Shown here: one piece after another, positions 1-64,000 of the stretch | Position numbering within the stretch: the first letter of the stretch is position 1 | How the letters are laid out: each line of letters starts with the position of its first letter | Source of the DNA: Plicaturopsis crispa FD-325 SS-3 | Taxonomy: Eukaryota > Basidiomycota > Agaricomycetes > Amylocorticiales > Amylocorticiaceae | Length of the DNA: 64,000 nt | Assembly (NCBI GenBank): GCA_000827205.1 | Contig: KN832578.1 | Coordinates: forward strand, 92,937-156,936 | Reading direction: 5' to 3' | Notes under the pieces: model-generated | Told to the model about the DNA's origin: nothing | Database searches by the model: none | The model's input: only the letters and a program-made list of their open reading frames with translations | Position numbers and translations under genes: made by a program

Positions 1-310
1 ACAGCGCGTTCGTGGACCTGTGGCTTGCTTGTTTACCAATGTTTTCGGCAAGCCGCCGTGGAGGGTGGAGGGAAATAAGAGTTGGGGGAGTTTGAAATGT
101 CGCGTGGGGATCGCGTGGTTTGCACATGGTCCGATTTCTCGTATATACACAGTGTACCGCTACTCGTATGGGACCCCCACCCTCGTAACGTGCGGCTTGG
201 TAGGAGCCTGTTATCCCCGCCGCTATGCAGCCACATGAAGATACTGATTCCTCCAGTAGCCCAAGTACAAAAACAAAAAGCAGATCAAAATTCTCGACAA
301 ACTGCCAGAA

Positions 311-1320
311 ATGGTGCACGATTCGATACGGCAACGTATCAAGGACGTTGGATTGGACTTATTCGACATCAAGATATCGCCCAAGCTACGAGATATGACC
401 TTCGGGCGGCCATTTCTTTCTAAGGTCATCGGAGGCAACGGGATGATGACCTTCCCGCCCATAGATGAAGTCAAGTTTATAGACATCCACCCGTTCCGAA
501 ATTTGAAGCTTATGTGCGCCAACCTTGAATATAACCCGTTTGCGGCACAAGTTCCCGGTGCCCCGGGGCTTTACTACAACGAAATTGACGAACGGGATGG
601 AGGCTGGGCTGAGGCTGAGGAGCTTACCCTCATCGTGGGATTCGATACGAATGTCTGGTGCCACATGGGGAGGTACACAATGGTGCGCGTTCCGTCTCTT
701 ACGGCGGACGAGTGGCTAGCCCACGATAAATCGGTACGTCCTGTCGCCAACCGATATTTAAAACATGTTCAATCCGTTTTCAGGTGAGAAATAATTGGGC
801 AAATGGTATCCACAACAGTATATGGGGGAAACGTATCCGTGCTCGTATTTTTCTTCGCAAAGAACTTCATCGCGAGCCAACGGACGAGGAGGTCGAAGAT
901 GCGATGTCGCGAAACGACAGCTTCAAGGACAATGTATCGACGGCGGAAATCCACGAGGCTTATAATATAGGCTATGAGGTGACTCAGGAGTTCTTTTGCG
1001 TATACTTCGAGTATAGCTACTGATGCATATTCCTTAGCACTTGGCCGTCTGGTACATGAAATGCGTTGGATATGACATCGCATTTCAAGAATATCTTGAG
1101 AGACGGTTGCGGACATGGGTGCCACCGCCCCCGAAATCGAAGAAACCCACCGCGCGAAAGTCGAAGGGTGTGGTGGCCAAGAATGCGACTAAGCCGCGCG
1201 ATAGACACAAACAGGGAGGACATGGAGGACGAGGTAGATCTCGAGGATGCTAGGGGCGGAGAACCCACCTATGTGCCCAGAGGAACCCGCAGTCGGCCTG
1301 CCTCCACCACCCGCCGCTAA
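311..1320 (+). CDS. DUF6697-like protein, copy 1 (5' end unresolved)
   Basis: Three exons (311-733, 784-978, 1038 onward) join in frame and give a protein with the same order of blocks as the gene at 3392-4690: GAPGLYY, then a block with YTMVRVPSLT, then RARIFLRKELHREPT, then AVWYMKCVGYD. I recognise this pattern as the basidiomycete DUF6697 family; its function is unknown. To reach the conserved C-terminal block YVPRGTRSRP, shared with copy 2, a fourth splice is needed; a 37-nt GT-AG intron at 1168-1204 would do it. Without that splice the frame ends near 1253. The reading frame stays open upstream of the ATG at 311 back to a possible acceptor near 259, with a lysine-rich stretch (KYKNKKQIKILDKL), so the true start is probably further upstream or outside the window. 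Confidence 0.7.
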
Positions 1321-1468
1321 TTGCGATGCACACTAGTACTATATATGTCCTCCGACTACGCCCCCGATTTTGATAAAAGCTTTCAATATGCTCGAATAAT
1401 ATAGACCTTTATGATTGATATGCGCTCAGAATACAAATGCAGCGGCAACGGTTCCCATGAGCAGCTTT

Positions 1469-2848
1469 CTACCAGTCCGAAAACCCTACAAGTTTACCGT
1501 CCCAGGCCCACCATATCAACTCGTCCTCTTCCTTCGGCGCAATCTCATCCTCCTCTTCCGCGCCCCTGCCTGTGTATTCCCGACCCCTGCACGTAATCCA
1601 CACACCCTCGACACTCTTCGCCTTCTTCTTCGCCTTCCCTCCGTTGTCCGACCCGCTCATCTCTGCCCGGAATTCTCTGAGCACGGTGTCCATGGTCCCG
1701 GCAAGGCGCGGCTGGGGCGTCCACGCGGGGTGAGCAAAGCGCCGCGGCGCGCGCAAGAGCAGGTGCGTCTGCGTGGGCGCGAGCTCCGCGGAGAAGTCGG
1801 TGGCATTCTCGTCTGCGCTCGCGGCGGTGGCGAGAGTGCGGGAGAGGAGGCGCTCGGCGGCGACGTGTGCATCCTGTTGCTGGGCGTAGGAGACGGTGCG
1901 GGACTGGGAAGGCCGTGGAGGCGGGAGTGGATTTGGGAGCGATCTATTGGGCGGGGGCGGGAGGTCAAATGATGGCGATGGAGTGCGACTTGGTGGGTGG
2001 GGAGATGAGGAGGATGAGGAGTGGGCATGAGACGAAGCCGAAGCGGTTTCATTTTCACTATCACAATCGCTCTCGGCTTCTTCGCTGGTGTCATCTTCAT
2101 CTTCGTCCTCGCTTCCGCTCCCCGCCTCACTGTCACTATCACTTTCGTCATAATCCGGCACCGCATCCTCGTCGTCGTCACGCGCACCCCATATCTTCAC
2201 CTCAAGACCATCTAAACCGAGCATAACCCGAGCACGCGAGGTCCCTACGCTAGCGCCCAGTGCGATGGCGAGGTAGGCGCTGCCAGACTTCGCATGAGGG
2301 GTCGCATCTCCAGGAAGACCGGAAGGCTCCTCCTCTGCGTTTGATGAGGCAAGTGCTAGAGCGGTAGAGAGAGCCGTGAATGTCGTATTGAGATGCGAGG
2401 CTAGTGTATCGAGTGAGGCGAGGAGCTCTTCACGCTTCTTCAACGCTCGTAAATTCTTCTGGGAAAGAGACCTCTAGATAAGCAGAGGCTCGTCGAATGA
2501 GAGGCAGCTACTTACCTGGCCACCCGGTATCCGTGTGAGCTGTGTCACCGGGCTACCGAATACGCTAATCAGTTCGTACCGAGTTGACGACAACCGTATA
2601 ACTCACAAGGGAACTTGGTTCTTAAGGAACAATATATGACCGAGGAATGACATCACAAGTCGAGCAGCCATCAGATCCGACATGGTGTCCTCCTTGAGAG
2701 TGACGATTGGAATTTTTGACGAGCTGGCTTCCAAGACTTGTGGCATCGAATTAGCGTCTGAAATACGGTTGTTGTCAGAGAGTATCGCTGGATTCATGGT
2801 GTGCTGATGCCCGATCGGGGGAGAGGAATTTGGCGCGACATAGGGCAT
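1469..2848 (-). CDS. p31comet (MAD2L1BP)-like protein
   Basis: Three exons on the minus strand: 2848-2606, 2564-2516 and 2473-1469. The spliced protein starts MPYVAPNSS. It carries LVMSFLGHILFLKNQVP, then PVTQLTRIPGG, then a helix KKREELLASLDTLASHL, then RARVMLGLDGLEVKIWG. This order matches the p31comet family, the HORMA-fold partner that helps TRIP13 extract MAD2 from the mitotic checkpoint complex; human p31comet has an equivalent QQLPLPYEQL block, a helix and a V-R-V-L-I-LLGG block. A long acidic and serine-rich insert (DEDEDD, SSSSSS) sits in the C-terminal half and is probably disordered. The last residues, WWAWDGKLVGFSDW, are well ordered in composition. The assignment is from recalled motif order only. 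A different HORMA-like protein is the main alternative. Confidence 0.6.
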
Positions 2849-3191
2849 TTTCGTTCGAAAATGCAGAGGAGATGGTGGTGGTAGAACGGATAGATCGAAA
2901 ACTCGAAATATTGGACGCGTCGAGATCACATGAACGTGTCTTTCCAGTTCGCGCGGCGCTTGAAACGAACTCGCTACCGTCTTTGCGACTCTCGTAGGCA
3001 GGCAACCGTACGGCTGCACAGTACGCTCTTGAAGCAGTAATATCAGCCAGCTAGCTGGCCAAAGACCACTTGATTCATTCAGGATATGACAGCGATGGTC
3101 CAAGTGAAAGATGAAGAGATCGAGGATAGCGTCAGTCAATCTACATTCCTACTCAGTCTGCGTTCGAATATTCGTTGACACTATTACGAGC

Positions 3192-3352
3192 AGGAATACG
3201 CCTTAAGGAGCTCTACCGGTTCATCGGGGCTCAAGAGACGAAGGTCCGTGATGGAGGCGGTCGAGCTGCCGACGCTCGCATGCATAAAATTGCAACATGA
3301 GAAAATCAAAGCAATGAAGTCGACCATAGACAAGCTCAAAAATGTGAGGTTT
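3192..3352 (+). other. Candidate 5' exon of DUF6697-like copy 2
   Basis: An open stretch in the right frame reads VMEAVELPTLACIKL and then HEKIKAMKSTIDKLKN, a charged, coiled-coil-like segment. A 33-nt GT-AG gap would join it in frame to the sequence just before the ATG at 3392. Copy 1 also has a lysine-rich segment just ahead of its first clear exon. The proposed intron is very short, so this stays tentative. Confidence 0.3.
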
Positions 3353-3391
3353 TCAGCCCCAACCTCGATTGTGTAGTATTCTGATACTTTT

Positions 3392-4690
3392 ATGACACCC
3401 AAGCCGAACGCCAAGATGAATAAAAAGAATTCGGAGGGCCTAAAGCTCGAATCGCTATACGCCCGACTAAATGACATCGCTCTTGAACCGTTCCACGTCG
3501 ACCTAGACGAGACTATCAAGGGACAGGTCTTCACCCGAGTGCTGATCTCAAATCTCTTCGGCGGAAACACACAGGCAACGTTTCCTAGCATCCTAAAAGA
3601 ACGTTTGGACGAGCACGGCAAGGACGATTTCATGTTTCTTAGCAGAGACTACAACCCCCACGCTCCCCAGATTACAGGTGCACCCGGACTGTTCTACGGA
3701 GTGTATGGAAAAAGTACACCTACTGATCTTGCGGCCCAACCCAAGTATCTGAGGAGGCTGTTTACTCGCCTTGACACGGGAGCTTGGCTCTACGTTGGCC
3801 AATATCATCAATATCGGGCACCTAATTTGACACTAGACGAGTACATGGGGCTGGCTGATCATGTGCGTCCCACTGTCTTTCAGTCTCTCTCACTTTGCCC
3901 TCGTCATTAACTCGCGGACGTCTCCTCGAAGGTGAAACTCACGTGGGCAAACAATGTATGCACAACTGCGTGGGGTCTTGACCTACGAGTCCGAGTCGCT
4001 CTACGAAAGACGCTTCAACGTGAACCCTCCACAGCTGAGCTCTCCACCGAGTTGGCCGCGCAGGAGAAGTTGATATCAAAACGGAAGAAGGAGGAGAAGG
4101 AGCGCAAGCAGAAAGGGAAGAGGAAAGCGAAAACAAAAGCGAAAACGAAAGGAAAGGGGAAAGCAAAAACGAATAAAACGAACGTTCCCCTAGTCAATGA
4201 CCCGATGGTTGGAGACGTCACTGTCGACCTGGAGACTGTCGCGACTCCGACGGATATTCTTCGTGCTTTCTTTCGTGAGGAGGAAGTAAGTGTCCATGAT
4301 CTATTATCGCATACGACCACACCTTAACTTCCTTCGATGTGTCAGTCTATGTCTGTGTGGAATCTCAAATGCATTGGCTATGATACGGAGTTCCAACGCA
4401 CCATGTTCGAAAAAAACCTAGCCCAGGAGAACGAAGTAGAGGCAGAGGCAATGTCGGACCGGGACGGCCCTGCATCCGTTCGGGATGATGTTGATGAAGA
4501 CGACAATAACGACGACGACGACGATAACGACAACAACGAGGACGAAGACGGCGACGAGGATGAGGACGAGGACGTCGAGGAGGTTGCCGAGGCCGTCGAG
4601 CCTGAAGACGATGAGTCCGAGCGGCGACCACGGAAAAAACAACTGGTTTACATCCCGCGGGGCACTCGCAGTCGTCCGATACGCGTATGA
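3392..4690 (+). CDS. DUF6697-like protein, copy 2
   Basis: Exons 3392-3862, 3932-4285 and 4346-4690 join in frame (157 codons, 118 codons, then 115 including stop). Conserved blocks are FGGNTQATFPS, ITGAPGLFYG, GAWLYVGQYHQYRAP, RVRVALRKTLQREPS and SVWNLKCIGYDTEFQ, which is the DUF6697 pattern. The middle exon ends in a lysine-rich tract (KGKRKAKTKAKTKGKGK) that may act as a nuclear signal. The last exon has a strongly acidic Asp/Glu/Asn run followed by LVYIPRGTRSRP, shared with copy 1. Splice positions and phases match copy 1, so the two are duplicates that have diverged well beyond recent paralogy. A p31comet-like gene lies between them on the opposite strand. Function unknown. A further upstream exon is possible. 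Confidence 0.78.
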
Positions 4691-4895
4691 GCTAGTGTTT
4701 GTGTGACGTTGGCTGTCGGCTCTCACTTCCACTTTCTCATCCATGTCCTGTCCCGCATTCACCGCATTTCAATTGTTTCAATACCTCATCTTCACGATAC
4801 CATACAATGTCAATTGTTCCCCCATATGAGCAGCGCCGATCAGCTCGTTCAACAGCCCATACAGCATGAAGGCTGCCTTGCTACGTCGAGCGAGT

Positions 4896-6958
4896 CTAGG
4901 GATTCTCTCGGAAACCCATAAGGAACTCCATGATTTGGAATGCAGCCTATAGACATCAACAGTGTAAATCTCAGTTACTCTCCGAATCGAGAAGTCGCCG
5001 CACCTTTGGAGAATATTGTGGAACCATATGCCCGCTGAGATCAACCTCGAAGTATGTCAGACCGCGCTCCTGGTGCATGTTTCCCAGAGCACCGACGCCA
5101 TCGACGATAAAGCTATCGTTTGCGATGGGTGTCTGGAAGCCCTGCTGGCCATTCCCTTTCGAACGCTATTAGTAGACCAATAACAGCACAGCTCTACGAG
5201 ACTTACAAGTCATACTACGACCACGACCGCTCAGTTTCAAGAACAAACTTGGAGGTGGAAAATGGTCAGACTCACTTTTGGATGACGATCCGCGTACCCT
5301 CCGCGATCAGGATGTAGTCCGCGAGCCCATGCACGATGACCGCGCGCTGGCTCTTCTCTATGACCGTCGGCAGCACGGTGAACGCTGGCGGGAGACTCTC
5401 GTCGCCCCTGACGAACACGTCCTCGTTCGAGCACTCCGACCACGTCACGTTCAGCGGCGCGTGGATCGCCTTCTTCACGTCCGTGCGGTCGAAGTACAGC
5501 GGCGAGAGCTGGATCTGCTCGAACGACCCCGGGAATCCGAGGACGTCCCACAGAATGGGGAATGTGTCAAATACACTGGTGATATCACACAATTGAGAGA
5601 TGCGGCCCAAGTCAGCAAAGACGATAATGGACTGACCGATAAATGTTGAACGCTGGATTGACGATGAGCGCGGCGTTGAATATTTCGTCCCACAAATCAC
5701 ATCCACGATCTGCTTCTGTGCTCGTCCCCGGCAGAGGCAGCAAGCCAGTCGGCGGGTACGTGACGTGCTTGTCGAAATAGTCCGCGTAATTGCAGCTCGC
5801 AGCCTTGCTGTCGAGCTCCGCCAGGAACGTTTGACTACAGGTAGACGTATCTAAGTCAAGGATGGATATGCATGGACGAAGAACGTTACTTGAAGGAGAA
5901 CACGTTCTTGTATTTGTGGACAAATGATACGGCCGGGATCTGCTCTTGAACGACGTCCCATGAAAGAGATGCTGAGAAGAGTTTTGTGTCAATCGAGGGA
6001 TATGTTCGGCAGGAAACGAGGAAAGGGGGCTCACGATCGCTGACCCAGAATCCAGTCAGGTTAAGTGCCAACGATTCGTTATGGTCGAAAATATAGTTGG
6101 CGATATCTGTCCGCATATGAGATATGCATTACTTATGACTCAATACGCAGACTGCTTCTCACATGGAATGTAAGTGCCTGCGTACTCCGCACACAATGTC
6201 AGTTTTGCAACCTTTGTTTGAAAACGAACGAAGACGCACGCTTTCACCCGTCAGATAAAACTTCTTGTCCTTAAGCTCGGAGAACACCTCGAGGAACTGC
6301 TGCAGAGACCCAAACACCTGCGCAGCCAGCTCGTCCTCATTCGTGATATTCGGCGTGCCCTGCGAGAACCCCGTCCCTACCGGCTGCTCCACAAACAGCA
6401 GACTCGACAAGTTCGTCCAGCCGAAATCGTTCACGATCGGTTTTGCCGTCCCGACCGACCACGAGAACGGACCGTTCTCCTGCAGGAGCCCCTCAAGCGA
6501 CGAGCAACCGGGGCCGCCGTTCGTCCAGAAGATGAGGTCGTCGAGGCTGCCCGTCGGCCCCGGCGGGAAGAACCAGAAGAAGAGCTGCCGCGTCTCGTTC
6601 GCGGCGCCGCTGATAGGCATCAGGCCCGACCAGCTGGGGCCCACGTCAAAGTCGACCTCGGGGATGGTCGTCCCGTCTACGAAGAACTCTGCATGTGGCG
6701 CGTTAAAGGGACTCGCCTGTCATTATGAGGCGGCTGAGTGGGCTCACCAGAAGCCTTTGGATTTGTGAACGTGATGTTCTTGCCCGCCCAGCCGCTGGCC
6801 CGTTTCTCGAGGAACGGGCCCGCAGCGGGCATAAAGCGCTTCGCAGCTTCGTGCTGCCGCTCCCGGAGCTCTGTCTTCCCGATCTTGCGCGCATCCGAGA
6901 GAGGCGCGGCGCAGAGAGACGCGAGTGCGACAATCCGTAAAGCCCAGTCGACGCGCAT
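4896..6958 (-). CDS. Serine carboxypeptidase (peptidase S10), secreted
   Basis: Ten exons can be joined in frame. The start is the ATG at 6958, followed by a signal peptide (MRVDWALRIVALASLCAAP). Family motifs in order: TNGGPGCSSL, VEQPVGTGFS, ESYAGTYIP with the catalytic Ser, WSECSNEDVF, HGLADYIL with the catalytic Asp, and DLSGHMVPQ with the catalytic His. The protein ends QIMEFLMGFRENP. These enzymes remove C-terminal residues from peptides in the vacuole or outside the cell. Two exons are tiny: 6163-6184 (22 nt) completes the active-site strand, and 5207-5214 (8 nt) supplies part of the conserved QNMTWNG segment. All three catalytic residues and the full domain are present, so the gene looks intact. 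The start is supported because the codon four residues upstream is TTG, not ATG. Confidence 0.93.
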
Positions 6959-7344
6959 GCTGTGTGTCAAGGATCAGGCTGAGGACAATGTTTGCTCATA
7001 TGGGGAGCACGTAGAGCGGCTTCTTATACGTGCCGTCTCTATTCTTGTACTCGCGCGCCATACGGATCGCAGGGGCAGAAGGGCGTTTAGAAGCGCACCT
7101 GCGGGGGCGGTGGGATGGGATTGGCACCTTTGGGCATTCTGCGAGCCGCAGTAGCCCGCTCGAGCGTGCACATGATCGACACCTGGCATGCAGACGTCAG
7201 TCGAACAACGAGTTCCAATGATAACGACTTTCAACGCGATGAGGAAGGAAATTCCCTCAGAGGTGGATCCACAAATGCTTGGCGTATCTATACAGTGTAC
7301 ATGCACAAGGCTAGGCCATCTACTCAGTCGGTTCTCTATTATAG
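6959..7344. other. Intergenic: carboxypeptidase 5' flank and PDX2 3' flank
   Basis: Both neighbours are on the minus strand, so this holds the promoter side of the carboxypeptidase gene and the 3' end of PDX2. I see no coding exon or structured repeat. Confidence 0.5.
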
Positions 7345-8270
7345 TTAAGCGGCATATGGAAGAACGCACTCTCGCACGAAATATTCGTGGAAGCGGCTGT
7401 CCTTCGTAAGCTCCGGGTGGAAGGTGGTCAAGAGGTGGCGGCCTTGACGGAGGGCGACGACGGTACGCGGGTCATCCGGGGCTATGGAAGAGGTATGATC
7501 TGAACGGGGGAGAAGGTCGACGGGGAGGCGGGCGACGACCTGTATTGGGGGGTCGAGGGCAGAAGGCACCAAGCTCAAAACAACCTGGTGATACGAGATT
7601 AAGTACAAATGTTGGGCGGCAATTCAGAGAAACTCACAGGAGCACGAATAAATACCCCGGTGAAGGGCCGGTCTGAGTCGCGCAACCCTTGGACTTGCAG
7701 AGGCGCCTCAAACGATTCAACCTACCGAGACGTTCGGTACTGACTGCTCAAAACACAGCGGTAGACGTACTTGAGAGCCCCAACCATTGCGTGCGATGGT
7801 GACTGATATGCCGCCCAACAGTTCTTGCCCCCCTTTCTTCGCTCCCTCCACCGATTGTGCGAGCAGGATCGCACCCGCGCAGGTACCCCACACGGATTTC
7901 TCTTTCAAGAATGCCCGTAACGGTTCCAGCAACCCTGCAAGCTTTGCTAGTAGGGCGATCGTTGTAGACTCTGCGGGCGGTGGCAGATCAGCGACGTGCG
8001 TTTGTTTTCTTGAGCTCAAGCGACGTACCACCACCCGGGATGATAAGCGCCGCACATCGCGCGAGGTCCTCAGGCGTGCGGACTTGCACCACGGATATCT
8101 TCCTCTCGAAGGACAATTTCTTCAGGGTGGTCTGGTGTTCCGCAAACGCACCCTGGAGCGCTTCAAAAGTGGGGCGAAGTTTAGCTGGTGGTTTCGGAGG
8201 CAAGGCATTCGAGTTGTGCGATACCGAGGATGCCAATTGTCACGCCGCCGCTGTAAGACGGCTCGGACAT
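7345..8270 (-). CDS. PDX2: Pyridoxal 5'-phosphate synthase glutaminase subunit
   Basis: Five exons join in frame from the ATG at 8270. Splicing restores the family signature [12 protein letters not shown], then IIPGGESTTI, then [11 protein letters not shown] with the nucleophile Cys, then GVFIRAP, then [10 protein letters not shown] with the catalytic His and Glu. This is the Pdx2/SNO class I glutamine amidotransferase. It hydrolyses glutamine and passes ammonia to the Pdx1/SNZ synthase to make vitamin B6 (pyridoxal phosphate) in the cytosol. All triad residues are present. The gene is divergent from RNA14, with about 365 bp between the two start codons. PDX1 is not in this window, so the usual adjacent SNZ/SNO pair seen in yeasts is absent here. 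Confidence 0.95.
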
Positions 8271-8635
8271 CGAGAATATCGTATCGAGGGCACGGCGAGT
8301 GGAGAAGTTGTGTAGGAGTCAGAGTTTAGAGATAGAATCCGGCGCCGTCTGCGAGTTGTATCGTTGATGTTACAGTGTCCTCCAAATTCCTCGGTTCTTT
8401 CTCCGAAAACGGCGCTTGATAGCAGTGTATAAAGATGTTAGCAGCAGTAGTTGCAATGACCCTTTGAAAGACGTCTACAGAATAAGTAGTTTCAGATAGA
8501 GAGTTTGTAGAGAAAATTAAAGTCGCCGAGCGAGCGCGGACGGGCAATTGCAAAGCGTGGGAAAGTAGAAATTATTGTCGCGGTCCGAAGAAAGTTGAAG
8601 GAAAGAGACGGAGGTCGACACCGTTTCAAGCGCTC
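8271..8635. promoter_or_regulatory. Divergent promoter region of PDX2 and RNA14
   Basis: A 365-bp gap between two outward-facing start codons. It must hold both promoters and 5' leaders. I see no clear TATA box or known operator, so this is inferred from gene layout only. Confidence 0.5.
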
Positions 8636-11600
8636 ATGGCTGAGCCACCACCATCGTTCGACGCAAACGACGTTTATTCTGCTGAACTCGCTGGAGATGA
8701 CGAGCAAACGCGAACGCAAACGCCCTCTACGCAGCCCGCGCTTTCACAGGTAACGGAGCCGCAACAGTCGCAGGAGCAGCACCAACCGGACGTCGAGACG
8801 CATGTCGTGCCGCCTTCAGAATGGGAAGTCATTCGCGCGCAGCTGCGCGACAAGCCCCATCAACCGGACCTGTGGCAGAGACTCGTCGAGCTGGCTGAGA
8901 GCGGGGATAACATTGAACAGATTAAGGAGACTTATGAGGCGTTACTGGAGAATTACCCAAATACGGTGCGCGGCTACGCCGGTCATGCGAGAAAAGTACT
9001 AATTACGCGCGCAGTCCTCAGCACAAATCGCGTACATAGGTCACTTCCTGAGTCCAGGCTTGTTTCAATTTGCAGAGGAACTATTCAAACGCTTCTTGAA
9101 AATGTCCCCTGCTGTTGATTTATGGAAGTTCTACCTATCTTATGTCAGGTGAGTGCGTCGTGGGGAAAGTTGCGCGCTCGCAGATTAACTTGCAGGCAGA
9201 CGAGTGAATACTGGCCCCTCTACGCGTGATGTTGTGCGGAAGTCCTATGAATTCGCCCTGAGTTTTGTCGGTCAAGACAAGGATAGCGGCTCAATATGGT
9301 GGGACTACCTCCAATTCCTTAAGCTCGGCGAGGTAAATTTACGATCATCTCATGACTGCGCAATCCCAAGTTAACTTGATCACGCGTAGACCACAAATAC
9401 CTGGGAAGAACAACAAAAAATGGACGCGTTGCGCAAGGTGTATCATCGTGCCGTGCAAATTCCGCTGGACAACCTCGAAGCGCTTTGGTCAGATTTCGAA
9501 TCGTTTGAGACCGGGTTGAACAAGATAACGGCAAAGAAGTTCCTGCAAGATCTCAATCCGGCGTATGTCCAAGCGCGCACCGTCCTCCGCAAGCTCACGC
9601 AACATCTTGGCCCGCTGTTCCCCCCGCCGCCACGAGCCTCGTCCGATCGTCCCGCAATATATTTGCCGCCGCTCCCGACATTCAATGCTGCTGAACGCGC
9701 TTTGGTCGGTGCGTGGAAGAACTACATCAAGTGGGAGGAAAGCAATCCGCTCGAAATCGAAGACAAGGACAAGCCCACCCTCGTTACAAGAATTCAAGGT
9801 GTCTATCGGAAGGCCGTCATACGGATGCGGTTTTACCCTGAGATATGGTAAGAAACATTGCTCTCACAGCCGCTCGTAAGCTTACACCCTTGTATCAAGG
9901 TTCATGTCTTATGTCTGGACGCAATCTATTGGAAAGCAGGACGAAGCCCTCAATATCCTCCGGGCGGGAATAGAGGCCATTCCTCACAGGTACGGCATGA
10001 TCTTATTGCAAGGTTTCGCAATGGCTCATTTGTGACAGTTTTGTTCTGCACTACGCCTACACCGAGTCGCTCGAAGCCCGGATGGTAGCACGGAAGGAGG
10101 GCGACCCCGAGAAGGAAAACGAGGCCGCAAAAATCCACGCCGCATACGAACGATTCCTCGAGGTCCTCCGCAAGGACCTCGAATCCCTCGAGACCCGCGT
10201 CAACTCCGCCAACTCGTCGTTCTCTTCGCAAAATACTACTGACACGCAGCCGGTGAACGGCCAGGACCCGGCACAGGCTCCAGTCGCCTCGAACGGGAAC
10301 TCGTTTTCGACACAGCCTGACACGAGCGAGATGAAATCGAAAGACCTAGCAGAGCGTCGGAAGGACTACGGTAATGTGTGGATTAACTACATCCGTTTTG
10401 CTCGGAGAGCGCAGGGCTCCCAGGCTTCGCGCGTCGTATTCGGGAAAGCACGCAAAGACACCCGATGGACGCCTTGGGAGGTGTACGAAGCGGCTGGTAC
10501 GCAAATACCCATGTCTGCACTTGGCTTTGGGACGGATGATCTTACCTGTTTACCGATATAGCGCTCATGGAGTATCACACCTCAAAAGCAACAGCAGTTG
10601 CATTCAGGATTTTCGAAAAGGGACTGGATACCTTTGGCGAGGAACTCGAATACGTGCTCCGCTATCTTGGTTTCCTCATTTCCGTGAACGACGAAAACAG
10701 TAAAGTACATTCCTATCGCATCAGTCAACGGATGCTTACTTCGACCGTGCAGACGCCCGCGCCCTCTTCGAGCGCGTGATCGGCACCTTTCCACCTGACC
10801 GCGCGCGCCCGTTGTGGGAGCGCTGGACCCGCTACGAATACCAGTACGGCAGCCTCACCGCAGCCCTAAGTCTCGAAAAACGCATCGCAGAAGTATACCC
10901 CACAGACCCGCCGATCAAGCGCTTCGCGCAACGGCACACCTACCTCGGGACGGACGCGATCGCCGGACGCGACCTCGGGTTCGCCATCGCGCGCCAGGGC
11001 GGCCCCGCATCGGGCAGCAGCGGCTCCAGCAGCACGGGCGGTGGCGGCGGCCTCGGCCGCGCGGACACCGTGCAGAGCCTCATGGCGAACCAGGCGCAGG
11101 GCTCGCCGAACCCGCACAAGCGCCCGCCGTCGCCGGACTATAGGCGGCGCGGCGACGATCCGCGGGGCGCGACGGACTCAGGCCCGGCGTACAAACGCAC
11201 GCGGCCGTCGACGCCACCGCCCCCGCGTGACCGGGATCGCGGGGAGAGATGGGAGGGCAGACGGCGGTTTGGCAGTCCGGTGCGGGATAGGGAACGGGAT
11301 GTACCGCCGCCGAGGAGAGTGGATAGGGAGAAGGACGAGGAGAAGGGCGTGGTGTTGCCGCCTATCGTGTCGTGGTTTGTTGGACAGCTACCTGCTGCAT
11401 CGGCGTTCGACGGTCAGTTTTTTGTACTTCTGTTCTCACTGCCGGGCGCTCATTTTGGGCAACGAAGGGCCTGTCTTCCGAACCGACGATCTAATGTCTC
11501 TGTTCCGCAATGCCATGATACCACCGTCAGGCGGAGCCAGGGCACGCTCCCCCATACCCCCACCGCGCGGAGGTGAGTATGGTGATATTTCAAAGACAAC

Positions 11601-11707
11601 ATGTTCTCCAATTCGGGACTGATGCGACTTTTATAGGTGGACGCCCGCCACCAGATTATGGACCATATCAAGGACCAGGAGGTGGACGTAGCGCACGGCG
11701 TTATTAG
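8636..11707 (+). CDS. RNA14: mRNA 3'-end processing protein RNA14 (CstF-77)
   Basis: About ten exons. The N-terminus has acidic and Gln-rich sequence, then the HAT-repeat (Suf) domain: WEVIRAQLRDKP, WQRLVELAE, the spliced run AQIAYIGHFLSPGLF, WKFYLSYVRRVN, IWWDYLQFLK, LRKVYHRAVQIPL, LWSDFESFE, then WFMSYVW, FVLHYAYTESLEAR and RPLWERWTRYEYQYG. The C-terminus has SWFVGQLPAASAFDGPVF, the Rna14 tail motif, followed by a Gly/Arg/Pro-rich end closing at the TAG at 11705. Rna14 is the scaffold of cleavage factor IA (CstF in animals) and works in pre-mRNA cleavage and polyadenylation in the nucleus. A Gly/Ser-rich and Arg-rich linker lies between the HAT array and the tail. All splice joins keep frame, so the gene looks intact. 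Confidence 0.93.
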
Positions 11708-12088
11708 CTTACTTACTTCTGCAGTGCGGCTCTGCTGCATCGTTTGCGTGCCATAAGCAAGGATCTCGGGGATCTCTGCGTCACACGACTTCGAACACTC
11801 TTGTCAATTTAATCTTGCCTTTCCCTCACATCGTGGACAATTCAGCACGTCAGCGCGTCAGCACTTCAGCAAATTACAATGCGTAGCACCCACTGTGACC
11901 CTTGCGGTGGAAGCATCCCACATTCTACTTGAAATCGTGTGCCATTGAAACAAAGCTATGCGTGCAATACAAGGTACAGAAGAATACATATGCACTGGAC
12001 GTGACGTGGTTGTTGAAGGGAATGCCAAAGTCCACTGGAAGGCCAAAATGAGGGAAACATGTTCTTCATAAGCGGAATCACCCGCCCA
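11708..12088. other. Convergent 3' region
   Basis: Lies between the 3' ends of RNA14 (+) and the membrane-protein gene (-). It probably holds both 3' UTRs and polyadenylation sites. I see no coding exon. Confidence 0.5.
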
Positions 12089-14075
12089 TTATTCATCGCT
12101 CCTCCCGCCCTTCTCCACGGCACTGACCGTCATCAGGACATCTCCCTTCTCCAGGTCTACGGGCGGCGCCCCCACAATAGGTGTACCGTTCTCCACCGGA
12201 AGCTCGGTGAGCCCACTGTCCATGACCTCTCGTAACCTGCTCAACTCCGTCGCCCGCTCCTTCCTGCTATCCCCTTGCCGCTCCTTTCGCCTCCCCCTCT
12301 CCACATCCACATCGTGGCCACTCCTGCTCCCCCCATCGCGCTCCATAGCCCGCCCCCGCCGCTCACCGTCATCCCGCGTGGGGCTCCAGAGCGCGCGCAC
12401 GGCACGGCGCTCGCGCGTGTTCATCGCGCTGCCGTAGCGCTTGAGCGTGCGCACGATGAGCGCGAAGTACACGGTGCCGAGCGCGAAGACGGCCGTGACG
12501 GCGATGCGCGGGCCGAGTGCAGCGTGCGGCGGGAGCGCGCTGGGGTCCGCGGGATCGGCGGTCGAGCCGGTGCGCCAGACGAAGGAGAGGATGGACACGA
12601 TGAAGAGGATCATCGACCTGGAGCGGGAGCCGCGTGAGTGAGCCGCGTGGGAGGGCAATGGAGAGGACGACATACCAGGCGAGCCAGATACCGGGCATAG
12701 CGAGGAGCACCCAGACGTTCCACCAGATCACGGTGTTCGTCTTGCGTGCTTCCTGCTCGTCGTTAGCTAAATGTAGTGACGCGAGGTGGGGTGCGTACCT
12801 CTGCCCATTTAGACGCCTTGTACATACTTCGCATCGTACCGAAGCGGACGATGTACATGCAGCCATAGGATAGACTCATGAGGGCGCAGATGAGAGATAA
12901 CAGGGCAGGGGTGCGAACGACCGGATCGTCTGCGGCGCTCGGGACTTGGAACATCGTCAGTATGGCGCTGCGAGAGAAATCAGCTACGCGGTTAGCAGGG
13001 GGAGCATTTGACATACGACAACAGCAATGCAGACACGACGTTGAGCGTCTTCCACTCGCGCAGAAGCGAGGTGATAAACTCCTCCCAGGAAATCTTGAAG
13101 CGGACAAGCGCGGGCGAGACGGTCGGCGGCGTCCATTCCTCGGGGAACGGGAGCACAGGCACCGTCGCGCCGCGGATGCTCGACGCGAGCGCGGCATCAA
13201 TCCCCGGCTCGCTGTGCCGCTCGCTCGCGGGCGCACACGCGTCGATCATGCGCTGGATGTCCGGCCGGCTCACCTCCGCGTCCTCGAATATGCGCGCGAC
13301 GCGGGAGAAGTACAGCGACGGAAGGCGCAGGAGCAGGTGGAGGTACACCTGGCGCGGGAGCGTGTCCGTAAGGAAGGTGCGCGCGTTCGCGGCGAAGACG
13401 GGGCTAGGCGCGGGGAGGCACGACGCGGGGAGGGGCAGGGCACAGGACGCAGACTGGGGCTCGCCCGAGTTTAGACGCTCGAGGCTGTGGCGGCGGTGAT
13501 GCTCCTTGTACTCGGCATAGCGCAGCCGCAGCTTAAACGGGTCAACGGGCACGAACGGCTCTTCGCGCGACTGGGGACGGTGGAGGCCGGACCACTGGAA
13601 CAGCCGCAGTGGCGAGTTTGTGCGCGACTGCGACCGCGACGCACCGCCGCCGTCGAGACTGTGCTTGCGCACGTTCGGGGGTGGGGTCTCGTGGAAAGAG
13701 CCGGGCGCGGGTGGGTCGCTGCCGCGGTTTGCACGCGAAAAAGCTGCACGGGAGCTGAGTTTCAGTGGATCGAGTACGTTGAAAATGCCTCTCACCTTGC
13801 CGGACGCTGTGCATGGTGGGTAAGGAACCGCGGTCGCTGTCAAAGGATACGCGTTGTTTCGGCGAATCCTTGGGCTGCTCTGGCGCGGTGCTCATGAGGA
13901 GGTTCGGCGCGGAGAACGACTCGAAAGAGGGAAGTGAAGTGGACGCGTCGACGCTGAGACCACCGCGGTTGGGCGCGCGGGTGCGACCGTGCGGCGGCAA
14001 CGAGGGCGGTGGCAGCGCAGAAAGTTTATCAGAACTGGTCAAGTTGGACGCCGTCGACATCTGTGAAACTGGCAT
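12089..14075 (-). CDS. Conserved basidiomycete multi-pass membrane protein
   Basis: Five exons join in frame from the ATG at 14075. The first half is hydrophilic and Ser/Pro-rich with no domain I know. It is followed by a block with YLHLLLRLPSLYFSRVARIF and WEEFITSLLREWKTLNVVSA. Hydrophobic segments follow: LLLSAILTMFQV, ALLSLICALMSLSYGCMYIV, IWWNVWVLLAMPGIWLAW, ILFIVSILSFVW and IAVTAVFALGTVYFALIV, giving about five membrane spans. The C-terminal tail is long, charged and Arg-rich. The motif run LSYGCMYIVRFGTM with an Ile/Trp-Trp-Asn-Val-Trp block is one I associate with uncharacterised proteins common in Agaricomycetes. No enzymatic motif is visible and I assign no function. Confidence 0.8.
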
Positions 14076-15312
14076 GATTTGGTGAGCATGTTTTAGCGAA
14101 CCAAATTGTCCAAATCATCAGATGTTTGGAATGCACGTTTGGGATGTGTTTACGGTTTGGACTCGCTAGAAACACTCACTGCTTGGTGGTACTCGATCCT
14201 CCACACTGGGAAAAGCTACGGGCCCCGTCAACGTCTCGACGAGCGGCAACTCCGCGCCTGCGCCTTTTGGCGAGTCCGTAAGCGGAGCCATCGTAAAGTC
14301 GTAAGATTAGATTCGTATCTTTGTCGTCGTTGTCGTACTTTGCGTCAGGCCTGAAGAAAGTGCGAGATTGAAGTCGTATCGGTGTCGTGAATGTCGTGGT
14401 TTGCGTCAGAAACTTGAAGCTGCCAGGCCTCTGCCTTCGTTACAGTCTGCACCTAAGTCTTGACACGGACGTTTCAAGGCTATTGGCGGTAGGTGGACAA
14501 AGTGCGCTCAACACTGCCAGAACACTGCGAGCAGTAGCGATGACATAGATTTCCTAATTTGGCGACCTCTGGCAGAAAAACAAAGGCCACAAAGCTCGAC
14601 ATACTTGACTCGGCCTCGACGGATTTGCTTTGCCCTGAGGAGCAGCCCAAATGCTAGCATAGAAATTGAGAGACCGGTTTTTGAGCGAAAATAACAGGAA
14701 AAACGATGCGGAAAACGATGCTTATGAAAACCTGCGTGCCAGCGTCGACGCGTCCATCACGAGTGCACCAAAAACTGTCACACGGAGAATCCGGAAAACG
14801 CCGGATTTCATCTTCCAAAAAATTGGCAGGCGGAAAACGACGACGAGCAGGTGGAAATGAAGCGGCGCATTGCACTTTGCTTGGAACTTTCATCTCGATA
14901 TCCTGGACGACATGCTTGCTCTGGCTCCCCAGGCTCGAAAACGCGGTCGAAATGCGTCGATTTTTCGCTAGCTCGATATTCCCATAAGCCATTGTTTCCC
15001 CTGGAGTCCTTGGCCGGTGCATTCCCACTTCATGGACCGATTCTGAGAGGAGAGGATGGGAAGAGTTGGTGGCAGCAGGCGGCGACGGCGAGGCGTTTGC
15101 GCTGGACGGAACCAAACAAAGCCAAATCTACGCGCCACAATGTGCCAAATCGGCTGTGGTTTCTTTGCCACGAATTCTGACGACAACAAAGGCGCCTTTC
15201 TTTACTTTCTGGAGCTCTCGGGGACTCGAACTGGCGGCTGTTTGCTTCTGATACACTGACTGTCTGACGAGCGGCGTAGAAAGAGCCCACGACTCTGAGC
15301 CTCCGTGCGCTC
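14076..15312. other. Long intergenic region between divergent genes
   Basis: This 1.2-kb gap lies between two outward-facing start codons, so it holds the promoters of the membrane-protein gene and of YTA7. It contains a degenerate 61-bp tandem duplication, listed separately. I see no supported exon. A T-arm-like stretch near 15210 does not fold as a tRNA. Confidence 0.5.
14298..14421. repeat. Degenerate 61-bp tandem duplication
   Basis: Two copies lie 61 bp apart. The best-matched 36-bp cores, 14313-14348 and 14374-14409, both begin TCGTATC and end TTTGCGTCAG and differ at about seven positions. GTCGT triplets recur inside each copy. It is non-coding and sits in a promoter region. Confidence 0.5.
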
Positions 15313-18300
15313 ATGCACGAACCGGAGAACGACCAGCAGGACCCGTCTTCCGTCGATATCGAGAACCACTTAGTCCCAGAGAACCCAGCAGATCTTTTCG
15401 GCGAGGGCGTTCCCGTTCGCCAGGACTTCCCCGAAGAAAAATTGACAATCAAAGTGCCACCAATGGTCAGTAGCGGTGGTCCAGTATACGGCCTGCGCCG
15501 CTCCGCGCGCAGACGTACATCGTCTGCCGACGGAGACCAGCATCAGCCATCCGGATCGGAGTACCATGAGAGCGAGAAGTCTATGGAGGTCGACCCTCAG
15601 CCCGAGCCTGAACCGTCGCCGCCCGTCGAGTATGCGACGACACAGAGAGGCCGCAGGATAGCTCGAAAATCGTATCGCGAGTCAGCGAGCGAGGACGATT
15701 TCATAGGCGAGCCGGATGGGGAGCCTGCGCCGAGAACAAAGCAGCAGGCAGACGACGACGAAGATGAAGAAGATCATGCCCCTCGGCGATCTGGCAGGAG
15801 GCGCAACAACAATCTGGGCGGTTTCATCGCCACCGACGAAGAGAGTGAGAATGGCGCAGTCCGCTACCAGACCAGGAGCAGGAACAAGAAGCCCCCTCCC
15901 AAACCCGCAGCCAATGGACAAGCCGCACGTCCGGCACGCAAAGGCCCCTCCGACCGTGCAAGACGTATGGCGCGTCGCAGCGCGCGCGCGAAGGAGGAGG
16001 ACGGCGAATTCAATATTGACGATGGCGGCTCCTCGGGGTCCGCAGACGGTGACGGCTCCATGGAGGACGCACCGCGCACATCTTCTGACGTGGATGCGGA
16101 TGGTGAGCCGGATGAAGGTGAAGTAGAGCAAGAGGCCGAGGGCGATGGCAAGCCGTATGCACTTCGACAGCGGGCCAAAATCAATTACGCGATCCCTCCA
16201 CCATTGGAAGATATGAGACCTCCACCCAAGCCCCGTTCGGGTGGCGGACGTGCGGGCGGCGGCGGACATGGAGGCGGACGGAATGGAGGCCGAAAGGGTC
16301 CAGGGTGGAGTGCAACGGGTGCTGAGCTAGGTCGATGGATGGGGATGGCCGGTGATGACTCTGTAAGTACGCGTTGGTCGAGTCAATATAGTGCACATTG
16401 ACAAGAGTTTCTCGCAGGACTCTGATTATAATACGCGTACGCCTCGAAAACCATTCGGCGCAGGTGCGGGTGGTGTCTTCGGGGGCGGTGCTGCTGTTGC
16501 CGGGGGAGGAGCGGGTGGCATGATGCCCAGCGACCTTGCTGCAGCTGCGGGCACACCCTCGAATCTTGGCAAAGTTGGCGATGCAGCTCTGGCAGACGCG
16601 GATCCACTTGGAGTGAACACAAATGTGACATTCGACGAAGTTGGAGGGCTAGATGATCGTGAGTACCATATAATTGGTTCCCGGCGCGTCGCTAACACAG
16701 TCTACCAGACATTCATGCGTTGAAGGAAATGACTCTCCTGCCGTTGCTATATCCTGAAGTCTTCCAGCGATTTGACGTCACCCCTCCCCGTGGTGTTCTT
16801 TTCCATGGTCCACCTGGTACGGGTAAAACTTTACTTGCTCGAGCCCTTGCTGCGAGCTGTCGCACTAACGGCAAAGCGATTTGTAAGTTCTATCTATAAA
16901 CTCGGACGCTGCAGTAAATAACCATAGTAAATTTCTCGTAGCGTTCTTCATGCGGAAAGGCGCCGACTGCCTGTCAAAATGGGTGGGCGAGGCTGAGCGA
17001 CAATTGCGCTTGCTCTTCGAGGAGGCTCGCAATTGCCAGCCCAGCATCATATTCTTCGACGAGATCGACGGTCTCGCGCCCGTTCGCTCGTCGAAGCAGG
17101 ACCAGATCCACGCCTCGATTGTGTCTACACTGCTTGCGCTCATGGACGGTATGGACGGCCGCGGCCAAGTCGTTGTCATCGGCGCCACCAACAGGCCGGA
17201 TGCCATCGATCCTGCGCTGCGGCGACCAGGCCGCTTCGACAGGGAGTTCTATTTCCCCTTGCCTGGGTTGGAAGCCCGCGAGCGGATCTTAGGTATCATG
17301 ACCAAGAAGTGGGACGGATGGGACGGGGAGAAGGGCGTCGAGAGTGTTAAGGGACTGGCGAAACTTACTAAGGGATATGGTGGTGCTGATTTAAGGGTCA
17401 GTATTGTCAAATATCTTATCAGTCCATCTTTCTGACGCGGAGGGTCAGGCTCTATGTACGGAGGCCACACTAAATGCTATACAACGACGTTACCCCCAGA
17501 TCTACCAGTCGAACGAGCGCCTACTGCTTGAACCGGAAACGATCGGCGTAGGCTTACGGGACTTCATGATTTCTGTCAAGAGTGAGCCGTGACGCGATAG
17601 CGATGTATGAAGATATGTGCTAACCCTTTTTGCAGAGCTTGTCCCATCGGCGGCTCGCTCGACATCGTCATCTGCTTCCCCGCTCCCGTCACAATTCGTG
17701 CCTCTACTCCAGGATGCCTTGGATAAAGTCAAGAACGTCATTGATAAAGTGCTCCCCATTAGCAAGAAGCGGACCGCACTCGAGGAGGCCGAGTTTGAAG
17801 ACGATGGAGAGGAAGGGGCACTCGAAAGAGAGATCCAGATGCAACGTGAGTAGTGAATTCGCCTTTCCACAACGAAGCCCTGGTCTGACCAATATTGAAT
17901 ATGAAGATATCGAAACTCTTCGTGTATACCGACCCCGTGTAATACTGCACGGTCCCGTGGGTATGGGCCAAGGATACGTCGGGGCTGCTGCGTTGCATCA
18001 TCTGGAAGGTTACCACGTGCAGACGTTGGAACTTGGCAGCCTGATGAGCGATTCGACGCGGGTGAGCCTTATGTGTTTGAGATTCGTGTAGAGTGATGCT
18101 AAACGTCTCGCAGACAATTGAGGCGGCCATTGTCCAACTCTTCGTAGAAGCAAAGCGCCACCAACCCTCAGTCATATATATCCCCTCTCTCGTCGGCTGG
18201 TGTGCCGCAGTCTCAGAAACCTCCCGCTCCACCGTCCGTGCAATGCTGGAAACTTTGGCGCCAACCGATCCTATATTGTTACTCGCCGTTGTCGACGGCC

Positions 18301-20114
18301 CATACTCTGCCCTTCCTCGCGATGTACGCTCATGGTTTGGGCCGACGAAGGACAACCGCGTCGAGCTTACCAAGCCAGACCCAAATCAACGCGAAAAATA
18401 CTTCTTGGAGCTGGTCAATGATATCAAGCGGCCCCCGAATGAGTTCGCCGATGGCGTCAAGCGGAAGAAGAGGATACTCGAAAAACTCCCCATCGCTCCG
18501 CCTATCGAACCTCGCCAGCCGACGGCTGCGGAACTGGCGGTTCAGGAGGAAAATGACCAGCGGACAATCGCGCTGCTGAAGTACCGCCTCGGTCCCATAC
18601 TGACCGAATTGAAACGGAAGTTCAAGCGGTTTACCAAAAGAGCGACCGTAAGCTTTGTGCCAACTTGATTATCTGATAATTTGCTAACCTCCAAACAGGA
18701 CGAATATACTTTCGATGCTCCGGAGTACGCTCCTGCTCAAGTTGAGACAGTCACGACCACCGTTGAGGTTCGAGAAGGTCCCAACGGCGTCGTTGAAGTC
18801 GTCGATGAACAGCGAACAACGGAAGAACATGCAGAGCGCCAGATCAACGGCGTGGGCCTCGAGCAACAGCAGCAGCAAATGGAACGAATGCCCCCGCTGT
18901 ACGATATGGACCTCGAGCGCATGCACGTCGAGCTCTACAAGGGCAAATACCTGACGCCCAAAGACTTCCTCGACGACGTTGGCAAAATCGTCCACAATGC
19001 CGCCGTCCATATGAACGAGGACCCGGAGCGCCTATACAAAGCGCAGGCCATGTTCACCGCGACGGAGGTCAGCGTCCACGAATTCGATCCGCAGTTACGG
19101 CTGGAGTGCGAGCGCATGGCCCCGCGGGAGCGACAGCGACGGGAGGAACACCGCAAGAGCAAGGGAAAAGGCAAAGCGGCGGATAACGGCGGGCTCAATG
19201 GGGTCGCTCACGCCCAGGGTATCCGGCGAAGCGCACGGAACAATGGCCAACTTCCGGACTACACCCTTACCGATCCCACGAAGCTAGAGCGGAGGCTGAA
19301 GCGACAACGCTCTGCCGAGGCTGGGGCGGGCTCTCATGCATCGGAGGAGGACAACGCCGATGGCCACACTGCAAAACGCTCGAGAGTTGGCAGCGAAGAC
19401 GAACTTGATATCGTCGGCCCCAATTCCTCGCCTCCGCATGTGCTCGGAGTACGGTTTGCGTCAGATCTACAGCCTATGGAGGTTATACGCGAGTCATCCC
19501 CTCTTGACGGTCGTAGACCGAATCACGCACCACAGGTATCACCCCCAGCATCTCCCTCCCCTCGCAAACCAACCGGATTCGATCCATTCTTGCTCAATCC
19601 TCTGCCCGAACCCGGACCGTCGGGGTCTCACCTCAACGGAATGGACGCTATGCGGCCTTTCGATCATGCTGGCCCTTCTTCTACTGTCACACCCGAACTA
19701 CCCGCTCCCCTCGACTTTTTCCGTGGCAATAGTGCTGCTGCACCTTCGCCTCAGCCTGCTATTGATAACCCTATGCAAGTTGACGAGCCTAGCCGATCGC
19801 GACACTCTCCTCAGGACGACACACCTAATCCGCCGGAGCCAATGGAAGCCGAGCGCTCTCCTACCCCCCACCCGGATTTCCATCTCGATGAAGGCTTGCT
19901 GTATGATCTGCAGAAAGCATTCCGCGATGACACCGGCGCGTTGGCCGTGGAGGAGCTCGAGCAGCTGCGTGCGACGTGTCTGGGCGCTGTGTGGCGACAC
20001 CGGACGGACTGGGACAGGGACGGTCTCGTGCGCGAGCTTCGCACTGTGGTGAAAGAATTTGTAGAGGAAGTTGCTGACAACGATATGGACTGGGGTAATT
20101 CGCCCGGACATTGA
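15313..20114 (+). CDS. YTA7: AAA-ATPase/bromodomain chromatin factor Yta7 (ATAD2/Abo1)
   Basis: Nine exons join in frame from the ATG at 15313. Domains in order: a long acidic and basic disordered N-terminus; an AAA domain with [10 protein letters not shown], Walker A GPPGTGKT, Walker [11 protein letters not shown], sensor [20 protein letters not shown] and [15 protein letters not shown]; a second, degenerate AAA module ([19 protein letters not shown], with no Walker A GKT); the PNQREKYF linker; and a bromodomain region with [36 protein letters not shown] and [13 protein letters not shown] charged C-terminal tail carries Pro/Ser-rich stretches. This architecture is that of yeast Yta7, fission yeast Abo1 and human ATAD2, which bind histone H3-H4 and use ATP to load or remove histones. 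The inactive second AAA ring is a family trait, not a defect here. Confidence 0.94.
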
Positions 20115-20419
20115 TTTTCTTTTCCTTTCGTTGGGCTCCGTTGTTTGTATCTTTTGCTTTTATATTGTACAGTCGTCCTCGAGCTCAATCGTTATCCTTA
20201 TGTCTACCCGTTATGCTATTGGCATCGCCCAAATTTCAAGTACACTATCATCGTGCCACTCGCGCGTAGCTATCATGTGCGGCAAAAATCAAAGCTCGTG
20301 ACGAGAACATATTCGAGTTCTCGGACGCGCCATCGATAATCTCGGGCTTCAGTTTCTGCAAGTTCCCAAGTTTCTAGATACCCAAGGTTATACCTTTCGA
20401 CCTCGCGCAACGACGTCTC
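20115..20419. other. Intergenic: YTA7 3' flank and oxidoreductase promoter
   Basis: A short gap between two plus-strand genes. It probably holds the YTA7 3' UTR and the upstream promoter of the FAD oxidoreductase. I see nothing else in it. Confidence 0.5.
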
Positions 20420-22222
20420 ATGTCTACACCACGGTTTCCCCTGCCTGTAAACCAGCTTGCAGTTCAGCAAGCGGTCCTTGAGGACCTTCCCTCGCCGGCA
20501 CCTTGTCCTCTGCCAGTCCCAGATCCAACGCGCGCTTTCTGGCTAAGTCCCGATGCGAATCCACTGGCAACAGAGGGGAGTACAGGACCAATTACTGACG
20601 ATGCTGATGTAGTTATCGTTGGGTCAGGTCTCACTGGGGTGGGTGCAGCCTATCACCTCGCCGAGCTGCTGAAGGACCGGCCGACGAAAGTGGTTATTCT
20701 GGAGGCTCGAGATTTCTGTGAGTTCTAGCGAGCCCGTGCTGGATCATACCGTACATACTCATCGTCGACGTTAGGCTCTGGTGCTACTGGCACGTCTCTT
20801 CACAACTGCATGACCTTTGTGTAGACCTGACGTGCACAGGCAGAAACGGTGGCCATTTGACGGCAAATCCTTTCCACGAGTTTGTCGAGCGATCGACGCG
20901 CCATTCTACGTCTGCCGCTGTCAAGGCAGTTGCGATCGAGGAGTACACAGTGTCCTCCCTTTTGGATATCATAGCCAAACACGACCTGGCCGGTTACGTC
21001 GATCTCGTTCAAGGCGGACGAATCACACTCCTTGTATCAGACGAAGAATTCGCGGACGCAAAGCGAGACTTTGACGCTGCGTCTAGTGCAGGCGTAGATT
21101 TGAGCCAGATAGCATGGCTTACTGCAGACGAAGTCGCCAAGGTACGTGAACAAGACCGTAGGCGGATAAGATACGCGAGTTGATCACCTCCGCAAGACAT
21201 TCGGTGTACCACATCCAGCAATCCAAACTCCAGGAAACAATCTCTGGCCGCTCAAGCTAGTCACGAAGCTGTACGGCCTCGCCAAGTCCCGCTCTCCCAA
21301 CTTTTCCCTCGCCCTCCATACCCACACACCCGCTACCGCCATCACCCCATCCACCTCCGGTCCGCGCAGATGGGCCGTGCACACACCCCGCGGCATCGTC
21401 CACACCACGCACGTCCTGCACGCCACAAACGCATACGCGTCGCACCTCCTGCCGAACCTCGCGTCCGCGATCACCCCGACGCGCGCGCAGGTTATCGCGA
21501 CCCGCGAGCACGGGGACAGGATTGGACAGGAGAGGATGGAGGCGTGGAGCGCGAACCAGGGGTTCGAGTATTGGTTCCCTAGGCCTCGTCAAGAGGGTGA
21601 GGAGTCCGGTCCTTTGATCATTCTCGGGGGCGGCCGCGAGGTTGCATCGCCTGAGTACGAATTCGGCGTCGCAGATGATTCTACCGTGAACGAGAAAGTG
21701 GGCAAGGCCCTACGGTCGGTCCTTCCGGGTGTATTTGGTGGCGCCAGCTCGGAGTGGAAGACTGAGCAAGAATGGGTACGTCGTCTTGTGCCGGTAGCCA
21801 CGCCGATGCCACTCATGCTGTTGTATCTGTAGACTGGCATCATGGGCTTTACGAAGCTAGGCGATCCATTTGTGCGTGATCAAGGCGACCTATCTTCCCC
21901 CATCTGACGTTCACGCTCGTTGATACTAATTTATTCTAGGTGGGACCGGTGCTGGATGCTTCGGGAAATGAAGCACCCTACGAGGGCCAATTCATTGCCG
22001 CGGGATACACGGGCCACGGAATGCCGAGGGCTTTTGCCTGGTAAGTTCGCTGCCATCTCGGACGCGACGCATCCCGTCACTGATATGGTTCCATCATGTA
22101 GCGCCGAGGTCGTCTCGCAGTTGATTGCGCAAAAGCTGACTGAGAGTAGCGAGGAGTGGAAGGCGCCTGACTGGTTGCCAGAACATTATTTGACGTGGAA
22201 CAGGATTCACCGGGTAGTTTGA
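20420..22222 (+). CDS. FAD-dependent oxidoreductase, DAO family
   Basis: About seven exons. The N-terminus carries the FAD Rossmann motif VVIVGSGLTGVGAAYHL, followed after splicing by the conserved FCSGATGRNGGHL segment of the DAO fold. Later blocks are EYTVSSLL, RGIVHTTHVLHATNAYA, EWTGIMGFTKLGDPFVG and GQFIAAGYTGHGMPRAFACAE, which bind the flavin near the C-terminus. These enzymes oxidise amine or amino-acid substrates, giving imine and hydrogen peroxide; the exact substrate cannot be told from sequence. Exon 2 is only 15 nt (20775-20789). The intron after it (20790-20839) begins with GC, not GT. The gene ends close to the 3' end of a kinase-like gene on the other strand, in convergent orientation. 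Confidence 0.88.
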
Positions 22223-22342
22223 CGTCGTGCACTGGAGTGTCCAGTAATAAACAGGTTGAATCCGAAAGCAAAGATATCGAACAATACAAACTACATGAAG
22301 TCGTATGAAAACCATACATGACTTCTCCAAATAAGTTGCGAA

Positions 22343-25226
22343 TCACTTCCGTTTCAGAGGTCGAAGTGTCATTCCGCCTGCACGTCGCTCTCGCAGGGAA
22401 GCGCCGTCTCCGTCTCCAGCACCCGGTCTAGGTCCATGCACCACATTGCTTCCACTGGGCTCGGCATTGCCAACGCGTTTTTCCGCTGTCGCTTTCGACG
22501 TCCCTGGCGTCTTGCTGTCATCTGCCTGTGCGCTAGGGACGTCATCTCGATCCTCTGACTTCCTCTTTCCACCCACTGGCCGTGCCGACTCGGCCTTCTT
22601 CCCTTTGCCCACCGTCACTCCTGTATCAGCGGGGGTGCCTGCGTGTGGCGCACGCTTCATCGTTTTGGCGTCGAGTATCCGCCTCAGCAGGACAGGCTCT
22701 TTCTTATATTGTACCTCATCCCCGTCGATCCAAGACCGCTCGAAATCGATGATAACCGGGTTGCCTGCATCGTCGATCATGAGGTTCGCCGACCGCAAGT
22801 CCTCGTGAGAAACGCCAGCGGCATGTATCGATTTCAAAATGGCCATGAATCCGTCCCTAAAATAAGAATCAGTGGAATTCTGCATGCGCGGGGGCAGGAG
22901 ACATACCGTTGCTCTGGCGTAATCTTACCACCACGATCACGGAGCGACAAACCGGCATGGCTCATGATGACGCACGAGGGCCCCCCTTCGTCCGCATCGT
23001 GCCATTCCCCGAGGATCTTCGGGACTCCCTCGACGCCCTTGGACGACAGCCGCTTGTAGACCTCCATCTCGTGTATTAGTGCTTTCTGCTGCCTCGGAGT
23101 GAATGCGAGTTTCGCAGCGATCTTCAGTTCCGTGGTCTTCCTGTGCGATGATTCGACCCGTACGACGCCGCCGTGAACGACGCCAACAGCCCCCTCGCCG
23201 AGTTCTGACGTTAAGACCAGCAGTATACGATCGTCTTTTGAGAACCTTGTGACAGGCGTTGTGGGAGGCGGACTGGAAGTATCAACGGCAGAGTTGAGAC
23301 GTATGCCGCGAAAGAATATGCCCGGATTTACGGTGTCGTAGAGGTCGTACTTGAAGTGCATCAAAAGCACGGAGCGAGCAGAGGACGCAATCTCCTCCAT
23401 CATTTCCTTCAGAAATGAATCAGCCTTCAGGACGAGAGGACATAGCATGATTGGGATTACGTTCTCAGTCAGCTCGGTTTTCTCCTTTGCGACTGCTTTT
23501 CGCTTGCCTCGTTTCCTGCCTGAACGTCCCCGTCTATTTGTCGGGGGTGGCGTCGTGCGCGACTTTTTCTTGGCGGATTCATCCGAAGCATCTGTCTGCG
23601 CATCGGACTCGTCGATATCATCTACACCGGCTGGTGGCTCGGGGGCGTCATCGACGGCAGAATCCAGCTGGTTTCGGCGGATCGCATCGTCTATGGCCAA
23701 TAAGTATACACCCAGGGCGGTTTTCCCATACTTGGGATCCTCCATGCAGGGCAAGTGTAGGATGTCAGACACATAGAGAGTCTGCGATTCGCGGTGGCGA
23801 ACACATATAAATTCCAGATTTCCGGAGTGTAATATGACCAAGGTCGAGTTGTCCCGTATACTTTGTATCCAGGCCTATGAAAGCCTTTCAGTACGATCTT
23901 TGAATAAGCGAAGGAGCATCCTACCTCCATAAGCAGAGTATCTGGCGCTAGATCAAGACTCCCTGCCTCTGATTCACCGGGAAACCGCTGCGTCGCGGAG
24001 TCGGGCCAGGCAGAGTAACTATATCCCGGGGGTTTCCATCCGCCTGTTCCATTTGCCCTTGCCTCCCGCCGTTTCCGCGATGCCTCCTCTTGCTCAGCGA
24101 TGAACTCCTGGTGAATCTCGTCCAAACTTTGGAATTTTTCGAGCGATGAGCCACCCCTGACAAAGGCCTCGTCGAGGATCTGGGAATGGGACTTGGCGAC
24201 CGGTGGAGACGGGGGACGGACAGAAGGGGGCAGAGGAGTCGTAGCGCCAGATGGTGTGGCATCGGTAAGAGAGTCAGTAGCAAACATAAGAGTGTCTGCG
24301 GAATCATGTCCTGATCGAAATTGATTCTGGTTCAGAGGCTTCATACAGGGATCACCCCTGCATCGTTTCCATTGAAATGCGCCGTTGTAGACCATGGTCA
24401 TAAGACGCGGCATAACATCGTCTACGCCGATCGACACCTTCAGAATCTGCCAGGTCGCCAGGGTACGATATCTGCGGTCTATTTCGCGCAGATGCTTGAA
24501 ATTTTCCTCGTCAATGTAATCCCATACGGTGGCCTTGGGCTCGCCATCCGGCCCGCGTCTAGTAAGACCATCACGCAAAGGCTCGACGCCGAATGTCCCA
24601 TTTACGATAGCATGGCATCCTTCTTGGGGGTGGTCTGACCACCGCAGGACACTCAGCCATATCTCTGGATGAAACGTCAAGGCGGAGGCTATGGGCAAAG
24701 AGAAGCGGGGTATGGACCTGTAGAGATATTGCGCGACGTCTATCTCGTTCCTCATTTCGCGTCTGTCGGATTCGATGAGGTGACCCCGCGTGTCCTCGCG
24801 AACGTAGATGCCACGCCGATAGCCAGCGGGCGGTAACGTGATACCACGCTCGCGCAACGAGTCCATTCTGATGTCGACCACCCGCGCGAGCTGCTTGTGA
24901 AGTTGTGGGACATGGACCACGCGTTTGAGAGTAAGAGCAGGCGCGAGGTGCATTCCATAGAAGCTGAGATCGCGATTGCCTCTGCCAGGACTGTTGTCCT
25001 TACGCTTTGCAGCGATCATGAGGTTTTCCGGGTTCCACTCGAACACCGTATTGAGATCATCGTATATGTCCCCAGGAGATGCTGGGGGCGGCACCGGCGG
25101 TCGTGGGCGTTTATGTGGAACGAGAACGGAATGAGAACTCCACGCAACAGAGATGGCAGAATCCGAGTCGTCGTACGAGCTTAGCCGCGACGAGTACGAC
25201 GAACGCGACTCCTCTAAGTCAGACAT
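22343..25226 (-). CDS. Kinase-like protein, paralogue 1
   Basis: Exons on the minus strand start at the ATG at 25226 (MSDLEESRSS). The long N-terminal region has a domain shared by all four paralogues in the window: DIYDDLNTVFEWNPENL, DLSFYGMHLAP, LKRVVHVPQLHK and ATWQILKVSIGVD. A linking block reads LEFICVRHRESQTLYVSDIL. The C-terminal kinase fold has a Gly loop (LGEGAVGVVHGG), a VAIK-type lysine (KIAAKLAF), a helix-C Glu (ALIHEMEVY), a catalytic loop HEDLRSANLM and IDFERS in place of DFG. The tail is Lys/Arg-rich and ends RPLKRK, a possible nuclear signal. The catalytic Asp residues are present, so it may be active. I do not recognise it as the FunK1 family, whose loop is HRDIS. Substrate unknown. 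Confidence 0.8.
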
Positions 25227-25531
25227 TGTATGCCGCACAAGTAGATGGCGTGGATAGAGACGTGATACGCCATGAAATCGGTTGTGCGCATAGGCAAGTT
25301 ATTGTATTATGTGGGTCCGTTGTTCGTCGACTGGAATGCCGCGGTGGCACGCGAATGTCATTGTTCCATGTTTGGGAATATTGTGATCGCGGCTGTGAGT
25401 CTGTGAGACTGTGACCGCATGGACCCAACATACGCAGAATATTAACGCTAAATAGCGTCTTTATGAGAGGTTATGTACCGTGACATTAATATTGGGGCCC
25501 GGGGGTACATGTATGGTTATTGCACACGGAT
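25227..25531. other. Intergenic between kinase-like paralogues 1 and 2
   Basis: Holds the promoter of paralogue 1 and the 3' end of paralogue 2, both on the minus strand. A perfect small palindrome (ACGCT, four bases, AGCGT) lies at about 25445-25458. No exon is seen. Confidence 0.45.
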
Positions 25532-28345
25532 TTATACACACACTCCATCGACACATCTACTCTCCCCGAGAGATTCTAGTAATCGCGCGAATTCCTCACG
25601 TTCATCCACCATCTCCTGCTCAGAGGCATCGCAACAGGCCTTGGCGAATCCGACGACAGCGACATTCCCCTTCTCGTCGAGCAAAAGATTTTCAGGGCTG
25701 AGATTCTTGTGAACAACACCGGTGGCATGAATTGAAGCCAGGATTTCCGTAAATTTCGTCCTGGCGAGGGGGCATAAGTATCGTCGTTCGTTCAATGCTA
25801 TAGATAATGTATGATACTCACCGCTGGTCTGGAGATAATTCCGTCTCGCAATCCGTGACAGACTCGCCTGCATCATGCAGTAATAGACATGAAGGACCTG
25901 TATCGTCTCGATCGTGCCATTCTCCCAGGAGAGTCGGTACACCCTCTACGCCGTGCAGCGCCAGATGCCTATAGACAGACGACTCATTGAGTAAAGCAGT
26001 CTGTTCATCCTTCGTGAAAGCAAGCTTCGTGACGACGTCAAGACACGACTCTTTCTCGCCGTCCTCGACTACTAGCTCTGACCCGTGTACCATGCCAGCG
26101 GATCCTCGGCCTAGCTCAGACTCAAGGACTAAGAGCAGGCGCTCGTCTTTGGCAAAGGCAGTGACAGGCGAAGAGGGGGGAGTCAAGATTTCGTCCGTGA
26201 TGTCGTTTACTCGTGCACCACGATGAAAAATGGCAGCTTTGGTTGAGTCGAATACGTCGTAATGCAGATGCACCAGAAGTGCGATGCGCGATGGTGACAA
26301 AGTCTGTTCGATCATCCACTGGAGACTTGGATGAGCGGAATAGGTGGCTTGATACTGTGAGAACACACCTGTCTATCCGCATCGTTGGCATCGTCTTGAC
26401 GGGGCTCACCTCCTTCACCAAGGTCATCCTTGGCGCCTTTTCTTTGACGTCCCCTACGCTTCGTGGATGGTCCACCTTTCTTCTTTGGTGCGGGTCGCCG
26501 AGGTTTCTTCCGGTCAGGTCCACCGTTGTCGTCGTCATCATCCGGATCGTTTCCGTCTCCTTTAGGATCTCCAGGATGCAAGTCGAATGGATTGGGATCG
26601 GGAACATAGTCGGGATCCACTCGGAGGCGGTCGAAATTGTCGGCAAGGGCCGCAAGAATAAGCCCGACCTGCACTTTTGTGTAGCCGGGTTCTCGTAATC
26701 GTGGGACGTGCAAAATGTCAGAGACGTAGAGAGTCTGCCTAGCACGATTTCGGACGCCTATGAACTCAAAGTTTCCTGCATGGATAACCAAGAAGGTAGT
26801 GTTGGAGTAGACCGACTGCGCCCAGGACTGAGGATTGTATTAGTGATTGCGTACTCTGAAGTGTGACACTAAACTGACCTGTTGCGCCAATTTCTCTTCT
26901 GTAAGCAAAGTCTTACGAGGTTGCTCTGCGCCTTCTGCGTTGACGACCGGCTTACTATCTTTGCCAGTTTCATTCCCTCCCAAATCAGATGATTCGCCCG
27001 CTGTCGCCTCGCCGGATGTAGTCCCGTTCGCCGCTTGGCCTGTCGTCTTCGGCTTGATCGTGCGTCGGGCACGAACAGGAATCTTGGCTCCTGGGTAGGG
27101 AACAGCAGGAGCCCATTCTCTCGGTGCAGAGACAGAGTCGGGCTCCTGAACATCGCACTCCTCGTCCGAACTGCTATCCTGCTCCTTTGCCTTGCCCTTT
27201 CCCTTCGACCTCGTCTCTTTCTCCCGCGCCCCCTCCTCTTTCTTGTCCCTTTTTGCCTCCGAATCTTCCCGTTCCCAGTCCTCTAGGCCAGCTGCCTTTA
27301 CGACAGAATCGACCAGGTCGACCTGCTGCAGCGAGGATCCGCCCCGAAGGAACGCGTCGTTTAACCTCTCCAACGGATGTCGTTCAGCATCGAAGGCGTC
27401 GGTTCGCGATCGCATGCCAGGTTCCAGGTTGGGGTCTACCCATGGGCTCTCGACAACGCGCCTCGTCTCCGGGGAGTCTGCGCCTTGGTTCTGGTGGACA
27501 ACGATATGGCCGTAGGGCGACTTCTTGCACTTGTCGGCGCCTTCGCAGAACGTCCACTGGAAGTCGCCGTCGAAAACCTTCAGCATAAAGCCCTGCATGA
27601 CGCCTTTATGAGCCACCGTCAAACTCTTCATCTCCCATGTGATCAAGTCCTTGTAACGCTCGTTGATTTTGCGCAGATCTTCGCGCAGGGCCTCTCCAAC
27701 ACCATCCCACGCGCGGATGAACCGTGTTGGGATGTTGACGGCGCCTTTCCGCTTGCGCTCGGGTAGCGTAAGCTGTATTGAGCCGTCCGCTGCGATGAAC
27801 TTGTTGTTCTGGGGAACGGGAGAGAAATAGAGGAGGGAACCCCATTTCTGGGGATGGAGAGCGAGTACTGATGCAATAGTAAGGGTGTAGTCGATCGTGA
27901 CATCCTTGAGATACTGGACGACCTCCGCCTCGTTCTTCATCGCCGTCGGCTTGTCGTCAATCCGTGATTCCTGCAGCTCCGACAGATCGACAACGTTGAG
28001 GGCATGGGCGGGAAGAAGCTGTATATTGTTGGCCTTCAGAAATTCGAGCCGTTCGTCCACGAAACGCGCGATCTTTTCATGTAGGTGTTTCACGTGGACG
28101 AAGTGCTTGAGAGTGTACTCGGGCCCCAGGTGTAGATCATACCACGACGGTTTGCGGCAGGCGTGCGCTCGGCTGCCACCCCTGCTTTCTTTCTCCAGCG
28201 TAAGCACTGGCGGGCTCCGGCTGAGGAACTCTTCTAGCTCTTTGTATACGTCGGGTTCGCGTCGAGACGAGGAGCTTTGTTGTTTCTGATCGATAGGAGG
28301 TGGGTCGGATGAAGTGGATGCACGGTTGAAAGCGGGGAAAATCAT
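25532..28345 (-). CDS. Kinase-like protein, paralogue 2 (probable pseudokinase)
   Basis: The start is the ATG at 28345 (MIFPAFNRAS); the codon six residues upstream is TTG. Domain order matches paralogue 1: DVYKELEEFL, LKHFVHVKHLHEK, LEFIGVRNRARQTLYVSDIL in altered form, a Gly loop LGRGSAGMVHGS, a lysine in VVTKLAFTKDEQ and the EGVPTLLGEWHD block. The catalytic loop reads HKNLSPENLL, so the catalytic Asp is replaced by Asn. The DFG position reads VGFAKA, so the metal-binding Asp is also missing. The long Lys/Arg-rich C-terminal tail seen in paralogues 1, 3 and 4 is absent; the protein ends shortly after the loop. The frame is open throughout, so it is a diverged protein under some constraint and not an obvious pseudogene. 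It probably binds or regulates and does not phosphorylate. Confidence 0.78.
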
Positions 28346-28944
28346 TTTGGTGGGCTGTGGCAATGGAAGGGTGCGGAGGCAAATTTGATAGGGAGTATGC
28401 CCTCTACGAATGGAGCGTGCATACTTGTATGCGCGGAATACAATGTCGACATGGACCCACTGCCCAAAGCAGTCACAATAAGAGTTCCGTCTTCAGACGA
28501 TACGAACAAGATGGACCCACAAGGATAAATACGAGCCCACAAGTCGTCATGTCATCATTGCAGCATCCTTGTCAGCAAATCCAAGCCGTCGTCAGGCTAG
28601 ACAATTGAGGCAGGACCAAGCACAAAGACCTGGCAACGGCTAGCTCAGCGAAGGTACACGGGACGCCCAACTAGGCATCACAGTGCTGTGGTGGTAATTA
28701 AACCGCAGGATGGCGGACAGTGAGCAGGAAGTTGGAACAAATTGGACTCAACGCACCTGATAGAAAATGGGAATGGCCGAGCTCTAAAAGCGCCGCAGCC
28801 GACCGACTCGTAAAATTCATGTTTCATTCCACGATTAATGGAATGGATGCGTAACGAAAGGTGAAACCGGTGAGAAATAGAGTGCAAGCGTAAACTGCAT
28901 AGGGTTCGCCCGTAGCCGTACCCGCCATGTTGTGATCCAATAAG
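28346..28944. other. Intergenic between kinase-like paralogues 2 and 3
   Basis: This is the 5' flank of paralogue 2 and distal 3' flank of paralogue 3. From about 28820 to 28900 it shows patchy similarity to 32220-32290 on the far side of paralogue 3 (for example GTGCAAGC and nearby CATTCCA words), in the same order and orientation. A small palindrome, CATTCCA with TGGAATG, lies near 28824-28845. No exon is seen. Confidence 0.45.
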
Positions 28945-29010
28945 TATGGCCTCTCCACGAGACAAATCGCGGAGACGCGGCCTCTAATTTGTCCGCGGCG
29001 CGCCCTGTTC
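28945..29010. repeat. 66-bp direct repeat, left copy
   Basis: Begins TATGGCCTCTCCACGAGA and ends GCGGCGCGCCCTGTTC. It matches 32365-32430 at 63 of 66 positions, in the same orientation, about 3.4 kb apart. The two copies flank kinase-like paralogue 3. Similarity between the 3' flanks of paralogues 1 and 3 begins just after this copy ends. Confidence 0.88.
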
Positions 29011-29038
29011 TGTCATACTTCTCCAAATAAGTGACGAA

Positions 29039-32003
29039 TCACTTCCGTTTCAGAGGTCGAAGTGTCATTCCGCCTGCACGTCGCTCACACAGGGAAGCAC
29101 CGTCTCCGTCTGCAGCAGTGGCACCAGGACTATGGGGAGGAACCTCTCGAACAGCGTCCGCGACGGGTCCATTAATTTTCGTTTTCGATGTGTGTTCTGC
29201 GGTTTTTGCATCGCTATCATTCACCCGTGCATCGTGCTCGTCATCACGGTCCCCCGACTTTCTCTTTCCTCTCACCGGCCTGTGCACATCGGCCGTCCTT
29301 TCCGCGGTCTCTGCACCAGGAGAAGGATCCGCAGGTGGAGCATGTTTCATAGTTTTCGCGTCGAGGATCCGCAGGAGTAGCAAAAACTCTTTTCTCCGTG
29401 CCATTCGATCGGTGTTGAAGCGGGAACGCTCAAAATCTATGATCATAGGGCGACCTGACCCGTCAACCATGAGGTTCGCGGCGCGCAAATCGTCGTGGGA
29501 GATGCCTGCGGCGTGAAGTGATTTCAGTATAGCGATGAAGCCATTCCTGGCTTCGACATTAGCTTTTTTTTTCGAAATACGCGAGCGTAGCGGTCGTACC
29601 GTTGGTCTGGCGTGATTTTCGCTCTACGGTCTCTGAGCGACAGACCAGCATAAGTCATCAAGAGGCACGACGGGCCGTCTTCTTCTGAATCGTGCCAGTC
29701 GCCCAAGATAATCGGTACACCCTCGACACCTTGAGCGGCCATGTGCTTGTAGACCGAAATCTCGTGCAGTAGTGCTTTTTGCTGCCGTGGAGTGAAAGAC
29801 AGCTTCGCTGCCACCTTGAGGGACGAGCTTTTCTTGCGGGATGACTCGACCGTAAGGATACCGCCGTGTACGATGCCAACAGCCCCGCCTCCAAGCTCAG
29901 ATGTCAGAACCAGTATCAAACGCTCGTTGGTCGGGAATCTCGTGAGCGGCGGTGTTGTGGACGGGCTGGTGAGACCAGGAGCGGTATTGATGCGAGCGCC
30001 GCGTCTGAATATACCGGGGTTGACGGTATGGTAGATATCGTATTGCAGGTGCATGAGAAGAACAGAGCGCGAGGGCGACGTGACCTGTGCTATCAACCAC
30101 TAGTGACAATTGAGTAAGGCGGAGGAATATAATGCACATAGGACCTACCTCTTCGCTGGGTGGGGGCTTCTCAGGTGATTTACCCGACGTGGCCGACTTG
30201 ACGTTGCGACTGCCGCCGACCGGCCTTGCACGTCTGGGGGGATTTCGGCGAGCTTTCTTCTTGGCAGACCCATCCGATTCGTGGCCATCGTCGGACGTCG
30301 ATACAGCGGGAGGCGTGCTCGGACGAACATTCTCCTTATCGGCAGCCGAATCGAGCGTATTTCGACGGATGGCGTCGTCGAGAGCAGTGAGATATACGCC
30401 GAGGACTGTCCTCCCGTACATGGGGTCCTTCATGCATGGCAAATGCAAGATGTCCGATATGTAGAGCGTTTGCGACTCGCGATGTCGCACACATATGAAC
30501 TCTAGGTTCCCCGTATGGAGGATGATCAGGGTCGAATTGTCGCGTATGCTCTGAGTCCAGGTCTATGCGAACTGTTAGTATTTGTACAGCCTAAACACAG
30601 CGTCATTGAAAGTATGTCACCTTCATGAGTAGCTTGTCCTCCGTGAGTGCGAGAGTGCCAGACTCCGACTCGGCAGGCCAGAAAGTATGGGTAGAGTCAG
30701 GCCAAGCGGCATAGCTGTAGTCGTCATCCGAAAGCTCTTCACCTCTTTCCCTTGCCGCAGCTCGATTTTGCGAAGCTTCGAGGGCATTTCGAATGTACAT
30801 CTGATGCGCATCGTCCAATTCCTTGAATTTGTCGAAGGAAGAGCCACCTCTCCGGAAAGCATCGTCGAGAATCTCGGTCGAATTCCTGGTGGATGATTCA
30901 TCTGGGGTTGAGGATGGGTTGTCCGAAAGCGGAGGTAAAGGTTGCGGCGAGCTATCCAGCGGAGACGTGATGAGGGATACAATCTCCGGCGAGTCCTTGC
31001 TAAGGACGAATTTTGATTCGGACGTCTGCTTCGGAGGAAGACAAGGATCACCACGACACCGTCTCCACCGAAACGTGCCCTTATGGACCATAGACATGAG
31101 ACGTGGAAGGACAGCGTCAACACCAACAGACACCTTCATTATCTGCCACGTTGCCAAGCGAGGGTACCTGCGGCCAATCTCGCGAAGGTGCTTGAAATTC
31201 ACATCATCGACGTAGTCCCAGATGGTGGCCTCGGGCTCTCCATCGGGCCCTTTTCGAGTGAGACCGTCACGCAATGGCATGACCTCGAAAGTTCCATCGA
31301 CGATAGGATAGCAGCCATCGTGCGGTTCGTCAGACCAACGCAGAATGCTTGACCATATATCAGGGTGGAAAGCCAGGGTCGAGGCGATGGGCAAGCAATA
31401 GCAGGCGGTCGACCTATAATAGAATTGGGCCACATCGATCTCGTTCCTCATTTCGTACCTACCCGCTCTGATAGAGTATTCTCGCCTACCCTTGCGGGTG
31501 TAGACGCCTTCCTCAGAGTCGGGAGACGTTAATGAGACACCCTGCTCGCGCAAGGCCGCCATCTTTTCGTCGAGCGCATGGGCCATCTTCTTGTGAAGAT
31601 CGCGTACGTGAACGACACGTTTGAGAGTAAGGTGGGGGGCAATATGCTTGGCGTAAAAGCATAAGTCGCGAGTACCCCTGCCAGGGCTATTGTCAACACG
31701 CTTCTCTGCAATATCGAGGTTCTGAGGGTTCCAATTGAACACCGTTTCGAGTTCCTCATAGATATCTGCGGGGGGCGACGGAGGGCGAACTCGAGGGCGA
31801 GGGCGTTTCGTAGGCACCAGCACGGATCGAGCACTGGCGATAGAAGGCGAGCGAGTGGACACGCCAGAGTCGCGACGGGATGAAGACGTCTCGCTCGAGC
31901 TAGACGGCGAGTTCGAGGATGCAGAACCAGCGGTCGACTCGGAAGAGCCGGAACCGATGCTGGACTGGGCCTGCGAGTTGGATCCGGACCTGGATTTAGA
32001 CAT
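29039..32003 (-). CDS. Kinase-like protein, paralogue 3
   Basis: Starts at the ATG at 32003 with a Ser-rich N-terminus, then DIYEELETVFNWNPQNL, DLCFYAKHIAP, LKRVVHVRDLHKK, ATWQIMKVSVGVD, the LEFICVRHRESQTLYISDIL block, a Gly loop LGGGAVGIVHGG, a lysine in KVAAKLSFTPRQQ and a catalytic loop HDDLRAANLMV with IDFERS. It is closest to paralogue 1: the two share the last residues GGMTLRPLKRK and nearly the same DNA over the stop codon and about 25 bp of 3' flank. The catalytic Asp residues are kept. The whole gene lies between two 66-bp direct repeats, so it may have arrived or moved as a unit. Function and substrate unknown. Confidence 0.8.
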
Positions 32004-32364
32004 AGCTCGGAAGCCGGTCGATGCCCGCGCAAGTGCGAGGCGAGTGGCAAAATTCCTTGTCTCTGACCCAGTGAGTCTTGACTTCCAAGTCTAAATACCA
32101 AGCTATATTTGTGGCACTTACGCGATTTTGTGGCGCGGTGAGCTATTTATCTCGCCAGGCCTAGTAATGTATTCACACGCACCTGCAGAGATAGTGAAAC
32201 CTTGCACGACGGAACGTGTAAATGGACTGATCCATTCCATTGAATCCATCGTGATAAAAGAGAACATTAAGTGCAAGCAAGAGCTGCATTTTTCGTGAGC
32301 GTATTCCACCGCAGCGGGCAGTGACACCACACCATAACGTGATGCAATGCAATAAGTTAGTCTA
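32004..32364. other. 5' flank of kinase-like paralogue 3
   Basis: Promoter side of paralogue 3. Part of it (about 32220-32290) resembles 28820-28900 beyond the other end of the gene, extending the direct-repeat relation in weaker form. No exon is seen. Confidence 0.45.
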
Positions 32365-32430
32365 TATGGCCTCTCCACGAGATGAATCGCGGAGACGTGG
32401 CCTCTAATTTGTCCGCGGCGCGCCCTGTTC
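32365..32430. repeat. 66-bp direct repeat, right copy
   Basis: Matches 28945-29010 except for three substitutions. Its last two bases are part of the stop codon of the MFS transporter (32429-32431, minus strand), so this copy is the immediate 3' flank of that gene. Confidence 0.88.
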
Positions 32431-35027
32431 ACGCCAAACGCTTCACGCGCTCCATCTCCTTCACGAATTTAGAGCGTGCCCGAATCTGCGGGCCATACCG
32501 CAGCAGTACGAAAGCTACATTTGTATCCGTACAATCAGCATTCCATCGCAGCATTCGCGCAAGGTGCACATGACGACACTCACGTATGACAGCAAGCAGC
32601 AGCGCGATCATGCCAAAAAGGAACGACGCCCAGTCATATCCGAGGCGGACGTCTGTCGGCCCTATTCGTCAGGACAGGCCCAAAAGCTGATCTGCGCGAA
32701 CACGGGACGTACACATCTGGGCGGTGAAGAGCGGGAAGACGAAGCCCATAAAGTTCCGCGCGAACGACTGCGCCGCTATCGCGGACGAGGCGTACGCGAG
32801 GTACGAATCTGCGAGATAGTTGAACACCGCGCACTGTGCGCCGGGAAGGGCTTAGTGTGACGCTACGAAGGCAGGGGATGAGTGGGGGACGCACGTATAT
32901 CCAGAATATGCCCGTCATGAGCACGGTCACGCCGATTAGCGGCGCGATCCAGTGCACCCGGCCTTCCGTCCACGCGAATATGAAGCTGCGGATATGCGTG
33001 TGACGTGAGCTAGCGGCTATGATGGAAGGAAGGGAGAGGGCGACGCACCAGCCAGCCGGGACAAGAAGCCCGCCGAGCGCAGCGCCTGTACATGGTATTG
33101 CATCAGTGGGTTTCTTATGGGCAAACGTAGAGCACGACCATGTGCGAACCGTATAGTCGAGCCTCGGGGCCTTTTTTAGACACTGTTAGAAAGAAAGCTC
33201 CTCGTCAGCATTCGCTACAAATTCATGCAATTGTATGTCGCAGACGCACCGTTCTTGCGATACAGCGCCTCCTGTATGGGATTAGCGAGCGCCGCAATTA
33301 AACCTCCAAGCCTGTCAACCAGGCATTTAGGGTGAGCACCGCATCGCTGTCAAGCAAAGAGAGACTCACGCCAGTGAGAAAAACGCAAGGCCTATTTGGC
33401 CTTGGTTTGCGCCATACAGCTTCATTACGAGCGGTATGGCTTCTAGTAGACCGTACTGTGCGCGCCCATGAGATTGGCAGGTAGACGATGCTTCGAGAAT
33501 ACGTACCATAACCCTAAAAGAAAGCGAGTTAGTATTATTTCATACGAGCCCGTGAATTGACGTACCCCCATACGAAACTGACCCATAAAGAAAAGAAGAA
33601 ACTATGTCGGATTGAACACGGTCAGCATAACGCACCAGCGCAGATGAGAGCGGACGCACACGACAGGCTCGGTGAACAGGAAGTACAGCGGGCGCGTGAG
33701 GGACACCTTAATCAGCACCGTCAAGCTTGCGCGCTCCTCATCTGCCTTGCATTTCCACCGGTCGTTCCCGCTCTCCTTCCGCATCGCCGCAGCGCGGTGG
33801 GACAGGAGTATCGATCCTAGCGCATCACATCAGCGCCCGGGTAGGATGGCGAGCTACGTATACGCATACGCACCCCGGGTCTCGCGGAGAAAGATTAAGA
33901 AGACGACGAATGTGACGGCGCCCATGAGGGCCTGGATGTACTGGATCCACCGCCAGCCGATGTGCATGGGTATGTAGCCCGTTACTGCTGGACCGAGCCC
34001 TGTGCCGATGAAAGCAGCGGCAGAGAAAATCGACTGTGGTCAGGGTGTAAGTAAGGGGCGACGGGGGTGTGGATGGGGACGGACCATTGGTAAACCGCGT
34101 TCATGCGTCACCCATATGTCTGCGTGAAAGATTTAAGAACTCGGGGAAGTGTGCAGGGCCATCGGTACGCACCTGCGAGGGTACCGCCGACCATCGTGCT
34201 TCCGCTGCTCCCTGCGCATCCACTTAAGAACCGACCCAAGGCCACCGCAGTGATATTTGGCGCCGCGCCAATCATTGCCGTGAAGGCTAAGCGAGAGTTA
34301 AGAAACACGGAGCAAGACGAAAAACGCAGCGGACATACCACTGAAAAGAACGATGGTGGATATGTACATTGGATTGCGGCCATATCTAAGCCTCCAATTA
34401 GTAAACAAAGCAAAGACATACGCACAAGTGAAACATACGCTTCTGAGAATGGCGCGAGCGCAAGGGGTGCTATTCCGAACCCAAGTGGATATCTAAATAT
34501 TGGTCAGAGACGCCGCAAAGTAAGTAAGGCATCCAACATACACAGCTAAAGTTATCGCGGCGACCTCGGAGGAGACATGTAGGTCATTGCGCATGTCGGA
34601 TATGCCCACAGAAAAGCTGGACGCGCAGAAGGCGACCAGGAAGCAAAACCAAGATCCGCATAACGAGATGATCCATTTCTTTTTCCTGGGAAAGCAAAGC
34701 AGCGTGTCAGGAGCAAAAGTGATAGACGTTGTGATAGACTCACCTCGGCCAATTGAAGGGGTTCTTGGGATCGCCTTCTTCGAACTCGATGTACACATCG
34801 TCGTCGGAGTCGCTCTCCAGTTTCTCTGTTCCGGACTTCTCGTCTACTATCGTTGCCTCCAGGTCGGCCCCTGCTGGGTGGTGGTGGTGGTGCCCGCCAG
34901 TCTCGGCGACGTACTGGTGAGCAGTCGCATCCCAGTGCAGCCCGACGTCGGCTTCGCGAGACTCGCCCGAATCGGCGGAGTGTACGCGTTCCAAGGCTGG
35001 AGATACCGCGTTCGCGTTGAGGGACAT
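32429..35027 (-). CDS. MFS transporter, polyamine/drug-proton antiporter type
   Basis: A many-exon gene starting at the ATG at 35027. The N-terminal tail is hydrophilic and acidic, with a His run (GGHHHHHPAG), and ends PKNPFNWPRKKKW, the usual entry to the first membrane helix in this family. Helices follow with SLCGSWFCFLVAFCASSFSVG and, after splicing, ITLAVYPLGFGIAPLALAPFSE. A block GRFLSGCAGSSGSTMVGGTLA comes next, and the end reads AVIPFVLLRYGPQIRARSKF. That tail is typical of the DHA1 group that includes yeast Tpo-type polyamine and drug exporters, probably in the plasma membrane. I did not resolve every intron; most are about 50-60 bp. The true substrate is not given by sequence. Confidence 0.85.
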
Positions 35028-35891
35028 GAGGGGGGCGTGAGGGGATGCAGACTAGAAAACAAACAGAGTTTTTAACGCGACTTATGTAGATTTGTCGCCA
35101 TAATTTAGCTGTACGTCTGCAGAGCAGTTCCGGTGATCTTCTTGTTGCATACTGCCACGGGATTGGACTGATGGGAGCGGATGAACCGTCTCCCTCGGCC
35201 GGCATCCTCTAAATTCCATATCGCATCGTATCGGTTCGTATGAAACAAGCGCGTAGCGCTCTCGGAATCCAAGCGGAACCTCTTCACTGAGTCGTCAGCT
35301 CCGTATCGTCAACGTCAAACGGTCAAGTAGTAACCGGCACAGTGTTAGAAGAGGAAAACATTGACAGACGACTTTTGTTTGACGAAGAATTTTGTGGACT
35401 TGTCACTTGTCAATGAACCGGTTGAACCTGAAGCAGCCAATGGTGACGCAGGGATTGTCGGCCGGCTGCCGGCCAACTGCCGGCATTCATCTTGCGCATA
35501 TTGACTGAGTCACTGAGGGCCCCTCTGACAGTCTGCACGACAGGATTTTGTACTAAGCGGTCGTGGTCGACGTCCAATGAAACGTTCACGGTGCACGAGA
35601 AAAAGAAAGTCAACGAGGACGTATTGGAAACTGGGACTCTCAGGTCGTTGGGCCATAATGATAGACTCGATGAACCCGAAGGAAACGGGCGCCCTCGATG
35701 CTCCATTCGACGAGGTTCAATATTTATACACAAGTGATTTTTCCATATGTCAACAAACCGTCCTTTTAATCGTTCCCATTCTGAGTTCAGACATCCGAGC
35801 GCGACACAGTAGACAACTGCGGGAGCAGGGTCAGAACCGGAAAGTACCCAGTCAAAGGCAGGCAATGCATGCTTACCGGGATCTTAAGGCT
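35028..35891. other. Intergenic: MFS 5' flank and repeat-protein 3' flank
   Basis: About 860 bp upstream of the MFS gene and downstream of the repeat-peptide gene. It holds a cluster of GCCGGC palindromes, listed separately. Open frames here lack supporting family motifs. Confidence 0.45.
35458..35484. promoter_or_regulatory. Clustered GCCGGC palindromes upstream of the MFS gene
   Basis: Three GCCGGC palindromes fall within about 25 bp, giving CGG/CCG triplets at several spacings. Fungal Zn2Cys6 regulators often bind paired CGG triplets, and the site is about 430 bp upstream of the MFS start codon. Function is inferred only. Confidence 0.25.
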
Positions 35892-37443
35892 TCAGGCCAC
35901 GTCTGCGAGGCTCCGTCCATCACGGCTGCGACTACCGCCCCTCTCCGCAGAGTCTCCGTGCTTGCGAGCAAGAAGAGCACGAGCAACAGCGCGGCCGCGT
36001 TCGGCGCTTTCACCTCGTTCACCAGAGTCTCCGTGCCTGCGACGGGCCAGGCGCTCAGCACTGCGGCTGCCACCCCTCTCCGCGGAGTCACCATGCTTGC
36101 GCGAGAGAAGGGCACGAGCGCGGGCGCGCCCGCGTTCGGCACTCTCGCCTCGCCCGCCAGAGTCGCCGTGCCTGCGACGGGTGAGGGTGAGGCTGTCGCG
36201 GCTGCGGCTGCGGCCATCCCCTCTCTCGCCAGAGTCTCCGTGGCGGCGGCGAGTGAGGCGAGTAGCGCTGCGGTCGCGACTGCCGCCTCGTTCTCCGGAA
36301 TCTCCATGACGGCGACGAGTGAGAGCTTCAGAACTGCGTCCACGACTGCCGGAGTCTCCGTGGCGGCGCCGAGCGAGGCCCACAGCCCTGCGGTCACGGC
36401 TGTCGCCTCGTTCTCCTGAGTCTCCATGCCTGCGGCGGGTCAGGGCCTCAGAACTGCGGCCGCGACTGCCAGAATCTCCGTGGCGGCGACGCGTGAGGCG
36501 CGCAGCACTGCGGTCACGACTGCCGCCTCGTTCACCAGAATCTCCATGCCTGCGGCGGGTCAGGACCTCAGAGCTACGTCCACGGCTGCCAGAATCTCCG
36601 TGGCGGCGACGAGTGAGGCGCGCAGCACTGCGGTCGCGACTGCCGCCTCGTTCTCCTGAATCTCCATGACGGCGACGAGTGAGGGCCTCGGAGCTACGCC
36701 CACGGCTACCAGAATCTCCGTGGCGGCGCCGAGTAAGGCGCGCGGCACTGCGGTCACGACTGCCGCCGCGTTCTCCGGAATCTCCATGACGGCGACGAGT
36801 GAGGGCCTCGGAGCTACGCCCACGGCTGCCAGAATCTCCGTGGCGGCGACGCGTGAGGCGCGCCGCGCTGCGGTCGCGACTGCCGCCTCGTTCTCCGGAA
36901 TCTCCATGCCTGCGACGAGTGAGCACCTCTGAGCTGCGCCCACGACTGCCAGAATCCCCATGCCTGCGACGAGTGAGTACCTCTGAGCTTCGACCGCGGC
37001 TGCCAGAGTCCCCGTGTCTACGACGGGTGAGGACCTCTGAGCTACGCCCGCGACTACCAGAGTCTCCGTGACGGCGACGAGTGAGAGCTTCTGAGCTACG
37101 GCCCCGACTGCCCGAGTCCCCGTGTCTGCGACGGGTGAGGACCTCTGAGCTACGCCCGCGACTGCCAGAATCTCCGTGCCTGCGGCGAGTCAGGACCTCG
37201 GAGCTGCGCCCGCGACTACCAGAGTCCCCGTGCTTGCGGTTGACCAGAGGAGTAGTGACCAAGCTCCTGCCACGGCTTGCAATGTCCACGAGGGCAACAC
37301 CGCTAGCAGGAGTAATCTGCATATGTAAAATATCAGGACAATCAGGAGTTTCTCAAATTCATGCATATACTTACGGGACGAGCGGTGGCAGCCGACAGAA
37401 CAGCGGCGATCACAAAGAACACGAAGTTTTGCTTGAACTGCAT
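35892..37443 (-). CDS. Secreted repeat protein, candidate Kex2-processed peptide precursor
   Basis: Two exons: 37443-37375 (23 codons) and 37316-35892. Exon 1 encodes a clean signal peptide, MQFKQNFVFFVIAAVLSAA, with TA-RP near the cleavage site. After a short pro-region come 22 units that each start HGDSG (or HGDSA twice) and are preceded by RRR or RK. Eleven are an 18-residue type, HGDSGSRGRSSEALTRRR with A or V at one place. Six are a 22-residue type starting HGDSGERGG and ending LTRRR or a variant. The rest are diverged, and the last ends SLADVA. I see no cysteine. This layout is that of fungal KEP precursors, which Kex2 cuts in the Golgi to release many peptides. The peptide function is unknown. 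An uncleaved, strongly basic wall or matrix protein is the main alternative. Confidence 0.75.
35895..37232 (-). repeat. Coding minisatellite, 54-bp and 66-bp units
   Basis: The 22 HGDS units correspond to DNA repeats of mainly 54 and 66 bp. In the middle they alternate as a 120-bp higher-order unit. Units at the 5' end of the gene are nearly uniform and those at the 3' end are most diverged. Confidence 0.88.
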
Positions 37444-38405
37444 AGCTGAAAAGACGCGGTTTTAGAAACGGTTGTTGCGGAGGTGCTGGTTGTTGCTTTT
37501 GGCGAAGATGTGCGGCGAGTACTCGATTGTCGTCGGAGCGAAAGACGTCGAGGAGCCCCGTCATTTATACGCGCGAAGTGAGAACATGCACCACCGTTTG
37601 ACACTGGCGTGCTTGGCGCGCGTCCACACCACGGCGCACTTGGCGTGTCGATTTCTGCACCACATCGTGGACGTTTGGCGAGAGGAAACGCACCGCAAAT
37701 ACGACCGTCTTTGTATTGAGGAAGGTGGGAGGACGGTGGGACGCGTTGTTGGGTAAGCACGCTTGGGCGTGGGGGAGTACCAGAGCTACGGAGCTGGGCG
37801 CTTGCTAAAGCGCAGCATAAAATGCCGAACAGAGTGCTCGTCATGCGAAGCTATCCTGTACGGCTACCGCGTTGTCAGTGGCATTCCCGGAGATTTACAC
37901 ACGCACAGTATTGAAGGGGGTCGGGGCATAATCGAGTTGTATTTTGGACTGCTTGGGCAGGTAAATGCGGCGTGCCAAGAAGGCAGCATGACATAGGTTC
38001 TACGCTTTATGTTTTGCATCGCGCAATTGAGCGCTATATCCTTGCAAAGTGAGGGAGCCGTTAGATGTTTAAAGGCGCCCATTCTCAGGCACTTGTTTAT
38101 AGAACGCGCTGGGATGCACGTGAGCCTTGAACAGTGAGAAGTTCCTGCTGCGGGAGGATTGTAGCAATGGCTAAGCTAAGGAACACATACAAGGAAGAAT
38201 AGCGTGCTCACCATTGCGGTGTAGTTGCGTGTAATCACCCAGCCAGACGAAGCCTTGCGGCGCCTTGAAAATTAGCGATATACAAAGAAAAGGCTTGGAT
38301 GCAACCTGAATGCAGCTTTGATGGCTTGTGCTTCTTATTTGCGGAACCGAATGGGAGTATCGTGTTTCATTCTTCGAGCAGAGGGCAGAACGAAATCGAC
38401 AGTCA
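37444..38405. other. Intergenic: repeat-protein promoter and RIX7 3' flank
   Basis: About 960 bp. Both neighbours are on the minus strand, so this holds the promoter of the repeat-peptide gene and the 3' end of RIX7. No coding block with family motifs is seen. Confidence 0.45.
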
Positions 38406-40984
<2,579 letters not shown>

Positions 40985-41748
40985 AGATTTGTTCAGAGCA
41001 TTGGAGCCCTATCTAGGTAACCGTAAGTAAGTTGTTCGCTATCAAACATAAGGCAAATTCCGCACAGATATTTCCATCCCAAAAAACTTGCTTGGCTAAT
41101 GCCTAATGTCGTGCCCAAAAGTAAACGAGAGTAAAAATTGAGCGGGCGTCGATGAGGGTGTCGAGCAAAAGTTTTTGATAGGGGTCAAATAACCATTCTC
41201 AGACCGCCATGAGGCTCGCAATCGACGAGGCGACCGGCGACAGCAACTTGAAGTTGGAACTTGACTTGCTCTTGACCACGACCTTTCGACGAGATATGCT
41301 CTGGCTTAGACTGCATATTCTTCCTACCTCTTTGGCAATCAAAATCGTCTGGAAAGAGGTCCACCGGTGTTCCTAGGTCTCATACTCGTTTGACCATTAC
41401 AGTGCATACAATATCTTCGAAGCACTCCATTCGTACACTCACACTCGAGGTTGATCGTAAGACGTCTACATGAAACCTGCACACCGATGACTGGCTCTCT
41501 GGATGGTGCGCTATCTCATTTCGACCAGAGTAATATGAGCAGCGTGTAAACAGCGAGCGTAATGCTGTCGTAACACATATGCTCGCTGGCCGACACTGTA
41601 CGCGCGAGTCTGCCCCGTGGTCCCGACCGACAACGCACCATCGTTGAGTCTCTCTTCACGTAAATTATACGGTCATGGCTCCCTCGTGTGCACCGTCCTA
41701 TATAATTGACCTGGTGAGAGCTTATTTTTCTCCTATATTTCTTTGACA
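40985..41748. other. Unresolved RIX7 5' region and F-box promoter
   Basis: Lies between the clear parts of RIX7 (-) and the F-box gene (+). It probably contains the missing RIX7 5' exons. One minus-strand open stretch at about 41185-41315 (MQSKPEHISSKGRG onward) could be one, but it has no recognised similarity. The rest should be divergent promoter. Confidence 0.35.
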
Positions 41749-43596
41749 ATGGCTCCCGCAGGCGCCCACCTGTCAATCGCACAACTGGTTGAGGCGCTTC
41801 TCTGGAAACTTGAACCAGACAATGTCGAGACTGAATGGTGAGATACTCTCTTGTCTTAGTTGGAGCTTGCTATTGAATCCAACCGTGTCAGCGTGCCCTA
41901 TCAGTCCGCATCGGTTTGCAGCCCGCGTTCTTCTGGCTTCTCCCGGGACTAACGTATAATCTCTCTAGGACGTCGACAAAGTCGTGCACGCGCTATCGTC
42001 CAACCTTCGCTCCCTCCACAACTCCGTAGCTCACATAAACCGCCTACCGTTCGAAATTCTCGCCACCATCTTCCGCTACTCCTCTCGCTACATTCCCGAC
42101 TTCCGCCCCGACGCTGGGTTTGGCCTCTATGATCACTGTCCCGCATTCGCTGTGTGCCGCCAGTGGCGGCATGTAGCTATTCTGTTCCCAGACCTCTGGT
42201 CGGATATTTACATGACCTCCGTCCGTGGATGGGGATCCATAAGGACGCATCTCGAGTACTCCCGTAGCGCCCTGCTCAGAGTTTTCTACACGCAGAGCAT
42301 GGACCCGTATATGGCCTGCCGGCTTGCGAAATCGGTGGCCTCGCAGTACCATCGCATTCGGGAACTGCACATCGTCGCGGGACAGACGGCTTGTGTCGGC
42401 GATTATCTATGGGCTGCACTTCGTGATGCCGGTCCTGCTCAGAAACTGGCATCGCTCACGGTTGCACTGTCAGAGCCGACGACAGCTACTTTGCCCAAGC
42501 TGTTCTCGGGGAAGACACCTTGTCTGCGCAAGCTGGCACTACACCGCTTCACTCGATGGCCTGGCAACACGTTCAACAATCTCACCCATATATCCCTTCA
42601 CAACCAGCCAGCATCTGAACGATGCACACTTGCACAATTCCTAGACTTCATCGGCTCCTCCCCCCTCCTCGAAGAGCTCTATCTGATCCAGGCCGGCCCT
42701 AATTTTGACGACTCACACCTTCTCCGGGCATATCCAACCACCTCCGTATCACTCACGCATCTCCGTGTCCTGGAAATGGGCTTCAGAGAAGACAGTCCTC
42801 CTGCGAGCGTCATAAGCACCTTCCTCGACTGCTTCAAGATGCCGGCGGATGTCACAATGCGGATCTGGGGAGTAGATTTGTTGATCGGCCCGGAGGCCCT
42901 GCCCGCCCTGTTCGCAGACCACTCGTTGCAATGCGCCATCATCCGGCGAGTGACCAGTATCGTCGTCGGCGAAGCCGCCGCACACAGCCGCACGAGACTC
43001 GATAGTCGAATGCAGGTCGTCGCTATCGAGAACGGCGCCACGCTCAGAATACGCGGGAATTTCGAGCCGTGGCTCATCGCGTCGTTCGTCCGGACGAAAT
43101 GCACCGCGGCGCTCGTCGAGTCCTTCACGTTCGCCCCCTACGACTGCTGGGGCGACTTCTTCTACGAAGGGTGCTACATGCTCCTCGAGCATCTCACGTC
43201 CCTCGTCAGCCTCACCGTCTCGTGGAGCGGTTCGGCGTGCCTCCGGATGCTTGCAGGCGGTAGCTTGTGCCCGAAACTGAAAGAGCTGTGCATCGATGCG
43301 CCCGTTGGGGGCTCGCAAGCCTTCTCCCTGTACGCATGGACTTTGCAGTTGTCGAAAGACCGAGCGCGCCGCGGGCAAGCGATTGACAAGCTCTCCATTT
43401 GGGACAGTCTTGAGAACGCGGCTGAGCTCAGGTACGCGTGCGTTGACTACGTAGGCCAGTCGGTTGTTCTGTCTACAGCTTCGAGGCCCTCATGCGGCGG
43501 GGTATGGCCAACAGCGGCTTCCAGCTGGCCGCGCGGTTTTATCGGATAAGACTAGAAGGATATTTGGTACAGATACACGCGCAAGGTTCTACATAG
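41749..43596 (+). CDS. F-box protein
   Basis: The start is the ATG at 41749 (MAPAGAHLSIAQLVEALLW). A short middle exon gives VPYQSAS, then comes the main exon DVDKVVHALSSNLRSLHN. An F-box follows: INRLPFEILATIFRYSSRY, then CRQWRHVAILFPDLWSDIY. The rest has leucine-rich, beta-strand-like repeats such as LTHLRVLEMG and LTSLVSLTVSW, as in basidiomycete F-box proteins that recruit targets to SCF ubiquitin ligases. A last GT-AG intron near 43431-43478 would give an end at 43596; without splicing the frame closes at 43549. Targets are unknown. Basidiomycetes have very large F-box sets, and this one is not close to the pair at 56-62 kb. Confidence 0.78.
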
Positions 43597-43690
43597 ACTA
43601 TGAACATAATGCCATTTGCTGCAATACACATACATGCTCGCAGATAGTGATCCTGGCACCGCAGGCTCGCCGACACGGCCCTCAAGCCGC

Positions 43691-44048
43691 CTAACTGGTC
43701 CTGGCGAATTTGGCGTAAGGAAACCGCTTCTTGATCTCTTCCAGGAGAAGCCACCCGGGGGTGAGGTACGGGATATGGTTGCTCGTCCTGCCACCTGCGT
43801 TCTGTCCGGAATGAAGCCAGCCCACGATGCGCGCTTTCCCGTCCTCGGCGTGCCAAACCAAGGCGCCCGAGTCTCCTTCGGCAGAGAAGACGTCGTCGGC
43901 ACTGGAGTTGTATAGAGCCAGCTCGACGAACGACATGAGGTCGGTGCTGTTGCCAACTTTATCGACAGCGAGGCAGGGTGGGCGTTGCTGTCGAATATGT
44001 TGACGAGCTTTCCCGAAGGGACTCGCCTTCGTGCAGTAAACCAGCAGT
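43691..44048 (-). pseudogene. Trypsin-like serine peptidase, 3' fragment
   Basis: One open exon reads LLVYCTKASPFGKARQ, CLAVDKVGN, SAEGDSGALVWHAEDGK, IVGWLHSGQN and YLTPGWLLLEEIKKRFPYA. The GDSG box is the active-site serine motif of the PA-clan (chymotrypsin-fold) family, and the rest matches a type common in Agaricomycetes with proteins several hundred residues long. I cannot find exons carrying the rest of the fold, including the catalytic His and Asp, between here and 44949. Either the gene is 5'-truncated or the missing exons have diverged beyond recognition. It is tail-to-tail with the F-box gene. Confidence 0.5.
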
Positions 44049-44949
44049 CTTCAGTGTCGCCTTGGTGAACAGTGAAGCTACAAACAAGCGGCGTAGCACA
44101 GGCGACCAAATGGGAAACGATGGGCCTACTTAATGTATCCATAGTGAAGTTGTAGTCGCAGTAGTTCTGGGGGCGTTAGGGGCTGAGCTGCGCGCTCCCC
44201 GTCTGAGCATTGGGCGATTGGAGCTCTTTGGAAGGGGCAAGGCCTCTGGGCTCCTTTCCACTGCGTGGCCATCTTTCCAAGCCAGGACGGCACGAGCTAC
44301 AGAACGACCGCGCTCGACTCTTTCACTAGAGTCTCCGTGCGTTCACCCGCTACAGACTGATACAGACGCGCGGTGCTCCCCCGTGTATCATCCTGCGACG
44401 ACGAAGCGACGTGTCTGGACGTGTCGACTGTCAAGGATCGCAGAATTATCAACTCCTGGAATTCTTTCAGCACACTTGGAAGCAGTAGGACCATCGTCGT
44501 TACCGGTTAGCCTTTCATCCTGCTGTTCGATGCGCGCAGCGCGGGAGAAATGGTCACGTCGCTCCCACAAGGATACACGGTGTCCATTGAGTGCGTGCAG
44601 GGCATCAGATTACAGGCTACTTCCGGCCATGCAGTTGTTCTCAAGAAGTATACGGAAAAACGAGAACGTCGGTGGCAGAACCTGAGCAGAGCCGCAGCGA
44701 GAGAGAAACAAAAGAGAAATCATTCGCGGCGCGTCGCCGCTCGGCGCTCGCGCGAATTTCGCGGCTGAATTTCTTGGGCACAACTTTCACTGGACTGGCA
44801 AGCACCGATACTATTTGCGACTCACAGCTGCCTTGAACCATCGCAGAACTGAAGGCAGGAGCTATCAAATCGTCTCGCGTTGTTCGAGTTATCTAATATC
44901 GCCTTGCTACTAGCAGGTACTAGCCCTCCGTAATGGCGTAGGGACGGCC
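44049..44949. other. Region between peptidase fragment and Zn2Cys6 gene
   Basis: About 900 bp. It should contain the promoter of the gene at 44950. A reading frame around 44050-44160 (YCDYNFTMDTL) could be degraded peptidase sequence. I see no other supported exon. Confidence 0.4.
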
Positions 44950-47900
44950 ATGGACGTCGACGAAGATATGGTGGACGCAAGGACACCCTCATCCATCGTC
45001 GAGTCTAGCGCCCTATCGTGCTCAGAGCACGAACTAGAGATTCCTGATTTTGCGAAATCATGGGGGCGTGTTCGACGGCCTTCCCGACTACCGGAGGATT
45101 ACGACCTGCGCATCGACCGAGCGGCGATATTCATACTTGACGGTCCCTCTACCCATTACGAACGGTCAGTTCGAAATTCAAAAGGAGCCAGTCAGCAGCT
45201 AGTCGTCGCGAAACGTTGTGATAGCTGCAAAATATCTCACGCAGCGTGCTCGCGTAGGACCGGGGCAGAGAGCCCATGCAAGAAATGTCGCGGCTCTGGT
45301 CACAGATGCAAGACGACTGATCCTGGGTTTGACCCTCTTCCCAAGCTTCCGGTAAAGAGGAAGCGTATACCTTCAGTTGCTGGTGCTAGTCTCGAAACTC
45401 CATCTTCCGAGTCGACAACATCTCGTACAAGCCTCCGCCCCCGCGTGAAGCAGGAATCTCCTGCCGTCGTCCCTATCGCGCCAACAACAAAGCGCAAGCG
45501 CGCTGATATAGTGCATGAACCGTCGGAACCATCTTCTTCAGCTTCAGCCAAGGCCCCGAATGTCCGCCGCAAGGCGTCGATGCCTCGTGCTACAACGGAC
45601 ATGGTCTCGTCTTCCCAAGGCAAAGCCAAGAAACCAAGAACGTCAAAGATAAATGTACCACCAGTAGCAGTGCGTGCCGCCGCTGTAAAAACACCAGCTA
45701 CTAGGCGTACTGAACAAGGTGAATCACTGTATGTACTCTGTATTCGTACGGAAGATAATAATGTTGATGTTACAGTGGAGTCTGTCACCTGGCGTTTAGT
45801 TAAACCGCCCTCCAGCACCTCCGGACATGATCCTAGACCGCAACCTGCCGCCCTTGTCCATCCCAGCGTGTGGGCTAGTGTGCGTGATTTTTCCGACTAT
45901 CCTTTAAACGCGACTAACTCGTTTATAGAGTCGTGCCGAGCTGCTTGATGTTATTCCTGCTTTGTCCAAGAGTGTGAATGGTGTTGCATGGGAGCAGATG
46001 GAGACGCCCACCCTTATTCTGGATGACAGTACCGTGTGGCCGGAGGATTCCTGGACCGGAGGAGCGATTTGCCTGTCCATGTCAGCTTTTATTCTTACAT
46101 TCATCCGCCGTAACGCTCTTGCTAATATACCTGCCATTATAGGGTGAGAGACTTTGAATGCAACGGACCTCCGCCACCGCGTGCAGTCGAAGCTCCTGCT
46201 CCTGCGCCCCAGCGTACTCTCAAGGCTGCGGACGTCCAGGCACTTATCGCACACGTGGGCAAGCGTTATGCGGGCGTCACAGAGGATGTTCCAATGTTCG
46301 CGGATGTCGATGGCGGCAGTCGACCCGACGATGCTAAAGTGCTGGATTTCATCGCATGTGCCGACCGGCGAGCATCAGAGGCCATGCTCAATGTCGTTCC
46401 TCCGTCCATTGACGTAGAGTCTGCGCCCGCACGTCCTGACCCCTTATCTCGTGGCTCGGAGCATGAATCCCGGACGTCAGGCAGGGGCGCAGAGACGGGT
46501 ACTATGGACACTTTGGCACCTTTCCATCTTGACCAGGGACCGTGTAATGGTCCACTGCCGAGTTTCACCGAGTTCATGGAAATTTCCTGTCCCGACGACC
46601 TCAATGCGCCGGCCTCGGACGTTGCGTGCGACAACCTTTCGAGTAACGGACCTGCATCTTCCGTTATCCCGAGAAACTGGCAACAATCTGCCCTCTATGG
46701 CGTCGATTCTTATGGACCTGCGGGCGATGATGAACTGCGCCTGAATATGGACTCGACGCGTGAACCCCTTCCGCCCATTTACGACGAGTCTCCCTTCTGC
46801 CCAGTTCGTGTCCCTCCCAATGTTGTGGAACCGCCAGTGGCAGATCTCGCAGTAAAGCTGGAGAACCCGTCCTTTGCGCCTTTCCTTTATTCCTTCCACG
46901 GAGACGCACATGTGCTTCCGTCAGTCCATGCAGCTCACACAGAGGACGAACGCCCGAATTCAATGGTAGACGTTTCCTTTTGTCACGAAACTCCTATTGA
47001 CCCCATTGTGGACCTCCTCGAGGCTCCATCATCGCCATTGAGCTCCGTGACGACAATTGACGGCACAGAAATGGATATTGACGTCAAACCCCCCGTCTCG
47101 TTGTCTACTAGTCCAGCCACAACGCCCTCACCGGCGAGCAATCCCCCTGAAATCCAAGTTCTGCAGGATGCGCACGAAGCGGGAAGGCCAATCGTCATCG
47201 TCGTATCCAACACCTATCCCCTCACTCCATTCACGCTCCCTCCCAACTGTGCATACGCCTACCTCGGTTACTTCTTGGTCACAGACATCAAGGTTAGCAT
47301 ACACTGCTGCTCGTTTCCACTTGCAATCCTGATGTTGTACCCGCAGCGAGAGGATGTAGAACTCCCCTCCAAAAAACCCTCTGCCCGCCGTTCTACACAC
47401 GGTCGAGTCCGCTGGCGCATCTCTTTTGAATGGGTTGCAGGCGGAGAGTCCTTTCTCGAGGAGGCCACGCCAACCACAACTCCTTGGTGGTCCTCCAACG
47501 ATGACTCCACCACCGCACCGTCCTTTACACCTCATCGGCACATCGAGGAGCTCATGACGCGGTACGACAGCTTTTTGCCGCATGATATCGTTGACGGAGC
47601 CAACGGTCTTGCGGCGTACGACGGAGGCTGGTATTGCGCACAGTGCGGAAAACTGAATAGGCGGCTGTATTTCCGGCACTGCAGGTGCTCCAACTGTCAG
47701 GTACTTACTTTCGTCTCCTCGTTCTGTTCAATGCACAAGGCTGACGCAGTCGCAAGACGAATGCTAGCAATTCACGGGCAGATGCTTTGGAGGTTATTCG
47801 GGACACGCATCAGGCTGTACCGAACGTCATATCCACCAACGTATATCCTGGTTGCGTTTGTGAGTCGGTCGACGATTGGGCAGACGGTATGCGTACCTAC

Positions 47901-48785
47901 TCGTATACTATATGCAATGGCGCAGTCGTGAAGCATATCTTCACTGGCAATAACCCGAGTTTGCAGACGGAGGCCTCGGACCTGCTGGTCCAGATACAGT
48001 TGCAAGTGCTCCTCCGTTACCAGACAGACGGGGCGTGGGCTGCGACAGGTAAGGTTTTTTCCTGTTTATCGTTATATGGATGTTTATTGGCTTTGTGCAG
48101 GGTCGTACTTTGCACATATCGCAGGACAGGGCCAAGACGCAGTACCGTGGTCTGACGCACCTCAATGCCTATCACAGGCGCGCGAGTTCCTGTCCAGCCG
48201 TGGCTTGTACGGTGAACTCGAGACCTTTGATGTCAACAAGCTTGTTACTTTAGCCTGGAGTGGCTCTGCCGGAGGAAAAAAGGTTCGCTCTTCCTGACCA
48301 TGAACAAGTATGGTGGTACTGAGTATCTTGAAAAGGGCTCCGTGATCTATGCAAAGGCGTCTCCCGTGGCACTGCTTTGCCTTGGCACGGATACTACGTT
48401 CTCCCTCGTACCACGGTCTGGTTTCGGTGGCGATACCGTGGTGAGCGGGCGTTCGTCTGAGAACAAGAAATCCAGTCAGGGCGTAGGAAGCAGCGGCCAT
48501 GGACCGAAAGCGAAAGCCAGCACCGCATCGGGAGGGAAAACCAGCGAGGCGATTCGGGTCAACCTGGTACACGGGGATGTCCTTTTACTTCAGGGCGACG
48601 ACTTTGAGGTGAGCTGCTTCGGTGCCTCTTTGGAGGGGCGCAGTATGATGCTGACTATGCTACACAAGTACTCCCTAACACGGACGGGTACTGCGATGGG
48701 TGAGCATGTATCTTTACATTGATCTAATGCCCCGTGCTTAATCCCGTCCTTCCTTGCAGTTCTCATTGGGTCAGCTGCAACCTGA
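44950..48785 (+). CDS. Large Zn2Cys6-containing protein with C-terminal jelly-roll-like domain
   Basis: Starts MDVDEDMVDART. Residues about 97-120 hold a fungal binuclear zinc cluster, with CDSC, six residues, Cys, a ten-residue loop, then CKKC, six residues, Cys. A long Ser/Pro-rich basic and acidic region follows. A second zinc-ribbon-like site reads WYCAQCGKLN and HCRCSNC. The C-terminal domain has RTYSYTICNGAVVKHIFTG, FAHIAGQGQDAVPW, VNLVHGDVLLLQGDDFE and, after two splices, YSLTRTGTAMVLIGSAAT before the stop at 48783. That last block recalls AlkB-like 2OG oxygenases, but I do not see the full metal-binding set, so catalysis is unproven. The join near 46080-46143 is unclear: the frames differ there and an intron ending at 46142 fits best. 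It could be two genes. Confidence 0.55.
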
Positions 48786-49024
48786 ACTTGACTTCATTCG
48801 CGCACCAAGAGGTCTTTGAGTGCGGGGAAACGCGTTACGCAGTGCACGCCTTCCACTACTTACTTATACGTTCATTATTCTCGATGCGCCATATATATTC
48901 TAGAGAATCTATACCCATTTGAAGATTTAGCCCAGCTGTGCAGATATTGCCGCCCGTGAAATACGCGTCGGGTTGGTCGGTTGAGAAAGGAAAGCCAGTT
49001 GTTCCGGAGTCGTCTGCCTCTTCA

Positions 49025-51574
49025 ATGTCTTCCCCGACCTCCGCCAACGCGAGCTCGACTCCTGTAGATCCTCCTGCCAATGAGCCCTCTGACACGCAAA
49101 GCGAACCACAATGGGGTAGAGGTGCGTATGAAATAAATATGTGCTGTTCACCAGCAACTGAGATTCGACACAAGTCTTGATCTGCGGTGGCAGCGACTGG
49201 TACGGGCGGCGTTCGTTCTCCTTCCACTGCGCACTTTCTCTGAAGTTGACTCCTCGAATGTAGGCCGAAGCTTGGACGCAAAGAGAAAGGAGGAGCCGGC
49301 AAAGACGAAACGGACAACCCGTGAGTCCAATAGCGTCGAGAGTTGAGTTCGCGGAGACTAACGCTCGACCAGACACCCGGACCTCCTCGAGCCCCACATT
49401 CTCCGCTCTCTCAGCAACGTTCGCGCAACCTCGATACACACCTCGTGTGCAGGATGCTTCTTTATCGTTCTCGACATTGACGGGGCGGCATGGCTTTTCG
49501 GGCGAAACATTCCTCCTGCACTTGGCTCGCCAAAGGACGATGCCATCTGGGAAGACGCGCCGAAACACCTCACCGCTGAAGACCTCGGTGCGCCAGAGGG
49601 CACGAAGTTTGTCCACGCAGCGTGCGGGAGGAATCACGCATTGCTAGTTGGAAGTGGCGGAGAGGTGTGGACGGCAGGCGCGAACAACTTGGGGCAGGTG
49701 CGGTCGTGCGGTGCACCTCGAGAAGTCGCGTGTTGCTGACCGGACGACGACAGTGCGGGCACCCCACATGTGCAGAGATAACAGATTACAAGCTTGTGGG
49801 CGCGCCTTCGCATTCTGGAGACCCCGAACGCGTCGTGAAGGCTGCTGCTGGTGTTTCTTTCTCTCTCCTCCTGACAGAGTCGGGAAGAAGTAAGCTGCAG
49901 ATATTCACGGTGTCGGCGAGTACTGACGCGTGTACCAGTATACTCCTTTGGCAGTGGTCAGTCTGGACAGCTTGGGAATGGACGGACGGGTGAACATATC
50001 GTCACCGGCAACAAGACCGCGTTCGACGTGTATACAGATCCGAGTTGCGTGCATTACATTTAACGCGAAGGGCAAGCACTGATTTAGCTCTCACAGCTTT
50101 GGTTCGGGGACTTGAGGGCAAGACTATAGTTGATATTGCTTGTGGCCAACAACACAGTGTAGCCATAGATTCTACGGGGTGAGTATATCTGTTGGCTCCC
50201 AAAAATCAGCGAAAATGCTGAAGTCGTGCAGTGTTGTATATGTATGGGGCTACAATGGCTACTGTAGACTCGGGCTAGGTATGCTTCACCCTATATCTCG
50301 CAAAAGTAGGTCCTGAAAAGGCTATTTAGGCAATCAGGTGGATATCTTAGTGCCAAAGATTGTTCCTCAAGTACGTCCCTCGTCATGTTCCTGACCGGCT
50401 GTCGCTGACTGCTTAACGTTAACAGTTCGCGGGGCCGAATGAGGCTACCATGGGGCGCCTAATAACTGCGGGCCCATCCAACACAGTAGTTGTCGACAAA
50501 CAAGGCATGTACTGGATGGCGGGGAAGGTGCGAGCGCGGATATGTTTCCATCCATTTCTAGGACTCTATACTTATATAAACATCTTTAGTGGAAGAACAG
50601 TGGCGAAGGTATGCTCAGCTTCATATAGCAAAGATGGCCGCTCAAGATTGAAATGGGTAGGTTCCGGTGGGTCGCCGTACTCGTCGTTCCGATTCATGCA
50701 GGACATCATGTGCGTTTCCCCTCCTCTCCTCTTTTCCGGCAATAGCTCAGATCCTGGTGCGCGCAGGGCCTGCAAGATCGATGCTGTAAGCTGTGGTGGT
50801 GTCACGCACTGGGCACTTACTCCTGACGACGATGGGAGTGTCATGACGGTGGCCTGGGGCCAAAACGCACATAACGGTATTTGCCCTCTCGGTCAAACGA
50901 CATCCTGATCACTAACGCTGCACTAGGCGAGTTGGGTCTTGGACCTACGGAGGCGAAGAGCGCGACCAAGCCCATCCGGCACCTCCCACTCATCGGGATT
51001 GACGTCTTGGCGTGTGTATATCCTCACTTACTACGTAGCACCGAACTCATCCTTGTCGGACGAACAGGATCGCGGCCGGCCAGAATACAACTTTGTTCTT
51101 AGCAAGACCCAACGAAAAGCTGTCCGATTTGCCACGGCACCCTGTGGAGGTTGACGCGCCTGCTTTCTGCGTCGAGTGTGGAAAGGACAACGGCGACGAG
51201 GACAGTCCTCTGCAGTGTGATAAAGTGCGTGTGTCCCGTCGAACAGCTCGCCATCGTGATAATCCTTAAATACATCAAATCAATCTAGTGTGACCACCCG
51301 TACCACCTAGCGTGTCTCTCCCCACCCCTCCCCGCCGTCCCGGACGGCGAGTGGTTCTGCCCCAGCTGTATGGCAGAGGCAGCAGCTAGGCCGAAGAAGG
51401 CCAAGAAGGCCAAAGGCGGTAACGCGAAAGCGGCGGCGTCTGCGCCCGAAGCTAAGAGCGGGACGAAGAGAAAGGCCGCGCCGAAAGCGAAGGCGAGCGG
51501 TGAGTTTGTCCTCGTCGATACTATCGTACTATTTACTCACAAACCTATCCGCAGAGACCAAACGCAGAAAATAG
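49025..51574 (+). CDS. RCC1-repeat protein with C-terminal PHD finger
   Basis: Starts at the ATG at 49025 ([13 protein letters not shown]). Splicing gives [17 protein letters not shown], then [15 protein letters not shown] and [19 protein letters not shown]1-type repeats follow: [15 protein letters not shown] with [74 protein letters not shown] and later [16 protein letters not shown]. Near the end, [24 protein letters not shown] and WFCPSCM form a Cys4-His-Cys3 PHD finger. It closes with a basic KRKAAPKAK and ETKRRK tail, probably a nuclear signal, and a stop at 51572. The beta-propeller plus PHD design suggests a chromatin reader or an RCC1-like nuclear factor. It is not the core RCC1 exchange factor, which lacks a PHD finger. 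Confidence 0.82.
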
Positions 51575-52039
51575 CAGTATCGCGGGCAATAACGCCCTGG
51601 CCATGTTCCTCCCCTCAACTCCTTTCTCCTTCCCTCCATTTCGGACTCGCAAGTGTAATTATTCGTTTCCTTGGGCCCACTGTATCGCAAAAAACTTCCA
51701 CATACATTTCCTCTTCGTTTTTTACAATACTTTATAACCTACCTACCTCATGTTAAATCGCTCTCGGTGTTCGGTATTGGTAATGAAACCTCGGCCTTCC
51801 CCATTCTATACATGCACACGGGCGTTACAGTACATTGCATTCGTGAGTGAGTGATGACAGAAGCTTGAAACTTGAAACAAACGGATTACATGGGTATGGG
51901 AAACAGCAGTAGAGCGTACAACATGACCGATCAGCACACGGGATTACACAACACAACACACCAAGCTCATGCATCATGAGCCCTCGTCTTCGTCGTAGCA
52001 GATCTTCGTCGCACCAAATCTTCGCAGCAGATCACCACA
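51575..52039. other. Convergent 3' region of RCC1-PHD gene and ATG7
   Basis: 465 bp between two converging genes. It contains AT-rich stretches (for example near 51715-51760) suited to polyadenylation of the plus-strand gene. No exon is seen. Confidence 0.5.
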
Positions 52040-55000
52040 TCACATCTCATCATCATCCTCATCCCAATCGACGCTCTCCAGCGCGGCCTCGCCCTCGTCG
52101 TACAGCTTGTCCAGGCCCGTCAGCCGCTCGAGGAACTTGACGTCGTTGAACGCCTGCTCTAGCATCGTCCATCCTTGCGTTTCGTATGCGCGTAGGACCT
52201 ACATGCACAAATAATCAGCACAAGCACACAAATGATCCACGCGTCAGTCGGAACAATAAATAATACGCCGAGGAGCACGCAGGGAAGGACGCAAGGGAAG
52301 AACAACACGCAGGGAAGCAAGGGAGGAAGGGACGCACCGTCTCCGAACACCCCGTACACCTATCATACGCCGCGCCCCTAATGTGCATATTCCGGAACTG
52401 CGCCAGGAAGCCGCGCAGCTGGTGCGGCACGAGGCCGAGCACGCTCCCGCTCGTGCTCGGGTCCGCTACCTCTGCGCCTGTTTGGGGAGGGGGGGCGGGG
52501 GCGTGCAGCCTTGTAGTGGTTTGTTAGTTATTGTGGGGAAGGAGAGGGAGGAGGGAGAAGAGGCAGGGAGAAAGGGAGGAAGGAAGGGAAAGGAGGGGAA
52601 AGGACGCACCCGTCAGGATGCTGCAAGAGCGAGACGAGCAGCTCGACGGCCGTGGACGCCGCGATGGACGCGAGCCCGGGGCGGGTGACGGTGCACATCT
52701 GGTCGAGGGTGCGGTCTGTTAGGCTCTGCGATGCACGATACCATTTTTCCCGTCAGTGTCAGTCGTTAACGCCGTAGTCAGTCATAAACGCGTGAACATG
52801 TCAAAGGAGGCGGGGCAAGGGGAAAAGGGGAAAAGGAGAAAAGGAAAACGAGGAACGGCACTTACATCAGAAGGCGCAACGATATCATTACAATAATAGC
52901 ACCCCAGCCTCTCCTCCGGCGCTTTCGAAGTCGAGGCGCGCGCACCGTGCCGCATGACGAGGAATGTGTCGAATCCGAGGGCGGCGTTCATCACGATCTA
53001 TATCCCCACCATAATCAGCATTGCCCACAACACGACAGGTTGAGTAGTAGGGTAAAGAAGTGAAATGAAGGACAGAAACGCACCTTCCCCCTCGCCGCCC
53101 CCACAACCGTCGGCAACCACCGACTCTCCCTTGAGTCCATCAGCGTAAACACCACATCGTGCTCCCCGACCAGCTTTTCGAGCCGCGCTACGTCCTGCTG
53201 CACTTGCGCGGTGGAGGGGGAGGGGATGGGGTGGCCGGGCATGGGGATGGAGAGGGTGTGGCCTGTTGCGTTCTGCGTGCATTTGTTAGTCGTTGTTGGA
53301 AGGAAGGGATGGATGGGGGGATGGGGGAAGAAAGGTAGGAGGGGGACAAGAGAGGGAAAAAGGAGGGAAAGAATGAGGGAATAATGAGGCAAAAACGCAC
53401 CACCCCCGGAAAGATCCTCCTCAACCTCTCCGCCGCGCACTCCGCCTTCGGCTTCCCGCCATTGAGACAGTCCTCGAACTCGAAGAGCGGCTGGCGCACG
53501 GGGTTGGAGAAGGAGACGCGCGCGGAGTCGACGAGCGTTATTGTGCGCACGCCCCAGCCCTGTTGTGGCGTCGGTGTTAGCTTCGGGTACAGTTCGCGTA
53601 TAGTACAGTAAAGTAGGAAGGGCAGGGGAAGAGGGGAGGGACATGGGAAGGAAGGGGAGGAGGGAAGGACAGGGAGGGGATAGGGAGAAGGGACGCACCA
53701 TCAACGTACGCGCCACATAACACCCGAGCGTGCCCGCGCCGAGGAGCAGGCAGCGCGTGCCCGCGACCTTGTCGAGGTCGAGCTCGGGCAGGATCCGCCA
53801 GCGCATGAGTTTCAGGTTTAGGTCGACTGCTTGGTCTGCGAGTCTGTGCAAGGGTCGTCAGTGGGCTGTGGCCATACGAATATGCGGAAGGGAGAGGTAG
53901 ATGCGAAAGGAAACGCGAAAGGGAAACGCGAAGGGCCAACGCGAAAAGCTGACGCGAAGGCAGACGCGAAAAGCGAACGCGAAAGCAAACACGAAAAGCG
54001 AACACGAAATGCAAAAGTGAAGGTAAACGCGAAAAGCAAGACGCGAAGGGTAAACGCGAAAAGCAAACGCGAAAGGCAAACGCGGACGCCACACACGCGA
54101 AACAAGAACGCAAAACACGAACGCACCGTGCAGGATCCATCATCGGCGCGAGGTCCGCAACGCGCGGGCCCAGCTTACCCTGCACGTTCTTCTCCCACCC
54201 CACCGCCGCCGGTCTTCCCTCTTGCTCTCCCTCCTTCCCCTTTTCTCCTACCTCTAGCACACCAAACCGACTTTTCCAGCTCTTCGTACCTGCGGGTAAT
54301 TCCGTGTCGCGCCACGCCAGAACGCGGAGTGTGGTGGTTGAGGATGGGTGGAGAGCGCGGAGGTAGGCGAGGAGGTTGCGGAGGGGCCAGCCGGGGTTGT
54401 CGGGGAGGGCGGAGGGGTCGAGGAAGGCGATCGTTTGCTGGGTGGGTGGGTGGTTAGTCTGGTGTATGCAATGAAGTGTATGCAAGGAAGGACGTGGATG
54501 TAGGGTTGGAAGAGAGATGGGAGGGGCTTACGGAGGAGGGGGGCACGTTCGCGAAGAAGGTGTCGTAGTCGCTGACGGGGGCGATGTGCACGCTTTCACC
54601 AGACGTCTTGACGAGGAAATACGGCTGCGGGTGTTGGTGCACTTTGCCGTGGATCGCTTTGAGCTACTCGGGCCCGGGTTATTGTCATTTGTAAGCAGAT
54701 AAAACGAAAACGACGCACGACATCGTTAGAGAGTACGTCGCCCGCATTCTTCCACCCGTCTGTAATCTCCCAAGCAGGCTTTGCGACGAGTGCGGGGAAA
54801 GCGAACCAGTAGTAGTACTTGTATTTCTTCAGATCGGCATACGTGATCAGCAGGAACCGGTTCAGAGTGGCGGGGTCACGCCGCGCGAGGACGTTGTCCC
54901 AGATCTACGCGATTGATTGGTCAGACGCGATGAGCATGACGCGGACACGGTAGGCGGACAAGCACCTCGTCTGCGGCCTTGTTGAAGAGGGCGGTCTTGT

Positions 55001-55350
55001 CTGCGGCTTTGAACTCTTCGATCGTGTTGAAGTTCTTGAACGTGCCCGTTGCAGCGACCGAGTGGCTCGGCGGTCTGCTATGCGTTTCACCGCTGCTCTA
55101 ACGTTAAGAGAAATGAGAATGCTCACTGGACGGACGCGTCGAAAGCGTCCGCGCCGACGGCGAGGTTGCAGCTGAGCGGGATCTCCTGGCCCGTCTCGCG
55201 ATCGGTGACCGATCTGCCCGCCGTGTAACTCGCTGTGATCGGCAGGCTCTCGTCGGACAGCCGCAGCACGTCGATCTTCAGGTTCGTCAGCGCATGCCAG
55301 AACCCAGCCTCCACCAGCGACGAGAACGGCGCGAACTGGACTATTGGCAT
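52040..55350 (-). CDS. ATG7: Autophagy E1-like activating enzyme Atg7
   Basis: Starts at the ATG at 55350 ([18 protein letters not shown]) and ends DEDDDEM. The N-terminal Atg7 domain is followed by [19 protein letters not shown]. The adenylation domain has [38 protein letters not shown] and [13 protein letters not shown]. The catalytic block is [14 protein letters not shown], then [13 protein letters not shown] with the active-site Cys. The C-terminal tail binds Atg3 and Atg10 in the known family. Atg7 activates Atg8 and Atg12 for lipid and protein conjugation in autophagy. Introns are much longer than elsewhere in the window, about 85-285 bp. Most start GTGCGT or similar and carry long pyrimidine runs on the coding strand; one holds a tandem repeat. 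The coding frame joins across them, so the gene looks intact. Confidence 0.95.
53844..54126 (-). repeat. Tandem repeat filling an ATG7 intron
   Basis: A 283-bp intron made largely of imperfect copies of a roughly 12-bp unit like AACGCGAAAAGC on the plus strand, about 20 copies. The intron borders are GT and AG on the coding strand, and splicing restores the Atg7 motif [12 protein letters not shown]. Confidence 0.85.
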
Positions 55351-55657
55351 CGCGTAGCGCCTGAGGCCTGAGTATAGGTATAGTAAAAGGTACAACGAGC
55401 GCTAAGATTGAACAGCAGAAACGCAGAATCGCAATTTACGGAGAGCAGGAGGAGCAAAAGCCACTGATGGATCCGATTTTGGAAATTATTTTGGAAGCCT
55501 TGCCGTCGTCGCACCTTGTATTTTGCAACCGCCATCTTTGCCGTGTAACAACTTGTAGGCGTCCGTTCACCTTTTTTTTTTTTTAAACCCGTCACAGACT
55601 CCGTTGCCCCGTCACACAGCTTAGTATATAGCCTAGAGCCCCTCGCAGCCAAAAAAA
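55351..55657. promoter_or_regulatory. Divergent promoter region of ATG7 and the 65-residue gene
   Basis: 307 bp between outward-facing start codons. A run of about 13 T lies near 55570-55584. A TATA-like TATATAG lies about 35 bp upstream of the plus-strand ATG at 55658. Confidence 0.45.
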
Positions 55658-55855
55658 ATGGACGTAGCTATCGACGCCCCGGTCCGCCTCCAGGCCACCT
55701 CCTCCACGCCCATCTCGTCCAAGGCCGCACAGTCGCGCGTCGAGCACTTTCTAGCGCACTTTGGGGCGCGGTGCACACCGTCGAACGCCATCACGGTCCA
55801 GCTGAGGAAGCTGCGCGATTCGCTGCAGGAAGAACAACAACAACTGAAGCGCTGA
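55658..55855 (+). CDS. Small conserved-looking protein, 65 residues
   Basis: An uninterrupted ORF starting MDVAIDAPVRLQATS and ending QQQLKR. It has an alpha-helical, charged C-terminal half (VTVQLRKLRDSLQEEQQQ) that could form a short coiled coil, and no signal peptide or membrane span. An A-rich leader precedes the ATG and a TATA-like site lies about 35 bp upstream, which supports a real gene. I do not recognise the family. It shares a divergent promoter with ATG7. Confidence 0.6.
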   Translation: MDVAIDAPVRLQATSSTPISSKAAQSRVEHFLAHFGARCTPSNAITVQLRKLRDSLQEEQQQLKR

Positions 55856-56138
55856 GAAGCCACGGTGCTGCCTGGTGCGTTCTATCAACTGCTCACTGAC
55901 AGGGTGGCTGATGTGCGGATGCAAATGCTTTGCTCAGACTCTAGGTCTCGTCGCTCAAATCACTCCGTCACCCTGCATCCATCTTTCCGTAGCCATTACG
56001 TCTCCCTCCATAGTCCACGGGGTGGCCGCGAGGACGTCCTCCTTCATCGATATATAACCCCAGGACCCGCCCAAAAGTACCACCACAGCACACCAACTAA
56101 CCAAAAAAACACCTTACAGTACTTACTTACAAGCCAGT

Positions 56139-57227
56139 ATGCACGTCCTATGCGTCCCCTCCGCATTCGCGGCCTTCCCCCCTGAGATAATCCTGTACAT
56201 CTTCCACCTCGCCGCGGCCTCCTCCACGCAAGCGTGCCTCTCGCTGTGCCTCGTCGCCTCCTGGACGCGCGCGCTCGCGCTCCCGCACCTCCTCCGCACA
56301 GTCACCCTCGACACCCCGCAACGCCTCCTCCTCTTCGCACACCTCATCTCCCCCTCCCCCTCCCCCTCCTCTTCCCCCTTCCCCTCCTCTTCCCCCTCCT
56401 CCACCTACACGGCACCGGTACGCCCCCCATACCCGAAATTCCGACACGCCCACCTCGTGCGCGCCATCCACATCCACCAATCCGCCTCCCCCCGGCGCCC
56501 CGCGCTCCTCGCCTCTCTCCTCACCGCATGCCCGCACCTCACGCACCTCGCCCTCCCCGCGCACCTCCTCGCCACGCTCATAGGCCACACGTCCCGCGCC
56601 ACCCACAACTGGCGCCCGCGCGATGTGAGGCTGACGGTGATCCCGGGGAGCTTGGATTTTTTTTGGATGGGGCGCGCGGTGGGGGTGGTGGAGGATGCGG
56701 GTATGGGGGAGGGGAAGGATGGGGAGGATGGGGGGAAGGGGGGGCTGTCGCCGCTGTGTAAGGCGGTGACGCATCTGTGCCTCGGCAGCACCTCCGCCAC
56801 CCCGCGCCTCCTCCGCGCCTTCCCGCGCCTCACGCACCTCGCCCTGCCCCTCCCCCCTTCCTCCTCCTCCTCCTCGCACGCCCCCTTCAAAGTGGACCCG
56901 CGCACGCCCCTAGCCCTAGCAGCAGGCGCACCGAACGTACAGTACGTCGCGATATTGCTGTCCCCCGCGCAAGCGCGCGCGCTGGGGCGGGAGGGGGTGG
57001 AGAGGTGGGTGCGGGCGTCGAGGCGGGTGGATCGGAGGGTGTATACGCTCGTGTTTCCGCCGCAGGCGATTGGGGAGGATTGGGAGAGGGTGGTAAGGGG
57101 TGGGGGAGGGGGGAGTATTTGGGAGAGGGCGGTGGGGGAGACGGAGAGGGTGGAGTTTGAGCAGGGTCTAGGGGCGGGAGAGGGGGTGGTAGAGCATGGG
57201 GAGGGGGAGGAGGGGTGGATGGTGTGA
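56139..57227 (+). CDS. F-box-like protein, pair member 1
   Basis: A single-exon ORF. The N-terminus reads FAAFPPEIILYIFHLAAAS, then CLSLCLVASWTRALALPHLL, an F-box-like helix set. The same order appears in the gene at 61144-62073 (PSELIIHIFDIAAATS, LCLVASWTCKLARRHLL). Later blocks are CPHLTHLALPAHLL and FPRLTHLALPL, leucine-rich strands. Low-complexity inserts include a Ser/Pro run and Gly-rich stretches, part of a wider purine/pyrimidine strand bias at 52-57 kb. It is probably an SCF substrate adaptor; the target is unknown. Confidence 0.7.
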   Translation: MHVLCVPSAFAAFPPEIILYIFHLAAASSTQACLSLCLVASWTRALALPHLLRTVTLDTPQRLLLFAHLISPSPSPSSSPFPSSSPSSTYTAPVRPPYPKFRHAHLVRAIHIHQSASPRRPALLASLLTACPHLTHLALPAHLLATLIGHTSRATHNWRPRDVRLTVIPGSLDFFWMGRAVGVVEDAGMGEGKDGEDGGKGGLSPLCKAVTHLCLGSTSATPRLLRAFPRLTHLALPLPPSSSSSSHAPFKVDPRTPLALAAGAPNVQYVAILLSPAQARALGREGVERWVRASRRVDRRVYTLVFPPQAIGEDWERVVRGGGGGSIWERAVGETERVEFEQGLGAGEGVVEHGEGEEGWMV

Positions 57228-57927
57228 TGGTTTGAGGATGGGGGAGGGTGGGGGATGGGCCCTGGTGGCTCTGCTCATGGACTGATGCAGTACTTACGAT
57301 ATGGGTCTTTATAATTTAAGCGGTTCTAATTATCTCTCTGTAGCTCGCTCATGGTCAATGCTAGAGATTCAACATTTGTCTCGGAGGTGCCCCGCAGATT
57401 TAGGACAGTATATGTGCCATATTAGGATTATCAATCGTCTGGTCTGGCTGCCTCTCACTATGGATTCTCCGTCGGGGCGTGCAGGGTGGTTCGGAGGCCA
57501 TGACCATGTTCATCGTTGACCCCGTTCGCTGCCTTTGCTGTTTGTGCTGGTGTGTAGGTGTGTGGATTGTCTGGGTACCGGATGCTGGCTGACCGACCGC
57601 GCAGTTCGTCTGACGCAAAGCCGCGAGCAGAAACTCACCGCCCGGCCCTTGGTATAATCCGTATATCTCTGCATCGTGCTATCACTCCACCAAAGTTTGG
57701 CTCACCATGCCCGAACAGGGTCGTTCGTCATCTCCTAACGGGGGACCACCGTGTGGCCTATCCGCCACAATAGAGGTGAGAGCTCAACGATATACCTCCG
57801 CATTTTTTGTACTCAAGCTCTGTTGTGTTCGTGAGGAGGCTCTTTTATTGTGGCGACCCCGCCACGCTCTTTCGACAGCTTAAATTCCCGTCGTTTAACA
57901 CGGTCAGTCTACTTATAGATACCCACC
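57228..57927. other. Intergenic: F-box 3' flank and kinase-like 4 promoter
   Basis: 700 bp between two plus-strand genes. It starts with a short G-rich tract and then becomes ordinary sequence. No exon, tRNA or repeat is seen. Confidence 0.45.
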
Positions 57928-60925
57928 ATGCCCAGCACACAGCGCGAATCCGAAACCGAGCAGGACACTCGGTCCGGGTCGACTTCATCTGCAAGCTCCT
58001 TCGTCCCTGTCACGCTCGACGATATACTGGCTCGGATCGACAGGGACTTGGATCGCCACGAGATCGCATCCTCGCGCTCCTCGTCGCGCGAATCCGTTCT
58101 CCTGCCCCACCGACGCCCGTGCCCACCCTTCAGTCCCACCCTGCCTCCCAAGGACATCTACGAAGACCTCGACAAGTTCTGCAACTGGAACCCCGACGCT
58201 CTCTGGCCCGAGGTGCATCGTCCAGCCAACGCCTGCCAAAAAGGGACCAGCGATCCCAGCTTCTACGCCAAGCATCTCGCACCCCATGGCCACCTCAAAC
58301 GCGTCGTGCACGTCCCGGCCCTGCACAAACGCGTCTCCCGCGTCGTCGACTCCACGCTGGGCTCACTGCGCGCGCGCGGCATAGACCTGCCCCCACCCGG
58401 CTCCGGCATGTACGTACGCGCGGAGTGGCGAAACGCGCACGTCGAAGAGGAGGCATACGCGCCCAAGCCGAACGAGCGCTACGTGTCCCAATTCTACGGC
58501 ACGGCGATCGCGCGGGACGCCCTGCCGGTGGCGTCGACGCTGAGCTTCCACCCGGCGCACTGGTCGAGCGTACTGGAGTGGTTCGAGGACGACCTGAATA
58601 CGTGCTATCCCGTCGTGGACGCTGGGATGCGCGTGCAGGATCTGCGCGACGGCCTGCGGAGGCGGGAGTGGCGTGGCAGTTGTGCGCCCGTGGCGACGGT
58701 GTGGGACCGTCTCGATGACGCGAGTTTCAGGCTTTTGCGCGAGGTGCATCGCGGGTACCCTACACTGGCGACGTGGCAGGTTATGAACGTCTCTGTGGGC
58801 GTGGAGGCTGTTCTGCCGCGGCTCATGTCCACGGTGCATAACTCCACTTTCCAGTGGAGACGGTGCATGTCCGAGCCGTGCATGGAAAGGACACATGCTT
58901 CCGTGGTGGGATACAATGCGGGGAAGGACTCGTCGGAGACCCTTGCGCTCATCTTGGACTCGCCGCTATTACCTGACGCCTCGAATTCCAACCCCGCGCC
59001 GCCAGAATCTGTCCCACCTGCGCGGAGTGCGAATACCTTTCCCTCTCAGTCCTCGACTGAAATTCTTGATGCAGCGTTCCGGAGGGGAGGCTCGTCTTTT
59101 GAAAAGTTCAAGGAGATAGACGATGCATATCAAGAATATCTCTGCGAACAAGCGGAGCGACACCGGGTGCGAGCTGAAAAAAGGGCGAGGAAGAACGAGG
59201 AATCTGGTTGTAATTATTGGGATATTTCGGATGCGCCCCCTAGCGATTCCCAGCCGGACGCCCTGGAGCTCACAGAGGATAAACTGCTCACACAGGTAGT
59301 GTGCATCTCATTTCCATATCCTGCATAACATTTCTTTTTGACGCCAAACATATTTTAAGGCATGGATTCGCAGTATACGCGACAATTCCACCTTCATTGT
59401 CCTCGCCACGGGCAACTTGGAGTTCATCTGCGTGCGCCACCGCGAGTCGCAAACGCTGTATGTCTCTGATATCCTGCACGTGCCTTACATGGAAGACCCG
59501 ATGTACGGAAAGACGTTGCTGGGAGTCTACCTCGCAGTGGTGCAGGACGCGATTCGGAGACATGAGCTTGAGTCGGCGGCGGACCGTGAGGGGAATCATC
59601 CGGGTGGTGTGCCCACGGCTGCACCTCAATCCACGGACGAGGCGGAGGAATCTGAAGGCCCCCCGAGGAAGAGAGCCCATACTACTCCTCCGAGTCCCCA
59701 GAGGAGAAGTGGATCTAAAGTTCGAAGTCCACGCAATGGTGAGATGACAGAGGATATCGTGTCTGAGCCCACAGAAGAGGTAGAGAAACCGTTATTCGCG
59801 TGTTCGCATTATTCCACAGGCTGACGCATTCTTCACCATCTTGCAGTTAGTGAGACAGGCCAGAGCAACCTCTCGTTCCGTGCTTTTGATGCATTTTCAT
59901 CACGATATCTACGACACCGTCAATCCGGCCGTCTTCCATCGCGGCGCTCGTATCAATGCGCCCAGAGACCTACTTGGTTCACCTCCCACAACGCCGATCA
60001 CAAAGTTCCCCAAAGATGATCGCCTGCTGCTCATCCTGACGTCCGAGCTCGGATCTGGAGCCGTAGGAGACGTCCACGGTGGCGTCCTCAAGATCGAATC
60101 ATCCGACGGAACATCTTCGACGCTGAAGGTTGCTGCAAAACTCTCTTTTGCACCGAGACAGCAGAAAGCACTCCTTCACGAAATTTCCATCTACGAGCAC
60201 TTATCCTCGAGGGGCGTCGAGGGTATCCCCACAATCCTAGGCCACTGGCATGACGTAGATGAGTCCGGACCGTCATGCCTCTTGATGACACATGCAGGCG
60301 TGTCGCTCAGAGATCGTAGACGCAGGATCACCCACGAACAACGGTACGAGCATTTTTGTTCGTGTGAAAAGATAAAGACGTGACTGACTGGATTGATATT
60401 TACAGTGACGGTTTTATCTCGATTCTGAAGTCAATACACGCTGCCGGTGTCTCGCACGACGATCTGCGTGCGTCGAATCTCATGATCGACGAGTCCGGGC
60501 GGCCTTTGATCATCGACTTCGAGAGGTCGTACACTGAGAGGAGTTCGGCGATTCGAAGAGGAGAGATGGCCAAGCTCTACGATATCCTTGACGTTAAAAC
60601 GGAGGAACGCGGGCCGTCAGCACGCGCTGGAGGCTCGGAAGGGGCGAGTGCAGCCAGTGGGACTGCTGATATGAAGCCATCGGTGGCAGGAGAGGCGAAA
60701 GACGAGGACGGCGGCGGAGAGGAGGCGCAGGGGGACGAAGAGACGAGGAAGCCCCAGGGACAGTCATTCAAGAAGAAGGCAAAGGTCGCCGATACTGCCA
60801 AACCGAGTGGTGATGGCGATATACCAGTCCCTGATCCTGGTCCCGCCGTTGGAGACGGAGATGTCTCTTCCCTCCGAGAGCATCGCGCTGGCAGGATGAC
60901 ACTGCGCTCTTTAAAACGGAAGTGA
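57928..60925 (+). CDS. Kinase-like protein, paralogue 4
   Basis: Four exons join in frame from the ATG at 57928. The domain order equals that of the cluster at 22-32 kb: DIYEDLDKFCNWNPDAL, DPSFYAKHLAP, LKRVVHVPALHKR, ATWQVMNVSVGVE, LEFICVRHRESQTLYVSDIL, a Gly loop LGSGAVGDVHGG, a lysine in KVAAKLSFAPRQQ, the EGIPTILGHWHD block, a catalytic loop HDDLRASNLMI and IDFERS. The Gly/Glu/Lys-rich tail ends RMTLRSLKRK. The last intron sits at the same place as in the other copies, just after the HEQR or PDQR block. Catalytic Asp residues are present. It lies 25 kb away on the opposite strand from the other three, between two related F-box genes. Confidence 0.82.
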
Positions 60926-61143
60926 GTGCTTGTAACGGAAGTACTGTAGCGCGTTGAAAATTTGGTGTCAGACCTTAGCCGAAACTGGAGCCACAGTAAT
61001 CCACTTAAATTTCTCGGGGGCTAGACCGTCAGCGTTGGTCAATACGTTTTTTGTGTATGCAAGCTCAAAGTGATGAGAGGGCACATACAGCCAAGCAACG
61101 ATCAGGGTCTACTACGTACGCTCTGGAGCAGAGAGACCTAAGA

Positions 61144-62073
61144 CTACGCGCCATTTGAGCCCTGCCGAATGGTCCTTTTCCATATGCTATTCCCTGTTCT
61201 AATTTCCTCCACCCATGCCTCCCACGAGGCACGAGGAGCATCGTCCGTGACATAGAGGCAAGGAAACCGCTCGCGCAACGAGTCAAGAGCCGCAAGATCC
61301 ACGGGCTGGTGCAACAATCCCACAGGCGCAGTGATCACAACGACCAGGGCTTGAAGTTGTGTGCAGCCGGCGCAGATCTGCTCGAGGTCTGCGCGCCACG
61401 AGCCCGTTTCCACGCGCAGGCATATCGCGAGGTGCGTGAGCCGCGGGAACACGCGGACGAGCGGCACCGCCCATCGAAGAACAGCAGCACTGCTCCTGTC
61501 GTCGGAGAGCAAGGCGCAAGACAGGTGGGTGACGCTGCTGAGTAAGGCAGGACGCTCTCGTTCGTCCTTTTCAGCAGCGGCTCGCCTACAGATCTGGTCC
61601 AGGGAAGACTGGATGTTTGGGAAAGAAATCAGCGTGAGGCGGAGGTCGCCAGTGCGCGGGTCAGATGGCCGCACGGAGCGAGGTAGGAGCGGACGGCCCC
61701 ACTTCCATAGGCTGTGAAACAGGCCCGCCGGGGTGATAGCAAGGTCGGTGAGGTTGGGCATTTGGCTAATCGTGCTGTCCCTGGACACGGCTTGTAGTAT
61801 CCAGAGGTGGTGCACCATCGCTGCACTACCAGCGCGATCTTTGGCATCGTGCAGTCCCTGCAGGAACACCCTCGCCTGGCGCGCCCGCGAGACCACAACA
61901 GTGTCAAGGAGGTGGCGGCGCGCAAGTTTGCACGTCCATGATGCGACTAAGCATAGCGTGAGTGCGGTGGGTGTCGACGTGGCGGCGGCGATGTCGAAGA
62001 TATGGATGATTAACTCGGATGGTAGTGGCGAGAACGATGCAGCCTCATCGCAGTTTGAGACCGTCGGATCCAT
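61144..62073 (-). CDS. F-box-like protein, pair member 2
   Basis: A single-exon ORF. The start is the ATG at 62073 (MDPTVSNCDE); the longer frame begins with a TTG codon. The N-terminus has PLPSELIIHIFDIAAATS and LTLCLVASWTCKLARRHLL, as in the gene at 56139-57227. Leucine-rich strands follow (MPNLTDLAITPAGLF, FPRLTHLAICL, CTQLQALVVVI). The C-terminal block WEAWVEEIRTGNSIWKR matches the SIWERAV region of the partner. It is probably an SCF adaptor; the target is unknown. Confidence 0.72.
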   Translation of the reverse strand: MDPTVSNCDEAASFSPLPSELIIHIFDIAAATSTPTALTLCLVASWTCKLARRHLLDTVVVSRARQARVFLQGLHDAKDRAGSAAMVHHLWILQAVSRDSTISQMPNLTDLAITPAGLFHSLWKWGRPLLPRSVRPSDPRTGDLRLTLISFPNIQSSLDQICRRAAAEKDERERPALLSSVTHLSCALLSDDRSSAAVLRWAVPLVRVFPRLTHLAICLRVETGSWRADLEQICAGCTQLQALVVVITAPVGLLHQPVDLAALDSLRERFPCLYVTDDAPRASWEAWVEEIRTGNSIWKRTIRQGSNGA

Positions 62074-62833
62074 CGCAAGTTGAAGCAACTTTTGTGTGTT
62101 CAGATGATCGTACGGCGCCAGGCTGCACCAATACAGTTCAGCATCCCGAGTGCCTTTAGCAACGGAAGTATATCTACCGCCTCTGGATTCTTGAGTTCAA
62201 GTGATCAAGAAGATCGGACTATTAGATGGACGAGACGGTGGTGGGACACAAACAGGCGCTGTGCTCTCGCGAATCCGAAAGTCGCGTCGACGGCGGGATG
62301 CGCCGGGCCGGCCCACTGCGTACGCGCCTACGTCTCGAGCGAACCCAGCTAATGACCACACCGGTGAGAACTCTTCTCATTTGCGTCTGTTTGTGCTGAG
62401 CATTGACTTCGTTCTTCGATTAGACGCACACGTACGCTCTTGCATCCTGCCACGACACCCTCCATCTACTAACGCAACCAGCGCACCGTCGTCGCGTACA
62501 ATCGAGCTTGAAGACATGTCGACGCCTCCAGATCAGCATTCAGTTTCCGTCTCCCGCGAGGGAGAGCTCCCGCTGAACGCGGATGGCCCGCGTCCGAATG
62601 TCGTGCCAACCGACGATCCCAGCGCTGCAGAGGTACATCCCGGAAGACGTCGCGAGTCAGCGGATTCCTGTGAGTAGCCAGGCATACGCACTCCGTCAAA
62701 TTGTCGAGGTTGTGTTTGATGTCTTGGTGGTCCAGCTGATAGCAATCTTCGCCGTTCCATCGCAAGCAGTCGATCGATCGATCCTTGGGAGGCTGATGAC
62801 CTGCCATGTAAGTGATGTGTAACTAGATTGTAG
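62074..62833. other. Region between F-box gene and DUF6535-like gene
   Basis: A plus-strand open stretch from the ATG at 62516 (MSTPPDQHSVSVS) might be a 5' exon of the DUF6535-like gene, but no convincing splice joins them. The rest should include the F-box promoter. Base composition becomes visibly AT-richer toward the right end. Confidence 0.35.
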
Positions 62834-64000
62834 ATGGATCACCGAGTATTGACATCTGCTACCCTTCTAGCTCCTCAAGGTCAAAGTGATACTGCCACTA
62901 GCAACATTTTGGACATGAGCAACGAGGAGCGGGAGACACCGATGAACCCCATTCGCGAAGATATTGAAGATGAAAGAAAAAAGCATCGTGGTGTGTCCCC
63001 CAGCTCCTGTATCATTGTTCAACACTCTCTTGACCCATCTCTTGCAGGGCATATCATGGCAGAGCATGGATATCTAGACTTTGGTGACAAGTTGACTGAC
63101 GAGTCAAAATTCTGGGACGACTATCTCCATGAGGCCATCACCCGTGATAAAGACATGCTATCTAGGTGGTCTAGCAATATGGATGCACTGCTAACTTTTG
63201 TAAGCCCTGTTTACTTCATCTCTCAGTTTCTGTTGTGATTGAGTTACATTTATCTTCAGTCTGGTCTATTCTCTGCAGTTGTCACTGCTTTTGTGATTGA
63301 ATTTTACACACAGCTCCAGCCAGATCCCCAACAGACTGCCAACACTCTTCTGGCTGATATCGCACAGTCTATCCATGACCTAGCGAACAATATCTCTATG
63401 CCAAGTGCTGTCCCTTCTACACAGCAGGATCAACCCACTGCATCTGTGACCTTTGTCAACTGTGCTTGGTTTGCAAGCTTGGCATGCACCCTTGCAGTTT
63501 CTCTCATTATCCTGCTTGTGAAGCAGTTGATAGCAGCATATAGTATGAATCTAGAAGTTGGCAGCAAAAAGGAGCAGGTGCTACGTCGTCAGTTCCGCCG
63601 TGATGCACTTACCACTTGGCATGTTCCTGGTCTTATTGATGCACTTCCTACTATTTTACATACTTCCCTTGGACTGTTTCTTGTTGGGCTGGTTGTACAG
63701 CTACAGACCATCAACACAAGTGTATTTGTGATCACTGCTGCTTTGGTTGGGTTCATACTTGCATTTTACCTGTTTACAACTGTGGCCCCCTTGATCAATT
63801 CATCTTGCCCATTCCACAGCCCAATATGTCTTAGGATTGTGATGGCAGTATACTCAAGTCTTAAAACATCTTATAGGGGCACCAGATCGAAAACATTAAT
63901 GCTAAAGAAATGGATGGATGAATTGCAGCAGCTGGCCCCTCAAGCAAACTTGGATGCTGAGGCTCAAGTCAGCCAAAATAAATCTATTTCCACAACTGAA
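62834..64000 (+). CDS. DUF6535-like transmembrane protein (partial, runs off right edge)
   Basis: The frame from about 62834 gives MSNEERETPMNP and then the recognisable DUF6535 opening FWDDYLHEAITRDKDML and WSSNMDALLTF. An intron ends near 63259, and the next exon continues with SGLFSAVVTAFVIEFYTQL to the window end without a stop that I can see. Membrane spans: SGLFSAVVTAFVIEFY, FASLACTLAVSLIILLV, LGLFLVGLVVQL and VFVITAALVGFILAFYLF. DUF6535 proteins are a multi-copy, function-unknown family of basidiomycetes. The start is uncertain because a short upstream splice near 63000-63050 is possible. The DNA is clearly AT-richer than the rest of the window. Confidence 0.78.

Follow-up and report, generated by a model that had tools for sequence, protein, structure and literature searches.

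The window analysed here, a 64,000-nt stretch (C25:92937-156936) of a 33.2-Mb genome assembled in 49 contigs, holds on its minus strand a two-exon gene (37443..35892) that very probably encodes a KEX2-processed repeat protein (KEP) yielding linear peptides with an N-terminal histidine. The initial annotation had reached the same interpretation, which is borne out by three features of the predicted precursor, a signal-like sequence, tandem repeats and basic sites ahead of each repeat, and by the presence of a kexin in the genome. KEPs are an already known class, and the point of interest of this precursor is its invariant His-led head.

In-silico splicing from the ATG at 37443 to the TGA stop at 35894-35892 gives a protein of 497 aa, and we infer that the gene is transcribed and spliced according to the following layout:

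37564..37569, minus strand: putative TATAAA box, an exact match about 126 nt 5′ of the start codon
37375..37443, minus strand: exon 1 (69 nt), with the signal-like sequence (37443-37381 if cut between ATA and RP) and the first two leader residues
37317..37374, minus strand: predicted intron of 58 nt (GTAAGT..CAG), with CTGAT branch-like sites
35892..37316, minus strand: exon 2, with the remaining leader, the 22 HGDS units and the stop codon
37233..37316, minus strand: remaining leader, residues 24-51, whose NRK end is the first kexin-type site
36909..37232, minus strand: units 1-6, type A, 18 aa each, HGDSGSRGRSSE(V/A)LTRRR
36243..36908, minus strand: units 7-17, type B (22 aa) alternating with type A (18 aa), a 40-aa/120-nt dimer repeat
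35895..36242, minus strand: units 18-22, divergent C-terminal units of 20-25 aa, with RK in place of RRR ahead of units 20 and 22

The precursor N-terminus, MQFKQNFVFFVIAAVLSAATARP, reaches a peak Kyte-Doolittle mean of 2.92 in an 11-residue window, and several possible cuts conform to the -3/-1 rule, the one between ATA and RP being chosen. On these two criteria, the only ones applied, the N-terminus is signal-like, in agreement with the signal peptide of the initial annotation. A crude signal-peptide filter was passed by 5 of the 1931 ATGs in the window, and two of these five have an in-phase GTRNG donor, the HGDS gene, left unmasked in this control, being counted in both figures. The predicted intron had been placed at the same coordinates, 37317-37374, its length being 58 nt and not the 54 nt given; if it were retained, in-frame stops would follow exon 1.

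The repeat region (residues 52-497) stays open for 446 codons, with 3 to 23 stops in the other five frames, and consists of 22 head-to-tail units. Every unit begins with HGDS (HGDSG in 20, HGDSA in 2) and is preceded by a basic run, RRR in 19 cases and RK in three, the heads and basic runs being those first described. Both of the repeat features by which KEPs are recognised are thus seen, namely three or more repeats that are identical or nearly so (here 22) and kexin sites between them (ahead of 22/22 units). Type A comprises 11 units (1-6, 8, 10, 12, 14 and 16) and type B, which is HGDSGERGGSRDRSAARLT-like, six (7, 9, 11, 13, 15 and 17). Tandem Repeats Finder reports periods of 54, 120 and 135 nt, and the 120-nt higher-order repeat is the product of the B/A alternation. 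The region is built from only eleven kinds of residue, with Cys, Phe, Ile, Met, Asn, Pro, Gln, Trp and Tyr absent and arginine accounting for 125 of 446 positions; cysteine is lacking from the whole 497-aa precursor, as had been noticed before. The ten distinct cores are hydrophilic, with GRAVY values from -0.77 to -1.66, and units without their RRR/RK tails carry a net charge (R+K-D-E) of 0 to +2.

From this architecture a route of maturation can be proposed. The precursor would enter the ER by means of its signal sequence, and in the Golgi kexin would cut after RRR and RK, ahead of each HGDS head, whereupon a KEX1-like carboxypeptidase would trim the C-terminal basic residues. Cleavage, trimming and secretion would in this way give, per transcript, 22 small, linear, hydrophilic and near-neutral peptides with an exposed His-Gly-Asp-Ser N-terminus: 11 of 15 aa (HGDSGSRGRSSE(V/A)LT), six of 19 aa (HGDSGERGGSRDRSAARLT-like) and five divergent ones of 17-23 aa. 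The earlier expectation of some 20 basic peptides falling mostly into two kinds therefore stands as to the kinds, which cover 17 of the 22 units (11 and 6), and fails as to the charge, which after trimming is only 0 to +2.

Comparison of the units at the codon level bears on whether the peptide itself is kept. Among the 11 type A units, 64 of the 69 codons that differ from the consensus are synonymous and 5 non-synonymous (pS 0.595, pN 0.027, pN/pS 0.045), and variation touches all 18 third codon positions but only one first and one second position. In 2000 trials with random single-base changes, the synonymous share averaged 27% and never exceeded 48%, compared with the 93% observed for type A. 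In the six type B units, 20 of 26 codon changes are synonymous and 6 are not, five of the six amino-acid changes being borne by unit 15, without which the counts are 15 and 1. Changes among the units are mostly synonymous, so the peptide has been kept while the DNA drifted, and the units are not merely fresh copies of one another; there is, on the evidence of these codons, constraint between the units at the level of the protein. By itself such constraint is also expected of an uncut repeat protein, and does not distinguish a cleaved product from a whole one.

The placing of the basic pairs does speak to this question. Within the 22 cores there is one instance of adjacent basic residues, an RR in unit 15, compared with 10.3 expected from shuffles. 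With one representative of each of the seven classes there is none, compared with 4.5 expected, a value as low occurring in 79 of 20000 shuffles, although this figure is optimistic since the test overstates the independence of cores that share ancestry.

The alternative that survives best is that of a secreted wall or matrix repeat protein of the Ustilago Rsp3 or PIR type, which would stay whole, its arginine-rich repeats acting together and its RRR runs serving as basic linkers. PIR wall proteins are characterized by DGQ-type repeats and C-terminal cysteines, and the precursor has neither DGQ nor cysteine; nor does it have a GPI-type hydrophobic C-terminus or an N-glycosylation sequon. Secreted repeat effectors without predicted Kex2 processing do exist, one of which is reported to bind the hyphal surface (PMC5923269), and the constraint between units would fit a whole protein equally well; however, basic runs stand ahead of all 22 units and only once within a core, and we regard this alternative as improbable.

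A second alternative dispenses with the splicing, reading an arginine/serine-rich intracellular protein without signal sequence from the ATG at 37322. It can point to an open frame of 476 aa, but that ATG falls within the 3′ end of the predicted intron, exon 1 contributes an in-phase signal-like sequence, and the spacing of RRR and RK would be left unexplained; we regard it as less probable still than a secreted protein that stays whole.

The processing proposed for a KEP calls for enzymes that were sought across the genome. A kexin is encoded on contig C7 (locus L008), where S8 and P-domain Pfam matches lie in one frame, covering profile positions 33-209 of 288 for S8 (partial in the scanned frame) and 1-57 of 86 for the P-domain. 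An overlapping frame downstream, which gave no Pfam match, can be read by eye as containing a hydrophobic segment and a tail of acidic residues. This was the only P-domain match genome-wide in an exon-wise search that may miss some, while three kex2 genes are stated for C. cinerea and other agaricomycetes (PMC9769878), and our count is perhaps an underestimate. A DPPIV_N gene is located on C13; none of the 22 heads presents an XA/XP dipeptide after the kexin site. Exon matches to S10 carboxypeptidases number 32, among which no KEX1 orthologue was found: each of the three S10 pieces compared with PDB resembled either carboxypeptidase Y or lysosomal protective protein more closely than KEX1, and the trimming step is thus one we infer. 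Within the window, 5272-6635 on the minus strand carries fragments of a gene for a serine carboxypeptidase (S10), of which the tested fragment was nearest to lysosomal protective protein in PDB.

The first reading had found no indication of a cyclised RiPP, and the wider search agrees, as the UstYa matches found lie on C1, C10 and C4 and the repeats lack tyrosine and cysteine. Tyrosine is the usual crosslinked core residue of dikaritins, and the 446-residue repeat region contains none. A dikaritin-type precursor modified by UstYa oxidases can hence be set aside as barely credible: the architecture is shared with ustiloxin-type KEPs (PMC7329392) and UstYa genes are present in the genome, but all six UstYa exon matches lie on contigs other than C25, the contig of the precursor, the repeats lack Trp besides Tyr and Cys, cyclisation is accordingly not indicated, and a DUF3328 gene within 15 genes is reported for only 103 of 1680 basidiomycete KEPs (PMC7329392), so that KEPs usually stand alone.

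Relatives of the gene were sought in its own genome and beyond. A protein search of the genome (E <= 10) returned 10 matches, nine within the HGDS gene and one at a further place in the window:

44250..44340, minus strand: decayed relic of unit 21 and part of unit 22 (gene positions 1408-1507), a DNA match 6.8 kb from the gene

The DNA match has 67% identity over 100 columns, with 48.3 bits and E 3e-7 under +1/-1 scoring and E 0.002 under +2/-3. In controls, the best of 60 codon-shuffled queries scored 34.0 bits, and reversal of the gene gave 29.7 bits. At the protein level the match is weaker (59%, E 0.038 genome-wide; E 0.086 with the unit profile), an in-frame TGA stands directly before it, and its flanks show no likeness to the gene (best 19.7 bits). 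Taken together, these values suggest a decayed former second copy of the HGDS gene. The frame adjoining the relic (43555-44175, minus strand) gave no Pfam match; another frame of the same stretch contains, by eye, EGDSGALVWH, like a fragment of a trypsin-type protease.

One full copy of the gene was found in the genome, and a search with the leader yielded nothing beyond the two exons of the gene itself. A degenerate DNA pattern encoding RRRHGDS occurs at 19 places in the gene and once on C18, the backwards pattern occurring twice; the C18 place was considered as a paralogue and rejected, and since the 11 ATG/GTG/TTG frames of at least 60 aa at that locus all lack HGDS, the match was treated as chance. 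No relatives were found among 149 and 3 pattern matches in prokaryote and viral contigs, respectively, collections that are not expected to include fungi. Neither Pfam nor PDB gave the precursor an acceptable identity: the single Pfam match scored 10.4 bits where the cut-off is 25, the single PDB match had E 0.74, and both were rejected. The HGDSG head may bear some resemblance to that of secretin and exendin.

KEPs are numerous in fungi: one survey arrived at 7878, 2560 of them without a homologue, with 5.30 per basidiomycete strain (PMC7329392), and the highest repeat counts in another were 129 and 38 (PMC6339444), compared with 22 here. HGDSG and other strings containing HGDS were not found in the literature searched, and both HGD and GDSG are absent from the main texts of PMC6339444, PMC7329392 and PMC9769878; the HGDS peptide may already figure in the supplementary KEP lists of those papers. 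KEP type G-1, found in 49 genera, is described as high in tyrosine (PMC7329392), unlike the HGDS repeats, so the present precursor was not assigned to it.

The closest parallels are agaricomycete KEPs whose peptides have been detected, 497993 and 447393 of Coprinopsis cinerea, 2599 of Lentinula edodes and 1091723 of Pleurotus ostreatus (PMC9769878), which have in common with the HGDS precursor a signal sequence, repeated cores between dibasic sites and linear peptides, the last being here predicted. Linear, minimally modified KEP peptides are reported from four mushrooms (PMC9769878). Precursors from C. cinerea have also been expressed in Pichia pastoris. The peptides themselves (QIPAELPTKSINGNIEPY, QVPVDEPA, GPPAPSW, SGTGEASAADW and SGVAADW) are unlike those of HGDS type, and several of them start with pyroglutamate or follow STE13 dipeptides (PMC9769878), whereas the HGDS cores begin with His and have no XA/XP. 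Alpha-pheromone precursors of ascomycetes, and the alpha-like KEPs of basidiomycetes, likewise carry short repeated peptides between kexin sites, while the HGDS repeats have neither the STE13 XA/XP signature nor Trp. Dikaritin and ustiloxin precursors share the general KEP architecture, from which the HGDS gene departs in having no UstYa on its contig and no core Tyr. Ustilago Rep1, which the initial annotation gave as an example, is similar in being a secreted precursor cut into repeated peptides, and its products affect hyphal wall properties (PMC6339444); these are, to judge from cited titles, amphipathic and surface-active, and as the HGDS cores are hydrophilic over their whole GRAVY range, Rep1-type repellents seem a poor analogue.

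The functions of KEPs are described as largely unknown, and six kep knock-outs are reported to show no phenotype in axenic growth (PMC9769878). For the HGDS peptides we would suggest, tentatively and at somewhat less than even chance, an extracellular role in dealings with other cells, whether as signal or as factor of biotic interaction, in which the HGDS head would be recognised and the tail be variable. It is a good deal more speculative, and on balance doubtful, that they represent a family of extracellular peptides not described before, with a fixed His-Gly-Asp-Ser head and two alternating kinds of tail, in which the free amine and imidazole of the histidine might bind copper or zinc by chelation, or form an N-terminus that a receptor recognises; if this were true, two ligands would be made in fixed ratio from one transcript. 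The precursor combines many copies with a His-led head that never varies and a record in DNA of the peptide sequence that has been kept. The head-and-tail idea is testable, and the predicted peptides HGDSGSRGRSSEVLT, HGDSGSRGRSSEALT and HGDSGERGGSRDRSAARLT are exact targets for mass spectrometry.

The surroundings of the gene were surveyed by a Pfam scan of 25 window frames, picked by eye from 115 stop-to-stop frames of at least 150 aa and some shorter ones. Nine had a match and 16 had none, and no known peptide-modifying enzyme is among the nine. Three of the features lie as follows:

38409-41008: three AAA pieces (Pfam)
41969-43546: F-box-like frame (Pfam match below cut-off)
33857-34039: MFS_1 (Pfam)

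Other frames with a match are Suf, another AAA, PHD and ThiF, the last being ATG7 by comparison. Four further frames, at 22837-23874, 26315-26839 and 29900-30562 on the minus strand and 59342-59821 on the plus strand, appear by eye to be related and uncharacterised, with common stretches such as GNLEFI(C/G)VR, and nearby motifs resemble the catalytic loop of protein kinases (SHDDLRAANLM). Pfam gave no match in the frame at 22837-23874 nor in the neighbouring frames at 26843-28492, 29527-30099, 30606-32090 and 57919-59325. In the genome at large, a search for 5.8S rRNA gave no match. The class II peroxidase extension domain gave eleven exon matches, from which the host is probably an agaricomycete of the white-rot type.
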